This document shows positions 1-64,000 of a stretch of DNA of 64,000 nucleotides, in pieces. The number at the start of each line of letters is the position of its first letter. Within the stretch, counting starts at the first letter, position 1. The notes beneath the pieces were generated by a model. It worked only from the letters and a program-made list of their open reading frames with translations. It was not told the origin of the DNA and ran no database searches. A program made the translations under genes and the position numbers. The stretch spans positions 1 through 64,000 of the forward strand of contig JAJRXD010000024.1 of assembly GCA_024276465.1 (NCBI GenBank), in the 5' to 3' direction. The stretch is from Deltaproteobacteria bacterium (GTDB taxonomy: Bacteria > Desulfobacterota > WTBG01 > CAIYCZ01 > CAIRTM01).

Positions 1-611
1 GGAATTATTGGTATGAAAGGTGAGTACAAATTATATTGTTCAACATTTAATTCACTAAATCCAGCAGATTTTAATTCACTCTTAGTATCCCTGTTGGTAT
101 GACAGCCTTCAAAAAACCAGTGCCAGGGTTCGTGAACCATGTTTTGAATCATGGATAAAACAGTCCTTTCTTTTGCCCTAACATGTTCTATAAAGACAAA
201 TTTCCCACCAGGCTTTAAGATTCTAATAATCTGTTGAATACATTGTTGCGGGTCATCAACAGTACAAAGAACCAGTGTACTTACAACAAACTCGCACGAA
301 TTATCCGGCAGATCAATGGATTCACCAATTAGAGTTTTAATTTCCAGGTTAATGCCATACTTTTCAGCACTCTTCTTAAGATGTGAATGCATGTGGATGT
401 TCGGTTCAACAGCTATTAAATGAGTCCCTTCTCTGAAGTAGCGCATGTTTGCTCCTGCCCCGGATCCAATCTCAACAACTGTTTCTGGATGATTTTTGAA
501 CAGAACAGTTTTTGAATCTCCAAACAACCAATTCATATAACCAGATAAAACATAAAGAATCCATGCGTTAATTGGCCCTAAAATCGGATTGTTTTTATAT
601 TCATTTTTCAT
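1..611 (-). CDS. class I SAM-dependent methyltransferase, METTL7-like (C-terminus beyond window edge)
   Basis: The ATG is at 611 and the frame stays open to base 1, giving about 203 residues with the C-terminus missing. A glycine-rich SAM motif (VVEIGSGAGANMRYF, near residue 48) is followed by VEPN as the acidic end of strand beta-2, then STLVLCTVDDP and RILKPGGKFVFIEHV. The later stretch with EPWHWFFEGCHTNRDT resembles the METTL7/TMT1 thiol S-methyltransferase family. Residues 15-35 are hydrophobic and may anchor it to membrane, as in METTL7. It starts 5 nt after the stop of the upstream SPOR gene with no clear Shine-Dalgarno site, so translational coupling is likely. Methyltransferase fold is confident; the thiol substrate is inference from family resemblance. 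Confidence 0.85.
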   Translation of the reverse strand, partial: MKNEYKNNPILGPINAWILYVLSGYMNWLFGDSKTVLFKNHPETVVEIGSGAGANMRYFREGTHLIAVEPNIHMHSHLKKSAEKYGINLEIKTLIGESIDLPDNSCEFVVSTLVLCTVDDPQQCIQQIIRILKPGGKFVFIEHVRAKERTVLSMIQNMVHEPWHWFFEGCHTNRDTKSELKSAGFSELNVEQYNLYSPFIPII

Positions 612-616
612 CTGAA

Positions 617-1942
617 TTAACGCTCATCAGCCCATATGCCCAGATTTTCTTTTTTAGCTGCCTCCTCTGCCATTTTAAATTCTTCCTGTTGATCAGGGGC
701 AAACTCTTCAAGTCTGCATTGGCCAATCCCATGACGAACCATTTCATAATTGACATAGGTGCCATCTCTCAGATAAAGCCTGCCGAAAATTGTTCCGTCC
801 TGTGTTGTTGACATGGGGCTGTATTTCAGTCGGAGGGGTTCATTTTTCAGGTTTTTCTCAAAGTAGTTCAATGCAATATCAGGCAGGCTTTCAGAGGGAA
901 ATGCAATTCCTTTAATCTTTATCTTTTTTTGTTTTCCTCCAACATCAAAAAAAAGGCTCGCGTCCCTGCTGACAGAAGAAACAAACCTGACAGGGAAAAC
1001 AGAAACATATACTATTTTACTGCGCAGTGTTTCAGGAATATTACGAAAAGAATTAGTAAGGTTAAGTTCTCCATTGATCCCCCGAAAAGCAAATATTTTT
1101 GAAACAGTTTCAGGCCAGACATATTTATCAGCCGGCACTTTCTCCTGTTCTGGCATGACAATCCGCCGTACTGTATCTGCCTTTGATTTGACTATTAAAT
1201 AGGGTTTTTTTTCTGTATTATGATAATTCAATGATACTTTTTTTGCCTGAGCCTTTGTTTTGTACTTCCCAATGCGTATCTTGTAGAGCATCATGCCTTT
1301 CCGGGTTTTCTTTTCAGATATATAGGCTGGATAACCTTTTTTTTTCAGCTTCTCTACAAGTGAACAGGCAACGGGCTTGCGCAATTCCGTGCTGACTTGA
1401 ATAGTATAAAATATTTCACCCTGTGGCCAGGTATTCTCCGGGCGTGTATTATTTTCTTCAGCACCCTCTGCTTTTTCCCTCTCTTTATCAATATTCTTAA
1501 GAGCTGCAGGCTCTTTAGAATTGACTTTGGCGATCTTTGGGGTTGAAGGAACTGCTGTAACATGTTTTTTTTGCGGAAGAGGAGATGATGCTACAATAAA
1601 GGATGGCTTATGTTCTGTTTTTTGAAATTTTACAGAAGCATCTTTTGCTTCTGATCGTGTTTTGTATTTCCCAATACGGAGTTTGTAAAGCATCTTGCCC
1701 TGCTGGGTTTTTATTTCAGCAATATATGCTGGATAACCCTTTTTTTTTAACTGCTTCAGCAGTTTTTCAGCAGAACGTTTGTTTGCCAGTGTTTCTACCT
1801 GAAATGTAAAAAAGCCTTCTCCTGATGAGAACTCAGGAGAGGAGTAGACTATGCCGGCTTTTCCGGGAAAACCCGAATTAGAGGAAATAATAATCATGAA
1901 AATCATGATTATGACAGCCCGGGGGGGATTTTTCGTCTTCAC
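617..1942 (-). CDS. exported SPOR-SPOR-staphylococcal-nuclease-like fusion protein
   Basis: The likely start is GTG at 1942, because AAGAGGTGA lies just upstream and the frame then begins with a signal peptide (KTKNPPR, then a hydrophobic run). Upstream in-frame codons come from a dispersed repeat. Two homologous units of about 75 residues follow (near residues 35-110 and 175-250), each with KKKGYPAY and LYK(L/I)RIGKYKT, the pattern of peptidoglycan-binding SPOR domains. The C-terminal 150 residues resemble a staphylococcal-nuclease (OB) domain: GRLYLRDGTYVNYEMVRHG and a final AKKENLGIW. The classical catalytic Arg/Glu set is not obvious, so this may be an inactive SNase fold. Predicted periplasmic and septum- or wall-associated. 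The combination of domains is clear; nuclease activity is not. Confidence 0.8.
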   Translation of the reverse strand: MKTKNPPRAVIIMIFMIIISSNSGFPGKAGIVYSSPEFSSGEGFFTFQVETLANKRSAEKLLKQLKKKGYPAYIAEIKTQQGKMLYKLRIGKYKTRSEAKDASVKFQKTEHKPSFIVASSPLPQKKHVTAVPSTPKIAKVNSKEPAALKNIDKEREKAEGAEENNTRPENTWPQGEIFYTIQVSTELRKPVACSLVEKLKKKGYPAYISEKKTRKGMMLYKIRIGKYKTKAQAKKVSLNYHNTEKKPYLIVKSKADTVRRIVMPEQEKVPADKYVWPETVSKIFAFRGINGELNLTNSFRNIPETLRSKIVYVSVFPVRFVSSVSRDASLFFDVGGKQKKIKIKGIAFPSESLPDIALNYFEKNLKNEPLRLKYSPMSTTQDGTIFGRLYLRDGTYVNYEMVRHGIGQCRLEEFAPDQQEEFKMAEEAAKKENLGIWADER

Positions 1943-1988
1943 AGGAATCACCTCTTTTGCAATCTTTGTAAAATCAGATGAAATCCAA

Positions 1989-2132
1989 TAGTGTCGTGTC
2001 AACAATATAAAGTTGCATGTCATTGCGAGCTTAGCAAAGCAATCTTGTGCTTTTTGCCAAAAAGATTGCCGCGGCCTTCGGCCTCGCAATGACTATCTTT
2101 GTTACGCCGTTACAGGTTTGACACAACAATAG
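1989..2132. mobile_element. MITE-like palindromic element
   Basis: About 144 bp bounded by imperfect terminal inverted repeats (TAGTGTCGTGTCAA on the left, TTGACACAACAATA on the right). Inside is a near-palindrome with perfect 11-bp arms GTCATTGCGAG and CTCGCAATGAC. No coding capacity of its own. It supplies the last codons of the small ORF at 2110-2226 and false upstream codons to the SPOR gene. Element class is inferred from structure; no second copy was found in the window. Confidence 0.6.
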
Positions 2133-2226
2133 TCTGAGAATATCGTTTTCCACCCAAACTTTCAAGTTTTTCCTGTAATCCGCATTGATCGTCTGTGCAG
2201 CAGAAATGTTCCGTTTCAGTCATCAT
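2110..2226 (-). CDS. small Cys-containing ORF, 38 aa, unknown
   Basis: ATG at 2226, with a second ATG directly following, preceded closely by GGAG. The predicted peptide begins MMTETEHFCCTDDQCGLQEK and ends by reading into the right end of the MITE-like element, so the last six or seven residues (IVVSNL) come from the repeat. The C-C-x4-C pattern with nearby His and Asp could bind a metal, which would fit the neighbouring efflux operon, but that is speculation. No family is recognised. It sits between the tiny MMMWW ORF and the SPOR gene, all on the same strand. It may be a truncated remnant. Confidence 0.35.
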   Translation of the reverse strand: MMTETEHFCCTDDQCGLQEKLESLGGKRYSQTIVVSNL

Positions 2227-2263
2227 CACTCCAGGGGTTTACAGCCGTTCAGTTCAAATCACA

Positions 2264-2308
2264 TTATATGATACCTAACAACAATAATATAATCCACCAC
2301 ATCATCAT
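2264..2308 (-). CDS. tiny membrane peptide MMMWWIILLLLGII
   Basis: A 14-codon ORF ending in TAA. Its ribosome binding site, AAAGGAGGTGA at 2314-2324, is a near-perfect complement of the 16S rRNA 3' end with 5 nt to the ATG. Three ATG codons are followed by WW and a purely hydrophobic stretch, consistent with a very short membrane-inserting peptide. A sister ORF lies 100 bp upstream and a third near 51.25 kb; all share M-x-M-W-W-I at the N-terminus and the same strong Shine-Dalgarno core. Function unknown; it lies downstream of cusA. Confidence 0.55.
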   Translation of the reverse strand: MMMWWIILLLLGII

Positions 2309-2339
2309 AACACTCACCTCCTTTCAAACAGAGAGATAA

Positions 2340-2393
2340 AAGGCTGTAGAAAATGCAGAGTATCAAAAAAAGAAAACTTTTTGCTACAGCCTT
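2340..2393 (-). terminator. hairpin between the two tiny ORFs
   Basis: Inverted repeat with arms AAGGCTGTAG and CTACAGCCTT on the minus strand. It lies after the stop of the upstream tiny ORF and before the Shine-Dalgarno site of the next. The long loop is T-rich on the minus strand. It could be a terminator or an mRNA processing/stability hairpin. Confidence 0.45.
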
Positions 2394-2409
2394 ATCCTGG
2401 CCCTTCAGT

Positions 2410-2457
2410 CTAAATATAACCTAATAAGTATAATAATACAATCCACCACATCATCAT
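2410..2457 (-). CDS. tiny membrane peptide MMMWWIVLLYLLGYI
   Basis: A 15-codon ORF ending in TAG, preceded by GGGAGGTGA with 6 nt to the ATG at 2457. An in-frame ATG at 2463 is too close to the Shine-Dalgarno site. The peptide is closely similar to the one at 2264-2308 (MMMWWI, then Leu/Val/Tyr and a near-terminal Gly), and the DNA around both starts is also alike, which suggests a local duplication. It lies after the rho-independent-type hairpin that follows cusA, so it is either expressed by read-through or from its own unseen promoter. Confidence 0.55.
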   Translation of the reverse strand: MMMWWIVLLYLLGYI

Positions 2458-2536
2458 TTGCATTCACCTCCCTTCAAATTGAAATACCACCCCAAAAAAT
2501 CGGAACCAGAGGAAAAACAGCAGAATTATCCTGACG

Positions 2537-2572
2537 AAAACCCCGGCTTTAACGGGGAAGGCAGGGGTTTTA
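2537..2572 (-). terminator. rho-independent terminator after cusA
   Basis: Inverted repeat AAAACCCC ... GGGGTTTT read on the minus strand, ending in a T run, about 80 bp after the cusA stop codon. Confidence 0.65.
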
Positions 2573-2651
2573 TAACCCTTACAAAGACTAATTATAATTA
2601 TAACACATTTTTAACTGTGACTGTATGCACGCATAAAATATACCCTTATCT

Positions 2652-5600
2652 CTATGCCCTTTTTGCTTTTAATTTAATCTCTTCAATAGCGCAATAAAGA
2701 ACCGGAACAATAAGTATGGTAACCACGCTTATCAGCATCCCGCCAAATGACGGTATTGCCATTGGAACCATTATATCAGAACCCCTTCCTGTAGATGTAA
2801 GAACAGGAATAAGCGCCAGTATTGTTGTAGCGGTGGTCATAAGGCATGGCCGTGCCCTCCTCATTCCTGCCTCGACTGTGGCCTGCCTGATTTGCTCCAC
2901 AGAATCCGGTTTTGCCTCTTCGAATGACTGATCAAGAAATGTTGCCACAACCACACCATTGTCAGAGGCAATACCAAAAAGAGCAAGAAATCCCACCCAG
3001 ATGGCAACACTTAGATTAATAGGATGGACCTGAAAAAGCTCCCTCATGTTTGTCCCAAACAGGGAAAAGTCAAAAAACCAGCTCTGGCTGTAAAGCCATA
3101 CCATAAGAAAACCACCGGCCCATGAGACTAAAATACCTGAAAAGACCAGTGAAGTTGTCATTATTGATCTGAACTGGAAATAGAGAATCATAAAAATAAC
3201 AAAAAGTGCCAAAGGCAGAATCACAGCCAGTTTCTTCTGGGCCCGAACCTGGTTTTCATAGCTCCCTGCAAATATGTAGCTCACGCCCGAAGGAATCTGC
3301 AACTCACCGCTCGCAATCTTGTTCCCTAAGTACTGCTGCGCCTGCTCGACCACGTCTACTTCCGCATAGCCCGGTTTTTTATCAAACAGTACATAGCCTA
3401 TAAGGAAAGTATCTTCACTTTTGATAATCTGGGGTCCCCGCACATATTTTATCTCTGCTAACTGAATCAGAGGAATCTGTGCACCGCCGGCAGCAGGAAC
3501 AAGGATTTCTCCTAATTCCTCAATGGAGTCCCTGAGCTCGCGAAGATATCGAATCCTGACCGGATAACGCTCCCGGCCTTCAACAGTTGTTGTGATTCGC
3601 TTTCCACCAATAGCAACCTCAATTACTTCCTGTACCTGTCCTAACCGTATGCCGTAACGGGCAATGGCATTCCTGTTAATCTCAATTTCAAGATAGGGTT
3701 TCCCGACAATACGGTCGGCAATCACTGCAGCAGGTTCAATTGAAGGTACTTCCTTTAACAGCTTTTCAATCTGCGGGCCGACACCTTCAATTGTTTCAAG
3801 ATCAGGCCCCTTTATTTTTACCCCCATGGGCGCACGCATACCACTTTGAAGCATAACAATCCGGGCAGCAATCGGTTGAAGCTTGGGGGCCGAGGTGGTG
3901 CCTGGTATTTTGCCTGCTTTAACAATTTCATCCCATATATCATCAGGATTGTTAATACCGTTCCATGACTCCCTGTCAGAATTAAGATCAGGATCAAGGG
4001 GCGGCCGCCATTGACGAAATGGCCTGCCGTCTTCATCCTGAATAAGTTTACCGTTTTCATCACGCTCAAAAGTTCCCTTTACTTTATACGGCTTACCATC
4101 ATGAGCCGGCAGCTGCACTCCGACTGCGTTTCGAAAATAGTCAGATGTGTCAGGGTTAAAGCGGAAAGTCAGCCTCTTGCCGGTCTCGTCAGTAATGTAT
4201 TCAGGGTAATAGTTTATCACAGTTTCAATCATTGAAATAGGTGCAGGATCAAGTGGGGTCTCAGCTCGCCCAAGCTTGCCGACCACAGAAAAAACTTCCG
4301 GAATGTCCTTAATTGCCATATCCTGCTTTTTAAGAACATCAATCACCTCACCGATTGAAGCATGCGGCATGGTGGTGGGCATGTACAGATAGGATCCTTC
4401 ATCCAGAGGTGGCATAAACTCTTTGCCAAGCCCCGGGAAGGTGTGGGCAAAGGAAGAAACAACTGATATCCTTTTAACCTGAACAGGCAGCCATCCCAGC
4501 ATGGAATCAAAACCCAACCAGACAAGCATCCCTAAAAATGTAATAACAACAGGGGTAGAAAGAAAAACAAGTTTATTCGACAGACACCACTTAAGAATGG
4601 GGCTGTAAAAGTAGAGAAAAATCTTAAAAAATGCCAGCAGCCCTCCAACCAGACCGGCAACAAACAGAAAATTCAGTATCATCCCCTCTTCAGGTCCCAG
4701 CGGCATCCAGTGATCGGAAAGCACCATGCCCACAAAAAGAACTGAACCTCCTGTGAGAATCCAGGGCATACACTGTTTTATTTTTTCCGGGATAAAATGT
4801 TCACACAGATTGTAAACCCCAAAACATACAAGAATTATCCCTGCCCACCAGCTTAAAACAAAGGCCAGAACAATACCGCCTAAAATCATTGAACCGTAAA
4901 AAACACGGCGAAGCACCTTGCCTGTAACCCTGCCTGTAAAAAGAATATGTGCCATTGGAGGAATAATGGTCATGGCTACAATAACGGAGGAAACCAGTGC
5001 AAAGGTTTTTGTAAATGCCAGAGGCTTAAAAAGTTTTCCCTCTGCAGCCTCCATGGTAAAAACCGGCAGAAAGCTCACAATCGTGGTGGAAACAGCTGTA
5101 ATGACCGCACTGCCAACCTCAGAAGCTGCTCTGAAGATCACCTCAAGACGATTTTCTTCCGGGTCCGCACTGTCAAGATGTTTGAGAATATTCTCGCAGA
5201 TGATGATTCCCATATCAACCATGGTTCCTATTGCAATGGCAATACCTGAGAGTGCCACAACGTTTGCATCAACGCCGAACATTTTCATGGCTATGAAGCA
5301 CATAAGAACTGCCAAAGGCAGCAGAGCGGAAATCAGGACTGAGCTCCACAGATGCATAACCATCACAAGCACAACAATTACCGTAACCAGTATTTCCTCG
5401 CTCAGGGCTGTATTCAGGGTTCCAAGGGTTTCATTAATCAAACCGGTTCTGTCATAAAAAGGCACAATCGCAACCTGACTCACAGTTCCATCAGGAAGGG
5501 TTTTCTTCGGCAGGCCGGGGGATATTTCCCTGATTTTCTCTTTAATATTCTTTATTGCAGCAAGCGGGTTATCACCATAACGCACAACAACAACACCGCC

Positions 5601-6545
5601 AACCGCCTCAGCACCTTCTTTGTCAAGTGCCCCGCGCCTCAGGGCAGGACCAAGGTTGACAACACCAATATCCTTAATATAGAGAGGAACATTATCATTG
5701 ACTTTAACAACGCTGTTTTCAACATCACTGAGATTTTTTATAAACCCAAGGCCACGAATAACATATTCCACCTTGTTTACTTCTATGGTACGCGCACCAA
5801 CGTCAATATTTGACTGCCGTATGGCATCTATAATTTCACCTAACCCGACATTATTAGCTCGCATGGCATCCGGATCAACATCTATCTGGTATTCCTGAAC
5901 ATAGCCACCTATTGATGCAACTTCACTTATACCGTCTGCAGAAAGGAGTGCGTAGCGCACATACCAGTCCTGAATTGTGCGCAGTTCATGCATATCCCAT
6001 CCACCGGTCGGATTCCCCTTCTCATCAAGCCCCTCAAGGGTATACCAGAAAATCTGGCCCAGAGCTGTTGCATCCGGTCCCAGGGCAGGCTGCACTCCCT
6101 GAGGAAGTGTGCCTGCAGGCAGACTGTTAAGCTTTTCAAGCACGCGGGAACGGGACCAGTAAAAGTCAATCTTATCCTTAAAGATTACGTATATGGTTGA
6201 GAAACCAAACATGGAATAGCTGCGTATGGTTTTAATACCGGGTACGCCAAGAAGTGAAACAGTCAGGGGGTATGTTATCTGATCCTCTATGTCCTGGGGA
6301 GACCGGCCCTGCCAGGCTGTAAAAACTATCTGCTGGTTTTCACCAATGTCGGGAATTGCGTCAACAGGCACAGGATCGCGGGGAAGAAATCCTGTATCCC
6401 AGTCAAATGGTGCAACCATGACTCCCCATCCCACAACAAGCCCTATCATCAGAAACACAACCACTTTCATCTCAAGACAGAATCTGATGAGGCGATCAAG
6501 CAGGGACGGGCTTTCCTGCAACTGCTGTTTCAGCGGTTCATTCAT
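2652..6545 (-). CDS. cusA: heavy-metal RND efflux pump, CusA-type, unusually long (1297 aa)
   Basis: Inner-membrane proton-driven pump of the HME-RND family. After TM1 comes the CusA signature TAWQGRSPQDIEDQITYPLT, and TM4 carries GTMVDMGIIICEN, matching the HME proton-relay region. The C-terminal half has LFGIASDNGVV and MTTATTILALIP. I place the start at ATG 6545, which overlaps the end of cusB (ATGAATGA), rather than an ATG nine codons upstream inside cusB. Usual CusA is about 1050 residues. The excess sits in an inserted hydrophobic segment near residues 540-680 (several extra predicted membrane helices) and a polar insertion near 780-880. It ends with TAG followed two codons later by TAA. 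Copper/silver is the likely substrate given the neighbouring copper genes. Confidence 0.92.
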   Translation of the reverse strand: MNEPLKQQLQESPSLLDRLIRFCLEMKVVVFLMIGLVVGWGVMVAPFDWDTGFLPRDPVPVDAIPDIGENQQIVFTAWQGRSPQDIEDQITYPLTVSLLGVPGIKTIRSYSMFGFSTIYVIFKDKIDFYWSRSRVLEKLNSLPAGTLPQGVQPALGPDATALGQIFWYTLEGLDEKGNPTGGWDMHELRTIQDWYVRYALLSADGISEVASIGGYVQEYQIDVDPDAMRANNVGLGEIIDAIRQSNIDVGARTIEVNKVEYVIRGLGFIKNLSDVENSVVKVNDNVPLYIKDIGVVNLGPALRRGALDKEGAEAVGGVVVVRYGDNPLAAIKNIKEKIREISPGLPKKTLPDGTVSQVAIVPFYDRTGLINETLGTLNTALSEEILVTVIVVLVMVMHLWSSVLISALLPLAVLMCFIAMKMFGVDANVVALSGIAIAIGTMVDMGIIICENILKHLDSADPEENRLEVIFRAASEVGSAVITAVSTTIVSFLPVFTMEAAEGKLFKPLAFTKTFALVSSVIVAMTIIPPMAHILFTGRVTGKVLRRVFYGSMILGGIVLAFVLSWWAGIILVCFGVYNLCEHFIPEKIKQCMPWILTGGSVLFVGMVLSDHWMPLGPEEGMILNFLFVAGLVGGLLAFFKIFLYFYSPILKWCLSNKLVFLSTPVVITFLGMLVWLGFDSMLGWLPVQVKRISVVSSFAHTFPGLGKEFMPPLDEGSYLYMPTTMPHASIGEVIDVLKKQDMAIKDIPEVFSVVGKLGRAETPLDPAPISMIETVINYYPEYITDETGKRLTFRFNPDTSDYFRNAVGVQLPAHDGKPYKVKGTFERDENGKLIQDEDGRPFRQWRPPLDPDLNSDRESWNGINNPDDIWDEIVKAGKIPGTTSAPKLQPIAARIVMLQSGMRAPMGVKIKGPDLETIEGVGPQIEKLLKEVPSIEPAAVIADRIVGKPYLEIEINRNAIARYGIRLGQVQEVIEVAIGGKRITTTVEGRERYPVRIRYLRELRDSIEELGEILVPAAGGAQIPLIQLAEIKYVRGPQIIKSEDTFLIGYVLFDKKPGYAEVDVVEQAQQYLGNKIASGELQIPSGVSYIFAGSYENQVRAQKKLAVILPLALFVIFMILYFQFRSIMTTSLVFSGILVSWAGGFLMVWLYSQSWFFDFSLFGTNMRELFQVHPINLSVAIWVGFLALFGIASDNGVVVATFLDQSFEEAKPDSVEQIRQATVEAGMRRARPCLMTTATTILALIPVLTSTGRGSDIMVPMAIPSFGGMLISVVTILIVPVLYCAIEEIKLKAKRA

Positions 6546-8199
6546 TGGTCCGGCCTTTCTGCTCTGTTTCATTCATACCCTGAGAAATAATCTCCTTCTG
6601 GCTGCCGCATTTAAGCATGGCTTTTCCATAGTACGGGTTTTCTGTTTCCGGTTTGTCCTGAAGCCAGTATGCACCCCTGCCTTCATTGGCCATTGAACAG
6701 TAAAAGCGATAAATTGACAGGGAACTGCCTGTTCCAAACTTTTTAGTGACTGCGTACAGAGCATCAGACAGATCATCAAACTGGGCCCGGAAATCTTCAA
6801 TATTCCCTGCAGACTTAACTGTTTCTGCGTACTGTTCCAGTTTTTTCTGTTCATTCATCCATGCCATATGAGCCTTGCCTTTGAGATCTTTCATGTCAAC
6901 TTCACCAAGAGCTGCAAGGAATGATTGTGCGCCGCCAACAGCACTCTTGAAATCATCATGGCTCAGGGCCTGATGGATCTGAAAATATGCAGCCACAAGA
7001 CCGTCAATCCTGAGCTTGAATACATCCGGCACATCATCAAATGCTTTGAGCTCTGCCTTCCCAGGCTTTTGTGAAGGCGCTGATGACCGTGCCTTGCTCC
7101 CGTGCTGATGTCCTGCTGGTGCCTGTCCTTCAGGGCTCATCATGCTTGGTTTCGCAAGTATCTGAACAGCACTGTCAATTTTGAAATTACCGTTAACAAC
7201 AACCTTCTCGCCCTCGCTGAGCCCCTCCTTAACGAGATAATAGTCGCCCGCCCGAGGACCAAGGACAACCTCCCTGCCTTCAAAACTTCCCTCCCTGTCC
7301 GGCAGAGCAACATAGACTAAAGCCCTTTTACCTGTTATAAGCGGTGCGCTGGCAGGAATAACAAGGGGAGCTTCTTTTTGCAGCTCTGAAACACTTACAT
7401 AGCCCTGCGATTCAGCAGTAACAAGGGGCATGCCGCATATATCACATCTGCCTTTTGCGTCCTTTACTATCTCAGGATGCATGGGGCATATCCATTTCCC
7501 TGAAAGGTCAGGGTCCATTACCCTGCCTCCTGCCGCAATCTTCGGAAAGACCCGGGCACTGACAAACATTTCAGGCTTGAGTTTACCATCCAGATTCAAT
7601 ACATTTACCCGGACCTTGACTGTCCTGGTTTTTGAATTCAGAATAGGATCTATAAAGGTTATTTGACCTGTGAATGTTTCGCCGGGGTAGGCTTTGGTTG
7701 TAAATTTTATCTTCTGGCCATACCTGATCCACATCAGATCGGATTCATAGGCGTCAAGTTTGATCCAGGCATGGGAAAGATCTGCAACAGTGTAAATCCG
7801 TGTACCTGTATCAACATACATTCCTTCAAAGCCGTTTTTATGGACAACAATACCGCTCTCAGGTGCATAGATGGTAATACGGTCTCTGATTTCTCCGCTT
7901 TTCTCGATTCTTTTAATCTGTTTTTTAGTCAACCCCCAAAGACGCAGTTTTTCTCTTGTTGCATCAACGTTTATAAGGTTGCTCTGCTTCATGCGTGACG
8001 TACTGCTCTTCAGCATTTTCAGGCCTAAAAGAAGCTCCTGCTGCGCTGTGATAAGCTCCGGGCTGTACAGGGAAACCATGTGATCTCCCCTTTTTACGTT
8101 TACGCCGGTATAGTCAACATAAAGCTCTTCTATACGCCCTGGAATCCATGCAGTAATGTAGGAGAGGCGTGTCTCATCATAGTCCACCTTGCCGACCAT
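6538..8199 (-). CDS. cusB: CusB-type periplasmic adaptor, part after the in-frame TAG (C-terminal 553 aa)
   Basis: The membrane-fusion-protein body: barrel-sandwich and hairpin region starting GRIEELYVDYTGV, with YSPELITAQQELL, then YVDTGTRIYTVADLSHAWIKLDAYESDL and PGETFTGQITFIDP. A heavy-metal-binding motif (CPMHPEIVKDAKGRCDICGM) lies near residue 240. The C-terminal 150 residues match DUF3347 (YRFYCSMANEGRGAYWLQ, then NPYYGKAMLKCG). Reading frame and homology are continuous with 8206-8568; only a TAG codon at 8206-8208 separates them. The ATG at 8199 is three codons after that TAG and lacks a good ribosome binding site, so this part could be made by re-initiation, by stop-codon read-through, or not at all. 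It would link CusA to CusC. Confidence 0.85.
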   Translation of the reverse strand: MVGKVDYDETRLSYITAWIPGRIEELYVDYTGVNVKRGDHMVSLYSPELITAQQELLLGLKMLKSSTSRMKQSNLINVDATREKLRLWGLTKKQIKRIEKSGEIRDRITIYAPESGIVVHKNGFEGMYVDTGTRIYTVADLSHAWIKLDAYESDLMWIRYGQKIKFTTKAYPGETFTGQITFIDPILNSKTRTVKVRVNVLNLDGKLKPEMFVSARVFPKIAAGGRVMDPDLSGKWICPMHPEIVKDAKGRCDICGMPLVTAESQGYVSVSELQKEAPLVIPASAPLITGKRALVYVALPDREGSFEGREVVLGPRAGDYYLVKEGLSEGEKVVVNGNFKIDSAVQILAKPSMMSPEGQAPAGHQHGSKARSSAPSQKPGKAELKAFDDVPDVFKLRIDGLVAAYFQIHQALSHDDFKSAVGGAQSFLAALGEVDMKDLKGKAHMAWMNEQKKLEQYAETVKSAGNIEDFRAQFDDLSDALYAVTKKFGTGSSLSIYRFYCSMANEGRGAYWLQDKPETENPYYGKAMLKCGSQKEIISQGMNETEQKGRTNE

Positions 8200-8205
8200 T
8201 CTTAT

Positions 8206-8568
8206 CTATGCGGTTACGAATTTTTTTTCAACCGGAGCCGTTCGAATCTCTGCCAGTTTCATTGCATATGCAGACAGCTTATGTTCGCGAGGCCCGGCTT
8301 TTCCATCGTCACTGCCACTGGAAACCGGAATAAGGTCCATCCCGCAAAGGGGACACTGGCCCGGGCCAGGCCGCTGAATTTGCGGATGCATTGAACATGT
8401 CCAGAATTTTATCTGGGCTTCCGACCCTGTGTCCTCCTGCACCTGCACATTTTCTGTTTTAGACCCATTGCCTCTAATGGCAAAACCCAGGGCAAATGCA
8501 ATAATAAACATAATAAACACAAAGACCCATGAACGTGTTTTTGATCTGTTCTGTGCAAGGGGGTTCAT
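8206..8568 (-). CDS. cusB: CusB-type adaptor, N-terminal part ending at an in-frame TAG (120 aa)
   Basis: A good Shine-Dalgarno site (AAGGAG) precedes ATG 8568. The fragment has an N-terminal membrane anchor (WVFVFIMFIIAFALGFAI), a heavy-metal-binding motif (CSMHPQIQRPGPGQCPLCGM) and the start of the adaptor domain (KLAEIRTAPVEKKFVTA). It stops at TAG (8206-8208). The following codons, in the same frame, continue the expected CusB sequence (IRMVGKVDYDETRL), so one sense codon, probably GAG or CAG, has become TAG. On its own this fragment would be a membrane-anchored metal-binding stub. TAG also ends cusA and several other genes here, so it is not generally reassigned. Confidence 0.85.
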   Translation of the reverse strand: MNPLAQNRSKTRSWVFVFIMFIIAFALGFAIRGNGSKTENVQVQEDTGSEAQIKFWTCSMHPQIQRPGPGQCPLCGMDLIPVSSGSDDGKAGPREHKLSAYAMKLAEIRTAPVEKKFVTA

Positions 8569-8677
8569 CTTTTCTCCTTAAAGTAAAACGGACAAACAGT
8601 TGCAAAAAAGTTCCAGAGAAGCTCCACAGGGAACGGGGGCTTCGCGGGATTTAACCAATTATAAAGTCAAAAAACAG

Positions 8678-8802
8678 GCGACAAAGTAAAAAGTTCCCGA
8701 TACAAGGCACGCAAATCCGAAGGAGTGAGGCGTACTTGTTCGTACGCTGCAATGACTGAGGATGCAGCGTAACGCAGCAGATGGACTTTTTACGAAGTCG
8801 TC
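8678..8802. repeat. dispersed palindromic repeat family B, copy 1
   Basis: About 125 bp with terminal inverted repeats (GCGACAAAGTAAAAAGT / ACTTTTTACGAAGTCGTC). It contains GTGAGGCGTACTTGTTCGTA and a GCAGCGTAACGCAGCAGATG segment. It directly abuts the stop codon of the YHS gene. Other copies are at 10687-10811 and 28937-29059. Confidence 0.8.
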
Positions 8803-9123
8803 TTAATGGTTATGACCTGAATGATCAGTATGCTCAGCACCTTTGCCTGCTTTTTCAGCAGCCTTCTCAAGTTCAACCCCTTCCTTCTTCATCTTCTTTA
8901 CATACTTTTCAGGATCTTTTTTAAATGTACTAACACATTTTGGACAGCAAAAGTATACTCTCTTGCCGTTATAATCCATATGTATGTTCTTGTCTACCTG
9001 CCCGCCCATTACAGGACAGGTTGTTTGTTCTTTTGCCATTACCACATCCCTTGTTAACAGGCTGAAGCAAAAAAGTAAAACCAGTACTGTACCTGCTAAA
9101 ACAGCTTTTTTCATTGTCTTCAT
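8803..9123 (-). CDS. exported YHS-domain metal-binding protein
   Basis: 106 residues starting after a good AAGGAG site. The signal peptide (residues 1-31) is followed by a YHS-type motif, TTCPVMGGQVDKN, then GKRVYFCCPKCVSTFKKDPEKYV, which provides Cys ligands for a metal. The C-terminal tail is charged and His-rich (HTDHSGHNH), as in periplasmic copper-binding proteins. Located between cusC and cusB on the same strand, it probably holds or delivers Cu(I)/Ag(I) to the efflux complex. Family assignment is firm; a role as Cus chaperone is inferred from position and the His tail. Confidence 0.85.
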   Translation of the reverse strand: MKTMKKAVLAGTVLVLLFCFSLLTRDVVMAKEQTTCPVMGGQVDKNIHMDYNGKRVYFCCPKCVSTFKKDPEKYVKKMKKEGVELEKAAEKAGKGAEHTDHSGHNH

Positions 9124-9212
9124 AACAATCTCCTTTTCTGGGTTAAATAGTAAACAGTTAGTTATATAGCAATCTATACACTGCGTTTAAAATATTTGCT
9201 TATGATATTGAT

Positions 9213-9263
9213 TGTAGGAGCGGCTTCAGACGCGATATAATCGCACCTAAAGGTGCTCCTACA
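9213..9263. repeat. dispersed hairpin repeat family A, short copy
   Basis: TGTAGGAGCGGCTTCAGACG ... AAAGGTGCTCCTACA forms a hairpin just after cusC. It is a short member of the family whose long copies are at 27231-27395 and 30208-30370. Its left flank resembles the flank of the copy at 26684-26737. Confidence 0.75.
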
Positions 9264-9269
9264 TGCTCG

Positions 9270-10622
9270 TTAAAAAATTCTTTTACCCACCACTGCTTCA
9301 AGCCCTGCCAGATCCTTTTCATAATCCCTTACAGCCCTCTCGTACTCTATTTCAAAATTAAAAAGCGTAATCTGACTGTTGAGCAGAGTAAGAAAATCAA
9401 TCCTTGCCACCTGATACGCTGCCATATCAGCGCTGAGGGACTGCTCTGCCTGTGGAATAATACTGGCCCGGTAGAGATCCATGAGCTCTCTGCTCCTTTT
9501 AATTCTTGAACCAAAGTCCCTGACTGCAAAACAGACATCATTTCTAACACTCTCATATTGTGATTTTGCCTGTAATATACGGTAATGGGTTTCGGAAACC
9601 TTTTTATCCTGCTTGCTTCTAAACCAGATGGGGATATTCACTCCCACAAAAAAAGAGAGAAAATCCGGCCTGTCCCTGTCATCGGCAAGAGGCGCCACAA
9701 CAACATTACTGAATGTTCCGTCACTGGAATTAGTAACCCTTGCAGGAAACGGCTTTGAGCGCACCCGGTTGTCCCTCTGTCCGTAAGAAGCTGTAAAGGT
9801 AAATTGGGGGAAATACTGTTTCTTTGCCAGAAAATGTTCGGCCTCACTGCGTTCAATGTCATGTTTAAGAGCTTCCAGCAAAGGGTTGCCTGCAAGCGCC
9901 ATTTTTTCAATTTCTTCATCTGTATAACCGAACTCGGTATTTTTTTTCACTACAGGAACCCCGCTTAACTTGACAGAGGAATTACGGTTAAGCAGCCTGA
10001 TTAAATCCGCTGAAACCGTTGTCTGCCTCTGCCTGAGGTTAATCAGTTTCTCCTGCATTTTATACAGCTCAACCTGGGCCGTCAAAATATCCTCCTGAAG
10101 GCCCTTTCCCACCTCATATTTTATCTGGGTAAGCTCAACAAATCTTGCAAGAAGATCCTCATTTTTCAGTGTGATCTTTATTGACTCATTAACAAAAAAA
10201 AGCTCGAAGTATGCTTTTTTTACATCCCGCACAACTTTAATCTTTTTATCTTCAAATTCACTTACTGCACTTTTTGCCTGCTCAACAGCCGCTTTTCCAC
10301 GCAGGGATGTTATTCCTGGAAAAGGCACATTCTGCTTTATGGAAACAGTCTTCTGCGTCATGTCCTGTTTATTAAAATCAAAATCATCCACTGGAACATT
10401 GTTGAGTCCAAAGGTGATCAAGGGATCATCCCATGCTTTGACCTGGGATGGCCGCTCCCACAGGGCATCTTTCCTCTTCTGAAAAGATTCTATTCCAGGA
10501 TTGTTTGCAAGTGCCTCCTGAATAAGAGCTTCAAGATCCAGAACATCCTGAGCAAAACAGTTGGTATAAAAAAAAGACAGAAAAAACAGGCAAAAAACAA
10601 CTTGCGAAAAAACCATTTTCAT
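9270..10622 (-). CDS. cusC: outer-membrane efflux channel, TolC/CusC family
   Basis: 450 residues with signal peptide (residues 1-24, ending TNCFA) and a GGGGGA ribosome binding site. It shows the two-fold repeated OEP layout: an N-terminal ALANNPGIESFQKRKDAL stretch, long helical hairpins and strands such as FTASYGQRDNR and FVGVNIPIWFR. Near the end, QVARIDFLTLLNSQITLFNFEIEYERAVRDYEKDLAGLE is typical of metal-efflux channels. No lipobox Cys at the expected position, unlike E. coli CusC. It is first in the cusC-YHS-cusB-cusA order and should form the outer-membrane exit duct. Confidence 0.9.
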   Translation of the reverse strand: MKMVFSQVVFCLFFLSFFYTNCFAQDVLDLEALIQEALANNPGIESFQKRKDALWERPSQVKAWDDPLITFGLNNVPVDDFDFNKQDMTQKTVSIKQNVPFPGITSLRGKAAVEQAKSAVSEFEDKKIKVVRDVKKAYFELFFVNESIKITLKNEDLLARFVELTQIKYEVGKGLQEDILTAQVELYKMQEKLINLRQRQTTVSADLIRLLNRNSSVKLSGVPVVKKNTEFGYTDEEIEKMALAGNPLLEALKHDIERSEAEHFLAKKQYFPQFTFTASYGQRDNRVRSKPFPARVTNSSDGTFSNVVVAPLADDRDRPDFLSFFVGVNIPIWFRSKQDKKVSETHYRILQAKSQYESVRNDVCFAVRDFGSRIKRSRELMDLYRASIIPQAEQSLSADMAAYQVARIDFLTLLNSQITLFNFEIEYERAVRDYEKDLAGLEAVVGKRIF

Positions 10623-10686
10623 AATCCCCCGTTCTTTAAATATCTGTTAAAACCCACTTCATTTCCTTCCTAAAACCAACAGGTCT

Positions 10687-10811
10687 GATGGCGTCATAAA
10701 AAGTCCAACTTCGGCGTTGTGCGGCATCCCTCGTCATTGCAACGTACAGTAAGTACGATTCATTCCTCAGGATTTGCACGCCTTGAATTTGAAGCTTTTT
10801 ACTTTGCCATC
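10687..10811. repeat. dispersed palindromic repeat family B, copy 2
   Basis: Arms GATGGCGTCATAAAAAGTCC and GCTTTTTACTTTGCCATC enclose the conserved middle with GCATCCCTCGTCATTGCAAC. It lies about 25 bp after the stop of the thioredoxin-like gene and in the opposite orientation to copy 1. Confidence 0.8.
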
Positions 10812-10836
10812 AAATTTTGACCTTTCAACAAAGTCG

Positions 10837-12564
10837 TCAGGGATGTCCATTGCATTTTTCGGGATGCGAACCAAAAACACTGCAGTATATCTCCCCATCC
10901 ACAACAACATAAACACCATGGAGCGGACATCCCGGCAGATTGTTTTCAGCCATCACCGCCTGCAAAGAATCATCATCTAAAACAAAATTTTTATTGGCCT
11001 TTTTTATCTGTTCTATTTTCTGTTGTATATTGCAGTAATTTTCAAAACAGACCTGTTTCCAGCCCGCCCACATGAACTTATAATATTTGAATTGCCCGAA
11101 AATATCTTTCCCGTCATTTAAGGCTTCATACACCAGACTGGTTGTCATGGTAGCAGTTGTAACAGCATCGGCTTTAGGATTAAAGGGAAAATTTTCAAAA
11201 ATACTCCTTCCAGCAACAGATCTCTTTACTTTCTCCACATCTTTTTCTGACCATGCAATATTTCCAGCCTTTGTCAGTTGCACAGGAATAAAGTCACGTA
11301 TAATTCCCTCCTGGTCTATAATGTATATGAAATGGCCGTCGTGGCAGACATCACACAGGCTTGGGCAGCTTTCAAGTCTGGAAAACAGGTAGACCTCGTC
11401 ACGTTTGGGATACAATGTTGTAACATATATCTCTTTTCCATTGCCCATGATAAGCTTTTCAGTGTTAATTATTTTTTTCCCGGCCCTTCTTATATGCTCC
11501 TCTATAAGCTGTATTATATCTTCCTCTTCCATTTCAAGTATTGCTGAAAACTCTTTCCCCTGTATAATGTCCCGGGCATTATACAGGGTTATTGCATCTC
11601 CCCTGAATCCGATCCTTCCGGATTCATTGATGTAATATACTGCCGGGGAATCATCTGAATTGAATGCATCAAACGGGTTTTCCCCTGCTGTTTTGCCCAT
11701 ATAAAAAGAGGGTGAGCCCATCATGGTTTTCACATTCAGGGAAAAACCGGGGAAGGGAAAAAGAACTACCGTAACATCAGGAAACAGTTTCAGTATTTTA
11801 CGAAATACCTCAATTTGATTTTCAGGCTTTCTTGTGTCCATTGACAGAGGAAATTCCCTGTCAACAGGAAAATAAAAAATTACCCTTTTTCCTTCAAAAC
11901 TTTTTTCGTCAAAATTCTTTCCACCTGCAGTAAAGGAATACCGGGGAGCCATATTGCCGGGCTCAATCCCGGAAATCTTGCCCCGAAGAACAAACCTTAT
12001 TATTGAAAGATAGCGATCCTTTGAAAAAGCCCCATCTGTGTGGTAGTCAATCACAAAGCCTTTTGCCTCTTTCCTGAGAATATCGGTGTGAGGAATTTTC
12101 TGGATCTCCCCTGTTACAGTAAATATTTTTTTCTGTTGATCCGGTATAATAGGATACTGTGGCCAGAATTTTTCCCTTAAATCAAGGACCTCTTCAAATG
12201 AATTGCCGACTGCAATACCCAAAACACATACCTTCTCAGAAAGGTCCGGATCTTTTTTTATGTTCAGATAAAGTTCATTGAAAGTGTCAACCGCCCTCCT
12301 GCAGGTATCACAGTATACATTCAGCATTTCGACCACAACCACATCCTGCTGCAGGTCATTAAGTGAAAAATCCTTTTCAAAATCTATCCGGAGGTAAGAA
12401 CATTCCTCCTTTTCAAAAAAATTTGTTTGTGTAAAAACAGGATACGGGTCTCCAATGCCAATTGCAAATGAAGAACCTGCAATAAAGAAAACAAGTGCCA
12501 GCAGTATTGGCGCCTGAAAAATTAAAGATGCTTTTTTTGCTTTCATAAGGCGAAAAGTTTGCAT
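10837..12564 (-). CDS. exported protein with two thioredoxin-like folds and an FMN-binding-like C-terminal motif
   Basis: 575 residues. After a signal peptide (about residues 1-34), the first TlpA/Trx-like domain carries EMLNVYCDTCRRAVDTFN, a redox CxxC. A second Trx-like domain starts near residue 205 (PGNMAPRYSFTAGGKNFDEKSFEGKRVIFYFP) but has no CxxC. A later segment has CPSLCDVCHDGH. Near residue 460, ADAVTTATMTTSLVYEAL resembles the D-A-V-S-G-A-T flavin-attachment region of FMN-binding domains, though the Gly is missing. The C-terminus, with CPLHGVYVVVDGEIYCSVFG, is Cys-rich. It probably acts in periplasmic electron transfer or thiol chemistry. No named family is recognised. An alternative start is ATG 12546; neither has a clear Shine-Dalgarno site. 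Confidence 0.65.
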   Translation of the reverse strand: MQTFRLMKAKKASLIFQAPILLALVFFIAGSSFAIGIGDPYPVFTQTNFFEKEECSYLRIDFEKDFSLNDLQQDVVVVEMLNVYCDTCRRAVDTFNELYLNIKKDPDLSEKVCVLGIAVGNSFEEVLDLREKFWPQYPIIPDQQKKIFTVTGEIQKIPHTDILRKEAKGFVIDYHTDGAFSKDRYLSIIRFVLRGKISGIEPGNMAPRYSFTAGGKNFDEKSFEGKRVIFYFPVDREFPLSMDTRKPENQIEVFRKILKLFPDVTVVLFPFPGFSLNVKTMMGSPSFYMGKTAGENPFDAFNSDDSPAVYYINESGRIGFRGDAITLYNARDIIQGKEFSAILEMEEEDIIQLIEEHIRRAGKKIINTEKLIMGNGKEIYVTTLYPKRDEVYLFSRLESCPSLCDVCHDGHFIYIIDQEGIIRDFIPVQLTKAGNIAWSEKDVEKVKRSVAGRSIFENFPFNPKADAVTTATMTTSLVYEALNDGKDIFGQFKYYKFMWAGWKQVCFENYCNIQQKIEQIKKANKNFVLDDDSLQAVMAENNLPGCPLHGVYVVVDGEIYCSVFGSHPEKCNGHP

Positions 12565-12577
12565 TTAAAAAAAATTA

Positions 12578-12970
12578 TTACTTTTTTGTCGTCTTTCTCG
12601 TAAGGTAAAAAATCGTGCTTCCTGAAAGAGCCATAAAAATCAAAGAGACTCCCAGCAATATACGATACACACTGACCAGAAACCCGCCCCCGTGGTGAAG
12701 ATCTGCTGAGATTTTCTGCCACAATGCCACCCCGGTTACACGAACATGCTGGTCAGTTACAGAACTTTCACCGGGTTTCTGCTGCATGTCTGTGGACTGT
12801 TCTTTTTCATGGTCAGGGCTGACAGTCAGTGGTTCACTATGCGCATGACTGCTTGAAACGGAAAGCCCCCTAAGGCTGAGAAAAATACCGGTCCCGGACT
12901 GGAGCAAAATAAAAAAGGCAGATATGAGTCCTGCAGCTCTATGCATCCTTCTTAAATTCAGCTGGTTCAT
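12578..12970 (-). CDS. PepSY-associated TM-helix protein
   Basis: 130 residues behind a strong GGGGGAGGTGGT site. The N-terminus LRRMHRAAGLISAFFILLQSGTGIF is the usual His-containing first helix of PepSY-associated membrane proteins. A second hydrophobic helix near residues 102-125 (YRILLGVSLIFMALSGSTIFYL) is preceded by LHHGGGF. The His residues at the helix ends could coordinate haem, as proposed for related membrane proteins. The middle portion is a polar periplasmic loop. It lies 13 bp upstream of the thioredoxin-like gene, so the two are probably co-transcribed. Confidence 0.75.
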   Translation of the reverse strand: MNQLNLRRMHRAAGLISAFFILLQSGTGIFLSLRGLSVSSSHAHSEPLTVSPDHEKEQSTDMQQKPGESSVTDQHVRVTGVALWQKISADLHHGGGFLVSVYRILLGVSLIFMALSGSTIFYLTRKTTKK

Positions 12971-13104
12971 ACCACCTCCCCCTTTTTAATGCTAACCATT
13001 TTTATGATTGGATAACTCCTTATAAATAATTAATTTATATTTTTCAAGTTTTTTCTGTCATTATTAAATCCGGTTTCAAACAGACTCTACTTCCTGGTAA
13101 AATG

Positions 13105-13905
13105 CTAAAACCTGTAACTGACTCCGAAAATAAACTGATTGTGAAGTCCTGAACCCAAATCTCCCAGTGCAAAATCTACCTGAAAGTTAGCCTGAACATT
13201 GTACCTTAGAAAATAAACAGTCCAGTCATCAATTTCAGGCTGACTCTTGTAATCCATTCCAAAAACAACCTTCTCGGTTATAATTTCAAATATCCCCTGA
13301 AAGCCTGTTCTGCGCTTGCTGCTGAATCCAAACAGACCGTTTGCAATGGCTTTTGTTGAGTTTATCCCTACAGTTGGAGCAAACTTGAATGAGATAACAC
13401 TGCCAATCTTAATTGGAATGATTTTGGTAGCGGACAGATAATAATCGTTTCCATAATCACTGCCTGGAATGTCTCCCTCCATGTTTCGATGAATTGCTCC
13501 AATGGCCAATGCTGGAATCCATCTGTTTCCCCTGAAGTTGTGTTCAAGAAATTGAAATTTACCGTGCAGAATATGCATATCCATGGTAGAATCCATTACC
13601 TGTCTGGTATACCCTAATTCAAATCTATTCATAAATCCTTTGGTTATATGGTAGGCAGTCAGATCATTGGAATCCAGGTTAACATAGTGAAACCCTATCT
13701 TTGGTGTACTTAATCCTTTCCATTCATCGAATAAATTGGAAGATGGTTCGGAAGGAACCACGAAAGCATTGGGGACAACCCCTGATCCTGTTACTCCATC
13801 CAGATTCAACCCAATTTCAGCCATGGTTTCATCCCTGACCAGCAGGCACAACATCAAAACAAAAACAAATAATATTTTTTTTGAAATACCATCAGGTTTT
13901 TTCAA
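13105..13905 (-). CDS. DUF3034-type outer-membrane protein
   Basis: I choose TTG 13905 as start because AAGGAG lies 8-9 nt upstream and the frame then opens with a signal peptide ending near TMA. The mature N-terminus GLNLDGVTGSGVVPNAFVV is characteristic of the DUF3034 family. The rest alternates polar and aromatic residues in short strands and ends in aromatic F (FGVSYRF), as expected for an outer-membrane beta-barrel. Function unknown. It ends with TAG. Its place between PAS and PepSY genes suggests an envelope role in the same regulon. Confidence 0.75.
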   Translation of the reverse strand: MKKPDGISKKILFVFVLMLCLLVRDETMAEIGLNLDGVTGSGVVPNAFVVPSEPSSNLFDEWKGLSTPKIGFHYVNLDSNDLTAYHITKGFMNRFELGYTRQVMDSTMDMHILHGKFQFLEHNFRGNRWIPALAIGAIHRNMEGDIPGSDYGNDYYLSATKIIPIKIGSVISFKFAPTVGINSTKAIANGLFGFSSKRRTGFQGIFEIITEKVVFGMDYKSQPEIDDWTVYFLRYNVQANFQVDFALGDLGSGLHNQFIFGVSYRF

Positions 13906-14064
13906 TTTACATCTCCTTTTGTGATACTCCACCCAACCTCTGGCCGGAGTGTACTTGCTCTTTAACTTTAATTATTTTTGATACATGTCTCTCAACCCTG
14001 CACTAATGTGTGGGGTGTGCAAGGCACAGTCCTGTTACAAAAAAATTCTCTGGTTAAGATTTGG

Positions 14065-14499
14065 TTAAATATGCAATATCAATACCCCCACCCGTTTATA
14101 AGGTATTCCTGAACCGTTCCACAGGGTAGTTCCACAATCAGACACATATGTAAAAACCCCGTTCTTTCTCCGGACACGATACTTTGCAAAATACGGCTCG
14201 TCTGTTTCCAAATGGTGCTGAATACTGCTGGTTAATCCGCCCAGGTCGTCAAAATGAATTATCTCTTCCCACTTTTCCAGTGTTTCAGGAAACTCAGCAT
14301 ATGAGTATCCAAGCCTTTCACCAATATTGCCGTACCATTCGATTTGTCCTGTCAGGTTATTACATTCATAAGCAAAACTTAATTTTATTTCAGAGGCCGA
14401 CTGTTTCTGCTTATTTGACTGCAACAATACTGTTTTTTTCTTAACAGTGACTGGTTTTATTTCTAAAGATCTTTTTTGAAACATGCTCATATTTTTCAT
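14065..14499 (-). CDS. stand-alone PAS-domain protein
   Basis: 144 residues after an AAAGGGG site. Residues 45-144 form one PAS_3-like fold: FAYECNNLTGQIEWYGNI, then YAEFPETLEKWEEIIHFDDL and YRVRRKNGVFTYVSDCGTTLW. No kinase, cyclase or DNA-binding domain follows, and there is no signal peptide, so it is cytoplasmic. It may be a free sensor module acting on another protein or a remnant of a larger sensor. It sits 16 bp before the stop-side of the DUF3034 intergenic region and directly downstream of the beta-propeller gene on the same strand. Confidence 0.7.
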   Translation of the reverse strand: MKNMSMFQKRSLEIKPVTVKKKTVLLQSNKQKQSASEIKLSFAYECNNLTGQIEWYGNIGERLGYSYAEFPETLEKWEEIIHFDDLGGLTSSIQHHLETDEPYFAKYRVRRKNGVFTYVSDCGTTLWNGSGIPYKRVGVLILHI

Positions 14500-14514
14500 A
14501 ATAAAACCCCTTTG

Positions 14515-16782
14515 CTATGGCCAGAGTTTATTAAATATAATGTCGCTGTCAACTGCTTCCTTTATATCTTCTATTGCCTGTTTAAGAGCAGGACTTGCGT
14601 TTGTTTTGATCAAATCAGCTATATTTAAAATGTCCGCGACAGTTTTATTATCAACGCTGAACTCTTTATTATATGAGCCGGGTTTTTCAACAATTCTGCT
14701 GATTACTTCTGCGGTCATTTTTTTCAGTCCTTCATCGGCAAGCAGCATTCCGGAGATCTCTTCAGCGTGTTCGTAATACAGGGCTATCAGGTTTTTGCCC
14801 ATATCAGTATTGTCCATTTTCAGGTCTCTGAATTTTCTCAAAACATCCAGCTTGGATTTGTCATTGCCTGTTGCTACTCTGGCAGGGCAATCAACAGGCT
14901 CTGGTTTGTTACCAGTTGAGTCAAAAGGACCCCCGAAACAGTAAACTTTACCGTTATAGGAATTGTAATAAACATGCCCGTCTGACAGGCTTGGTGACGG
15001 AACATTATAAAAGGACGTAGTTTGCTGATCCCAACCCCTGAGAATATTCTGTGAGTCCAGGTCAGCACACTGATCATCATCCGAACAAAACTGATATTCC
15101 CACACAAGTTTTAACTCTTTACCTGAACCATAATCATAACAGAAAAGCTTCTCTTTTCCGTTTATGAACTGTCCCTGCCAGGCACGTTCATAGTCGGTTG
15201 CTGCTATATAAAGCAGGGTCTGGGACGGTACGATAACCATGGACCCCGAACCTGAAAACCAGAAACCGCTTGACGGGATATCGTCTCCGGGGTTCCACTC
15301 GGGAACTCCAATATATGCCTCTCTGACCAGAGCCCCGGTTTTTTTGTTCACTACGAAGATATGTCCATTGTCAGAAGAACCAAGCACCCAGCCATGTGTT
15401 TCATCAATAGCTATGCCTGCAGTTAATCCTGAGGCCCCTTTTATTGAAAACCCTCCATGGTATGTCCACCTTTGAGCTCCGGTATTTTTGTTCATGGCCC
15501 AGAGCACCCCATCACTTCCAGGGAAAAAGATAGTGTCGCCTGATATGGACTGTGATCCTCCCTGGGCTACAGGTGTCGGCCCGAATGTCCAGTTATGCTC
15601 ACCATTGCTTTTAAAACTCCTGAAAAGTCCGAAACAGTTAGTGGTATGAAAATCATCATTGATATAAACATTCCCGTCATTGTCAACAGGAGGAATATTG
15701 GTTATTCCGCATCCCTGAGGGTCCCAGTCCCAGAGGATGGATCCGTCATCTTCATCCAGCGCATAAAACCATCCGTCATGTCCAACCCAGAAGGTTCCAA
15801 AATGATTGCCCCAGTGTGCACCCGCACCTACTGTGCTAAACATGGCCGGGCCGGCTTTGTTCACCCTGGCTGGATGATAGGTCTCTTCATCAGTGCTGAA
15901 AACATATGGAAATGAACGAAAGATCCAGTAGAAACCCGGCAGAAACGAGCCAATATAAACATTTCCATCATGAATTGACGGGGGTGAAAGGTGCCATGCA
16001 AACTTCTGGTCAAACCAGGGTGCATTCTCATTTGGTCCGCCGGGATCTTTAAAAGGTGTACGCTCCCAGATGGTTTCTCCTGTATCCATGTTCAGACATA
16101 TGACCCTCCCGTCAAAAGTTCCAAATATAATTTTGCTGTTCGGCGTATCAAGGGTAGGTCCTGAAATAAATTGAGCATATCCTTCCGGAAAGGCCAGGGG
16201 CTGAATGAGGGAAAATTTTGAACAGTCAGGCTTATCCGTGGTACATTCAAAGCACCATGACGGGCAATCGGCAGGATCTTCAACATAGCACCAGCCTGTA
16301 TTAGATTCCAGGGTCGGAACATCATTATAGCACCAGTCATATGGAATGCCCTCAGGTTCAGAGGTTGTGTTTTTATGAGGAAAAGACCTTGACCATATAA
16401 GTGTTTCACCTGTAAACTGGTCCACAGCTTCAACAATACCTCTGCCAGTTGTAAAAACCATGCCTTTATCCACCACCACAGGTCCTCCGGCTGCAGCAGG
16501 TGTCCCGGGCAGATCAGGACGGTCAGACCGGTCAACTTTCCAGAGAACGGTATTATCGGTTGGGTAACCAGAGTCCGGTGCTGCCGCAGTGTTCAATAAA
16601 TCGTGGCGCCAGCTGGGCCACGGGTATCTGGTTTCACCGGCACTGAGCGCAGTGACAGAACCCAAAATTCCGATAAAAGTGGCAGTAATTGTTAAAGTTA
16701 CAAGCTTTTTACACGTCTCCTTAATGGTCTTTCCTCCTTCTGAAAAATCGCGTATTGTCAATTTTTTTAGCAGCATTGCCAA
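14515..16782 (-). CDS. exported PQQ-like beta-propeller protein with CPA C-terminal domain
   Basis: 755 residues. A signal peptide is present (hydrophobic residues about 27-46, ending ALSAG). The body has repeated propeller blades of PQQ-enzyme type: EAVDQFTGETLIWSR, VICLNMDTGETIWER, YALDEDDGSILWDWDP, WAMNKNTGAQRWTYH and FVVNKKTGALVREA. Two Cys-rich insertions lie near residues 160-190. From about residue 632, CPARVATGNDKSKLDVLRKF begins a helical C-terminal domain also present in the 1727-aa protein at 45476-50659. No PQQ-dehydrogenase catalytic set was identified. The ATG at 16782 is 5 nt after the previous stop (coupling); an alternative non-ATG start near 16725 has a GGAGG site. It may bind a redox ligand or act as a scaffold. 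Confidence 0.8.
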   Translation of the reverse strand: MAMLLKKLTIRDFSEGGKTIKETCKKLVTLTITATFIGILGSVTALSAGETRYPWPSWRHDLLNTAAAPDSGYPTDNTVLWKVDRSDRPDLPGTPAAAGGPVVVDKGMVFTTGRGIVEAVDQFTGETLIWSRSFPHKNTTSEPEGIPYDWCYNDVPTLESNTGWCYVEDPADCPSWCFECTTDKPDCSKFSLIQPLAFPEGYAQFISGPTLDTPNSKIIFGTFDGRVICLNMDTGETIWERTPFKDPGGPNENAPWFDQKFAWHLSPPSIHDGNVYIGSFLPGFYWIFRSFPYVFSTDEETYHPARVNKAGPAMFSTVGAGAHWGNHFGTFWVGHDGWFYALDEDDGSILWDWDPQGCGITNIPPVDNDGNVYINDDFHTTNCFGLFRSFKSNGEHNWTFGPTPVAQGGSQSISGDTIFFPGSDGVLWAMNKNTGAQRWTYHGGFSIKGASGLTAGIAIDETHGWVLGSSDNGHIFVVNKKTGALVREAYIGVPEWNPGDDIPSSGFWFSGSGSMVIVPSQTLLYIAATDYERAWQGQFINGKEKLFCYDYGSGKELKLVWEYQFCSDDDQCADLDSQNILRGWDQQTTSFYNVPSPSLSDGHVYYNSYNGKVYCFGGPFDSTGNKPEPVDCPARVATGNDKSKLDVLRKFRDLKMDNTDMGKNLIALYYEHAEEISGMLLADEGLKKMTAEVISRIVEKPGSYNKEFSVDNKTVADILNIADLIKTNASPALKQAIEDIKEAVDSDIIFNKLWP

Positions 16783-16787
16783 ACACT

Positions 16788-18047
16788 TTACTGAAAGCTC
16801 ATATAGATAACACCACTTTTAAGATGGTCCTCATCCCCTGCATTGTTGAAAACTGAAAGGGAGAACGGATAAACATCACCCGTGTCTGCAAACTGAACAT
16901 CAGTTGCAGAGCCGGTCTTAAGACTGCGCTTTAACACTACCGTCCAGTAACCGTCAGCCCATACTCCGTATGCCTGCAAATCCGCCCGGTCTCCTGCAGG
17001 AATCCTTAAAACATAGGCAGGAACTGTGTCACCCTCTGCAAAAAGTGCATCATCAAAGGCAACTGCATCTGCTTCAAGTAAAAACGCGGATTTACCTGGT
17101 CCTCCACTGGACATAAAAGCCGGCGTGTCACCATCCTCTAATTTATTATCCTTATATGCAGATGTACCATTATCGTTTTTCCGTTTTTCAGTATCCATGA
17201 ACTGGTCATCTGAAAACCCTACGGGGTTTGTTCTTGCTGACTTCCAGTGCCACACATCTGCCGTACCACCAACATATTTGGTGGACATCTTAAGCTTCGT
17301 ATAGTCCTCGGGGTCTATGTGGCACAGAAGCGCACACCCACCCATGCCGCTGTGATGACCATAACCTTTGTAATCAAACCATGGTATTGAATCATCAATA
17401 TTCCAGATAAAGGCCAGACGATCCTCATCCTCACTTGACTGCTGCCACCCATCAGAGGTTTTGACCCACATCTTTTTGTAAACGCTCGGCGCACTGTCCC
17501 ACCACCTTGCATAAACATACAGATCCGATGCAGTGTGAACTGATTTGAGTTCCACCATGTTCCACCTGCCCATAAGATTATATGCCATCATCGGCATTAC
17601 GCTGACATTAATACCCTCTATATCATTCCACATTCGGTCAATGGAATTCATTGGCAGATCTTTTTCAACACTTTCTGATACAAGCGAATTATCTGAGTAC
17701 CAGTAACCTCCACCGTGACCAGGCATGTGACCGTATCCAGGACCATGACCAGGCATATGTCCGTATCCAGGTCCATCATCATAACCCGGCATATCTACAT
17801 CGCCAGGGTCATCATCATAACCCGGCATATGTCCGTATCCTGAGCCATCACCAGGCATACCTCCATCGCCAGGGCCATCATCATAGCCCGGCATATCCTC
17901 GTATCCTGAGCCATCACCCGGCATGCCTCCCCCATAGCCGGGACCACCACATCCCTGCCCATATGCAAATGGCTGGGCAAAAAACATAATAAGCGCAATA
18001 AAAGCAGTTGCTGATATCAAGTTTTTCATACTGATTTTACTTTCCAT
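16788..18047 (-). CDS. ethylbenzene-dehydrogenase-like haem-binding exported protein with M/H/D/G-rich repeats
   Basis: 419 residues behind an AGGAAGG site. Signal peptide (residues 7-31), then a low-complexity segment (about 33-117) built from MPG, GYGHMPG and GYDDGPGD units. The remainder resembles the EB_dh haem-b domain of DMSO-reductase type II gamma subunits: DLYVYARWWDSAPS, RLAFIWNIDDSIPWF, VWHWKSARTNP and a C-terminal YWTVVLKRSL. A CALLCH motif (CX3CH) follows GHHSGMGG, suggesting haem attachment. No molybdenum subunit is nearby. It is first in the cluster and lies 175 bp downstream of the sigma-54-like promoter at 18222-18237. The Met/His/Asp repeats may bind metal. Confidence 0.8.
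   Translation of the reverse strand: MESKISMKNLISATAFIALIMFFAQPFAYGQGCGGPGYGGGMPGDGSGYEDMPGYDDGPGDGGMPGDGSGYGHMPGYDDDPGDVDMPGYDDGPGYGHMPGHGPGYGHMPGHGGGYWYSDNSLVSESVEKDLPMNSIDRMWNDIEGINVSVMPMMAYNLMGRWNMVELKSVHTASDLYVYARWWDSAPSVYKKMWVKTSDGWQQSSEDEDRLAFIWNIDDSIPWFDYKGYGHHSGMGGCALLCHIDPEDYTKLKMSTKYVGGTADVWHWKSARTNPVGFSDDQFMDTEKRKNDNGTSAYKDNKLEDGDTPAFMSSGGPGKSAFLLEADAVAFDDALFAEGDTVPAYVLRIPAGDRADLQAYGVWADGYWTVVLKRSLKTGSATDVQFADTGDVYPFSLSVFNNAGDEDHLKSGVIYMSFQ
17700..17935. repeat. in-frame tandem repeats coding M/H/D/G-rich segment
   Basis: Short repeated units such as CCAGGCATATGTCCGTATCC occur in several variants, encoding GYGHMPG and GYDDGPGD blocks inside the EB_dh-like gene. Repeat number could vary by slippage or recombination. 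Confidence 0.75.
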
Positions 18048-18221
18048 GATTATTTCCTTCCTGTAAAAAAAGTTACAAACATTCGGTTATAAGCTTATAC
18101 TAACAGTACAGCAATGAGCTGTGCGCAAGTAAAAAGGTAACTGTGTTCAAACCTGTTACGGACAAAGGTAAAAAAGCACAAAATGCATTTGCCGGCTAAA
18201 TGAATTTGTCCTGTTTAATAC

Positions 18222-18237
18222 ATCAAGAACAGTGCCA
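18222..18237 (-). promoter_or_regulatory. sigma-54-like -24/-12 promoter upstream of the EB_dh-like gene
   Basis: On the minus strand the sequence is TGGCACTGTTCTTGAT. The -24 TGGCAC is perfect; the -12 element reads TTGAT instead of TTGCA/T. It is enclosed by an inverted repeat AATTTGTC / GACAAATT (18203-18210 and 18239-18246). The same element, with matching upstream sites and spacing, occurs at 61605-61620. Confidence 0.55.
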
Positions 18238-18290
18238 GGACAAATTAGATGATATAACAACAGGTTATGATTGACGAATCATTTCATAAG

Positions 18291-18328
18291 TTCGACAATT
18301 GCTTTAATGGTTCGACAATTATGTCGAA
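18291..18328 (-). promoter_or_regulatory. upstream activator-type sites: palindrome plus half site
   Basis: TTCGACA-N4-TGTCGAA (18311-18328) is a perfect palindrome, and a second TGTCGAA half site ends at 18291, exactly 20 bp downstream on the minus strand. The half site ends 54 bp from the T of the -24 element. Layout is identical at 61514-61551. Probably bound by an NtrC/ZraR-type activator. Confidence 0.6.
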
Positions 18329-18439
18329 GAGCAGGTCGCTTGTTCCGATACGAACTATTAAACCCATAATGTTACAATGTTTTGTATAAAATTTTACCAG
18401 ACCTGTGTGGTTCAGGTGCAATAGAGTGGAATGAATGGT

Positions 18440-18868
18440 TTACAGAAGAAAGGAGGATTTCATCAGAAATATGGTTTGGGATGTTGAAAGACAGGAGTCC
18501 CTTTTAAAAAAGGCTTTTTTAGGATTATTCCTGTATTCCTGCTTTTGAAAAGTAATTTCACAAAAACTTAAAGCCTGCCCTTTTTCATTCTTTGAGCTTA
18601 CGCAAAAAGAGTTGTCATTGCTCCTGGTTTTACTTATGGTACATTTGCAATGGTTGCTTTTTGACAGGCTTTTATGTTTAGAAACATGTTTGTTACTGTG
18701 TTTATCACTGTGTTTATGCAAAGGGGCATTTTTTTTACATCCGCACTGGCAATCTGCCTTAAAACACCCCACACATTCTGAAGGTATTGCATGTGCCAGT
18801 ATGGGAAACACCCATACTGTCAGCAGCAGAAATACAGGCAAAAGTGATAATTTTCTAAAGTGTCTCAT
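18440..18868 (-). CDS. exported Cys/His/Lys-rich protein, probable metal binder
   Basis: 142 residues. A signal peptide (residues 1-27, ending AHA) precedes a segment rich in Cys and His: SECVGCFKADCQCGCKKN, then KHSDKHSNKHVSKHK and NHCKCTIS. These would suit binding of soft metals in the periplasm. The C-terminal third is unremarkable and no family is recognised. Start ATG 18868 lacks a convincing Shine-Dalgarno site. It lies on the same strand after the SiR-like/HMA fusion gene, so it may be the last gene of that copper cluster, or separate. Function is inferred from composition only. Confidence 0.6.
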   Translation of the reverse strand: MRHFRKLSLLPVFLLLTVWVFPILAHAIPSECVGCFKADCQCGCKKNAPLHKHSDKHSNKHVSKHKSLSKSNHCKCTISKTRSNDNSFCVSSKNEKGQALSFCEITFQKQEYRNNPKKAFFKRDSCLSTSQTIFLMKSSFLL

Positions 18869-19048
18869 ATTGTGTATATACCATCAAAGCCCTGTGGACT
18901 TATTGAAGACGTTTATTCATGCTCCTGTGAAGAGCAACTCAGAAAAAAACAGTTTCCTTCTGTCGCTGTCTTTTTTAAGTATAACAAGAAAATTCCATTG
19001 TCAAGTAAGCCTTCTGATTTCACCTGCCAGTTTACACTCTGAAAAACA

Positions 19049-20221
19049 CTAACAACAACTACCGCTAATGCCCGATGTTCCTGGTGATGCCGGTTGACGT
19101 GCAATACCGTAACCAGCATCCTCAATGGCTTTTTCCAGCTCTTTCACGGATGCCCTGGTGCAATCAAACTCCACCAGGGCCAGTTGAGATGTCAGATCAA
19201 CCTTAACACCCGTCACCCCTTTCACTCTTTCCAGTGCTTTTGTAACGTGTCCAACACAGTTTTTACAGCTCATACCTGTAATATTAAGTTTAACCTTTTT
19301 TGTGGTATCGCTGTTTTCCTGATAAAGCTTTTGAAATATAGGGGCCACTCCAACCCTGTTTAATATAGAGGTCAGGCTCTCCTCTCCAATCGATTCTTCT
19401 CTGATAAGCTCAACAGTTGCCTCCAGAGCCTTCATAAGGGTCTCCTTGTCTGCTATTTTAAAAAGCTCGTACCCGTCATGGTGAAATCTTCCGAACTTTC
19501 CGCCAACAAATATCCTGTATCCGCTCTCTTCAGAGACAAAAACATTGTTTGGACAAAATTTTATACAGTTACCGCACCGGTCGCAGGCTGCAGCATCGAT
19601 TTCAGGCCTTCCTTTTCTTATCAGAATAGCGTTTTTCCTGCACCTGTCAACACAGGTAAAACATTCTGTGCACTGCGCGGCAGTAATCATGGGTTTGGAC
19701 ACTCCAGCTACACCGAAAGGACTGGTCTCAGGCCCGGTACAGCCATTAACACAGCCTGAAACAGAAACAGTCAGCTTATGATGGGCAAGAATTCTCTCAT
19801 CATCACGGAGCATGTCAGCAATCATTTCGCTGACTTTTAAATCACGCAGCTTTTGTTCTACCTCCTTCTTCAGCTCCCTGACCTCAATGTTCTGGGAAAT
19901 GCAACGGAAATATTTTGCATGGCACAGGTTCACATTAAAAAGGTCCACATCTCTCTCTAAAATTTCCCTGGCTGATTTCTCCATGCGCTCCCTCAAACCA
20001 GCCTCACCCTCTGCAATTCTCTTGTCTAATTCTCTGTTTCTCACACCCTCAGGAACCCTGTCATAATAAACCCTTTTTGTTTCCTCAAGCTCCTTCAGAG
20101 TCACACAATCGCTCCTGTTCCTCCTGGCAAGCTTCTCGGTAAAAAGCTTACCGGTCTCCTTCATAACATCAGCAAGAGGCATTTTAACAAATTCTTCTAC
20201 CGCTTCCCTGTCCCATTCCAT
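19049..20221 (-). CDS. PCP_red / sulfite-reductase-like / ferredoxin protein fused to a C-terminal HMA domain
   Basis: 390 residues from ATG 20221, chosen because GGAG precedes it and the N-terminus then matches the paralogue at 21880-22764; an upstream ATG at 20263 overlaps the preceding gene. Order: PCP_red-like helical domain (1-55, EWDREAVEEFVKMPLADVM); a nitrite/sulfite-reductase-like region with NLCHAKYFRC (CX6C) and SGCVNGC (CX3C), resembling the sirohaem/4Fe-4S site but one residue longer than the usual CX5C; two 4Fe-4S ferredoxin clusters (CTECFTCVDRC, CDRCGNCIKFC); a helical stretch; and an HMA domain (GMSCKNC) near residues 311-375, ending SGSCC. The HMA fusion suggests copper or another soft metal is donor, substrate or regulator. 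Cytoplasmic. The reaction is unknown. Confidence 0.8.
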   Translation of the reverse strand: MEWDREAVEEFVKMPLADVMKETGKLFTEKLARRNRSDCVTLKELEETKRVYYDRVPEGVRNRELDKRIAEGEAGLRERMEKSAREILERDVDLFNVNLCHAKYFRCISQNIEVRELKKEVEQKLRDLKVSEMIADMLRDDERILAHHKLTVSVSGCVNGCTGPETSPFGVAGVSKPMITAAQCTECFTCVDRCRKNAILIRKGRPEIDAAACDRCGNCIKFCPNNVFVSEESGYRIFVGGKFGRFHHDGYELFKIADKETLMKALEATVELIREESIGEESLTSILNRVGVAPIFQKLYQENSDTTKKVKLNITGMSCKNCVGHVTKALERVKGVTGVKVDLTSQLALVEFDCTRASVKELEKAIEDAGYGIARQPASPGTSGISGSCC

Positions 20222-20255
20222 TTTAACTCCATGATTTTTTGTTATACACAGGTTT

Positions 20256-20657
20256 TCATTCATCCATACTTGACAGCACCTTATAATCGCTCATTATTCT
20301 GTCCAGTGTTGCCTGCCTTCTGACTTTCGCCTTTGTATTGAAATACTTATCCCTCAGTTCTTCTTTATCAAGATATTTCTCCAACTCTTCGGCAAGATTC
20401 TCCAGTCCTCTTACTGGAACAAGAGAATCAAAGGTTTTAAAGGCCATGACAGAAGGGTCATCAGGCAACAGTTTTATTATCTCTTCAGCACCACCACAGG
20501 GCACACAGCACGGCTTAAGATCTTTCTGTTCACACGGTTTACTTCCAATGAGGTTAATACAATTGTCTGTAACCCTGACAATTGTAGGGATCAGAAGGTC
20601 CATAAACCACCCTATTTCAAACATAAAGTAATAGCCGTCGTCAATCCTGTCCATCAA
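20256..20657 (-). CDS. unknown Cys-containing protein, 133 aa
   Basis: No family is recognised. The central segment has SKPCEQKDLKPCCVPCGGAEE, four Cys that could bind a metal or cluster, preceded by a mildly hydrophobic region (MFEIGWFMDLLIPTIVRV) and followed by charged helices. It lies 34 bp before the chosen start of the SiR-like/HMA fusion and 61 bp after the 300-aa Cys-rich gene, all on one strand, so it is probably part of the same operon. No signal peptide. A start two codons in (MDRIDDGYY) is equally possible. Confidence 0.6.
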   Translation of the reverse strand: MMDRIDDGYYFMFEIGWFMDLLIPTIVRVTDNCINLIGSKPCEQKDLKPCCVPCGGAEEIIKLLPDDPSVMAFKTFDSLVPVRGLENLAEELEKYLDKEELRDKYFNTKAKVRRQATLDRIMSDYKVLSSMDE

Positions 20658-20718
20658 TGTTCTCCCTCTGAAAAGACTGCCTGTATTGCCAAACAGTCTG
20701 AATTTTCAGACAAATATA

Positions 20719-21621
20719 TTATTCAACCGATCTGCCCAGGGCAATAAAAAGATGACGTGTATTGAGCCCTGGATCGTTTTTTTCTTTTGAAATTTCCTCA
20801 GCAGAATTAATAAGGCTCTGGAGACGCTCCCTTGTCATATTCTTTGCAAGAAGCAGAGCAGAGAGGGCCTGAAGAGTGTGTTCGCACCATCTGAGGTGTG
20901 TCATTTTACTGACTTCATCAACACAGTCATTCATCTCTTTCTCCACAGCCTGCTCTTCACACTCTGCACCAAACACAGGATCACACTCAACACAGGCTGC
21001 ATAGTGAATCATAATTTCTCCGTCCTCTTTCGGGGTTTTATCCTCCATCTGTTTGTATTCACAATTTTTTGCCATTTCAGCAGCCGCAATATCCAGGATA
21101 GTTGTAGTTACACCCTTAAGACCACCCGGCTTTGCCATCTTTTTCCTAAGATCTTCAGGCCCGACAACATCTTCACATTTTTGTGGATTTTTTACCATCT
21201 CCTCAGCAATGGCCTGAATCTTTCGGGCTGAATCCAGAGGAACTGTCCCGTCGGAAAGAGATGAACTCAGGTTGAACCTTGCATGGCAACACCATGGCAC
21301 AGTCTCACTGCGCCTTAATTCTTCACGGTGCAGGCCGCTCACATACTGGTTGCCCTTGCACATTGCCTTCAGGTTTTTACTGCATCGCTGACACATGTTT
21401 ATATACATCAGCGCACGTTCAGGAATCCATCCGGTATCCCTCTTTTTCTCAAAAGTAGCTATTGAATCCTTCTCAAACTGGCGCTCCCCGACTTCTTCAC
21501 GATACTTGCTTATGCATCCGGATGAACAGTACATCTTCTCGTTAAGTTCTATGGGATAGCTGGTTGCGTTTCCACAAATAACACACTCGTGCTGCTGACT
21601 GCTGTTAGCTGACGGGGTCAT
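20719..21621 (-). CDS. unknown Cys-rich protein with N-terminal zinc-finger-like motif, 300 aa
   Basis: Start ATG 21621 follows a strong AGGAGGA site; an upstream in-frame ATG at 21657 has none. The N-terminus has CVICGNATSYPIELNEKMYC followed by SSGC, a treble-clef or TRASH-like metal-binding pattern. More Cys occur in MCQRCSKNLKAMC, PWCCHARF, and a cluster near residues 205-240 (CVECDPVFGAEC). The rest is mainly helical and cytoplasmic. The C-terminal RHLFIALGRSVE may be shared with other anaerobe proteins, but I cannot name the family. It lies between the two SiR-like genes in the same orientation, so a joint role is likely. Confidence 0.65.
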   Translation of the reverse strand: MTPSANSSQQHECVICGNATSYPIELNEKMYCSSGCISKYREEVGERQFEKDSIATFEKKRDTGWIPERALMYINMCQRCSKNLKAMCKGNQYVSGLHREELRRSETVPWCCHARFNLSSSLSDGTVPLDSARKIQAIAEEMVKNPQKCEDVVGPEDLRKKMAKPGGLKGVTTTILDIAAAEMAKNCEYKQMEDKTPKEDGEIMIHYAACVECDPVFGAECEEQAVEKEMNDCVDEVSKMTHLRWCEHTLQALSALLLAKNMTRERLQSLINSAEEISKEKNDPGLNTRHLFIALGRSVE

Positions 21622-21688
21622 AATAAAATCCTCCTGGTTTTTCTGTTTTTTTTCCATATTCTGACAATTGATGCTCCCGTAAAAAAGT

Positions 21689-21810
21689 TGTCATTTCCGC
21701 CCCGTCTTTGTCGGGATAAACTGCAGCGGGTATCCACAAAAAACCTTACCACTTGAACATACTGAATTCCCGTTGTTATTTATCCCGGTGTTATCGGGGC
21801 GGAAATGACA
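21689..21810. repeat. palindromic intergenic repeat
   Basis: Outer arms TGTCATTTCCGCCCCG and CGGGGCGGAAATGACA, with inner GTCGGGATAAA / TTTATCCCGG arms. A similar but degenerate copy is near 31073-31133. It lies between the SiR-like gene and the 300-aa Cys-rich gene and may separate or attenuate transcription. Confidence 0.7.
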
Positions 21811-21879
21811 CACAAAGGTTTTCAGGGCTTTTTACGACTCAGGTCATAACCGGGCGACAATCTATTGCAATATTCGGGT

Positions 21880-22764
21880 TTAACAAAGCTCCTTGTATAT
21901 TGGCTCAAGGCCGTAGCGCTCTACCATGTGGTAAAGATGTTCTTCACTTACTGCTTTCTCCCTGAGCAGCTTAATAGATGCCTCCAGAGCCTTAAAAACT
22001 TTTTCCTCATCACCTATCTTAAAAAGTTCCTGACCAACATGATGCCATCTTCCGAAATGTCCGCCAACCATAAAACGGTAACCTTTTTTGACAATTGTCA
22101 TTGCCTCTTCAGGACATTCAATTGCGCATGCTCCGCACTGCTTACAGTGCTTCTTGATAATCACAGGACCGCTTTTTTCCATCATAATACACTTGTCAGG
22201 ACATGCCTCCATACATTTTCTGCACTTCGTGCATTTTTCCGGACTGGTCAGCTCTGGAATAGCAATACCGTGAATTCCGACATCCTTGACCTCTGCTGCC
22301 GTGCAGTTATTGGGACATGCTGAAATAGAGACTGTAAAATTTGTGTGGGGCATAAAGGGGACATCAAATTTATCGGCAATCATTTCCGTCACCTTCCATT
22401 CTTCCATTTTCTTTTTAAGCTTTTTGGCAAGGTCAACCACATCTATAAGCTGGCGTGTACAACCTATGAATCTCATATGGCAGAGGTCAAACTGATAAAG
22501 AAGAGGCCCTTCGTTAAGCGCAATCTGGGGGTCAACAGCATCATCAGACACACCTTTGTCGCGGTTCTCCTTAAGCCTTTTCATAAGGGTATCCCCGAAC
22601 AGCTCGAAGTAGTCATCCCTGGTCTGAACAACCTCTTCCATGGACACCTCTTTTCTGTTGTTCTTCCTCGCAAGTTTTTCTGCATAAAGAATAGTCATAT
22701 TCTTCATAACTTCCGGCATTGGTATCCTTTCAACCGTTTCTTTTGCTTCTTTATTCCAATCCAT
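21880..22764 (-). CDS. PCP_red / sulfite-reductase-like / ferredoxin protein
   Basis: 294 residues after a GGGGAAGGA site. It is a paralogue of 19049-20221 without the HMA domain. N-terminal PCP_red-like helices (DWNKEAKETVERIPMPEVM, YAEKLARKN), then FDLCHMRFIGC (CX6C) and ISACPNNC (CX3C) as the sirohaem/4Fe-4S-like site, and two 4Fe-4S ferredoxin motifs (CTKCRKCMEAC, CKQCGACAIEC). The C-terminal FMVGGHFGRWHHVGQELF is conserved between both copies. No DsrAB, AsrC or sirohaem biosynthesis genes adjoin, though CbiX-like chelatase relatives occur at 44-45 kb. Substrate unknown; cytoplasmic. Confidence 0.8.
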   Translation of the reverse strand: MDWNKEAKETVERIPMPEVMKNMTILYAEKLARKNNRKEVSMEEVVQTRDDYFELFGDTLMKRLKENRDKGVSDDAVDPQIALNEGPLLYQFDLCHMRFIGCTRQLIDVVDLAKKLKKKMEEWKVTEMIADKFDVPFMPHTNFTVSISACPNNCTAAEVKDVGIHGIAIPELTSPEKCTKCRKCMEACPDKCIMMEKSGPVIIKKHCKQCGACAIECPEEAMTIVKKGYRFMVGGHFGRWHHVGQELFKIGDEEKVFKALEASIKLLREKAVSEEHLYHMVERYGLEPIYKELC

Positions 22765-22979
22765 TTTTTCCTTCCCCTTTCTTAAATTTATTATCTCACC
22801 CGGGGTTTAGCGCGGCATTCCTTCAGGCAAACGATCAAGTGTTTACTCGAGGGGTGCTGTTCTTGAAAGATTCTTCCCCTGTGAGAATTTCAGTGGTTAT
22901 CTGTTTTTTCTTCAGCCTGATTCATCCAGCACTGAATCTGCGTCAATACGTTGGGATGACAGTTAAAATCCCCCTGTTT

Positions 22980-23207
22980 TCATTTCTTGATCCTGTAGCC
23001 ATGAGATTCAATAGCCTTTTCAAAGTCTTCCCTGCCATACCCTTCGGGAGAGTAAGTCACGGTTACACTTTTGTCATCAAAACTTACTGAATATTCTATA
23101 TCATCAAACTTTCTGAACTCATTTTCAAGAGTTCTGGCACACCCTACACAGGTCATTCCTTCAACGCCTATAATTTCCCGCTTTTTTCCAGATGTTTCCG
23201 GGCTCAT
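22980..23207 (-). CDS. stand-alone HMA metal-binding protein (copper chaperone-like)
   Basis: 75 residues behind AAAGGAGG. Ferredoxin-like HMA fold with the metal motif GMTCVGC (CxxC) near residue 20 and the usual VTYSPEGYGREDFEKAIESHGY ending. It is the first gene of the minus-strand cluster and starts 72 bp from a promoter containing a CsoR-type operator, so it is probably copper-induced. Similar in size to CopZ or MerP without signal peptide; cytoplasmic. It may feed metal to, or take it from, the HMA domain of the SiR-like fusion. Confidence 0.85.
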   Translation of the reverse strand: MSPETSGKKREIIGVEGMTCVGCARTLENEFRKFDDIEYSVSFDDKSVTVTYSPEGYGREDFEKAIESHGYRIKK

Positions 23208-23278
23208 CGCAAACCTCCTTTGTCCATATGCGAACTTTATAAATTATTGACAGACAGGTAAAGTTATGGTTTATTCAT

Positions 23279-23308
23279 AATATACTATACCCCAGTAGGG
23301 TATGTCAA
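23279..23308 (-). promoter_or_regulatory. promoter with CsoR-type operator, copy 1
   Basis: Minus-strand TTGACA (23303-23308) and TATATT (23279-23284) with 18-bp spacing. The spacer holds the operator ATACCCCAGTAGGGTAT (23287-23303), an inverted repeat of CsoR type. It should drive the HMA/SiR-like cluster and be repressed without Cu(I). Confidence 0.75.
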
Positions 23309-23378
23309 GAGGAAAATAAAATTTTTTGTACTTTTTTCAATCAGCTTCTTGACACAGGCGTTTATTTATGTTTAACTG

Positions 23379-23408
23379 TATATACTATACCCTGGTAGGG
23401 TATGTCAA
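23379..23408. promoter_or_regulatory. CsoR-type operator, copy 2, with embedded promoter
   Basis: ATACCCTGGTAGGGTAT (23387-23403) lies exactly 100 bp from copy 1 and in the same orientation; about 33 surrounding bases are nearly identical. It also carries a minus-strand TTGACA-N18-TATATA. On the plus strand TATACT (23381-23386), or TTGACA (23349-23354) with a poor -10, could start csoR transcription. The operator ends 22 bp before the csoR ATG. Confidence 0.7.
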
Positions 23409-23425
23409 GAGGAGAAGGAGGCCCT

Positions 23426-23707
23426 ATGATTAACGTGGAAGTAAAAAAAGCTGCTTTAACCCGGCTGAGAAAAATTGAGGGGCAGATTCGCGGCATCATG
23501 CGAATGGTTGAGGAAGAGCAATACTGCATTGACATTATAACCCAGATTACCGCGGCAGAAAAGGCGCTGGATGGTGTTGCTAAAATAGTCATGAAACGCC
23601 ATGTTGAGACATGCGTCAGCAATGCCATAGTAAAGGGCAAGGGACAAAATAAAATTGACGAGCTCATCAATGCGGTTTTTAAATATTCAAACAGGGGCCG
23701 GCGTTGA
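23426..23707 (+). CDS. csoR: CsoR-family copper-sensing repressor
   Basis: 93 residues from ATG 23426, chosen over ATG 23402 because GGAGAAGGAGG lies just upstream of it and because 23402 falls inside the operator. Four-helix DUF156/CsoR fold with Cys34, His59 and Cys63 (QYCIDI; RHVETC), the Cu(I) ligand set. IRGIMRMVEE is the typical N-terminal helix. It is divergent from the HMA/SiR-like cluster and upstream of copZ and copA, so it probably represses both directions through the two ATACCC-N5-GGGTAT operators and releases upon Cu(I) binding. Confidence 0.93.
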   Translation: MINVEVKKAALTRLRKIEGQIRGIMRMVEEEQYCIDIITQITAAEKALDGVAKIVMKRHVETCVSNAIVKGKGQNKIDELINAVFKYSNRGRR

Positions 23708-23774
23708 GGCAACCGAACTGAATTAAAATTCATAACAGGAACATGTAAATTTAAAACAACGAGGAGGTACAAAA

Positions 23775-23990
23775 ATGGAAAAAACTGCTGAAATTCCTGT
23801 CTTAGGTATGAGCTGTGAACACTGTGTTAAGGCTGTGACTAATGCACTGAGCTCAAACAGTGCTGTCAGAGACGTTAAAGTTTCCCTTGAAAATAAAAAC
23901 GTACGGGTTGTTTATGACGACGAAATTACAAGTTTAACTGATATTGAAGCCATTATTATCGAAGAGGGCTATAGTACAAAGGAAGAATAA
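23775..23990 (+). CDS. copZ: copper chaperone CopZ (HMA domain)
   Basis: 71 residues behind GAGGAGG. A single HMA fold with GMSCEHCVKAV (CxxC), a typical beta-alpha-beta pattern and SLTDIEAIIIEEGY near the end. It lies between csoR and copA and should carry Cu(I) to the ATPase or exchange it with CsoR. The 150 bp between it and copA contain no recognisable gene. Confidence 0.9.
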   Translation: MEKTAEIPVLGMSCEHCVKAVTNALSSNSAVRDVKVSLENKNVRVVYDDEITSLTDIEAIIIEEGYSTKEE

Positions 23991-24141
23991 GGCGGGAATA
24001 CGGTGCTGAAACACAGCACATTGTCCAGATGTTAAAGCACAAAAAAGTCCCGTGTAATCGGGCCCTGCAAAAACGCAAATAAAATACAGCTGGTGCGATA
24101 TAACTGTCCAGGGCAACAATAATCGGAGGCAAATTTAAAAT

Positions 24142-26607
24142 ATGGAAACAAAAAAAATAGCCCTTCAAGTTGGGGGGATGACCTGTGCAGCCTGCTCTTC
24201 CAGGGTTGAAAGAGGAATACTGAAAATAGATGGGGTAGATAAAGTAAACGTAAACCTGGCTACGGGAAAAGCCTCCATAGAGTTTAACCCTGAGAGGGCC
24301 AATGAATTTACTTTTATAAATGCCATCACCAATATGGGTTATGAGGTAAAAGCCGAAAAAATAACACTGCCTGTCGGAGGCATGACCTGCGCTGCATGTT
24401 CATCAAGAGTAGAAAGGACATTAAACAAAATGGACGGCGTCTTGAAGGCCTCCGTTAATATCGCCACTGAAAAGGCAACTGTTGAGTATTTGCCCGACAA
24501 AACAGGAATAACCGATTTAAAAAACACAATCACCAGTATAGGCTATTATATTAAGGAAGAAGAAGCTCCTGAAAAAATTGCGGAGGAAGATGAGGATACT
24601 AAAAAGGTTAAAGCTGCAAGGAATCGGTTGATCATTGCCTGGGCATTTACAGGCCCGATGACCCTTCTCATGCTGCTGATGTGGCTTGTACACATCCATG
24701 CTCTTCACCTTTATCACCACTGGATTATGTTTATACTTGCCACCCCTGTTGTCTTCTGGGCTGGTCATCAAACAAACAGATCCGCCATAAAAGGCTTGAT
24801 GCATTTGAGCCCGAGCATGGATGCTCTGATTTTTTTAGGTGTTTTTGCATCCTATTTAATTGCCATAGCCTCATTTTTTATTGACATACCCAGTTTTGCA
24901 ATGCCTGCAGCCATGATCATGGCCTTTCATCTTATAGGAAGGTATCTTGAAACCATGGCACGGGGACGGGCTTCACAGGCCATCAAAAAACTCCTGAAGC
25001 TTGAGGCCAAGAGCGCCCGCCTCCTGATCGATGGCAAAGAGGTTGAAGTGCCCATTGAAAAGGTTCAGGTCGGCGACACAATGGTAATAAAACCGGGAGA
25101 AAAAATTGCCACTGACGGAATTGTGGTAAAAGGCACAAGCAGTGTTGATGAATCCATGGCAACCGGTGAGTCCATGCCGGTTGAAAAGAAAGATGGTGAT
25201 GAGGTTATAGGCTCCACAATCAATCAGCAGGGACTTATACATGTAAAGGCAACCAAGATCGGTAAAGACACCTTTCTTTCAAATGTAATCAAGATGGTGG
25301 AGGAGTGCCAGGGGACGAAGGTTCCGATCCAGGAATTTGCCGACAGGGTTACTTTTTATTTTGTCCCTGTGGTTATTTCCATTGCTGTTGTTACGTTTGC
25401 TTCCTGGCTGATATTTCCGGCTTTCTTTACCAATATTGCCGCCTGGGCACAGGACTATCTGCCATGGGTTAATCCATCTCTGGGAATTATCCCCCTGTCT
25501 CTGTTTGCCTCCATAACCGTGCTGGTCATTGCCTGTCCCTGCGCCCTTGGTCTGGCAACGCCTACTGCCCTGATGGTTGGAAGCGGCATGGGGGCTGAAA
25601 AAGGTGTTCTTATTCGGCACGGCGAAGCAATTCAGACACTCCAGGATGTTAAAGCCATTGTTTTTGACAAGACCGGAACCATCACCAGCGGCAAACCGGG
25701 TGTGACGGATATTGTCCCCTGCAATGGTTTTGACAGGAATGAGATTTTAAGGATTGCAGGTTCAGTCGAAGCCGGTTCCGAGCACCCGCTGGGCCAGGCC
25801 ATTGTAAATGAGACAAAAAGAAAAAGGTTCACACTCTATGATCTTAAGGATTTCCAGTCGATTACCGGGCAGGGCGTTGAAGGAAAGGTGAATGGACATG
25901 ACGTTAAAGTGGGAAACCCTAAACTTATGCTACAGGCCCAGGTACCCATTGAGCCCATGAAGGATTTACTTGAGAAGCTTGAGGATGAGGCCAAAACCGT
26001 GATGCTTATCGCTGTTGACAACAAGCTGGCCGGGTTAATTGCTGTTGCAGATACACTAAAGGCTGATTCGGTTGATGCAATCAGAGAGCTCAACAGCATG
26101 GGGTTTGAAACCGTTATGATTACAGGCGACAACAAGAGGACTGGAGATGCCATAGCGAAAAGAGTAGGTATTGAACGGGTTCTTGCAGAGGTAATGCCCG
26201 GGGACAAGGTTGAGGAAATTAAGAGGCTGCAGGACAGACTGGGAATGGTTGCTATGGTGGGAGACGGAATTAATGACGCCCCGGCCCTGACCCAGGCAAA
26301 TGTTGGAATTGCTATTGGAACCGGAACCGATATTGCCATTGAATCATCTGATATTACCCTGGTCAGGGGACAACTCAGCGCTGTGATATCAGCTATCAAG
26401 CTCTCATCCAATACATTTAAAAAGATTAAGCAAAATCTTTTCTGGGCATTCTTTTACAATTTAATAGCCATACCGGTTGCCGTAATGGGGCTGCTTCACC
26501 CTATTATAGGAATGACTGCCATGGCAATAAGTTCCCTGTTTGTAGTCACCAATTCTCTAATGCTTAAAAAATCAGATATTGAACCGAATTATAAAAACCA
26601 GTGCTGA
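24142..26607 (+). CDS. copA: Cu(I)-translocating P1B-type ATPase
   Basis: 821 residues after a CGGAGG site. Two N-terminal HMA domains, each with GMTCAAC; eight predicted TM helices; TGES in the actuator domain; [10 protein letters not shown] in TM6 (near residue 463); DKTGT phosphorylation site (near 509); SEHPLG and GDGINDAP in the nucleotide and hinge regions. These are signatures of the Cu+ class (P1B-1). It exports cytoplasmic Cu(I) to the periplasm, where the Cus pump and periplasmic metal binders could take over. Third gene of csoR-copZ-copA. Confidence 0.95.
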
Positions 26608-26683
26608 TAGAATCAGGAATACAGGGGAACAGAATTCGGAAAATATATACACAATGTCTAAAATATTTATATATGATAATTGA

Positions 26684-26737
26684 TTGCAGAAGCGGCTTCA
26701 GCCGCGATATAATTGCACCTGAAAGGTGCTCCTGCAG
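26684..26737. repeat. dispersed hairpin repeat family A, short copy
   Basis: TTGCAGAAGCGGCTTCAGCC ... GGTGCTCCTGCAG hairpin between copA and the ferritin-like gene; same family and left flank as 9213-9263. Confidence 0.7.
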
Positions 26738-26761
26738 AGATATGTAAAAACCATAAAAACT

Positions 26762-27196
26762 ATGATCAAATTCAAAAGTGATGCTGACAGAGACTCTGTC
26801 ATGCATGAGTTGGAACTTAACATGAACGAGGAGTTCAGGGCCGCTATCCAGTATATCTGCCACAGAATTACAGCTCAGTCCATTGACAGCATGATGGCTG
26901 AAGCATTCAAGTCAGCAGCCCTTGACGAGATGTCTCACATCCTGTTTTTCTCTGATCTCATAACAAAGCATGGTGGAACACCAAAGTTCAGAAACTGGGA
27001 TACAGACAAAAGCATTGATATTAAAACCATGCTTGAAAAGGATATAGAGCTTGAAAAATCAGCCCGAAAAAGATATTCAGCTCAGCTAAAGCAGATGAAA
27101 GACTACCCGGAAATACTTTCAATTATTCAAAGTGTTCTCAGTGATGAGGAAGAGCATGAAGCCATTTTTACAGATTATCTTGAAAAAATGACTTGA
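26762..27196 (+). CDS. ferritin-like diiron protein
   Basis: 144 residues from ATG 26762; an upstream ATG at 26726 would start inside the repeat. Four-helix bundle with candidate diiron ligands: NEEFRAAIQY, ALDEMSHILFF (ExxH), DIELEKSARKRY and EEEHEAIF (ExxH). The order Glu, Glu-x2-His, Glu, Glu-x2-His is that of rubrerythrin/bacterioferritin-like proteins, but there is no rubredoxin domain. It may be a peroxide- or iron-handling protein. It follows copA on the same strand after a repeat; whether it belongs to the copper regulon is unclear. The Shine-Dalgarno site is weak. Confidence 0.75.
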   Translation: MIKFKSDADRDSVMHELELNMNEEFRAAIQYICHRITAQSIDSMMAEAFKSAALDEMSHILFFSDLITKHGGTPKFRNWDTDKSIDIKTMLEKDIELEKSARKRYSAQLKQMKDYPEILSIIQSVLSDEEEHEAIFTDYLEKMT

Positions 27197-27230
27197 ACAA
27201 TACTTGGATTTCTCCTCACATCATTAGACT

Positions 27231-27395
27231 TAGTGTCTGAACGGAAACCCTGTTTTTTGTTAGCGCGGCGTATGTAGGAGCCGGCTTTAGCCGCGAAAAA
27301 CAGACCTGTTGCTGCGTAATATCGCGCCTGAAGGCGCTCCTACAGAAAATTATTGATCAGATTTTAACCGGAATCAGGACTTTTCGGTCAGGCAC
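27231..27395. repeat. long family A repeat, left member of an inverted pair
   Basis: About 165 bp with outer TGAACGGAAA-like ends, two hairpin blocks (TGTAGGAGCCGGCTTTAGCC and GCGCCTGAAGGCGCTCCTAC) and the linker AAAACAGACCTGTTGC. Nearly identical to 30208-30370 in opposite orientation. MITE-like; no ORF. Confidence 0.8.
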
Positions 27396-27428
27396 TACTT
27401 AGCATCTGAACGGAAAAAACCTTTTTAC

Positions 27429-28598
27429 CTACACAGGTATCCTTAATTTTTTAATCAGCTCAATCTTGTCCTCTTTTGTAAGCCTCTTACTGTTTTTTTC
27501 AGGCTTTATAACAGTCATGTTAGACATGTCAGAAGTGTAGTCGTAAGGCGGAACCACACGTCTGCCGCGGCCCTCAGGATCATAGCCCGGTGAGGTGTTA
27601 AACTGCTCAACAATAACAAAAAGATTTACAGCAATATCGCAGGACCCCCCATGATATTTGCAGTGTGCATCATTATTGTAGGCAGCCATTTTCTTTTCAT
27701 ACTCAGTGTTGTCAGGATTATAATTTGATATGAGCCAGCTAAAACCTTTAAATGTCCATTCCGGTTCTTCTCCTTCCAGGCCTTTAAAAAACGCCTGGCC
27801 TCCTTCTGTGGAGAAAAGAGTCATATATGTAAGTGTTGACATGGGGTTTGCCATAATATTCTGAAATGTTTTGGTTTCTTTAAAACCGTAATTCCCAGCT
27901 TCATCCGCTGCATTTATTGGCCGGCCAGTGTAGAGTTCAAGGGTTCCAAACTTTGTCTTGTCCCACAGACTCTTGTCCTGATAAAGATCTTTTCTGAATT
28001 TAAAGATGTCTATCGGCAGGTCTGCCTTGCCCTCCTCACCTGCTTTGTATATTTTATCCAATTCTTCACTGATATAATCAATGTTTTCCTCTTTTGGCAG
28101 AATGGTATACCCTTTAACTGCAGAGTTGAGGTGAAAATCACTGTCCCCACGCCTGTTGAATCTTCTCCCGTATGTGGCAAGCACAGGGTTGTGATGCCCG
28201 CCGTTTGGTATGCCCAGTTCATCAGTTTCATTATTAAAAAAAGCAATGAGCTTGTCATAGTACCACAACCTCTCCATTATCCACCATTCATGAAACTCAT
28301 TATCAAACTCCCTTACGGGATATGTCTTCCAGCCCCCATCTACTCTGGCAGTTATCAGTCTCTGATCATTCACTTTATCTGTTTTGATGTTTGTAGGAAT
28401 AAAATATGTGTTGCCTTCATTGTCGGTTTTCCATCTGGTTGCAGATTTAGCTGCTGTCTGATCATCAGCACTAACATTGCCCCACCTTGAAAAATATGGG
28501 AATCCCAGACTCAGCCCCACTGATGAAAGTCCGGTAAGTTTTAAAAAAGAACGCCTCATCATTCCCCTGTCTTTTGAAAGTTTTTCTGTTTTTTTCAT
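27429..28598 (-). CDS. Tat-exported protein of unknown function
   Basis: 389 residues from ATG 28598, preceded by AAGGAG. The N-terminus has a twin-arginine signal, MMRRSFLKLTGLSSVGLSLG, pointing to folded export, often with a cofactor. No cofactor motif is certain. Notable residues: EFHEWWIMERLWYYDK, GIPNGGHHNPVLATYGRRFNRRGD and CKYHGGSC. The fold was not recognised. It ends with TAG. It lies inside a 3.1-kb segment flanked by inverted copies of repeat family A, with the SGNH gene as its neighbour. A link to the haem/propeller cluster is possible but unsupported. Confidence 0.65.
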   Translation of the reverse strand: MKKTEKLSKDRGMMRRSFLKLTGLSSVGLSLGFPYFSRWGNVSADDQTAAKSATRWKTDNEGNTYFIPTNIKTDKVNDQRLITARVDGGWKTYPVREFDNEFHEWWIMERLWYYDKLIAFFNNETDELGIPNGGHHNPVLATYGRRFNRRGDSDFHLNSAVKGYTILPKEENIDYISEELDKIYKAGEEGKADLPIDIFKFRKDLYQDKSLWDKTKFGTLELYTGRPINAADEAGNYGFKETKTFQNIMANPMSTLTYMTLFSTEGGQAFFKGLEGEEPEWTFKGFSWLISNYNPDNTEYEKKMAAYNNDAHCKYHGGSCDIAVNLFVIVEQFNTSPGYDPEGRGRRVVPPYDYTSDMSNMTVIKPEKNSKRLTKEDKIELIKKLRIPV

Positions 28599-28667
28599 AA
28601 CATGCTCCTTCAAAAAGAATTGAGTTTACCTTCGATCTTCATTTGACATGCAGCTCTCATCTTAAAC

Positions 28668-28712
28668 CCGGAATTTGCATTCCCGTTGAAACCGGAACTG
28701 CAAATTCCTGGG
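28668..28712. other. hairpin upstream of the Tat protein gene
   Basis: Inverted repeat CCCGGAATTTGCA / TGCAAATTCCTGGG in a 340-bp gap that otherwise holds no gene. It may be a terminator for the SGNH transcript or a regulatory site; it lacks a clear T run. Confidence 0.5.
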
Positions 28713-28936
28713 TTACAACTGATCAAGATGTGACTCAGCAGGTTTTACTTCAACTTTTCAACAGATTCCATCAAAAAAAATACCATATAAAAGACCCTTG
28801 TCAATAAAAATAATAACTGTTTTTGTTTGGTAACCCGGGGGCAGTATATTCAGGTTTTGTGTCCAGCACCAACTCAGGCAGCTGAATTTTGAACTGTTTA
28901 TTCCGACAGCAGGTATGTTTAAAAGTCGTTTCTATG

Positions 28937-29059
28937 GGGCTGTTCAAAAACGTTCGGATGCAAGGCAGATGAAATTATTAGGAATGAGGCGTGCCTGTTC
29001 GTACGTCGCAATGTCGAATGGTAAGTACAACGCAGCAGATGGGCGTTTTTCAACAGTCC
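28937..29059. repeat. dispersed palindromic repeat family B, copy 3 (overlaps a gene end)
   Basis: Arms GGGCTGTTCAAAAACG and CGTTTTTCAACAGTCC around the conserved GAGGCGTGCCTGTTCGTACG and ACAACGCAGCAGATGG segments. It encodes about the last 37 residues of the SGNH protein. Confidence 0.8.
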
Positions 29060-30032
29060 ATAATTCCTTCATAATATAATCATTAACTATAGTACTGACA
29101 ACTTTATTTGCCAGCTTGCTGGGATGGGGGTCCTGCGTGCTCAGCATCAATTCTCTGCTATTGTACGGTTTAAAGTTCTCAACAAGGTCAATGTATGGGA
29201 TTTTTAATTCCTTGAAAGCATTCAGTATTCTGGAATACTGCGGGGTATATCTAATACTGCGCAGATACGGCCATACCACAATTACAAGCTTCGCCTGATA
29301 AAGGTCCTTTACAATAAAATCCAAAATCCTGATCTTGTGCACATGCTCCTGCAGGATTTCAGTGTCATCGTATGCACTTGTCAGCATGTTGATATAGTTC
29401 CTGTTTACCTCGTCAAGTGGATATATGAACCGGTAATATACCTGGGTAAACAACTCACTGAACTTAAGCAGCATGCCAACTGTTTTGTCAGGCGTTTTTT
29501 TCCTGTAACGCTGTTCAAGAGGAATAGAATCTTCAATATCATTAAAAACATAGTTCAGCACTACCAGTGCAGTGTCAGTCCCAGGACAATGATTTTTCAG
29601 CAAATACCCGATTTCATTTTCAGTGGACGCCCCGTTCTTTGACATGTTTATAATATGGTATTGGCCTAATTCTTCACGCAGTATGTTACTGTATCTGTCT
29701 TCGGGGCTTTTCAAGCCATGTCCGTATGCAAATGAATCTCCTAAAATAATGATATTGGGCTTTAATTCTGAAAGCGGAAGGCCCGAGTCTCTGAAGTGCC
29801 ATTTATCATTTTTATAGTATTTTTTTGAAAAATTAGTTCCTAACATGCCAAAGGCATCGCTTTTAATATAGAAAAAACGGAAATAGGTCTCCAGCAGCAT
29901 AAGCGCAGCAACCACTGCCCAGACAGTTAAAAAAACCATTCCTCTTTTTTTGCTTTGGTGTTTCAGAATATACCTGAAACATACAATTGAAAAAAGAACG
30001 AAAAGAAAAAGAATCAGAAGAAATTTGGCCAT
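28944..30032 (-). CDS. membrane-anchored SGNH/GDSL-like hydrolase with repeat-encoded C-terminus
   Basis: 362 residues. Two N-terminal membrane helices (residues 3-22 and 32-48). The SGNH block I motif IIILGDSFAYGHG lies near residue 95, block II/III-like NMSKNGAST and NYVFNDI follow, and block V is DPHPSKLANK. It probably de-esterifies an envelope glycan or lipid. The final 37 residues, from TVEKRPSA onward, are encoded by repeat family B copy 3, so the natural stop was probably lost or replaced when the repeat inserted. There is no clear Shine-Dalgarno site before ATG 30032. Confidence 0.8.
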   Translation of the reverse strand: MAKFLLILFLFVLFSIVCFRYILKHQSKKRGMVFLTVWAVVAALMLLETYFRFFYIKSDAFGMLGTNFSKKYYKNDKWHFRDSGLPLSELKPNIIILGDSFAYGHGLKSPEDRYSNILREELGQYHIINMSKNGASTENEIGYLLKNHCPGTDTALVVLNYVFNDIEDSIPLEQRYRKKTPDKTVGMLLKFSELFTQVYYRFIYPLDEVNRNYINMLTSAYDDTEILQEHVHKIRILDFIVKDLYQAKLVIVVWPYLRSIRYTPQYSRILNAFKELKIPYIDLVENFKPYNSRELMLSTQDPHPSKLANKVVSTIVNDYIMKELWTVEKRPSAALYLPFDIATYEQARLIPNNFICLASERF

Positions 30033-30207
30033 GTTTTAATTAAATGCAGTTTAGAAACCCCCGTCTTGCGGTCAGGGTCAGAGCTAAATGGCTCTGCCAA
30101 AGCTTTAAAATACCCAAAAGCACTATCAGCTTTCAGCAGTCAGCCAAAAAAGAGAATAAAAATTTGGTTCTGGTCAATATAAGGGGTTGCCCGGTTCTTT
30201 TGTTAAA

Positions 30208-30370
30208 TAGTGCCTGAACGGAAAGTCCTGATTCAGGTTAAAATCTGATCAATAATTTTCTGTAGGAGCGCCTTCAGGCGCGATATTACGCTGCAACAGG
30301 TCTGTTTTTCGCGGCTAAAGCCAGCTCCTACATACGCCGCGCTGACAAAAAACAGGGGTTTCGTTCAGCT
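30208..30370. repeat. long family A repeat, right member of an inverted pair
   Basis: Reverse-complement counterpart of 27231-27395, with ends TGCCTGAACGGAAAGTCCTG and GGGTTTCGTTCAGC. The gap 30033-30487 contains this and no gene. Confidence 0.8.
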
Positions 30371-30487
30371 ACTAAACAAGACTTATTATCATTGTTAAAG
30401 CTGACAGCTCTGCAAGCCCCTTCCATGGGCATGCAAAAGTCTGGTCCTCTGTGCCCGGCTTTTCAACTGTCCGTCCCTGCTTCGCAA

Positions 30488-30898
30488 TCAGAAAGGGACA
30501 TCATCAGGAATGTTGTCAGGAGTTTTGTCGAATGGACTTTCCGAAGACTCAGCCTCAACCCGCCCCCTGTCGTCACGGCCACCTAACATCTGCATCCTCT
30601 CAACAATCACCTCTGTTGTCCAGCGGCGATTCCCCTCCTTGTCCTCCCACTCCCTGGTCTGCAAACGCCCTTCTACATATATCTGTCTGCCTTTCTGGAG
30701 ATATTCTCCGCATACCTCCGCAGTTCTGCCAAAAGCAACAATCCTGTGCCATTCTGTTTCCTCAACTTTTTCATTATCCTTTTTGTATCTCCTCGTTGTT
30801 GCCATATTAAAATTTGTTACAGCAGTTCCGCTGCCTGAATACCTTACTTCAGGGTCTTTCCCTAATCTTCCGATAAGAATTACTTTGTTTACAGACAT
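30488..30898 (-). CDS. ssb: single-stranded DNA-binding protein
   Basis: 136 residues from ATG 30898, behind GGGGAG; upstream in-frame codons have no site. OB-fold SSB with [33 protein letters not shown] and [21 protein letters not shown]. The C-terminal acidic tip DDVPF is the usual docking tail for replication and repair partners. The linker is short. It is divergent from ftsK. Confidence 0.96.
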
Positions 30899-31166
30899 GA
30901 TTGACTCCCCGTTTTTTGAAGGTTGTATATACTTGAAGAATTTATAATGCAAAATGGACAAAGTCAAGATTTTTGAAACACACAAATTTTGATATTGACT
31001 GTAAAGTCCGGATAAATTACACTCTTTGGTCGAAAACGTGCCAGAGCCACACTTTTACTATGGTCTTTCATTTTTCCGGATCCCCTGTGGGAGTTTATCC
31101 CGATTACACCGGGGCGGGAACGACAAACAAAACAAACTTCGGGAATTCATTCCTAAGGTATTTTAA

Positions 31167-33395
31167 ATGGCATCCAAAAAAAAAGCCAGAACAAACCGTT
31201 GGCGCGAAGTCACTGGAATAATTCTTATAGGGATCATTGTTTTTGTAACCTGTTGTCTGATTACTTATCACCCGGATGACCCATCCTTCTCAACAGGATA
31301 CTCACATATTCCTGATAAAATATACAATTGTGGAGGGGTTATAGGCTCATATTTATCAAGCTGGATGTTTCAGGTTTTAGGAATAGGTGCATTTTTAGTC
31401 TCGGTTTCTGTTTTTCTGTTCTCAATTAAACTGCTTTTTCGTCCTGATTTTCCCTATAAGTTTTATATCCGGCTGTTTTTCTATTTTATTCTGTTTTTAT
31501 GTGTTGAGATCTTTCTAAGCCTTTTAATGGGAGAACTGAAGGTTTATAAAAATTCTTTTAATGCAGGCGGGGTTGTGGGCATTGCCCTGTCCCAAATGTC
31601 TACAAAATATCTCAACACTTTCGGCACATATCTTCTTCTTGTCCTTGTGTTTTTGCTTGTCAGTATGGGCCTGACAAAAATTTCATATATGAAAATATGT
31701 ACATCTTTATCTAAAATTATAATTTCATATGTGCAGACTTTTTTTCAGACAGTCAGTACACTGTTTGTAAAAGCAACAAAGAACCTTTTGTTCGAAAAAA
31801 AAAAGAAAAAGGCGCTAAACAGAGGTAATGATGAAAAAGTCCCTGCCATTACAGCGAAAACATCCATTGAAGACAAACCAGGCGACATACCAATAAACAT
31901 ATACTCTGAAAAAGAAGGTCTGAAGGAGCGCACAGATTTTGACTTTGAGGTTGTCCCTGAAGAGCCCTCAATAGACTACAAACTGCCTCCCCTGAGCCTG
32001 CTTGATTCGCCGATTGAAGACAGTATTGAAATAGACAGAACAGCACTTATGGATGATGCTGAAATCCTCATCCGGAAACTGTCTGATTTTGGCGTCAGAG
32101 GCAAAATCGCTGAAATCAGCCCCGGGCCTGTTATTACCAGATTTGAGTTTGAACCTGCTCCGGGAATAAAATTAAACAGAATCGTGGGTTTGTCTGATGA
32201 CCTGGCTCTTGCCCTGAAAGCAATGAGCGTCAGGATTGCTCCCATCCCTGGAAAATCTGTTGTAGGAATTGAACTGCCCAACAAAACAAGAAAAACGGTT
32301 TCTTTTAAAGATATTGTCTCACGTGATAAATTCCTGAACTCAAAGTCCAGGCTCACAATCGGCCTTGGGAAAGGCATAGCAGGCGGAGCAATAATAAACG
32401 ACCTCTCCCGCATGCCCCACCTGCTGGTCGCTGGCACTACCGGGTCTGGCAAAAGCATTTTTGTAAATACAGTAATATGCAGTATCCTTTTTAAGGCTAC
32501 CCCTGACGAAGTCCGTTTTCTCATGATTGATCCTAAAAGGCTTGAACTTTTCCCTTACGACGGAATACCCCATCTTCTGCACCCTGTCGTAGTTGATCCT
32601 AAACAGGCAGCTATCGCCCTCCGGTGGGCTGTAGAGGAGATGGAAAGAAGGTACAGGCAGATAGCGGAAAGAGGGACAAGGAATATTGTACAGTATAATA
32701 AAAAAATCGAGAAAGAACTTGAGAGTGGCAGGGCTTTTCCGGAAGGACTTAAGAAAATGTCCTATATTGTGATTGTGATAGATGAGCTTGCTGATCTGAT
32801 GATGATCGCAGCCCGTGATGTGGAAGGATATATCGCACGGCTTGCCCAGATGGCCCGCGCATCAGGAATTCACCTCCTCGTTGCAACCCAGCGGCCGTCC
32901 GTTGACATCCTGACAGGTGTTATTAAAGCTAATTTTCCAAGCCGGATATCTTTTCAGGTCTCCTCCAAGGTGGATTCGCGTACTATCATTGACAGCATGG
33001 GTGCTGAAAAACTTCTTGGAATGGGCGATATGCTTTTCATTCCGCCCGGCACATCACGGCTTTTGAGAATTCACGGGGCATATATCTCCGAAAAGGAGAT
33101 AACCCGTATTGCAGAATTCATAAAAGCACAGGGCCAGCCCTCATATGACAAATCAATTGTAGAATTTAAAAAGGATGATACAATTGACGAAGAAGACGAA
33201 GAATATGATGAGCTGTATGACAAGGCAGTTGCACTTGTTGCAGAAACCCGGCAGGCATCCATTTCCAACCTTCAGAGAAAAATGAGGGTGGGATACAACC
33301 GGGCCGCCAGGATGATAGAGAAGATGGAAAAAGAAGGTGTGGTTGGGCCAAGTGACGGCGTCAGACCCAGGGAAGTTCTAATAAACAAACTTTGA
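31167..33395 (+). CDS. ftsK: DNA translocase FtsK/SpoIIIE
   Basis: 742 residues. Four to five N-terminal TM helices (up to about residue 190), a charged linker with a poly-Lys run (KKKKKK), then the beta and alpha motor domains. Walker A is AGTTGSGKSIFVNT near residue 425 and Walker B is YIVIVIDELADLM. A C-terminal gamma winged-helix domain (ISNLQRKMRVGYNRAARMIE) recognises KOPS sites. Moves chromosomal DNA through the division septum and aids dimer resolution. It heads a plus-strand block with lolA and mfd. The shorter linker compared with E. coli FtsK is typical of many lineages. Confidence 0.95.
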   Translation: MASKKKARTNRWREVTGIILIGIIVFVTCCLITYHPDDPSFSTGYSHIPDKIYNCGGVIGSYLSSWMFQVLGIGAFLVSVSVFLFSIKLLFRPDFPYKFYIRLFFYFILFLCVEIFLSLLMGELKVYKNSFNAGGVVGIALSQMSTKYLNTFGTYLLLVLVFLLVSMGLTKISYMKICTSLSKIIISYVQTFFQTVSTLFVKATKNLLFEKKKKKALNRGNDEKVPAITAKTSIEDKPGDIPINIYSEKEGLKERTDFDFEVVPEEPSIDYKLPPLSLLDSPIEDSIEIDRTALMDDAEILIRKLSDFGVRGKIAEISPGPVITRFEFEPAPGIKLNRIVGLSDDLALALKAMSVRIAPIPGKSVVGIELPNKTRKTVSFKDIVSRDKFLNSKSRLTIGLGKGIAGGAIINDLSRMPHLLVAGTTGSGKSIFVNTVICSILFKATPDEVRFLMIDPKRLELFPYDGIPHLLHPVVVDPKQAAIALRWAVEEMERRYRQIAERGTRNIVQYNKKIEKELESGRAFPEGLKKMSYIVIVIDELADLMMIAARDVEGYIARLAQMARASGIHLLVATQRPSVDILTGVIKANFPSRISFQVSSKVDSRTIIDSMGAEKLLGMGDMLFIPPGTSRLLRIHGAYISEKEITRIAEFIKAQGQPSYDKSIVEFKKDDTIDEEDEEYDELYDKAVALVAETRQASISNLQRKMRVGYNRAARMIEKMEKEGVVGPSDGVRPREVLINKL

Positions 33396-33442
33396 CAGCT
33401 TCTCACAATACGGTTTTAGATTTTCATGAAAAAACAACGTAG

Positions 33443-33494
33443 AACCACAGGGCTCACAGAGAAATGCTCAGTGTTCTCTGTGGTTAAGTTTTTA
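33443..33494 (+). terminator. hairpin after ftsK
   Basis: AACCACAG ... AGAGAA / TTCTCTGTGGTT inverted repeat followed by AAGTTTTT. Same sequence family as the ACCACAGAGAA hairpin at 43962-43993. Confidence 0.55.
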
Positions 33495-33525
33495 CAAAAC
33501 ACAGTTTTATCCCAGAGCAGATAAG

Positions 33526-34221
33526 ATGAATAATAAATTATCAGCACACACCAAAATCCTTATATATATTATTTCTTTAGTTGTCTTTAACCCTCTATGC
33601 CTTTGTCAGCAGGTTTTCGGTGTTCAGAGTGAAATTGACAGACACATTTCAAAACTCGAAGACAGGTACGGAACAATGAAGGACTTTCACGCTGACTTTG
33701 AACAGGAGACCCATCAGGGTTCCATAAAGCTGGTTCAGAAAGCAGAGGGTGATGTATACTTTAAAAAAGGGGGTAAAATGCTCTGGGATTACAAAACCCC
33801 TGAAACACAAAAAATTATTCTTGACGGAAAAAACCTGTGGTTTTATCTTCCTGAAGAAAATCAGGTAATGAAAAATAATTTCTCGACTGTCCCGACCCAT
33901 ATAGTTGTAGACCTTTTCCGGGGAAAAATAGACATCCAGCAAAAGTTTAAGGTCACCTTCATACAGAATGTTGCAAAAGACGGCAAATCGAATATTGTAA
34001 TTGAACTGATCCCGATAATATATAACCCCACACTGAAAAAGCTCACACTCTGGATTGACCCGAAAACATATCTTATTTTAAAATCATCCCTTGAAGATGA
34101 ATTTGGCAATAAAACAGTTCTGAAATTTTTAAAAATTGAGGTTGACAGGGGAATCGATGACTCACTTTTCAAGTTTGTCCCGCCTCCCGGAGTGGAAATT
34201 TTTGAACCACCAAAAATATAA
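33526..34221 (+). CDS. lolA: outer-membrane lipoprotein carrier LolA
   Basis: 231 residues with signal peptide (about 1-33). LolA fold: MKDFHADFEQETHQGSIKLVQKAEGDVYFKKGGKMLWDY, DGKNLWFYLPEENQV and a C-terminal LILKSSLEDEFGNKTVLKF. It shuttles lipoproteins across the periplasm to the outer membrane, confirming a Gram-negative envelope. Located between ftsK and mfd. Confidence 0.93.
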   Translation: MNNKLSAHTKILIYIISLVVFNPLCLCQQVFGVQSEIDRHISKLEDRYGTMKDFHADFEQETHQGSIKLVQKAEGDVYFKKGGKMLWDYKTPETQKIILDGKNLWFYLPEENQVMKNNFSTVPTHIVVDLFRGKIDIQQKFKVTFIQNVAKDGKSNIVIELIPIIYNPTLKKLTLWIDPKTYLILKSSLEDEFGNKTVLKFLKIEVDRGIDDSLFKFVPPPGVEIFEPPKI

Positions 34222-34263
34222 ATTTACTGTTAACCATATTCCTTTCCAAAAACCATTTTCAGC

Positions 34264-37200
34264 ATGTCTTTAGTTATCTCAAAGTTTTTTAACAAAGGAT
34301 TTCCAGGGAAAAAACTGCTTGACCTGATAAAAAGCAACAGTCCTGAAATTTATGTAACAGGCACCAGGGGATCGGCATCTTCATTTTTTATATCCATGCT
34401 GTTTGGGATGCTGAAAAAGAATTTTGTAATTATTGCAGATTCACATGATAAAGCTCTGGAAACATACTATGAACTGCTCTTCTTCCTGGGACACAGCAGC
34501 AGCGAAAAGGATTCTCTGCCCCATGAGGTTCTTCTGTTTCCACCCCTTGAAACAGAGCCCTACGAAAATGTTCTGAGCCATTGTGACATCAGTGCCCAGC
34601 GCATGTGGACACTCTACAGGCTTTGCGAATCAAACAATCCATCTATTATTGTAACCAGCCTGCGGGCAGTTCTTCAAAAAATTCTACCGGCTGATATTCT
34701 GATAGATTCATGTCACATCCTTAAAAATGGAGATGAAATTGACCGTGACAAGTTCTGCACCGAGCTTGTGGAAAGCGGATACACAAGGGTAAACCTTGTT
34801 GAGGACCGTGGAGACATGAGCATCAGGGGAGAAGTGATGGACATTTTCCCGCCAGGGTATCAACAGCCGGTCAGAATTGATTTTTTTGGAGATTATGTGG
34901 AGTCAATCCGTGTTTTTGATCCTGCAACCCAGCGCTCATGTTCTGACCTGAATTACATTAACGTTGTTCCGGTACGCGAGGTAATACTCAGCCGCAGCAT
35001 CATTGACAGCTTCCGAAAGAGATGTGAAAGTCCTGCATTTTCCAAAATATTTTCTCATGGAAAGGGCAGGACTTTTGCTGAAAACATTCATAACGGCTTT
35101 TTATGCTCAGGGATAGAGTACTGCCTTTCATTTATTTATCCTGAGCTTGAAACGCTTTATGACTATATCTCTGATGACTCTATAATTTTCCTTGGTGACA
35201 GGCGCAAAACTGAAGATGCAGCAGCCATTTTAACCGGGAACATTGAAACCCACTATCTTGCAGCCATTGACGAAAAACGTGTTGTCTCATCTCCTGAAGA
35301 TCTTTTTATAAAAGGTCTGCCAGACACAATGCAGCAGATTTTCTTTGAAACCTGGGATATTGAACACCAGGGTGTCAGCAAGATTGCATTTTCAACACAT
35401 TCAAATGATGACATCCGCAAAGACATGATTGAGTTTGACTCACCGTCAGGGGCTCTTTCCTGCCTTGCAGAACGGATTGAGAAATGGCTGGATGATGGTA
35501 CCAGCATCTTTCTTGTTTGCCATACAAAAAGCCAGTGCCAGAGGCTCAGCAACATCTTTTCGGATTATGGCCTGGAGTCAAATATTTTCCATGGCACGCC
35601 TTTTACAGAAATCATTAGCAGAACAGATGACAACCGGATTGAAATTTTTGTGGGCAGGCTTTCACAGGGATTCAGATATGAGGGTGGTCTGCTTGCTGTT
35701 ATTACAGAAGAGGAAATATTTGGTGAAAAAAGGCGAAGGCTGTCAGCACCAAAACTAAAGCAGGGCTCTGCCATTTCAGACTTCAGCGACCTGAAAGAAG
35801 GTGACTGCATTGTACACAGGGACAGTGGTATCGGAATTTACAGGGGCCTGAATACTCTTGCTGCCGGCGGGATAAGCGCTGACTACCTGTCTCTTGAATA
35901 TCTTGGGGGTGACAAGCTTTACCTTCCAGTTGACAGAATCAACCTGATAAACAAATACGAGGGCACAGACAGTGAACTTCCGAAAATTGACAAATTAGGA
36001 GGGGCATCATGGAACCGTATTAAAAAACGGGTTAAAGAGTCAGTTGAAAAAATTGCAAGGGACCTGGTTGAACTTTATTCTGCAAGAAAGGTTCACAAGG
36101 GACATGCTTTTGCACCGCCTGACCACTATTACCGGGAATTTGAAGCAGCCTTTCCCTATGAGGAAACACCGGACCAGCTTGCAGCAATCCAGGATGTGAT
36201 GAATGACATGTCAAACAGCATGCCCATGGACAGGCTCATATGCGGAGATGTTGGATATGGTAAAACAGAAGTTGCCCTGAGAGCTGCTTTCCGGGCTGTC
36301 ATGGACAACAGGCAGGCAGCAATACTGGTACCCACAACAGTCCTTGCCCAGCAGCACTACCAGACCTTTTCTGAACGTTTTTCTCAATATCCGGTCTGCA
36401 TTGAAATCCTCAGCCGTTTCAGCAGCACAAGAGATCAGAGGAGGATAACAGAGGAACTTGCTGCCGGGAAAATTGATATTATAATCGGCACCCACAGACT
36501 CCTGCAGAAGGATATTCTTTTTAAAAACCTGGGCTTGATTGTCATTGATGAAGAACACCGCTTTGGAGTAAAGCACAAGGAAAATCTGAAAAAAATCCGG
36601 ACTACAGTTGATGTCATGACCCTCACTGCCACACCCATCCCAAGGACCCTTCAATTGTCCATGCTTGGCATAAGAGATTTTTCCAAAATTGAAACTCCGC
36701 CTGAAGACAGGCTTTCAATAAGAACTGTTATTACCCATTTTGATGAAGGGGTAATAAAGGATGCAATTCTTCGGGAGCTTAAGAGGGCGGGACAGGTATT
36801 TTTCGTACATAACAGAGTCAAATCAATTCCTGCCATGGCATTATTTTTGAGAAGGCTTATTCCAGGAATCAGCCTTGGGATTGCCCACGGACAGATGAAG
36901 GAGCATGAGCTTGAAAAAGCAATGATGAAATTCGTAAAAAAAGAGATTGACGTTCTGCTTTGCACAACGATAATAGAGTCGGGCCTTGATTTCCCCACTG
37001 CAAATACCATTATTATTAACAATGCTAACCGGCTCGGCCTTGCACAGATGTATCAGCTTCGGGGACGTGTTGGGAGAGGAAAGGTCAGGGCATATGCCTA
37101 TATGCTTGTACCCGGCAAAAGCCTTCTGAGCCGCGACGCAGCAAGAAGGCTTGAAGCCCTGTCAGAATTTACAGAACTTGGCTCCGGTTACCGCCTTGCC

Positions 37201-37782
37201 ACACGCGACCTTCAAATCAGGGGGGCAGGAAACATTTTAGGACATTCTCAATCCGGACAGATGGATGCTGTGGGAATCGATATGTACCTTGAGTTTCTGA
37301 ATGAGGCAATCACAGAACTTAAAGGTGAAAAGGTTAAACCAGGGATTGACCCTGAAGTTAATCTGAACATACAGGCCTATATTCCTGAGTCCTATGTCCC
37401 TGACATTAACCAGAGATTAGTGCTCTACAGGCGCATTGCTTCTGCTGTAGAAGATGAAGAGTTGTCTGATATTGAAGAAGAGATGCTGGATCGCTTTGGG
37501 AAACTGCCTGAGAATGTGGAAACCCTGCTGGAGATAGCAGGGGTTAAAAATATTTTGCGGGATTATCTTATTGTTTCCGTTGACTTTGCTGACAGAGAAA
37601 TAGCATTCACTTTTCACGAAGAAGCAGAAGATTCGCTGGCTATGGTACTTGAAATTATCTCAAGGGATAAAAACCGGTTTCGCTTTACCCCTGACCATAA
37701 GCTTATGGCAAAATACAGCGGAAGCTGCGACCAGGAGATCCTTGCGGAAATAAAAAATATTTTAAAGCAAAAAAAACAGTAA
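34264..37782 (+). CDS. mfd: transcription-repair coupling factor Mfd
   Basis: 1172 residues, usual family length. N-terminal UvrB-like region (LLFPPLETEPYENVLSH), an RNA-polymerase-interacting CarD-like domain (LKEGDCIVHRDSGIGIYRGL, near residue 515), then RecG-like helicase motifs: GDVGYGKTEVALRAAF (Walker A), DEEHRFGV (motif II), LTATPIPRTLQLSM (motif III) and QLRGRVGRGK (motif VI). The C-terminal TRCF domain follows. It removes stalled RNA polymerase and recruits UvrA. The Shine-Dalgarno site before ATG 34264 is weak. Confidence 0.96.
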   Translation: MSLVISKFFNKGFPGKKLLDLIKSNSPEIYVTGTRGSASSFFISMLFGMLKKNFVIIADSHDKALETYYELLFFLGHSSSEKDSLPHEVLLFPPLETEPYENVLSHCDISAQRMWTLYRLCESNNPSIIVTSLRAVLQKILPADILIDSCHILKNGDEIDRDKFCTELVESGYTRVNLVEDRGDMSIRGEVMDIFPPGYQQPVRIDFFGDYVESIRVFDPATQRSCSDLNYINVVPVREVILSRSIIDSFRKRCESPAFSKIFSHGKGRTFAENIHNGFLCSGIEYCLSFIYPELETLYDYISDDSIIFLGDRRKTEDAAAILTGNIETHYLAAIDEKRVVSSPEDLFIKGLPDTMQQIFFETWDIEHQGVSKIAFSTHSNDDIRKDMIEFDSPSGALSCLAERIEKWLDDGTSIFLVCHTKSQCQRLSNIFSDYGLESNIFHGTPFTEIISRTDDNRIEIFVGRLSQGFRYEGGLLAVITEEEIFGEKRRRLSAPKLKQGSAISDFSDLKEGDCIVHRDSGIGIYRGLNTLAAGGISADYLSLEYLGGDKLYLPVDRINLINKYEGTDSELPKIDKLGGASWNRIKKRVKESVEKIARDLVELYSARKVHKGHAFAPPDHYYREFEAAFPYEETPDQLAAIQDVMNDMSNSMPMDRLICGDVGYGKTEVALRAAFRAVMDNRQAAILVPTTVLAQQHYQTFSERFSQYPVCIEILSRFSSTRDQRRITEELAAGKIDIIIGTHRLLQKDILFKNLGLIVIDEEHRFGVKHKENLKKIRTTVDVMTLTATPIPRTLQLSMLGIRDFSKIETPPEDRLSIRTVITHFDEGVIKDAILRELKRAGQVFFVHNRVKSIPAMALFLRRLIPGISLGIAHGQMKEHELEKAMMKFVKKEIDVLLCTTIIESGLDFPTANTIIINNANRLGLAQMYQLRGRVGRGKVRAYAYMLVPGKSLLSRDAARRLEALSEFTELGSGYRLATRDLQIRGAGNILGHSQSGQMDAVGIDMYLEFLNEAITELKGEKVKPGIDPEVNLNIQAYIPESYVPDINQRLVLYRRIASAVEDEELSDIEEEMLDRFGKLPENVETLLEIAGVKNILRDYLIVSVDFADREIAFTFHEEAEDSLAMVLEIISRDKNRFRFTPDHKLMAKYSGSCDQEILAEIKNILKQKKQ

Positions 37783-37842
37783 TGAGCTATACTCAGGGTC
37801 AGTTATCTGTACCTAAGCTGAACGATTTTTAGATAAAGGCAG

Positions 37843-37967
37843 TTAGTGTAACAGCATTTCACTCATTCTCTGCAGACATCCATGTCTGCTTCCGAGGTAA
37901 GCATTACGCTTCACCCTCCAAGTGAAGCTTTTGTAATGCTTAAATCCGTTCAATGCTATTACACTAA
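37843..37967. repeat. MITE-like element with nested hairpins
   Basis: 125 bp with 16-bp terminal inverted repeats (TTAGTGTAACAGCATT / AATGCTATTACACTAA, one mismatch). Inside are GCAGACATCCATGTCTGC and AAGCATTACGCTTCAC / GTGAAG..TGTAATGCTT hairpins. It fills most of the 330-bp gap between mfd and surA, which has no gene. Confidence 0.65.
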
Positions 37968-38114
37968 TCCCGACACAGCGGGATTTGTGGAATCATGTTT
38001 TTTTAGAATTGCTCAATTTAGGTTGTATATACCTTCTCAATTGCACTGTCAGCATTACTGTTTTTACATTGTAATATAACAGTTTTCTGACCGCCATCAG
38101 GGAGTAATTAAAAA

Positions 38115-39074
38115 GTGAAATCAACAGGATTGGTTTTAATTCAGATAGCCCTTCTCTTTTATCATTGCTTGAATGTTAATGCTGATACAGAACTTATTGA
38201 CCGCATTGTTGCTGTAGTCAATGATGAAATAATCACCTTTTCCGAACTTAACAAATCTAAAACTCTCATGCAATCAGGTATGCCGTCAAAAGTCAACAGC
38301 CCGGACTTTGACAGAAAGCTGCTCTCCCAGATGATCGACAAAAAAATAATTGTGCAGGAAGCCAAAAACCTGGATATCCATGTAAAGAAAAAAGAAATTG
38401 ACACGGCAATTGAAAATGTTCTTGAAAGAAATAAAATTACTCTGAAAACGCTTAAGGAGGGTCTGGCACAACAGGGGACAACCCTTGAAGAATACAGAGA
38501 GATGATGAAGGAAGATATTATCCAGTCCCATGTTGTCGGCCGTCAGGTTCATGCTAATATTACTATTACAGAAGATGACATCAGGGATTATTACGAAAAA
38601 AACATAAAACCAAAGGAAAAACCGGGGGAACGGGTCAGAATTCAACAGATCCTTCTTCTCGCTCCAAAAAAAAATGCTCCTGAAACAGAGGAAGCCATTG
38701 AAAAAAGCATCAATGAGATTCGGGAAAGAATTCTTAGCGGTGAGAATTTCGGAAAACTGGCAGCTGCCTTTTCTCAGGGACCCGCTGCCCGGGCAGGAGG
38801 TGACCTGGGGTATTTTCACAGGGGAGAACTTATGCCTGCCATTGAAAATGCTGCTTTCAGCATGAAAAAAGGGGAAGTAAGCTCTGTCATTAAAACCACT
38901 ATCGGATTTCATTTAATTAAACTCATTAATATTGACAAAACAGAAAAAGACAGATCATGGAAAGACCATATTGATGAAATAGAGGGAATTCTCTATAATC
39001 AGAAATTTGAAAACAATTACCTGGAGTGGCTGAAGGGGCTCAGGGAAAAATCATATATAGAGATTAATTATTAG
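38115..39074 (+). CDS. surA: periplasmic peptidyl-prolyl isomerase, SurA-like
   Basis: 319 residues from GTG 38115, with GGGAG upstream. Signal peptide ends at NVNA, followed by the SurA N-terminal chaperone region (DRIVAVVNDEIITFSELNK). A single parvulin domain has RVRIQQILLLAPKK, FGKLAAAFSQGPAARAGGDLGYFHRGELMPAIENAAFSM and GFHLIKLI. It assists outer-membrane protein folding. One PPIase domain rather than two, as common outside enterobacteria. Confidence 0.9.
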   Translation: MKSTGLVLIQIALLFYHCLNVNADTELIDRIVAVVNDEIITFSELNKSKTLMQSGMPSKVNSPDFDRKLLSQMIDKKIIVQEAKNLDIHVKKKEIDTAIENVLERNKITLKTLKEGLAQQGTTLEEYREMMKEDIIQSHVVGRQVHANITITEDDIRDYYEKNIKPKEKPGERVRIQQILLLAPKKNAPETEEAIEKSINEIRERILSGENFGKLAAAFSQGPAARAGGDLGYFHRGELMPAIENAAFSMKKGEVSSVIKTTIGFHLIKLINIDKTEKDRSWKDHIDEIEGILYNQKFENNYLEWLKGLREKSYIEINY

Positions 39075-39080
39075 TTGTTC

Positions 39081-39152
39081 TGTAGGAGCGCCTTCAGGCG
39101 CGATATCAGGCTGGATCAGATCTGTTTTTCGAGGCTAAAGCCATCTCCTGCA
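39081..39152. repeat. dispersed hairpin repeat family A, copy after surA
   Basis: TGTAGGAGCGCCTTCAGGCG and TCTGTTTTTCGAGGCTAAAG segments followed by a degraded end (GCCATCTCCTGCA). It begins a few bases after the surA stop codon. Confidence 0.75.
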
Positions 39153-39225
39153 AACACATCCTGAAAAAAACAGGATTTTCACTCAATCACTTTACTTATT
39201 AAGCTGAGCAGGTAACTGATAGTAT

Positions 39226-39951
39226 ATGGAAAAAAAGAAAAAAAAGTTCTACGCAGTTGTTAGAGGACGAAAGACAGGTGTTTTTGCAAAATGGTTTGGG
39301 GATGATTGTGCTGAAGTTCAAATCAGGAAATTCCCCGGGGCCATTTACAAGGGGTTTTATACATTAAAAGATGCCAGGGAATGGTTGTTAAACCAGGGAT
39401 CGGGAAAACAGCAACCAGTACTTGAGACCAGCCAAAACAAACCTGAGGGTTCATCCACAGCAGGGAAGGTTCTTATTTACACTGATGGAGGCTGTTTGAA
39501 TAATCCAGGACCAGGCGGCTATGGCACAGTACTTCTTAAAGGAGATCACAGGGAAGAACTCTCCAGTGGTTTCCGACTTACAACCAACAACCGTATGGAA
39601 CTGATGGCCTGTATCGAGGGATTGAAAGCATTGAAATCAAAATCTTCTGCTGTCATTCACAGCGACTCACGCTATGTTGTTAACGGTATTACCAGGGGAT
39701 GGGCAAAAAAATGGAGGGCAAACAACTGGAAACGGAACAAAACAGACAGGGCTGAAAATGCTGATTTATGGGCACAGCTTCTTGACCTATGCGACAGGCA
39801 CTCAGTTGAGTTCGTATGGATAAAGGGACACGCAGGAAATCCTGAGAATGAACGCTGTGATCAATTAGCGTCAATAGCAGCATCCCGGGAAGGATTGCCG
39901 CCTGACTCCATCTATGAAAACATGAAAAATGTGGGGGGGCATGGCACTTAA
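39226..39951 (+). CDS. rnhA: ribonuclease HI with N-terminal viroplasmin-like domain
   Basis: 241 residues. The N-terminal 50 residues (KFYAVVRGRKTGVFAKWFGD, then GFYTLKDAREWL) form the caulimovirus viroplasmin / hybrid-binding domain. The RNase H fold from about residue 82 has the catalytic set: D in LIYTDGGCLNNPGPGGYG, E in NNRMELMACI, D in HSDSRYVVNG and D in ENERCDQLA. It degrades RNA in RNA-DNA hybrids. The architecture is known in eukaryotic RNase H1 and some bacteria. Confidence 0.93.
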   Translation: MEKKKKKFYAVVRGRKTGVFAKWFGDDCAEVQIRKFPGAIYKGFYTLKDAREWLLNQGSGKQQPVLETSQNKPEGSSTAGKVLIYTDGGCLNNPGPGGYGTVLLKGDHREELSSGFRLTTNNRMELMACIEGLKALKSKSSAVIHSDSRYVVNGITRGWAKKWRANNWKRNKTDRAENADLWAQLLDLCDRHSVEFVWIKGHAGNPENERCDQLASIAASREGLPPDSIYENMKNVGGHGT

Positions 39952-40005
39952 ACCCGGATATTACCCGTTGTGCTCTGCCATGCCAGACCCGGAGCACAGC
40001 CAGGA

Positions 40006-40362
40006 CTAATGCAGCGAGTCAGTCATTGTTTTTTTACTGCTTCGATAAAAATAAATTTCTATATCTTCTATGGTTACAAGCCCTTCTTCAATTGTCTTGT
40101 CTATAGAAGAAATAAATTTTTGAATCTTTTCCCTGCTGTCCACTATTTCAATAATTATTGGCAGATCCTGAGACAAACGCAGTATTTTTGCTGTATGCAT
40201 TCGGCTGTGAGCACCAAACCCTTCAAATCCTCTTACCACTGTTGCCCCGGCCATCCCATCTGATCGTGCTTTCTTTACAATCCATTCATATAAAGGAAGA
40301 CCATCGTGTTTGTCACTTTCCCCGATAAATATTCTTAATAATTGACCTTTACTGGGAAGCAT
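40006..40362 (-). CDS. DUF190 family protein
   Basis: 118 residues from ATG 40362, directly behind AAGGAGGGACAA; an upstream start would run into crcB. The pattern LLRIFIGESDKHDGLPLYEWIVKKARSDGMAGATVVRGFEGFG is diagnostic for DUF190, PII-like proteins often found beside crcB. The C-terminal half has DLPIIIEIVDSREKI. A role in regulating or aiding fluoride export is inferred from this neighbourhood only. Confidence 0.9.
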   Translation of the reverse strand: MLPSKGQLLRIFIGESDKHDGLPLYEWIVKKARSDGMAGATVVRGFEGFGAHSRMHTAKILRLSQDLPIIIEIVDSREKIQKFISSIDKTIEEGLVTIEDIEIYFYRSSKKTMTDSLH

Positions 40363-40378
40363 TTGTCCCTCCTTGTTT

Positions 40379-40753
40379 TCAAATTGTCGAAATAGTATAG
40401 CCGGCCCACACCGCAAATATTCCCACAAGCAGGTGGACAAATATATTCATACAAGCAGCCACTGTTTCCTGATCTCGTAACAGGACAAAAGTCTCATAAC
40501 CAAAGGTTGAAAATGTTGTAAAACTGCCTAACAACCCTAAAAAAAGAAACAGGCGCTGTTCTGCTGAAAAAACTTTCAGATTTTCGGACCACCCTCCGAG
40601 AATACCGATAAAAAAACACCCTAACAGGTTAACTCCCAGGGTTCCAACAGGAAAAAAACTGTTATTGCAAACCCGGTGAAAATATCCTGAAACAATATAT
40701 CGAAGAACTGCGCCAAGAAAGCCACCTGTTCCTATAATTAAAATATTTTTCAT
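40379..40753 (-). CDS. crcB: fluoride ion channel CrcB/FluC
   Basis: 124 residues with four TM helices. Conserved GGFLGAVLRY, PVGTLGVNLLGCF and LGSFTTFSTFGYET, the Phe-box and sodium-site region of FluC channels. It exports fluoride as a dual-topology dimer. No fluoride riboswitch was recognised in the 180 bp upstream. Followed 16 bp later by the DUF190 gene. Confidence 0.93.
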   Translation of the reverse strand: MKNILIIGTGGFLGAVLRYIVSGYFHRVCNNSFFPVGTLGVNLLGCFFIGILGGWSENLKVFSAEQRLFLFLGLLGSFTTFSTFGYETFVLLRDQETVAACMNIFVHLLVGIFAVWAGYTISTI

Positions 40754-40848
40754 ATTATATTTGCCTAAATTAAACGATTCTAAAAAACACTTTTACGGGT
40801 ATTATGCTGTTTAAAGAGATATGTCAAACTTTTTCTTCGGAAAAATCC

Positions 40849-40898
40849 TTGACATGAGCCTGAACATATAGTATATTGAGTATATGAACATGTGTTCA
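40849..40898 (+). promoter_or_regulatory. promoter and SmtB/ArsR-type operator of the Zn/Cd ATPase gene
   Basis: TTGACA (40849-40854), 17-bp spacer, TATATT (40872-40877). Just downstream, TGAACATGTGTTCA (40885-40898) is a perfect inverted repeat with 6-bp arms inside ATAT-rich flanks, the type bound by SmtB/CadC-like sensors. The ArsR-family gene at 44032 is the likely regulator. Confidence 0.75.
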
Positions 40899-40935
40899 AA
40901 TATTTTAATAGATCAATTTACTTAGCATATTTGTT

Positions 40936-43773
40936 ATGACAAATGTAAAGTACATAAAAATTCCTTCCTCACTAAAGGAAACGGGTAGCTGCTTTAACTG
41001 TATTGCCCGTCTGAAAGATGATATCTGCAGGCTCAAGGGAATAAAACGGGTCGAAGCAGCAGAAAATCAATCAGAAATTCTTGTGGAGTTTGATCCCAGC
41101 CTCACCTCTCTTGAACTGATTGAAGGCTATGCAGCCCGGCAGGGACTAAAGCTGAAGGACCATTACGGTCACGAGCACTATGCTGTTGAGGGTCTGGATT
41201 GCCCGGATTGCGCGCAGAAACTGGAGCAGTCAATCTCTAAAATTCCCGGGGTTACGTGGGTTTCACTTAACTTTACAACATCCAAAATCTGGTTTGAATA
41301 TGAACCCGATGAAGTAACTAACACACATATTCTTTCCGCCATAGAAAAAGCAGGATATCAATACAGTGAGCCGGAAGTATCAACTGTTTCCACTCACTTA
41401 AGCAGGTCCTCCTTTGCTCTTAAAGGACTTGATTGTCCTGACTGTGCCTCAAAACTGCAAAAAACAATTTCCCGACTTGCTGGCGTCCAGGAGGTTCAGG
41501 TTAATTTTTCCACTTCCTCCATGACAGTTAAACATGAATCAGCCATTACAAACAGGTCTGAAATTCTTAATGCTGTTGAGAAAAGCGGGTACGAGGCTGT
41601 TGTATCAGAAGGAAAAACCGCTGCAAAATCCACCCCCTTTTCATTTAAAAACAGAAAACTTCTCTCAACCATTGTTGCCGGTGGATTCATTGTCATAGCT
41701 TTTATGACTCATCTGTTTAAGGATATTATCCCCTTTCAACAACTTTCGATTGGAGAATATCACCTGACATTACCACACCTGTTTTATCTCTTTGCCATGC
41801 TGTCCGGCGGATACTATGTTGCTAAAAGCGGCTTTCACTCGGTTATGGCAAAAACTTTTGACATGAATTTTCTGATGAGCGTGGCAGTGGCAGGCGCTCT
41901 GGCAATAGGTGAATTTGAAGAAGGGGCAATTGTGGTCTTTCTATTCTCTCTGGGCAACACTCTCCAGGCATATACAATGGATAAAGCCAGGAATGCAATA
42001 CGCATGCTTATGGATCTCAGCCCCAAGGAGGCAAACCTCAAAAAAGGCGGCCGTTTAATCAGCGTCCCTGTTTCTGAACTTAAAAAAGGTGATATCATAA
42101 TAGTCAGGCCAGGAGAAAGGGTTTCTGTTGATGGTACGGTCATTAATGGTTCATCACCAGTTGATGAAGCACCCATTACCGGTGAATCACAGCCCGCCGA
42201 CAAAATGCCTGGGGACAGGGTATTTGCAGGATCCATAAACGGGCCAGGGTCTCTTGAGGTTAAAACTGAAAAGCTGGCAAAAGATTCAACCCTTTCCCGC
42301 ATTATTTACTTAGTGGAAGAAGCGCAGGCACAAAAAGCACCTTCTCAAAATTTTGTTGATTCTTTCTCGAAAATCTACACGCCAATAGTAATTATCGCCG
42401 CAGTATTAATCAGCATCTTCCCTCCCCTGTTTTTATCTCTGCCTTTTGCTGACTGGTTCTACCGCGGTCTGATGCTCCTGGTCATATCCTGCCCATGCGC
42501 ACTTGTTATTTCTACTCCTGTTTCCATTGTCTCTGCCATAGCCTGCGCATCAAGACAGGGTCTGCTCATCAAGGGCGGCGCATATCTTGAGGAGATGGGC
42601 GCTGTCAGCGCAATAGCTTTTGACAAGACAGGAACTCTGACCCGGAGCCAGTTTGAAGTCACTGACATAGTTGCAGTAAATGGAAGCAGCAAAAAAGATA
42701 TTCTGAGGATTGCAGCATCCCTGGAAATGAAATCAGAACATCCCCTGGCTAAATCCATCTTAAAAAAAGCAGCTGTGGAAAACATTCCCCTCAGAGAGCC
42801 AGTGGATTTTTCAGCCCTGCCTGGCAAAGGTCTGAAAGGCAGGTTTGACGGCCAATGGGCATACATTGGCAATCCACCATTCTTTAAAGAGCAGGGGATC
42901 AAATCTGCTGCCTTTGAAAAAGAAATTAAAAGACTTGAAAATGAGGGAAAAACCACAATACTGGTTTCCTGTAACAGTATAAACGGTATAATATCCCTTG
43001 CTGATACGCGAAGAAAAGAGTCCAGAGAGTGCGTTGAAAAGCTTAAGAAGGCAGGAATCAAGCACATTGTCATGTTAACCGGAGACAATGAAAGAGTTGC
43101 TGCTGCAATTTCAAAGAATCTCAAAATTGACAGTTTTAAAGCCTCACTGCTTCCCGAGGAAAAAGTTGATGCTGTTAAGGAGCTTATATCAGAATATGGA
43201 AAAGTTGCCATGGTTGGAGATGGTGTAAATGATGCCCCAGCCCTTGCAGTCTCTACGGTTGGAATAGCCATGGGAGCAGCCAGCACTGACACTGCTCTTG
43301 AAACAGCCGACGCTGCACTCATGTCAGATGACCTTCTTAAACTCCCGTTTCTTGTGCAGCTTTCACGAAAAACCCTTTTGACAATTAAAGTAAATATTGC
43401 ATTTTCTCTGATCGTAAAAGCAGCTTTCATAGCTCTTGTTTTTGCAGGAATGGCAAACCTGTGGCTGGCAGTTGCTGCTGATTCAGGAACATCTCTTCTG
43501 GTAACTCTCTATGGCATGAGACTTCTTGCCATGGGGAAAAAGAGGATCAGAAAGCCTGAAACCTCTGAAGCTTATGCTCAGGAAAAGCAGTCCGGGGATT
43601 CTTCTGGCTGTGGCCCGGACCTTCAGCACCAGCATGATAATGAAAAACATTCTGAGGATTCATGCGCCTGCGGCTCAGATCATCAGCACCAGCATGATGA
43701 TGAGAAACATTCTGAGAGTCCATGCGGCTGTAGATCAGATCATCAGCACCAGCATGATGATGAGAAACACTGA
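40936..43773 (+). CDS. zntA: Zn/Cd/Pb-type P1B ATPase with His/Cys repeat tail
   Basis: 945 residues. N-terminus: one degenerate HMA (SCFNCIARL) and two HMA domains with LDCPDCA. Membrane and catalytic motifs: TGESQPAD, CPCALVISTPVSIV in TM6 (near residue 518), DKTGT (near 562), SEHPLAKS and GDGVNDAPALA. CPCALVISTP marks the Zn2+/Cd2+/Pb2+ class. The last 60 residues hold three tandem units of the type CGSDHQHQHDDEKHSE, each pairing CxC-like Cys with clustered His, a likely metal sensor or buffer. No Shine-Dalgarno site is evident at ATG 40936. Confidence 0.93.
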   Translation: MTNVKYIKIPSSLKETGSCFNCIARLKDDICRLKGIKRVEAAENQSEILVEFDPSLTSLELIEGYAARQGLKLKDHYGHEHYAVEGLDCPDCAQKLEQSISKIPGVTWVSLNFTTSKIWFEYEPDEVTNTHILSAIEKAGYQYSEPEVSTVSTHLSRSSFALKGLDCPDCASKLQKTISRLAGVQEVQVNFSTSSMTVKHESAITNRSEILNAVEKSGYEAVVSEGKTAAKSTPFSFKNRKLLSTIVAGGFIVIAFMTHLFKDIIPFQQLSIGEYHLTLPHLFYLFAMLSGGYYVAKSGFHSVMAKTFDMNFLMSVAVAGALAIGEFEEGAIVVFLFSLGNTLQAYTMDKARNAIRMLMDLSPKEANLKKGGRLISVPVSELKKGDIIIVRPGERVSVDGTVINGSSPVDEAPITGESQPADKMPGDRVFAGSINGPGSLEVKTEKLAKDSTLSRIIYLVEEAQAQKAPSQNFVDSFSKIYTPIVIIAAVLISIFPPLFLSLPFADWFYRGLMLLVISCPCALVISTPVSIVSAIACASRQGLLIKGGAYLEEMGAVSAIAFDKTGTLTRSQFEVTDIVAVNGSSKKDILRIAASLEMKSEHPLAKSILKKAAVENIPLREPVDFSALPGKGLKGRFDGQWAYIGNPPFFKEQGIKSAAFEKEIKRLENEGKTTILVSCNSINGIISLADTRRKESRECVEKLKKAGIKHIVMLTGDNERVAAAISKNLKIDSFKASLLPEEKVDAVKELISEYGKVAMVGDGVNDAPALAVSTVGIAMGAASTDTALETADAALMSDDLLKLPFLVQLSRKTLLTIKVNIAFSLIVKAAFIALVFAGMANLWLAVAADSGTSLLVTLYGMRLLAMGKKRIRKPETSEAYAQEKQSGDSSGCGPDLQHQHDNEKHSEDSCACGSDHQHQHDDEKHSESPCGCRSDHQHQHDDEKH

Positions 43774-43835
43774 ACCGGATTATTCAGGTAATATATCCTG
43801 CTATGGCACTGTCAAAAATTCTATGAAAAAAACAT

Positions 43836-43993
43836 GAACCACAGAGTACACAAAGACCACGAAGGGTGTTATAAAAACAACCCTCTTAATACATTTTTTT
43901 CTTCGTGTGCTTCGTGGTAAAAAATCTTTTTTTGATGATGCAGTGCAGTATAATATATACCACCACAGAGAAAAACTCTGGGTTCTCTGTGGT
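43836..43993. repeat. two intergenic hairpin repeats
   Basis: AAGACCACGAAGGG ... CTTCGTGGT (about 43852-43919) and ACCACAGAGAA ... TTCTCTGTGGT (43962-43993). The second matches the hairpin after ftsK. They lie between the ATPase and arsR-type gene and may terminate transcription. Confidence 0.7.
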
Positions 43994-44031
43994 TTGTTTT
44001 GACATTACGGATACCGAAAGAGGACGAGTTA

Positions 44032-44400
44032 ATGAATGCAAAAGATAATACCTTAATAGAGCGGCATAAGCGTGATGCAGAACATGAACAAAAAATGAAA
44101 GCTGTTCACGCAGCCATGAGGTCCGAAGAAACCTTTGAAAATCTTTCGGAAACATTCAAGGCTCTTGGCGATTTGACACGCATCAAAATTATTTATATCC
44201 TTGCTCAGGAAGAACTTTGTGTTCACTGCATTGCCCAGGTTCTTAATATGAGCGAATCGGCAATTTCTCACCAGCTGAGAATTTTAAGAAACATGAAGCT
44301 GGTCAAATACAGAAGGGAAGGACAAATGGTTTATTATTGTCTCGATGATGCCCATATTCATTATCTGTTAAAAGCCGGTTTAGAACACATAGAAGAATAA
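44032..44400 (+). CDS. ArsR/SmtB-family metal-sensing repressor
   Basis: 122 residues from ATG 44032 (GAGGAC upstream). Winged-helix with ETFKALGDLTRIKIIYIL and recognition helix MSESAISHQLRILR. Two metal-site patterns are visible: ELCVHC at the alpha-3 position, as in CadC/CmtR-like sensors, and a C-terminal D-A-H-x10-H-x2-E, the classical SmtB/CzrA alpha-5 zinc site. It probably senses Zn or Cd and controls the ATPase gene through TGAACATGTGTTCA at 40885, and perhaps the CbiX-like genes that follow after 19 bp. Confidence 0.9.
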   Translation: MNAKDNTLIERHKRDAEHEQKMKAVHAAMRSEETFENLSETFKALGDLTRIKIIYILAQEELCVHCIAQVLNMSESAISHQLRILRNMKLVKYRREGQMVYYCLDDAHIHYLLKAGLEHIEE

Positions 44401-44419
44401 ATGAAAGGAGATACTATAA

Positions 44420-44917
44420 ATGGATGATACTGGAATTGTAATGATTTATCATGGTGATGTCCCGTTTGACTACAAGGAGAAGGAGAAAGAGACCTATGAT
44501 GGCGTGCAGATGATGATGAACATGGCATCGGAAAAAATTCGGGCTGTTCCAAGAGAGGGAATTGATGACCCCCACTGCAATGTGACCAGGGGAATTGCAT
44601 CAAAAATGAAAGAAAAAGGGGGCTATGAGCATCTGGAAGTTGGCTTTATGAATTTCTGTCTTCCCACTGTTGAAGAAGCCTTTGAAAAGTTAAAAGCACA
44701 GGGGGTTGATCATGTAATTGCCATCACCAACTTTAATCTCCAGGGTAAAAGCGGTCACAGCCTGGTGGATGCCCCTGAAATTGTCAGCGAGCTTCGCGAA
44801 AAACATCCTGAGATTGAAATTGAATACATCTCCCCTGGTTTTGATGATGAAGAAGTTGCTGAAATTCTTGTTGAAAAAATCAATTATCATCTGAGCGACT
44901 GGGAGAAAGGAGAATAA
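44420..44917 (+). CDS. CbiX/SirB-like chelatase-family protein, copy 1
   Basis: 165 residues after AAAGGAG. Class II chelatase-like fold: N-terminal IVMIYHGDV holds the first His, VGFMNFCLPTVEEAFEKL is the typical CbiX core, and GKSGHSLVDAPEIV has the second His. These two His bind metal in sirohydrochlorin chelatases. It differs in having an insert after the first strand. Paired with a similar gene 4 bp later and downstream of an ArsR sensor, so metal insertion or a metallochaperone role are both possible. Confidence 0.75.
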   Translation: MDDTGIVMIYHGDVPFDYKEKEKETYDGVQMMMNMASEKIRAVPREGIDDPHCNVTRGIASKMKEKGGYEHLEVGFMNFCLPTVEEAFEKLKAQGVDHVIAITNFNLQGKSGHSLVDAPEIVSELREKHPEIEIEYISPGFDDEEVAEILVEKINYHLSDWEKGE

Positions 44918-44921
44918 AGAG

Positions 44922-45410
44922 ATGAAAAAAATAGGCATTCTGATAATTGACCATGGGGATATTACTCCTGAAATGGCGAGACAGAGCAAAACCCGGAAAG
45001 AGCATCTTCATCTGTTCTCTGATGAAGTTAAAAAATTTTCATCCTCACCTGGTGCCAACCCCCATAAAGATTCATGCGAACAGTTAACCGGACTGCTGAT
45101 AAAAAAAGGCGGGTTTAAGAATCTGGAAGGCGGATACATGGATTTCATGCACCCGACACTTGAAGAAGCTTTTAAAAAAGTGGTTGAAAAAGGGGCTAAA
45201 AAAGTCCTGTTTGTGGGCGGGCTTGAGTTCCTGAGCGAGGGAAGTCATCCTCTGGTGGATCTGCCCGAGGAAGTACAGGAAATCGCTGAAAAATATCCTG
45301 AGATATCAGTAAAATTTTCTCCCCCCACATTTAAGTCATTTGAAGACAGAATTGTAAACATGCTCATAAGAAAAGTGGAGACAGAGTCAAAGATAAAGGC
45401 TTGTCCCTGA
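44922..45410 (+). CDS. CbiX/SirB-like chelatase-family protein, copy 2
   Basis: 162 residues behind AAAGGAG. Same layout as copy 1: ILIIDHGDITPEMA with the first His, GGYMDFMHPTLEEAFKKVVEKGAKKVLFVGG, and SEGSHPLVDLPEEV with the second His. The two proteins may form a heterodimer equivalent to a two-domain CbiX-L. The substrate tetrapyrrole, if any, is unknown; the sirohaem-type proteins at 19-23 kb are candidate users. Confidence 0.75.
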   Translation: MKKIGILIIDHGDITPEMARQSKTRKEHLHLFSDEVKKFSSSPGANPHKDSCEQLTGLLIKKGGFKNLEGGYMDFMHPTLEEAFKKVVEKGAKKVLFVGGLEFLSEGSHPLVDLPEEVQEIAEKYPEISVKFSPPTFKSFEDRIVNMLIRKVETESKIKACP

Positions 45411-45475
45411 AACACCAGAGAAAAATTAATATGCATCAGGGTCAGGCTTGATATTTTTTTATATATAAAGAATTG

Positions 45476-48400
45476 TTACCTGGTTTTTACCTGCATCTCC
45501 TTCAGGAGCTGCCCTGACTCAAAATCATCAAGCATATTAGAAATGATCTTTGCCAGACCAGGCGATGCCATTTTCTCTATTGATTTCATCAGTTCAATTG
45601 TTTTATGGCTCTGATCATCTGTAATGGTAATGTCGTTGTCACTCCTTAAGCTTTCCTCAAGTGCAGGGATCATCTCCAGAAGCAACTCCTTTGCACTCAG
45701 CAGCAGCTCCTGATTAGAAGACAGTATCTCTGTTAACTCACTGCTGTACCTGTAGTAAATAAGAATCAGAGATAATCCAGCATCTGATTTTGCCATCCTT
45801 TTATCCCTGAAGTCCCTCAGGATACTTAACTCATGTACGCTTGCATCAAGTGCCAGACTTGCAGGACACAGTTCAAATAATGTAACAAGGATGGTAAACT
45901 TCTGAGTATCTGATTCTCCGTTTTCTCCTTCTGCACTGATTTCAACTTCATGTTCACCTAATTGATTGATTTCAGGTGTCCAGGTAATAATCCCTGTATC
46001 CTCCTCAACTTCCATTCCTGACGGGTTGCTGATAAAAGAATAGGTCACATCCTCATCACTGCCTGTTTCAACATCATAGTAATAGAGAACCCTGACAGCA
46101 GCTAAAATAAGCGGATCAGAAGTTATCTTTACTGGCACAGGGGACTGTGCTGAGGTAGTTGTTGAAACTCCACCCGGGCCTGCAGCCGTGGTAGTTGTTG
46201 TGCTGCCATCCGGGGCAGGCAGGGGAACTGTTGTTGTACTTATTGGTGGTGGTGGAGAACCACCGCCGCCTCCACCTCCGCCGCCTCCACCTCCGTCAGA
46301 AGGGCTGGAAGAAGAAGTTGTGGTTGTGGAAACCGGAATACAGGCTGGGTCCTCAACGCAGTCAGAATCTTCGCAGTCAAAAAATGTGTCATTGTCTTCA
46401 TCAAGACCATTGTCACATAAAACTTCAGGACACGGTGTGCAGCTGTCATCAGCACAGTCAACATATCCGTCACCATTATTGTCCATGCCATCTTCACAAA
46501 TCTCAACAAGACAGTCAGGGCTGAATCCAAAACAGTCACTGTCTTCACAGTCAACAAAAGTGTCATTATCATCATCTTCACCGTTATCGCAGATTTCAAG
46601 CGGTATCCATGACACCACAGCATTGGTTCTGGTCTCTTCCGGAACGCTTGGGAAATATACAGTCGCATAGTTTATGATCTCAGTACCCAGGGTGGCATTG
46701 TCTCTCACCTGAACACTTACTTCAGCATATCCCCCTTCACCAGGACCTGCTTCCCCTGCAAACCATTTAATGGTCCTTGTCTCAGGGTCATAGTAGCCTG
46801 GAGGGGCAATCACAGTATCATTGTCTATATCCTTAACAGGGCCGATCACCAGTGTTGATTCATCAAGGTCCTCATCAAGAATATCTGTAAAGTAGACCCC
46901 GAACGCAATCCCCGCTCCCATGTTTTCATACTCAACTTTGTAATAAAGCTGCTGCTCTGCCTCTACCGGACCATCAGGTCCGTATTTAATGTTTGGGTCA
47001 TGGGCAGTTATTATTTCAGGACAATACAGGTCATCTAAACCATCAAAACTTGGCTCTTCCTCATCCTGAGTCTGCATGGCGTTAATGGGGACATGTATAT
47101 TATTCTGCCTGAGATATGGATATATTGGTGTAGTGTCAGGTGGAGCATTAAATGAGTTGTCAGGACATCTCTTTTTCCTTTTTACACAGCCCTTACCATA
47201 CACACATTCATCATAGCATACATCAATTACTCTACAATTTCTTCTTGCAATGGATGTAAGCTCGTAGCACTCACATTTCCATACTGCCCATGAAACAATA
47301 CGACCATTATTCACCTCATTAACCAAACATTGCACTGGGAGATCCTTAGTACAGCAGTGCTTTGATGGATCTGTTTTGCAATCGTTTGCGCATTTAAGAA
47401 TATCAACAATCTGGCTATAGAAAGGTATGCTCCTTGTAATGGCCATGCATTTAAGACAATCAAAAGTATCTTGATTACTTCCCAAGCAATTTACACACGA
47501 TAAAGCATCCGATGCCAGATTAATCTTTTTTGAAAAATGTTCAAGAAGCCATGTAGGTATCTGTTTTATGACACAGTTATCATGACATATTTTGAAATAT
47601 TTTAGACATGGATTATCCTGCATTAATCTCAGAGACTGCTGGGGAGTACTTTCATTATCCCAGGTACCCCAGTATTCTGGAGTATACGGAACATTAGTAA
47701 AATCATAAACCACACCACCGTCAGTATCAAAAAAGGATATACTTGTATCTGTGCTTTCCATCATTAAGGATTGATCGTTCACCTTAATAATATGACGTGT
47801 CTCCCTTAAAGAGTTAGCCATTAGCACTACTGTTACCGGACTAACGTTGGTGGTCATACTCATTGCCACGCGATCTGTAAATCCTTCATCAATAGAAAAC
47901 TGATGAAGACTGGCAAATTCCAAGTCCGTGGAAAATAATGTGTCAAAATCTTCAGGGGCAATAAAAACAGAAGAAGTTATCTCAAAGGGCTGATAATCAA
48001 GATAATCCTGTATCACAATGGGGTTTTCATAATCAGGCTGTAAAAAATGGTCCCTGTCAGTGGAACTGGTTGCATAAACTACAAAATCAGGATGAAACGT
48101 ATGTGCGCCAAGTCCCCAGTCAAAGGTAACCTTAACACTTAAAAGGCCGCTTTCATGGGCACCAAGAGTGCCAAGTTTCCAGAACACTTCATTCTTTTCC
48201 CACCAGTTAATCCCCCCGCCTGTGCTGGATACATATTCTGTTGAAGCCGGAAGCTTGCTTACAATGATAACGTCCTGAGCAATTGCAGCACCGTCATTTC
48301 TGTATTCAATCAGAAAATCAACTGTCTGACCCGGGCTTACTGATTTTGGACCCCATGTATTTATCTGAATGTCAGCCATTGGGGGAAGCTCAAGGTCAAC

Positions 48401-50659
48401 CCTCTGTACTGCAAGAGAAAGGGTTCTTGGATCAGTGCTTTCATCAAAAGTTGCTGAAACAATTCCATAAAGGGGGCTTGAAAAAATACCCTGCAGCTCC
48501 ACAACATCAGCAAATGCCTCGTTATCATAGGTCCATCCCTGGCCTGTTCCGTGTGAAGAGCTGTAATTTATAACTGAGAATCCTTCTCCGTCATACGCAC
48601 TTGCCTGATCATCTACCCTGAGGTGGGTTAAAACCGTATTCAGGGAACCACCATAATCACCAAGTTCAGTTCCCTCAAAATCATCCTGCACAATAGTAAT
48701 ACCTGTGTTAGGATATTCAGTAGATCCCTGATAAGAAACAGTGCCGGACAACTTTATAATTGCTGAAACTGCTGTGAGTTTCAAAGCACCAATCCGCCAG
48801 GTTGCCTGATAAAGGTCATAAACACCGCTTCCAGGCACAGATTCAGTGAGTTCCCCTTCCACAGTGGCTGTGATTTCACCAGAAATTGTGCCTTTTAAAT
48901 ACACCCTGCCCTCTTCAGTCTTATCAAAAAACACCATCCCCCTCCATTCTCCCTGGTAGGAATCACCCTCAAGAACTGTCTCGCACACTCCCTTGGAGAA
49001 TCCCTTGCCCTCAAATTTGCCGGTTTTAATCCATACAATTTCAAAACCTGTAAAATCAAGGGTGCCTGCAAAATCTCCGCTTACAACTGCATTCTGAATA
49101 ACAGCCTGCTGTCTGTAGAGGGTTTCATGTTCTGTTACTTTGCTGCATGGCGGAATACCTCTGCAGACCTGGTCACTGCAGCATACTGTATCATTGCAGT
49201 CTGTAAGCCCGTTTCCATCATCATCCTCCCCGTTTGCACACTCCTCTACCAGGCCGCATCTGCGTAATGGATAGCTGGTATCCCGGGCTTCAGCATCAAT
49301 GTCCTCCTGTGTTGCATTATCCTCATTTGGCACAAGCGTGGTATTGTCAGAAGTAAGGCTGCTGTCTGAAACAGACATATTGACATCATTTGTCTGAAAA
49401 TACCCATTGCATGAGGGGTCAACACTACCATCCTGCTTAAGCTTTGCAACCCACATGCTATGCCAGTAGTTTCCGGCCACAGCATATCCACCATCAACTG
49501 TCTGCACAACAGCATTGGCATCTAGGGGCACGGACCCATCATGCCATCCATAACCCTTCTGCCATTTAATTTTACCGTTTTCTCCACCAGTTCCATCAGG
49601 GTAGAGTTTCAATACCCAGGCACTATATGGCCACCAGGCTTCAGCATTACCAGCCACAATATATCCACCGTCAGCTGTCTGATGTATATCCCTGGCTTCA
49701 TCAAAGGTGCTGTTTCTATAGGCTTTCTGCCATTGTATGCTTCCGCTTGAATCAAGCTTTAACACCAGGCTGTCATACTGCCAGGACCATATATCCTGAC
49801 TATTATTTATATTTCCTGAAATTACATAACCTCCGTCACTTGTCTGCTCAACTGCATAGGCATTTTTATCCTTTGCATCACCATAGCTCTTTTGCCACTC
49901 AATTTTACCGTCCTGCCCATCTGTTCCATCAGGATAAAATTTTATTGCCCAGATACTGTAAGCAGAAACAGACCCGTTGCCAACTGCAATGTATCCACCA
50001 TCACCTGTCTGAATCACATCTTTCAGCTCATCTCTAAGAGCTCCGCCAAGTGATCTCTGCCACTTGATATCTCCTGCTGAATCAAGCCTCAATATCCAAA
50101 AGTCAGGCTCACCATTGTCAGTGGTTGGTCTTGTATATCCTGCCACAATGTAGCCGCCATCGCTGGTCTGGCGGATGGATCTGACAGAGTCATTACCCCA
50201 TTTGCTGTAGGTCTTTGACCACTGCACATTGCCCACTGAATCAAGCTTAAGCACCCATGCTTTGGCTAAACTGGTATAATTATCAGGAGTCCAGCCTTTG
50301 TGACCAGCCACGATATAGCCTCCGTCATCTGTTTGTCGGACAGAGTTTGCCACTTCTGACGAATTCTCATTACCGCCAAAGCGTTTCTGCCACTGGATAT
50401 TACCACTGGCATCAAGCTTCATCACAACCCAGAATTCTTCTGAAGTAACCTGGTTGAACCAGTACGTGTCTCTACCTGCCACAATATAGCCTTTGTCTCT
50501 GGTCTGTTGTATGGATTTGATCTCCCCACCAACACCGTCATAAAATGCAGACCACTGGGCATGGGAGGGTGAAGAAAAAACAGAGAGGGAAAGCAGAAAA
50601 AATAAAATATTGAATATATAACCTGAAGCTGTAACCGGTTTTTTCTGGGTAGTTCTCAT
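45476..50659 (-). CDS. very large modular surface/secreted protein with CPA C-terminal domain
   Basis: 1727 residues. Signal peptide ends near residue 34 (SHA). Residues 37-430 hold about seven to eight repeats of the type VLKLDSxGxIQWQK ... QTxDGGYIVAG. Then a Cys/Asp module (CANGEDDDGNGLTDC), a DUF11-like segment (MADIQINTWGPKSVSPGQTVDFLIEYRN begins it), a Cys-rich region near 1080-1190, a second DUF11-like segment, three CDNGEDDDNDTFxDCxDSDC modules that look calcium-binding, a low-complexity linker (Ser/Thr, Gly12, Pro4) and a cadherin/Ig-like domain. The last 130 residues begin CPASLALDASVHELSILRDF and share a domain with 14515-16782. Probably cell-surface. Confidence 0.85.
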   Translation of the reverse strand: MRTTQKKPVTASGYIFNILFFLLSLSVFSSPSHAQWSAFYDGVGGEIKSIQQTRDKGYIVAGRDTYWFNQVTSEEFWVVMKLDASGNIQWQKRFGGNENSSEVANSVRQTDDGGYIVAGHKGWTPDNYTSLAKAWVLKLDSVGNVQWSKTYSKWGNDSVRSIRQTSDGGYIVAGYTRPTTDNGEPDFWILRLDSAGDIKWQRSLGGALRDELKDVIQTGDGGYIAVGNGSVSAYSIWAIKFYPDGTDGQDGKIEWQKSYGDAKDKNAYAVEQTSDGGYVISGNINNSQDIWSWQYDSLVLKLDSSGSIQWQKAYRNSTFDEARDIHQTADGGYIVAGNAEAWWPYSAWVLKLYPDGTGGENGKIKWQKGYGWHDGSVPLDANAVVQTVDGGYAVAGNYWHSMWVAKLKQDGSVDPSCNGYFQTNDVNMSVSDSSLTSDNTTLVPNEDNATQEDIDAEARDTSYPLRRCGLVEECANGEDDDGNGLTDCNDTVCCSDQVCRGIPPCSKVTEHETLYRQQAVIQNAVVSGDFAGTLDFTGFEIVWIKTGKFEGKGFSKGVCETVLEGDSYQGEWRGMVFFDKTEEGRVYLKGTISGEITATVEGELTESVPGSGVYDLYQATWRIGALKLTAVSAIIKLSGTVSYQGSTEYPNTGITIVQDDFEGTELGDYGGSLNTVLTHLRVDDQASAYDGEGFSVINYSSSHGTGQGWTYDNEAFADVVELQGIFSSPLYGIVSATFDESTDPRTLSLAVQRVDLELPPMADIQINTWGPKSVSPGQTVDFLIEYRNDGAAIAQDVIIVSKLPASTEYVSSTGGGINWWEKNEVFWKLGTLGAHESGLLSVKVTFDWGLGAHTFHPDFVVYATSSTDRDHFLQPDYENPIVIQDYLDYQPFEITSSVFIAPEDFDTLFSTDLEFASLHQFSIDEGFTDRVAMSMTTNVSPVTVVLMANSLRETRHIIKVNDQSLMMESTDTSISFFDTDGGVVYDFTNVPYTPEYWGTWDNESTPQQSLRLMQDNPCLKYFKICHDNCVIKQIPTWLLEHFSKKINLASDALSCVNCLGSNQDTFDCLKCMAITRSIPFYSQIVDILKCANDCKTDPSKHCCTKDLPVQCLVNEVNNGRIVSWAVWKCECYELTSIARRNCRVIDVCYDECVYGKGCVKRKKRCPDNSFNAPPDTTPIYPYLRQNNIHVPINAMQTQDEEEPSFDGLDDLYCPEIITAHDPNIKYGPDGPVEAEQQLYYKVEYENMGAGIAFGVYFTDILDEDLDESTLVIGPVKDIDNDTVIAPPGYYDPETRTIKWFAGEAGPGEGGYAEVSVQVRDNATLGTEIINYATVYFPSVPEETRTNAVVSWIPLEICDNGEDDDNDTFVDCEDSDCFGFSPDCLVEICEDGMDNNGDGYVDCADDSCTPCPEVLCDNGLDEDNDTFFDCEDSDCVEDPACIPVSTTTTSSSSPSDGGGGGGGGGGGGSPPPPISTTTVPLPAPDGSTTTTTAAGPGGVSTTTSAQSPVPVKITSDPLILAAVRVLYYYDVETGSDEDVTYSFISNPSGMEVEEDTGIITWTPEINQLGEHEVEISAEGENGESDTQKFTILVTLFELCPASLALDASVHELSILRDFRDKRMAKSDAGLSLILIYYRYSSELTEILSSNQELLLSAKELLLEMIPALEESLRSDNDITITDDQSHKTIELMKSIEKMASPGLAKIISNMLDDFESGQLLKEMQVKTR

Positions 50660-50699
50660 CTGATCTGTCCTTAAAAAATGAAAATTTAATATAAATAGT

Positions 50700-50846
50700 G
50701 TGCGATCGAAAACCTGGATTCAGGTTGGAAACCAAAAAATAATTTTCTACAGGAAAGCTTTCAGGGGCGAAGGCCTATATCATATCTGTTTTTCGCGCTT
50801 GAAGGCGCTTCTGCAGCATAGAATAAGGGTTTTTCGTTCAAGCACT
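50700..50846. repeat. dispersed repeat family A, diverged copy
   Basis: GATCGAAAACCTGGATTCAGG ends, a central CTGTTTTTCGCGCTTGAAGG segment and GGTTTTTCGTTCAAGC at the right. The rest of the gap 50847-51140 is very AT-rich and holds no gene. Confidence 0.65.
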
Positions 50847-51148
50847 GTTATGAAAAATCCTGCTGCTGAATGAATAATCTATAATAACACTATATATATA
50901 TCTTTGTCAAGTTATAATTAAGAATAGTCAAGTTAACAATCAATTAATATCATTGTTTATATAATAGATATATTATGCCTTATGTATTGTATTATATTGT
51001 TTTGTTTTATAATTTATAATACCCTTTTCATCTTTACTCAAACAGAATCCCACTGCCCTGCTCAGACACCTGGAAATTTTGAGACCAAATATAGTCTTGA
51101 TTTTCCTGACATTTTCAGCCTTAGCTTTCACAAATAATTCATGCAGGC

Positions 51149-51177
51149 TTGAACTTTTGGTCTGTTTTGGCTATACT
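51149..51177 (+). promoter_or_regulatory. sigma-70-like promoter upstream of the third tiny ORF
   Basis: TTGAAC, exact 17-bp spacer, TATACT. Predicted transcription start is about 65 bp before the tiny ORF. Confidence 0.6.
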
Positions 51178-51248
51178 TTAAGGTAAGTCTGAAAATATAA
51201 CAAAATAATGCATTTCTGAAAACCGGTTCAAGAGAGGAGGTGAGCAAT

Positions 51249-51299
51249 ATGTGTATGTGGTGGATATGGTGGTTATTAATAGGCCTGCCTTTACCTTAA
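51249..51299 (+). CDS. tiny membrane peptide MCMWWIWWLLIGLPLP
   Basis: 16 codons ending in TAA. The Shine-Dalgarno core AGGAGGTGA (51235-51243) has 5 nt to the ATG, the same layout as at 2264-2308. The peptide shares M-x-M-W-W-I with the two ORFs near 2.3-2.5 kb and then has a second WW, LLIG and a Pro-containing end. A good promoter lies upstream, and a two-component system starts 300 bp downstream. The strong translation signals on an independent copy 49 kb away argue that these tiny ORFs are real genes. Confidence 0.6.
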   Translation: MCMWWIWWLLIGLPLP

Positions 51300-51451
51300 G
51301 CCCGGATTTTACAGCAGGTTTCGCAGCAAGGCGAATAAAACCACAGCCAAACGCATAGTTGGATCTTTTTTGCGACGCAGGCATAGCATTAGATTTGTTC
51401 AAAAACAAAATCGTAATATCCCGACAAGTCGTTACAGCAAGACATTGTAAG

Positions 51452-51480
51452 TTGCAGTCCCGATATCAGCGGGACTGCAA
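51452..51480 (+). terminator. hairpin after the tiny ORF
   Basis: Perfect 11-bp arms TTGCAGTCCCG / CGGGACTGCAA. No T run follows, so termination is uncertain. The remaining 51300-51600 shows no gene. Confidence 0.45.
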
Positions 51481-51600
51481 TATCCAGGTTAACACCCCCT
51501 TTCCATAAGCTCATTCATATTAGCTTCCTTTTATAATCTAAAAATGCTATTCTTCCCATAAAGTTAAAGTTACAACCATCATAAAACAATCTCTCTGTTG

Positions 51601-53085
51601 ATGAACAACCCTGCAGCAATCTTCAGGGAATTTATCCTGGTGTCACTGACTACTCTGCAAAATACAACCATGTTTAAAATTGATCCAAAATTGAAATTAA
51701 AGCAAAACAGGCTGTCAGTTTTTCCTCTTCTGACAAAACTCATTGTTGTAATGCTTATAGTTTTAGGCTGCATTCTATCCTTTATCATATATCAGGATTC
51801 AAAACTGGAACTTCAGAGCACCCTGAACATTCTTGAACAGGAAGGCTCCAGGTTAATCTATCAGATTGAATCTTATAAAGAGGTGCAATTACTGCTTGCA
51901 GACAAGGATAAGGATGCTGGGTTAAAATTACAGTCAAAACTCCATGACCTCCTGAAAAAAGAGAGCCATTTAAGCTACATTCATATTCTTAATAACCGCG
52001 GAGAAACCATAATAGATGTGGGACATGGTTCTTTTCCAAAATCCCACAGTAATAATTCCGTATTGTTCAGCCTGACAAACGAGCAGCAGGTAACTCATAC
52101 CTATAAAGACCCCAAAAGCGGCAACCTCATCTTCGAGATCATTCAGCCTCTGGAACCGCCTGTAATGCATGTAAAGGGTGAAATTTACGGGGTATTGAGA
52201 CTTGGTCTTCTGCTTGATAAAGTCAGAACACAGATTAATAAAATAAGGAGAAGCCATTTATACACTTTATCCATCTGCGTTATATCAACACTTATTATTG
52301 GCACCATATTTTTTTACTTTTTAATTGCCAGTTATCATTACCGGGTTACAACCTCAGCCCTCAGGCAGGCAGAAGAAAAAAACAGGATCATGATAGAAAA
52401 AATGAAACTGTCAGAAAGGCTTACTACCCTCGGAGAATTTTCAGCGGGAATTGCCCATGAAATTAAAAATCCCCTTGCATCCATTAAAAACTTTACACAG
52501 CTCCTGCCCTCGGAATATGAAGATCCAAGGTTCAGAAAAGAATTTGTTGAGACTGTGACAAACGAGGTTAACCGCATAAACAGAATAGTAAATGATCTTT
52601 TAAATTATGCCCGACCAAGAAAAATCAAGCTGATCAAAACAGATATCCCATCTCTTGTTGACGAAATTGTTTACTCATTAAGTTCGGTTTTGGGAGAGCA
52701 GCATGTGACAATAAAAAAAGACTTCTGTCAAATCCCGCTTGTTGAAGTTGACCCGGAACAAATAAGACAGGTCCTTCTGAATATTGTCATGAATGCTGTT
52801 GAGGCAACGCCAAAAGGAGGAACCGTTGAAATAACAATCAGGACAAATGAGAACCAGGAAGCAGAAATTGAAGTATCCGATACAGGCAGGGGCATACCTG
52901 AAAAAATCCTGCCTGCGCTTTTTAATCCTTTTTTTACAACCAAAGAAGGGGGAACTGGGCTTGGTCTGTCTATTGCCCTGCGCATAGTGACCGAACATAA
53001 TGGCAGGATCAAAGCAAAGAGCAAAATAACAGGCGGGGCATCATTTACAATATCATTACCAATAACACAAAGGAACCCGGGTTGA
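51601..53085 (+). CDS. membrane sensor histidine kinase, NtrB/AtoS-like
   Basis: 494 residues from ATG 51601; an alternative is ATG 51670 just before the first TM. TM1 (LIVVMLIVLGCILSFIIY), a periplasmic sensor of about 150 residues, TM2 (LYTLSICVISTLIIGTIFFYFLI), a short coiled linker, then HisKA with phospho-acceptor HEIKNPLASIKNFTQLL and an HATPase domain with NIVMNAVEATPKGG, DTGRGIPEKI and GGTGLGLSIALRI. It should phosphorylate the NtrC-type regulator encoded 330 bp downstream. The stimulus is unknown; metal or envelope stress is plausible from context. Confidence 0.9.
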   Translation: MNNPAAIFREFILVSLTTLQNTTMFKIDPKLKLKQNRLSVFPLLTKLIVVMLIVLGCILSFIIYQDSKLELQSTLNILEQEGSRLIYQIESYKEVQLLLADKDKDAGLKLQSKLHDLLKKESHLSYIHILNNRGETIIDVGHGSFPKSHSNNSVLFSLTNEQQVTHTYKDPKSGNLIFEIIQPLEPPVMHVKGEIYGVLRLGLLLDKVRTQINKIRRSHLYTLSICVISTLIIGTIFFYFLIASYHYRVTTSALRQAEEKNRIMIEKMKLSERLTTLGEFSAGIAHEIKNPLASIKNFTQLLPSEYEDPRFRKEFVETVTNEVNRINRIVNDLLNYARPRKIKLIKTDIPSLVDEIVYSLSSVLGEQHVTIKKDFCQIPLVEVDPEQIRQVLLNIVMNAVEATPKGGTVEITIRTNENQEAEIEVSDTGRGIPEKILPALFNPFFTTKEGGTGLGLSIALRIVTEHNGRIKAKSKITGGASFTISLPITQRNPG

Positions 53086-53127
53086 CGGGTTTCGAGTTAC
53101 ATGTTACGAGTTAAAAATATTTTTAAA

Positions 53128-53331
53128 TCAATTTCAAATGTCAAAACTCAAAGTTCAAATAAATGTCAAATAACAAAAGAAAAAAACAGTCAACTGGCAA
53201 TAAACCCCGGGAATTAACCTGTAAAGGTTTCATAAAAGGCTTACGCCTTAACTCCTGAAGAGACAAAACATAGTTTTCGACATTTTCTTTTTTGAACTTC
53301 ATTTGACATTTGGATTTTGAGCTTTGACATT
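53128..53331. repeat. large inverted repeat between kinase and regulator genes
   Basis: Left arm starts AATGTCAAAACTCAAAGTTC and the right arm, reversed, reads AATGTCAAAGCTCAAAATCC. It fills most of the 331-bp gap between the kinase and the regulator, which has no gene. MITE-like or a large stem-loop. Confidence 0.6.
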
Positions 53332-53416
53332 AATCCACTTGGATTTAATTTGGCATTGTTACTTTGCCATGTTTTTTTATAAGAAAAGTCTTTACAACAA
53401 TGAACCAGGGACAGCA

Positions 53417-54766
53417 ATGAAAAAAATACTGATCGTTGATGATGAATCAAGCATTCAAAGATCACTGTATAACACATTCAAGAATATCTACCACACAGAG
53501 ACTGCAAGCAGTGGGATGGAGGCAGTTCAAAAAATTGAAAATGACAGATTCAATCTGGTGCTTATGGACCAGAAAATGCCCGGAATGGACGGCCTGCAGG
53601 CCATGGAAAAAATCATACAAATCGATGACAAAGTTACAGTAATAATGCTTACTGCGTACGGCTCTATAGAATCATCAGTCAAAGCAATGAAAATAGGGGC
53701 ATATGATTATATTCTGAAGCCTTTTGAGCTTGATGAAATTAATATTATTGTGGAAAGAGCTTTAAAATATCAGGAATTAAACGAGGAACTGGTATGTCTG
53801 CGTTCAGCTGTTTCTGAACGGTTCAATTTTTCAAACATCATAGCAAAAAGCAGAAAAATGCAGACTATTTTTCAACAGATACAGGACACTGCCGAAACAG
53901 ACGTAAACATTCTTGTTCTTGGGGAAAGCGGAACAGGCAAAGAGCTTGTGGCAAAAGCTGTTCACTACAACAGCATGCGGCGTAACAAGCCAATGATTAC
54001 TGTCAACTGTGCTGCACTTCCTGAAGAGCTTCTTGAAAACGAAATGTTTGGTCATGAACGAGGAGCATTCACAGGCGCTGACAGAAAAAGAATAGGGAAG
54101 GTGGAAGAGGCCCACGGAGGCACTCTTTTTCTTGATGAGATAGGTGATCTCAGCCTCAAAACCCAGCCAAAACTGCTAAGATTTCTGCAGGATGGCAGGA
54201 TTGAAAGGCTTGGCAGCAACAGATCCATTCAGATTAACGCGAGGCTGATTGCAGCCACCAACCAGAATTTAGAGGCACTGCTTGAGGAGGGGTCATTCAG
54301 AAAAGATCTTTTCTACAGGCTTAAAACACTCTCCATTGAAATTCCGCCACTCAGGGATCGCAGAGAAGATATTCCGCTTCTCGCTGAACATTTTTTATCC
54401 ATGTACAGCAAAATCCACAAAAAAGCTATTAATGCCATTTCATCTGAGGTTATTGACAGGTTAATAAATTATTCATGGCCAGGGAATGTGCGTGAACTTG
54501 AGCGAATTATTGAACGCGGTGTTGTCCTGGCAAAGGGCGATACATTGCTCCAGGACCACCTTCCATCAGAAATACACTGCTCAGTGCCTGTGGACAACAA
54601 ACAGGAATTTACAGGAACTACTCTTACAGAAGCAGTTGAACTGGTTGAAACCAGAATGATAAAAAAAGCCCTTGAAAAAAGCGGCCATAACAGAAAGGCT
54701 GCTGCGGATCTGTTATGCATAAGCCTGCGGTCACTGCAGTATAAGATAAAAAAATATTTCTCCTGA
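53417..54766 (+). CDS. NtrC-family sigma-54-dependent response regulator
   Basis: 449 residues from ATG 53417 (AGGGACAG upstream). Receiver domain with acidic pocket VDDE, phospho-acceptor in [13 protein letters not shown] and ILKPFE. AAA+ domain has [15 protein letters not shown] (Walker A), the sigma-54 contact loop [12 protein letters not shown] and [13 protein letters not shown] (Walker B). C-terminal Fis-type helix-turn-helix with [26 protein letters not shown]. It activates sigma-54 promoters. Candidate targets in this window are 18222, 54983 and 61605. Confidence 0.94.
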
Positions 54767-54776
54767 TAATTGCAGG

Positions 54777-54815
54777 TTTATACAATTTTTGCACAAAATG
54801 CAAAAATTGTATAAA
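54777..54815 (+). terminator. perfect 17-bp hairpin after the regulator gene
   Basis: TTTATACAATTTTTGCA, loop CAAAA, TGCAAAAATTGTATAAA. It starts 11 bp after the stop codon. It is not GC-rich, so it may be a terminator or a symmetric protein-binding site. Confidence 0.5.
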
Positions 54816-54982
54816 TAGAAAATCTTATTGTTTTTCAATACACTACCCCACCCTGCCTTTCTTAACATGCAAACTTTGTAAAAAACAGCCCATCTGAAAG
54901 CAAACACCCAGTGTCCCTTGCTGCAGATCTAACATAAGGATATTACATCACAATCAGCATTAACCCTACCACTGTTTTGCTT

Positions 54983-54998
54983 TGGCACAGGTTGTGCA
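54983..54998 (+). promoter_or_regulatory. sigma-54-type promoter
   Basis: TGGCAC-N5-GTGCA: GG and GC lie at the correct 12-bp separation. It lies about 70 bp before the small exported protein at 55070 and upstream of the ABC exporter genes, just after an NtrC-type regulator gene. Confidence 0.6.
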
Positions 54999-55069
54999 AA
55001 AAAAGACAGCAGGAACACAGTAAAACTGTAAACAAACAATTAAACCGTATTTTCAGCATTAACGAAATC

Positions 55070-55375
55070 ATGAAATACTACAGATCTTTTAACAATATAT
55101 TTTTAATGGTCACTTTCCTGTATTTAACTGCATGCCCTTTTGTGCATGAAATTGCAAATGCCAATGCTGATCATAGCGTCCTTAACAAGACCCAGCAAAA
55201 CAGCTCCAGAAACAGCTGTACAAATGAGTTCCGTTCTGACAGACATAGCTGGCTGTCCGGATCACAGGTCTATATTGTCTCCAAACACCAGCCTGACATA
55301 AAACTCACCGGGCTTTTATATGCAAACATGCCGGGTAATGTTTTCATTATCTCTACAACAAGACTCATCCTGTGA
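55070..55375 (+). CDS. small exported protein, unknown, possible lipoprotein
   Basis: 101 residues. The hydrophobic N-terminus with FLYLTACPFVHEIANANA may be a lipobox (LTAC) or a signal peptidase I site after ANANA. The mature part is polar (QNSSRNSCTNEFRSDRHSW) and matches no family I recognise. The ribosome binding site is weak. It lies between a sigma-54-type promoter and the ABC exporter genes, so it is probably expressed with them. Coding status is moderately supported by the clear signal sequence. Confidence 0.5.
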   Translation: MKYYRSFNNIFLMVTFLYLTACPFVHEIANANADHSVLNKTQQNSSRNSCTNEFRSDRHSWLSGSQVYIVSKHQPDIKLTGLLYANMPGNVFIISTTRLIL

Positions 55376-55485
55376 CATTTCCTGCTCGTCTCTAACACAG
55401 AACTGCTTATTGCAACAACATATTCAGAAACACTTAAGCTAACCGGATGTTGAGTCTTTACAAACATCTAAAATGAGGAAAAAAA

Positions 55486-57243
55486 ATGACGAAAAAACAT
55501 ACTAAATATACCATGTTTTCATTCGGCAAGGCATCCAGGGGATGGATAGCCTGTGCAATCGCGGCAAACATCTTTATTGTAGCTGCAACAATAATATTTT
55601 TTGACCGTATATGTGTTATTGTTGACGCAGTTAATTCCAATGGATTAAGCAGTAACTTAATCAATATGTCATTGATTTTGATTGCCATTGCTTTGCTTGG
55701 AAAGATAATTTTTTCCTGGGCGGCAAACAAATCTGTACATAAAATATCATCGAAGGTAAAAGTGGGAGCAAGAGAAAAGCTGTACTCGAAAATCCTTGAC
55801 CTTGAGACAGGGTACAGAGATGTAAAAAAGACCGGCAGTATAACTTCCTCTGCTGTGGAGGGTGTTGAGCAGCTGGAAAGCATATTCGGCCTTGTCATTC
55901 CCCAGGTTTTTTTAAGTTTACTGATCCCTTTTGGCCTCTATTTTTATGTGCGTCAGATCAACAGCTCCATTGCCCTCACACTCCTGCTTCTTGTGATTTT
56001 TATTCCAATAAGCATAATGCTGGTTCGGGAATGGATTAAGCGCCTTTCCAAAGATCACTGGTACAGCTATGAAGATCTTCACAGCTATTACCTTGATTCA
56101 CTGCAGGGTATTACCACATTAAAAACATTTGGCCGAATCAAACAGCGCACTGAAGAAATAGGCCGAAAAAGCGAGAACTTCCGAATCAGGACAATGAAAA
56201 TCCTCTATTCCAATTTAACTTCCAACCTTGTCATGGATATCCTGGCCATGTCAGGCACAGCAATAGGGATAATCCTTGCAATGAAAGCACTGCAGGCAGG
56301 GACAATAAGCATTGGAAGCGCAATTATTATAGTTTTAGTGGCATACGAATTTTTCAGACCATTGCGGCTGCTTGGTTCTTATACTCATATTGCAATGCAG
56401 GGGATCTCTGCCTGCAAGTCCCTGCTGGAACTTCTCAACACAGAGCCTGACAGGCATGCCATTGCCAGAAGCCAGGGACATCTGAAATTTGGCAGCAACC
56501 ACGATATAAGGTTTGAAGATGTTGTTTTTAAATATCAGGATGACAGACCCCCTGTCCTTAATAAGATCAGCTTTGAACTTAAAACAGGTCAGATTACTGC
56601 CCTTGTTGGGGAAAGCGGATGTGGGAAGTCAACCATTGCAAACTTAATAAACAGATTTTATGAGCCCAACAGCGGGAAAATAACCATTGGAGGAATCCCT
56701 CTCAGCGAAATCAACCCGATGGAGGTCCGCAAAAATATCTCCATGGTATCCCAGAGAACATATCTTTTCCATGGAAGCATCCGGGAAAATCTCTTGATTG
56801 CAAACCCTGATGCCACCAGTGAAGAACTTTATGAAGCATGCCGGCAGGCTGGAATTATCGATTTTGTTAATTCACTCCCCCGGAAACTTGATGCATCTTT
56901 GGTTGAAATGGCAAAAAATCTCTCAAGCGGACAGATACAGCGGTTTTCAATTGCCAGAGCTCTGTTGAAAAATGCCCCTATTCTTATTCTCGATGAGCCA
57001 ACATCAAACGTTGATTCAGACAATGAAAAAAAGATACAGGCTACACTTCATGAAATTGCTAAAACAAAGACAACACTTGTTATTGCTCACCGGCTGCGCA
57101 CAGTACGCGAGGCAGATAAAATCATTACCCTTGGGAAGGGCAAAGTGGAAGAAACCGGAACCCATGATTATCTTATTAATATTAACGGTGTATATGCAAA
57201 TCTGGTAAAAACTCAAAACCAGTACGAACAGGCTTATGCCTGA
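55486..57243 (+). CDS. ABC exporter half-transporter, CydD-like
   Basis: 585 residues behind AATGAGGAA. Six TM helices (residues about 20-300) followed by an ATPase domain with GESGCGKSTIANLINRFY (Walker A), the C-motif LSSGQIQRFSIARALLKNAPILILDEPTSNVD and switch His in VIAHRLRTVREAD. With the next gene it makes a heterodimer like CydDC, which in other bacteria exports thiols or handles haem for cytochrome assembly. CydD identity is likely from the pairing, not proven. Confidence 0.85.
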   Translation: MTKKHTKYTMFSFGKASRGWIACAIAANIFIVAATIIFFDRICVIVDAVNSNGLSSNLINMSLILIAIALLGKIIFSWAANKSVHKISSKVKVGAREKLYSKILDLETGYRDVKKTGSITSSAVEGVEQLESIFGLVIPQVFLSLLIPFGLYFYVRQINSSIALTLLLLVIFIPISIMLVREWIKRLSKDHWYSYEDLHSYYLDSLQGITTLKTFGRIKQRTEEIGRKSENFRIRTMKILYSNLTSNLVMDILAMSGTAIGIILAMKALQAGTISIGSAIIIVLVAYEFFRPLRLLGSYTHIAMQGISACKSLLELLNTEPDRHAIARSQGHLKFGSNHDIRFEDVVFKYQDDRPPVLNKISFELKTGQITALVGESGCGKSTIANLINRFYEPNSGKITIGGIPLSEINPMEVRKNISMVSQRTYLFHGSIRENLLIANPDATSEELYEACRQAGIIDFVNSLPRKLDASLVEMAKNLSSGQIQRFSIARALLKNAPILILDEPTSNVDSDNEKKIQATLHEIAKTKTTLVIAHRLRTVREADKIITLGKGKVEETGTHDYLININGVYANLVKTQNQYEQAYA

Positions 57244-57306
57244 CAGGCATTATCTCTGACAGAAACAAAACAGGTAAATTCTTATAAATTTAATAAGAGG
57301 TTAACA

Positions 57307-59037
57307 ATGAAAAATAATAATCAGGAAATGTCAAGAATAGAAATAATTTTTCGTCTATTCCGAATGGTAAGGCCGGTTAGAGGAATAATGGTGTGTGCTG
57401 TTTTTTTTGGTATTTTAAACCATCTCTCAAATATTGCCATAATCACCTGGGGTGCTTATCTTGTGTCATCATTTCTTATCCCCGATGCCAACCCTGCCAG
57501 CACCTTTTCATTTGTTCTGCTGTTTGTGTTTGGCCTGGTGAAAGCTCTCTGCGCTTACTTTGAACAGCTTGCAAATCATGAAGTAGCTTTCCGCCTGTTA
57601 GCACATTTAAGAACACAATTTTACAAACAGATTGAACCCCTTGTTCCAGCAAAACTGCTGGATAAACGCAGTGGTGATGTTATCTCAAGAATAGGCGGAG
57701 ATATCGAGATTATCGAAGTATTTTTTGCCCATACAATTTCACCTTTTGCCATAGCATTTGCTGTGTCAGTGGCTGTCCTGTTATTCATGGGCACGTGGTG
57801 GTGGGTTCTGCCGCTCGTTGTTCTTCCATTTCAGATAGTCCTTGGAATCCTTGTTCCGTTTTTCTGGGAAAAATATGTCCGAAAAACAGGCCAGGAGCTG
57901 CGTTCTGCAATGGGTGAAACAAATGCATACCTGACCGATTCACTTCAGGGGCTGGAGACAATTCTTCTTTTTAATCAGGGGCAGGCCCGTAAAAAAGAGA
58001 TTGTAAAAAAAGGCGAAAATTTAAACAGAATAAAAGCAGGACATGCCTCGCGGCAGGGGTGGTTATTCGGTTTTGTTAATACTGTAATTCTGCTTGCAAA
58101 TGTTCTGATCTTTGGCGTTGCTGTAAAAGGATACCTTGCAGGATATCTTGATTTGCAGGGCGTTATAACAGTTACAGCAGCCTCCATAAGCGCATTTGTT
58201 CCTCTTTTTTCTGTAAGTATTTTGTCTCATTATCTGACGGAATCCTTTGCCTCTGCTGAAAGACTTTTTAAAATCATTGATGAAGAGCCTGCTGTTGTTG
58301 ATTTGCCTGAAGCTTCTCCTGAACTTCCAGAGCGCTTTGATATTAATTTTGACAATGTTTCTTTCCAGTATAACTCCAATGGGCCGCTGGTTCTTGATAA
58401 ACTTAACCTGTTCATTCCAAGTGGCAGCTGTATTGCCCTGATTGGCGAAAGCGGTTGCGGTAAAAGCACTGTACTGAAACTGCTGCTGAGATTCTGGGAG
58501 TTCAGTGACGGGGAAATTAAAATAGGCGGTAAGGACATAAAAAAAATTCGCATGGAATCAATCTTTGATATAGTTTCAATAGTTGCACCAGATTCACATC
58601 TTTTTGATACTACAATTAAAGAAAACATAGCCATTGCAAAACCAGAGGCATCAATGGAGGAAATCGTTACAAGCGCAAAAAATGCTAACATTCATGATTT
58701 CATAATGACTTTGCCCAACGGATATGATACCCAGATTGGAGAATTAGGGGATAAACTTTCAGGCGGAGAACGCCAGCGAATTGTAATAAGCCGGGTTCTG
58801 CTGAAAAATACACCTATTCTGCTTTTTGATGAGCCAACTTCCAATCTTGATTCTTATAATGAAAATGCTATCCAGGAAACCTTGAACCGCATAAGCAGGG
58901 ACAAAACAGTAATTATTGTAACTCACCGGTTATCACTGCTTGCTAATGTTGACAAGGCCTACAGGCTCAGCCAGGGAAAGCTGAGTGAATTCAGCCTGGA
59001 GAACCGTATAAAATGCATGACACCTGTTGTTGCATAA
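57307..59037 (+). CDS. ABC exporter half-transporter, CydC-like
   Basis: 576 residues. TM domain with KRSGDVISRIGGDIEIIEVFF, a stretch typical of CydC, then GESGCGKSTVLKLLLRFW, LSGGERQRIVISRVLLKNTPILLFDEPTSNLD and VTHRLSLLANVD. It lies 63 bp after its partner. Placement next to genes for metal stress suggests thiol or haem export under such stress, which is inference. A strong terminator follows. Confidence 0.85.
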   Translation: MKNNNQEMSRIEIIFRLFRMVRPVRGIMVCAVFFGILNHLSNIAIITWGAYLVSSFLIPDANPASTFSFVLLFVFGLVKALCAYFEQLANHEVAFRLLAHLRTQFYKQIEPLVPAKLLDKRSGDVISRIGGDIEIIEVFFAHTISPFAIAFAVSVAVLLFMGTWWWVLPLVVLPFQIVLGILVPFFWEKYVRKTGQELRSAMGETNAYLTDSLQGLETILLFNQGQARKKEIVKKGENLNRIKAGHASRQGWLFGFVNTVILLANVLIFGVAVKGYLAGYLDLQGVITVTAASISAFVPLFSVSILSHYLTESFASAERLFKIIDEEPAVVDLPEASPELPERFDINFDNVSFQYNSNGPLVLDKLNLFIPSGSCIALIGESGCGKSTVLKLLLRFWEFSDGEIKIGGKDIKKIRMESIFDIVSIVAPDSHLFDTTIKENIAIAKPEASMEEIVTSAKNANIHDFIMTLPNGYDTQIGELGDKLSGGERQRIVISRVLLKNTPILLFDEPTSNLDSYNENAIQETLNRISRDKTVIIVTHRLSLLANVDKAYRLSQGKLSEFSLENRIKCMTPVVA

Positions 59038-59047
59038 AAAAGCTGTG

Positions 59048-59092
59048 CAAGGCAGTGCTTACCAGCCCAAAAGGCTGGGAAGCACTGCCTTG
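59048..59092 (+). terminator. strong hairpin after the ABC exporter genes
   Basis: CAAGGCAGTGCTTACCAGCC / GGCTGGGAAGCACTGCCTTG with a 4-base loop, immediately after the stop codon. Nearly perfect 20-bp stem. Confidence 0.75.
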
Positions 59093-59118
59093 ATTTCTCA
59101 TCATATCACTACAAACAG

Positions 59119-60021
59119 ATGAAAACAGAAAAAGTAAACCAGAGAATTGTTAAGGCATTACGGGTCACATGGATTGGTTTTGCTGTCAATACCGTTTTAG
59201 CAGTTTGCAAGCTTTTTGCCGGAGTTTTCGGCAAAAGTGAGGCCATGTTGGCTGATGCTGTCCACTCTACCTCTGATCTGGGAACTGATATTGCCCTCCT
59301 TCTTGGATTCAGGATGGTTAAGAAACCTCCTGACAAAACCCATAATTACGGGCATGGAAAATATGAAACTTTGACTTCAACAATTGTGGGGGCTGTTCTC
59401 CTGCTTGTGGGCGTTGGCATATTCTGGACGGGCGGAACAAAAATGATTGCATTTTACATGGGCGAACCTCTGGAAAAACCAGGATGGATTGCTTTCTACG
59501 CTGCTCTGTTCTCTATTCTTACAAAAGAATTCCTGTACCACTATACAATCAGGATTGGTAAAGCTATTAACAGTCAGGCTGTTATTGCCAATGCCTGGCA
59601 CCAGAGATCTGACAGTCTTTCCTCCATAGGCGTGATGTTTGGGATAGGGGGGGCAATATTATTTGGAGAAAAATGGCGCGTACTTGACCCGGTAGCTGCT
59701 GTAATAGTAAGCATCCTGATCATTAAGGTAGGTACCACAATTGCCATCAAAAGCATTCAGGAACTTCTTGAAACATCCCTTAATGAAGAGATGGAAAACA
59801 ACATTCTTACTGCCATAAGAGGGGTACGGGGAGTAAAAAATCCACATGGATTAAAAACAAGGATGCTTGGGAGCAATATTGCCATAGATGTTCATATTGA
59901 AGTAAACAGAGACCTCAGGGTCACTGAAGGGCATGACATAGCTTATAATGTTGAGATGACCCTGAAAAAAACATTCGGTAATGAAACTTTTGTATCGGTT
60001 CATGTTGACCCTGAAAAGTAA
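59119..60021 (+). CDS. cation diffusion facilitator (metal/H+ antiporter)
   Basis: 300 residues. CDF layout with six TM helices and a cytoplasmic C-terminal domain. The metal site is visible as DAVHSTSD in TM2 and HQRSDSLSS in TM5; HNYGHGKYE lies between TM2 and TM3. The C-terminal domain has HIEVNRDLRVTEGHDIAYNVE. The D-x3-D and H-x3-D set fits Zn or Fe export of FieF/MamM type. It probably adds to the Zn/Cd efflux of the ATPase at 40936. No Shine-Dalgarno site is obvious. Confidence 0.92.
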   Translation: MKTEKVNQRIVKALRVTWIGFAVNTVLAVCKLFAGVFGKSEAMLADAVHSTSDLGTDIALLLGFRMVKKPPDKTHNYGHGKYETLTSTIVGAVLLLVGVGIFWTGGTKMIAFYMGEPLEKPGWIAFYAALFSILTKEFLYHYTIRIGKAINSQAVIANAWHQRSDSLSSIGVMFGIGGAILFGEKWRVLDPVAAVIVSILIIKVGTTIAIKSIQELLETSLNEEMENNILTAIRGVRGVKNPHGLKTRMLGSNIAIDVHIEVNRDLRVTEGHDIAYNVEMTLKKTFGNETFVSVHVDPEK

Positions 60022-60104
60022 GTCCTCCTGTGATCAAATCAAATTAAAACCCAACATTAGTCCATATTATCCATGAACATTAAAATCAATTAGTTTCTGG
60101 CCAA

Positions 60105-60226
60105 AAACTCGAATTTAGGATAAAATTAGAATACTTTCTGTAGGAGCGTCTTCAGGCGCGATATCAGTTCTGTTTTTCGCGCCTGAAGGCGCTCCTACAG
60201 CATAGACTCAGGAATTTACGTTCAGC
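60105..60226. repeat. dispersed hairpin repeat family A, copy before the RelA/SpoT-TPR gene
   Basis: TGTAGGAGCGTCTTCAGGCG ... CGCCTGAAGGCGCTCCTACA hairpin with outer TTACGTTCAGCC. It lies in the 230-bp gap after the CDF gene. Confidence 0.8.
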
Positions 60227-60253
60227 CTCTAATTACAAGGAAAGAAGTTCTGC

Positions 60254-61504
60254 ATGACTTCAGAAAAGTTGAAAATCCCGAACAGAAAAGCACTTAACAA
60301 AAAATATCAGGCTCAGCTCCAGCACTATGAGCAGATACTTGCCATTCTGCAAGAGACCATCAAACATGAGCTGGACAAGATCGTTCCTCACTCCGCAGTA
60401 AAAGCCCGGGTTAAGACCTTTGACAATTACTATAATAAAATATTGCGGCTGCTGTCTAAATTAAAAAACCGTGAGGAAGCCTTTTTTATTTATGATGTGC
60501 TGGGTTTGCGTATTGTCTGTCCGTTTCTTGAGGATCTTAAAACTGCGGAAGCCCTGGTTAAACAAAAATTTCACGTGGTTGAGGTGCAACACAAAGGCAA
60601 CCAGTATTCTTTTAAGGAGTTTGGCTATCAGTCAATCCACTTCCTTATCAAAACACCCCCGGCAATACTGTCCAGGTTTCAGATTAAGGAATCCCTTTTT
60701 TGTGAGATACAGCTTCGTACTATTTTACAGGATGCATGGTCAGAAGTTGAACATGAACTTGTTTACAAAACTGATTTCAGTCCCTTTGATGAACCCTTAA
60801 AGCGCAAGCTTGCGGCATTGAATGCAACCCTTACGCTTTCCGACACACTGTTTCAGGAGATCAGAAATTTTCAGAACCATTTGCAAAGTGAGCTGAAAAA
60901 GCGCAGGGAAACTTTTTTGTGTGATATTGCTACTGACAACACAGGCAATACTGTCTGCTTAAGTCCTGATAATACCTCCACAGACAGGGGTCACTCAAAA
61001 ACCAAAGACCCTGCTTCGTCATTTAAAGCAAATCAAAAAAATATTGATGACCTGCTGATGGAAGCGCTCAATGCACATAATGGCAGACAGTTTGAAAAGG
61101 CAATCAGTATTTATTCTTCAATTCTCAATCTTAACATTCAGGAACACATCAAATCAATTATTTATATTCATCGGGGCATGGCTTTCTTTGCTGTACCACT
61201 GTACGACAGGGCCATGGAAGACTTCACAAAAGCCATCGAGCTTAACAGGGAAAATTACAAAGCATTTTATTACCGTGGCCTGACATGCCAGATATTAAAC
61301 GATTACCACAGGGCATTAACCAATTTTAATCAATGCCTTGAGTTAAATCCCTGCCTTTTTGACCCCCTTTACAACCGGGCCCAGGTACGCCTGAATCTTG
61401 GCGATTATGAAAATGCCCTCCACGACTGTGAGCAGGCTCTTAATCTGCAGCCTGAATCCAGCCAGGCACAAAACCTTCAGAAACTGATAAAATCCTGTTT
61501 ATAA
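60254..61504 (+). CDS. RelA/SpoT synthetase-domain protein fused to TPR repeats
   Basis: 416 residues after AAGGAAAG. Residues 40-200 form the (p)ppGpp synthetase-like domain: VLGLRIVCPFLEDLKTAEALV, FGYQSIHFLIKTP and CEIQLRTILQDAWSEVEHELVYK. There is no HD hydrolase and no TGS/ACT region. After a low-complexity linker, residues 265-416 hold three to four TPR units (EKAISIYSSILNLN; AMEDFTKAIELNRENYKAFYYRG; ALTNFNQCLELNP; ALHDCEQALNLQP). It resembles small alarmone synthetases with an added protein-interaction module. Activity is inferred, as the G-loop region was not checked in detail. Confidence 0.85.
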   Translation: MTSEKLKIPNRKALNKKYQAQLQHYEQILAILQETIKHELDKIVPHSAVKARVKTFDNYYNKILRLLSKLKNREEAFFIYDVLGLRIVCPFLEDLKTAEALVKQKFHVVEVQHKGNQYSFKEFGYQSIHFLIKTPPAILSRFQIKESLFCEIQLRTILQDAWSEVEHELVYKTDFSPFDEPLKRKLAALNATLTLSDTLFQEIRNFQNHLQSELKKRRETFLCDIATDNTGNTVCLSPDNTSTDRGHSKTKDPASSFKANQKNIDDLLMEALNAHNGRQFEKAISIYSSILNLNIQEHIKSIIYIHRGMAFFAVPLYDRAMEDFTKAIELNRENYKAFYYRGLTCQILNDYHRALTNFNQCLELNPCLFDPLYNRAQVRLNLGDYENALHDCEQALNLQPESSQAQNLQKLIKSCL

Positions 61505-61513
61505 GTTTAGTCT

Positions 61514-61551
61514 TTCGCCAAAATTGTCGAATCATTTCATCAATTGTCGAA
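61514..61551 (+). promoter_or_regulatory. upstream activator-type sites: palindrome plus half site
   Basis: TTCGCCA-N4-TGTCGAA (61514-61531) and a second TGTCGAA ending at 61551, 20 bp later. The half site ends 54 bp from the -24 T. This is the same spacing as at 18291-18328. Confidence 0.6.
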
Positions 61552-61604
61552 CTCTGGAGCAATCCAGCCAGCCATAACCCATTGTTATTTCATTCAATTT
61601 GTCT

Positions 61605-61620
61605 TGGCATTGTTCTTGAT
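61605..61620 (+). promoter_or_regulatory. sigma-54-like -24/-12 promoter upstream of the ZraP-like gene
   Basis: TGGCATTGTTCTTGAT, enclosed by AATTTGTC (61596-61603) and GACAAATT (61631-61638). It differs from the copy at 18222-18237 at one of 16 positions. A sigma-70 reading (TTGGCA-N16-TATAAG) is possible here but not at the other copy. Confidence 0.55.
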
Positions 61621-61659
61621 ACTGCTATAAGACAAATTCGTTTTGTTAAAAAATTCTGG

Positions 61660-61672
61660 AAAGGAGGTGATT
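61660..61672 (+). promoter_or_regulatory. orphan strong Shine-Dalgarno sequence
   Basis: AAAGGAGGTGATT matches the 16S 3' end but no ATG/GTG/TTG follows at a usable distance. It resembles the sites of the tiny MxMWW ORFs and lies in the leader of the ZraP-like gene. It may be a remnant of a tiny ORF or a regulatory site. Confidence 0.35.
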
Positions 61673-61738
61673 AAATCTCAAAAAGCTCATTGAACAGAAA
61701 TCCTGAAATTTATTTACAAAAAACGGAGGAAAAGGGAA

Positions 61739-62269
61739 ATGAAAAAAAATATTTTTATCGTAACAATCATACTTGCCACTCTGATTATTGGATTTAAAGC
61801 ACAGGCACAGTGGTGGAGAGGATTCGGCAGAGGAGGAATGGACAGTATCTGCCTGGATTACCCTCCATTGGACAACCTCGCTCAGGACCAGAAAAAAAGC
61901 TACAATTCCCTGTACCGGTCATTCCTGAAAGAAACTGCTTCTTTAAATGCTGAAATTGATCAGAAACAGCTTGAGATGAGAGCTCTGCTTATGGAGACAG
62001 AACCAGATTCAAAAAAAATATCGAAACTTCAGTCAGAGATATCAGAACTTCAGTCAGAATATGATAAAAAAACTCTTTTCTGTCAGCTGAAGGCAAGAAA
62101 AATTCTGACTCCTGACCAGATAGAGAACCTGCCGCAGTGGTGCGGTATGGGCTTTGGCATATCAGCTCGTGGCCAGGGCCCTGCATATGGTTGCGGTCAG
62201 GGATGTAGAATGGGAAGTGGCTACAACAGATGGTCAGCCAGGAACCATGGCAGGGGATACTGCTGGTAA
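61739..62269 (+). CDS. periplasmic ZraP/Spy/CpxP-like protein
   Basis: 176 residues behind CGGAGGAAAAGG. Signal peptide ends near KAQAQ, then a helical hairpin region of the LTxxQ/heavy-metal-sensor family: LDNLAQDQKKSYNSLYRSFLK and a coiled coil with DSKKISKLQSEISELQSEYD, then LTPDQIENLPQWCG. The C-terminal 40 residues are Gly/Cys/Arg/His-rich (GCGQGCRMGSGYN, NHGRGYCW), a likely metal-binding tail. In the Zra system such a protein buffers metal and damps the kinase; here a kinase gene follows at 62949. Preceded by the sigma-54-like promoter. Confidence 0.82.
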   Translation: MKKNIFIVTIILATLIIGFKAQAQWWRGFGRGGMDSICLDYPPLDNLAQDQKKSYNSLYRSFLKETASLNAEIDQKQLEMRALLMETEPDSKKISKLQSEISELQSEYDKKTLFCQLKARKILTPDQIENLPQWCGMGFGISARGQGPAYGCGQGCRMGSGYNRWSARNHGRGYCW

Positions 62270-62273
62270 GAAT

Positions 62274-62322
62274 TTCAGCCGGATATTGCAAAGAAGATGT
62301 CTGCTGCAATATCCGGCTGAAA
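62274..62322 (+). terminator. terminator after the ZraP-like gene
   Basis: TTCAGCCGGATATTGCA ... TGCAATATCCGGCTGAA followed by AAAAG; a perfect 17-bp stem just after the stop codon. Confidence 0.65.
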
Positions 62323-62531
62323 AAGCCTCGTTTCATATTATCCAGGCAGGACTGATTTTATAATATACTGAAAACAGTAAAAAAAGTTTAAAAAAGAATG
62401 TATAAGGACTTGCCAAGTTTCAGAACAGGTTTTATGATTAAAACCAGTTTGAATCCTTTTAGCGGATTGTACTGTTTTACCCAGCCCTGCCGGAAGGGTA
62501 AAAAAATTGCCTGATCTCGGAGAATAACACA

Positions 62532-62942
62532 ATGCGTTTTATACCACTCATTCTGACAGTAACCCTGATTTTCTGCTATCAGGACAGCTGGGCCGAAGAT
62601 GCAGTTGATGGCCGTATTGTGTCACTTGACCTGGAAAAGGGACAGATAATTTTAACGCTTATCGACAGACCAGACCTTTCTGCAAAAGTAAAAAAAAACA
62701 ATCCCCTTGCAACTCCAACGGAAAAACATGATAAAAAAGGACAAACCCCTCAGCTGTCCGTTTTTATTAGCCAAAGCCATTTGCCGTGCAGAGCTGTTCC
62801 AGGAGCATTAGTCAGAATCTGGGGTGACTATGACCAGAAGACCGGCAGGTTCACAGCTAACAAAATTTTTCCCCTTGACCCAACAGGAGTCAGGAGAAGG
62901 CTTGGCAGAGGATGCGGTCAGTGCAGGGGAATGTGTAGATAA
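62532..62942 (+). CDS. small exported protein, possibly OB-fold, unknown
   Basis: 136 residues. Signal peptide (ends SWA), then VDGRIVSLDLEKGQIILTLIDRP and ALVRIWGDYDQKTGRFTANKIFP, short strands resembling an OB-like or DUF5666-like fold. The C-terminus is basic and Cys-rich (RRRLGRGCGQCRGMCR), recalling the tail of the ZraP-like protein. Stop codon lies 6 bp before the kinase start, so both are probably in one operon. Likely a periplasmic accessory in metal sensing; this is inference from context. Confidence 0.65.
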   Translation: MRFIPLILTVTLIFCYQDSWAEDAVDGRIVSLDLEKGQIILTLIDRPDLSAKVKKNNPLATPTEKHDKKGQTPQLSVFISQSHLPCRAVPGALVRIWGDYDQKTGRFTANKIFPLDPTGVRRRLGRGCGQCRGMCR

Positions 62943-62948
62943 ATAAGA

Positions 62949-64000
62949 ATGAGGGAAACAGGTAAAATGAGAGGGGGGCTAAAGGGCAAAGTGGACAATA
63001 AACGATTTCCGCTATGGGCAAATAATCTTTTTGTTTTTTTGTTACTTTTCCTGGTTATAATTACCTATTTTCTCTGGCAGATTCACAAAGCAAAAAAAGA
63101 TTTTCTGGACCATGTCAATGAACAGGCACAACTTGTTGCAGGAGTGGTTCAGCTGAATATCAAGGGGTCTGTCTTTTCCCAGGGGGTAACAGAGGAAATT
63201 CTGCAAAGTTTTTTAAGCAATACTGCCCGCTTTATCGATTATCTTGACAGTATAGAACCTTTTACCCTGGCAGAGCTTACTGCATTTGCCGGGGAGGCAG
63301 GGCTTGCCGGCATAATGATATACACAAACAAAGGCAGAATTGTTGAGGGACCCCCTGAATGGTCTAAAGATTTTTTTTCGGGATGTAACACCAAAGCACA
63401 CCTGAAACACCTGCCGGGAAAACATCTCTACCTGTTCTCATCTCCTCGACAGGCAGGAGAGGGGTGTGTTTTGATAGGCTTGAATGCCACAAACATCGAG
63501 TCTATGCAGCAGCAGTTAGGCCTATCACGTTTGACGGAAACCCTGTCTGAACTTCCTGGAATTTGCTATGCAAGCATGGAGCACCACCCCCGGGAAGAAA
63601 CCGGATCTGCGGCAGAGCCTGAAATTATTATGCTCAAAAACAATGGCTCACAGGTCGCTGAGGTTCATCTGTTCATTAACAAAACCGAGATAACAGTAGG
63701 AATGTGTACAACATATTTGGAATTATCATTGCATCGTCTCTGGCGTGATTTTTTTATATTCAGCACTGCACTTGCCCTTTTAGGGACACTTCTCACCTTT
63801 ATTCTATACCGGCTGCAGTCATCATACCTGTCACAGGTCAGGAACTACGAAAGACAGATTTCAAGGCAGCGGGAAGATGCCACACTTGGAAGAGCAGCAG
63901 CATCCATTGCTCATGAGATAAGAAATCCTCTTAATGCAATAAAAATGGGACTCCAAAGACTGCAGATAGAAGGACAGGAGATCGGACCAGACCACAAACA
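62949..64000 (+). CDS. sensor histidine kinase, ZraS-like (C-terminus beyond window edge)
   Basis: Open from ATG 62949 to the window end, about 350 residues; ATG 62967 is an alternative with a better-placed GAGGG. TM1 (NNLFVFLLLFLVIITYFLW), a periplasmic sensor domain of about 190 residues, TM2 (FFIFSTALALLGTLLTFILY), a linker helix, then the start of HisKA with GRAAASIAHEIRNPLNAIKMGLQRL. The ATPase domain and any partner regulator lie outside. The neighbouring ZraP-like gene suggests a metal or envelope-stress sensor whose partner acts at the sigma-54-like promoters. Confidence 0.88.
   Translation, partial: MRETGKMRGGLKGKVDNKRFPLWANNLFVFLLLFLVIITYFLWQIHKAKKDFLDHVNEQAQLVAGVVQLNIKGSVFSQGVTEEILQSFLSNTARFIDYLDSIEPFTLAELTAFAGEAGLAGIMIYTNKGRIVEGPPEWSKDFFSGCNTKAHLKHLPGKHLYLFSSPRQAGEGCVLIGLNATNIESMQQQLGLSRLTETLSELPGICYASMEHHPREETGSAAEPEIIMLKNNGSQVAEVHLFINKTEITVGMCTTYLELSLHRLWRDFFIFSTALALLGTLLTFILYRLQSSYLSQVRNYERQISRQREDATLGRAAASIAHEIRNPLNAIKMGLQRLQIEGQEIGPDHK

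Follow-up and report, generated by a model that had tools for sequence, protein, structure and literature searches.

A putative CsoR-controlled gene cluster with proteins on a sulfite-reductase scaffold hints at a route for dealing with toxic copper that has not been described

Accounts of bacterial copper defence commonly list sensing, chaperoning, pumping, storing and oxidising the metal. The locus described here raises the question of what proteins that resemble sulfite or nitrite reductases, one of them joined to an HMA metallochaperone domain, could be doing beside a copper sensor and copper export genes. It lies within a stretch of 64,000 nucleotides (the window) on contig C172 of a draft genome of 4.1 Mb. 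The relevant features, with the letters A to E given to the five genes in question, are these:

2652-10622, minus strand: CusA, CusB and TolC/CusC-type efflux genes, on the same strand as E-D-C-B-A and downstream of them
18440-18868: small Cys-rich exported protein
19049-20263, minus strand: A, 404 aa, PCP_red-like region, NIR_SIR module (CX6C/CX3C), 2x[4Fe-4S] ferredoxin module and C-terminal HMA domain
20256-20657, minus strand: B, 133 aa, conserved CCxPC-like motif, no known family
20719-21657, minus strand: C, Cys-rich, 312 aa, four-Cys N-terminal motif and two CX2CX7C..C(C/x)H repeats
21880-22764, minus strand: D, 294 aa, PCP_red-like region, NIR_SIR module (CX6C/CX3C) and 2x[4Fe-4S] module
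22980-23207, minus strand: E, 75 aa, HMA protein standing alone, GMTCVGC
23279-23308, minus strand: promoter-like site for E-D-C-B-A, TTGACA-18-TATATT
23288-23302: CsoR-type operator TACCCCAGTAGGGTA, within the minus-strand promoter-like site
23388-23402: CsoR-type operator TACCCTGGTAGGGTA, ahead of csoR
23402-23707, plus strand: csoR of the Cu(I) type (C-x24-H-x3-C), probably starting at 23426
23775-23990, plus strand: copZ-like HMA chaperone
24142-26607, plus strand: copA, P1B-ATPase for Cu(I), two HMA domains

The list of open reading frames of the window placed the five genes on the minus strand, at the positions that the initial annotation had given them. They are transcribed in the order E, D, C, B, A (23207 to 19049), divergently from csoR, the copZ-like HMA gene and copA. 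Judging by where relatives begin, csoR probably starts at 23426 and A possibly at the ATG at 20221; for B, the ATG at 20654 is the likely start. E, previously described as a lone HMA protein, matched the HMA family (PF00403) with 46.3 bits through a domain whose CxxC motif is GMTCVGC, and the two proteins called unknown, B and C, had no significant family in either Pfam or NCBIfam. The copper island exceeds 19049-23207, as it takes in the CusABC-type genes (2652-10622) and the small Cys-rich exported protein (18440-18868).

The CsoR of the window and eight related csoR copies carry the Cu(I) fingerprint C-x24-H-x3-C. Perfect TACCCN5GGGTA sites occur exactly twice in the window, at 23288-23302 and 23388-23402, both in the intergenic region between the two arms, and 128 kb of control sequence taken from relatives contained none. 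The first site sits in the spacer that separates the -35 from the -10 hexamer in the minus-strand promoter-like site (23308 to 23279), which is sigma-70-like, with 11 of 12 positions matched, and is the best of the region. In the related genome G253, an isolated D orthologue is preceded by the same operator between TTGACA and TATAAA (L103:6643-6657), and a second set of genes, HMA-copA-D, also has an operator upstream (L104:899-913). Because these operators lie in the promoter of the window cluster, in that of the isolated D orthologue of G253 and upstream of its HMA-copA-D set, and are missing from the control DNA, copper control of D is well supported by the predicted sites, and both gene arms may be expected to be induced together. 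A CsoR with C-H-C ligands for Cu(I) and a CsoR-type operator within the promoter are what characterises a CsoR-controlled copper efflux operon. In agreement with the initial annotation, the cluster thus diverges from csoR-copZ-copA across CsoR-type operators and appears to be under copper control.

Pfam searches identified NIR_SIR (42.9 bits), two Fer4 domains and HMA (55.0 bits) in A, and NIR_SIR (63.9 bits) and two Fer4 domains in D. Of the parts that had been attributed to them, NIR_SIR, HMA, the CX6C/CX3C motif (present in both proteins) and the pair of ferredoxin clusters stood, whereas PCP_red scored 12.5 bits in A and 22 bits in D, both under the Pfam cut-off of 32.5. The sequences of A and D hold ligands for three [4Fe-4S] clusters, which both proteins would be expected to carry, and the full-length members of the copper clade to which they belong keep all four NIR_SIR cysteines and the eight ferredoxin cysteines. 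The proposed fusion was also found as described: in A the NIR_SIR module and the HMA domain are joined in frame, and the latter keeps an intact CxxC (GMSCKNC). Among the copper-type D relatives examined, the HMA fusion is confined to A, in one draft genome. That it was seen once, and that the relatives are all draft metagenome assemblies, would fit an assembly mis-join or annotation artefact in a cluster brought together by chance. We consider this most improbable, because A is one open frame within the 64-kb stretch, with every motif intact, and because the cluster recurs in several genomes.

The nearest solved structures, by sequence and by fold, are Fsr, AsrC and DsrAB. The modelled fold of D is a sulfite-reductase fold; the AlphaFold model, built from five sequences, is poor (pLDDT 49) and was used only for the match to the folds of Fsr and DsrAB. 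This likeness, together with the retained [4Fe-4S]/CX3C site, speaks for a copper-induced sulfite or nitrite reductase, whose sulfide would precipitate copper or which would reduce another anion, and sulfide generation had been proposed in the initial annotation. In Fsr and other sulfite reductases, sulfite is bound by Arg355, Arg423, Lys460 and Lys462, which are perfectly conserved across sulfite reductases, and the canonical assimilatory cluster motif is CX5C-Xn-CX3C (PMC10229431). A and D contain the NIR_SIR 4Fe-4S domain itself and keep its four cysteines, with a spacing (CX6C-Xn-CX3C) that departs from the canonical one. However, no match to NIR_SIR_ferr (PF03460) was obtained in either protein, and alignment with AsrC showed the entire NIR_SIR_ferr region, arginines included, replaced by PCP_red-like helices. 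The counterparts of Arg355 and Arg423 are both absent or replaced in A and D according to this AsrC alignment, which is less direct than that of the lysines. The counterparts of Lys460 and Lys462 (Fsr numbering) are Lys163 and Thr165 in A, and Asn142 and Thr144 in D. Lysine is kept at the first of these positions in A only; at the second, each of the nine copper-type proteins has Thr, and most others of the wider family have Arg. The cluster has no AsrA/B-like partner, and G253, a 98% complete genome with two copper-type D genes, gave no match to a sirohaem synthase domain or to NIR_SIR_ferr. On the missing NIR_SIR_ferr domain, the lost sulfite-binding residues and the altered cysteine spacing, we do not count A and D among working sulfite or nitrite reductases. 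The sulfide proposal was not supported, and a copper-induced reductase of any anion appears very unlikely; sirohaem binding by A or D is doubtful. The other proposal of the initial annotation, a copper-linked reductase, may still apply if the term is taken loosely to mean a redox protein.

The NIR_SIR and PCP_red-like domains derive from tetrapyrrole enzymes, and the copper clade could conceivably bind a tetrapyrrole (sirohaem, sirohydrochlorin or another) in order to protect or salvage it when copper disturbs its synthesis. The two D genes away from copper genes, L103 and L105, do lie near tetrapyrrole-type genes. These neighbourhoods are few (n = 2), however, the sirohaem-embracing domain and its positive residues have been lost, and G253 manages without a detectable sirohaem synthase, all of which makes this explanation unlikely.

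The recurrence of the cluster was surveyed in 17 genomes of the class, which are draft assemblies with several short contigs; the relatives named here are metagenome-assembled and labelled Thermodesulfobacteriota, 'delta proteobacterium' or Proteobacteria. Copper-type D was found in 7 genomes, C in 11 and csoR of the present type in 8. D and csoR occurred together in six of the seven D genomes (Fisher test, 0.013) and C was present in all eight csoR genomes (Fisher test, 0.007), kinship being ignored in both tests. Seven of nine copper-type D genes, a count in which A and D of the window are two entries from one locus, adjoin csoR, copA, C or cus genes. The eighth, in G253, stands away from copper genes under its own CsoR operator, and the copper-clade D of G248 has neither copper neighbour nor operator. 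A bilin-reductase-like gene is found near L103, and NikR and cobalt/magnesium-chelatase genes adjoin L105. In genome G071, csoR-copZ-copA diverges from C2-D-B-E-C, a gene for a small exported Cys-rich protein and CusCBA, and the copy of E there is 64% identical. The order C2-C-D-B, again divergent from csoR-copZ-copA, is found in G249, so that B recurs within the same cluster in both genomes. D-C-CusCBA is present in G255 and copA-D in G253, and in G185 csoR-copZ-copA is followed by a D truncated by the contig end; Cus genes adjoin C or D in several relatives. Other genomes thus show this gene set next to copper genes as well, which takes the neighbourhood beyond chance, and the co-occurrence with csoR and copA that had been named as a check was indeed observed. 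G104 and G209 carry C with csoR-copZ-copA and have no copper-type D, which makes D an accessory of such loci.

In a maximum-likelihood tree the nine copper-type proteins formed a single clade (support 100/99), with A on a long branch at its base and all of its cluster cysteines kept. A profile of copper-type D gave its members 362-549 bits and the next proteins in the phylum at most 208 bits. Several loci of the sister clade lie near hydroxylamine reductase (hybrid cluster protein, Hcp), flavodiiron protein and rubrerythrin, and neither csoR nor copA was found near sister-clade genes at the 13 loci examined. Exposed Fe-S clusters are damaged by copper. Both points are compatible with the copper clade being a redox-stress protein in a copper-induced version, which would deal with copper damage (from reactive species of oxygen or nitrogen, or in the form of oxidised thiols or broken clusters) without handling copper. 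We judge this somewhat unlikely: the copper clade is closely paired with C and E, A carries the HMA fusion, and the Arg that the Hcp-linked branch retains has been lost, all of which speaks for a role that has changed and become specific to copper.

The most constant partner in the copper cluster is C. Its homologues (n = 15) share the N-terminal Cys motif, with four cysteines wherever the N-terminus is complete. The two repeats, CX2CX7C..WCCH and CX2CX7C..(W/Y)CxH, match one another in a profile comparison (probability 98%, E 1.8e-13), and C has at least 12 conserved Cys/His in this duplicated arrangement. No significant match to C was obtained in Pfam; when its N-terminus was considered as a treble clef of the TRASH or metallothionein kind, Metallothio_Pro reached four members of the family with a best E of 0.0013, under the cut-off. 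An AlphaFold2 model of C is confident and mainly helical (pLDDT 84.8, pTM 0.84); the fold had no match in the PDB at E<=0.001, and the sequence had no credible relative there. A PCP_red-like domain shared by C and D was considered and is not claimed: three members of the C family matched PCP_red weakly (best E 0.0089), and the profile-profile probability was only 0.4%. A single-sequence search of 247 genomes drawn from the phylum did not find C outside the same order, and 13 loci came from a collection-wide scan; the one in Schekmanbacteria, 56% identical, has no copper neighbours. The plasmid collection contained no relative of C, and the distant matches to D in it are asrC wherever annotated. 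As judged from its cysteines, C probably binds metal, and copper would be the obvious candidate.

We favour, with a probability of roughly 40%, a CsoR-controlled cytoplasmic copper-handling module in which Fe-S redox proteins help to capture Cu(I) for delivery to HMA chaperones, CopA and Cus, with C as a metal-binding partner. Excess Cu(I) would release CsoR from the intergenic stretch that the two arms share, and the CopZ-CopA arm and the E, D, C, B, A arm would then be made together. A and D, built on a sulfite-reductase scaffold whose substrate site has apparently been lost, would probably act as Fe-S electron-transfer proteins. With the Cys-rich, probably metal-binding C, they would capture copper as Cu(I) and hand it to the HMA domains of E, CopZ and A itself, and CopA and the Cus pump would then export it. 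Within this module we infer copper reduction or transfer by A and D, and a role for C in the Cu(I) relay. As a tentative possibility, the proteins may be Fe-S copper chaperones of a new class, in which a scaffold that has lost its substrate chemistry supplies electrons, for the reduction of Cu(II) to Cu(I) or of thiols, to load Cu(I) onto HMA domains, and in which C, whose fold is unmatched in the PDB, stores or relays copper. If the favoured module is real, a copper-switched redox-cluster protein on a sulfite-reductase scaffold would add a cytoplasmic redox step to copper defence in probable anaerobes, in whose cytoplasm exposed Fe-S clusters are themselves a main copper target. The new Cys-rich family C, which accompanies csoR wherever it occurs in the class, would share in that added step. 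The HMA fusion in A makes the link between redox chemistry and copper open to direct testing. Taken together, the data suggest that toxic copper is handled here in a manner not yet described.

The locus shares with known CsoR-controlled copZ-copA efflux operons the Cu(I) C-H-C site of CsoR, the palindromic operator, copZ, copA and nearby Cus genes. It differs from them in the added divergent arm E-D-C-B-A, with its NIR_SIR-HMA fusion and two families outside Pfam and NCBIfam; searches of the literature on CsoR with sirohaem or sulfite-reductase proteins turned up no account of such a cluster. A and D have in common with Fsr, AsrC and DsrAB the NIR_SIR fold with an inserted 2x[4Fe-4S] ferredoxin; unlike these enzymes, they lack NIR_SIR_ferr, have CX6C in place of CX5C and have lost the sulfite-binding Arg/Lys. 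The PCP_red-NIR_SIR proteins of Hcp/flavodiiron neighbourhoods, from the same class, have the domain plan and length of copper-type D. They form a separate clade without copper neighbours, have often lost the second Cys of the first pair, and on the Hcp-linked branch carry Arg at the Lys462 position, where copper-type D has Thr. Finally, the CopZ of Archaeoglobus fulgidus is reportedly a copper chaperone of the [2Fe-2S]/Zn type (Sazinsky 2007, cited in PMC7558416), and its N-terminal [2Fe-2S]/Zn domain had no Pfam match in A. The Fe-S modules of the two proteins are unrelated, that of A being a sulfite-reductase scaffold for which three [4Fe-4S] sites are predicted; yet CopZ, like A, is said to join an Fe-S redox module to an HMA domain that binds Cu(I).

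Copper-clade D genes, which encode PCP_red-like proteins with NIR_SIR and 2x[4Fe-4S] modules and lie mostly beside copper genes, were also found near genes of tetrapyrrole or nickel type:

L103:3567-4403, ferredoxin-dependent bilin reductase-like gene (PF05996 match, 41.4 bits, above cut-off)
L105:8350-12437, copper-clade D, adjoining nikR, a gene for a cobalto/magnesium-chelatase ATPase and the beginning of a BchH/CobN-like gene

The bilin reductase-like gene, from a genome of the same class as the window, adjoins ferredoxin and FAD-oxidoreductase genes, and copper-clade D lies about 2 kb downstream of it. At L105, the neighbouring genes point to a possible nickel or tetrapyrrole connection. 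The sister PCP_red-NIR_SIR proteins, outside the copper clade, belong at L118-L121 to a recurrent set that also comprises hydroxylamine reductase (Hcp, the hybrid cluster protein), a rubredoxin-like protein and a ferredoxin, and are apparently an unstudied Hcp partner.

A homologue of C, the Cys-rich duplicated protein of the window cluster, was found in a Schekmanbacteria genome:

L050:7869-8816, C homologue, 56% identical

This gene is surrounded by cell-envelope genes, with no copper genes among its neighbours at L050, which suggests either inter-phylum transfer or a different use of C.

Other metal and haem genes were located in the window:

6538-8199, minus strand, cusB ORF
14515-18047, minus strand, Gly/Met/His-rich protein and PQQ-type beta-propeller protein, within the copper island
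40936-45410, plus strand, second P1B-type ATPase and following genes

The cusB ORF lacks about 125 N-terminal residues compared to close relatives (L038, L041, L046), reflecting an alternative start, a frameshift or an assembly error. The Gly/Met/His-rich protein carries an ethylbenzene-dehydrogenase haem-type domain. The second ATPase combines a His-rich tail with three HMA-like repeats. After its gene come two CbiX-like genes of the cobalt/sirohydrochlorin chelatase type, arranged in tandem at 44420 and 44922.

Upstream of copA in the related genome G253, an HMA gene has TGA, in frame, where the codon for the first cysteine of the metal-binding site is expected (GMT-TGA-QHC):

L104:about 960-1175, HMA gene

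Judging from this sequence, its product is possibly a selenocysteine HMA protein.

Finally, a family of small exported Cys-rich proteins was recognized:

18440-18868, minus strand, window member
L038:8710-9135, L041:9110-9556, L039:12164-12646 and L151:965-1432, relatives

Their genes neighbour csoR or cus genes. Across these five proteins the middle is variable and the C-terminal residues are almost constant (..FLMKSSFLL, ..FLFTSSFLL, ..FLLKASFIL, ..ILKSSLLI and ..FLINSSFLL). In having such a constant C-terminus they resemble CutF (PMC9973294) and similar leader peptides, which sense copper through ribosome stalling.
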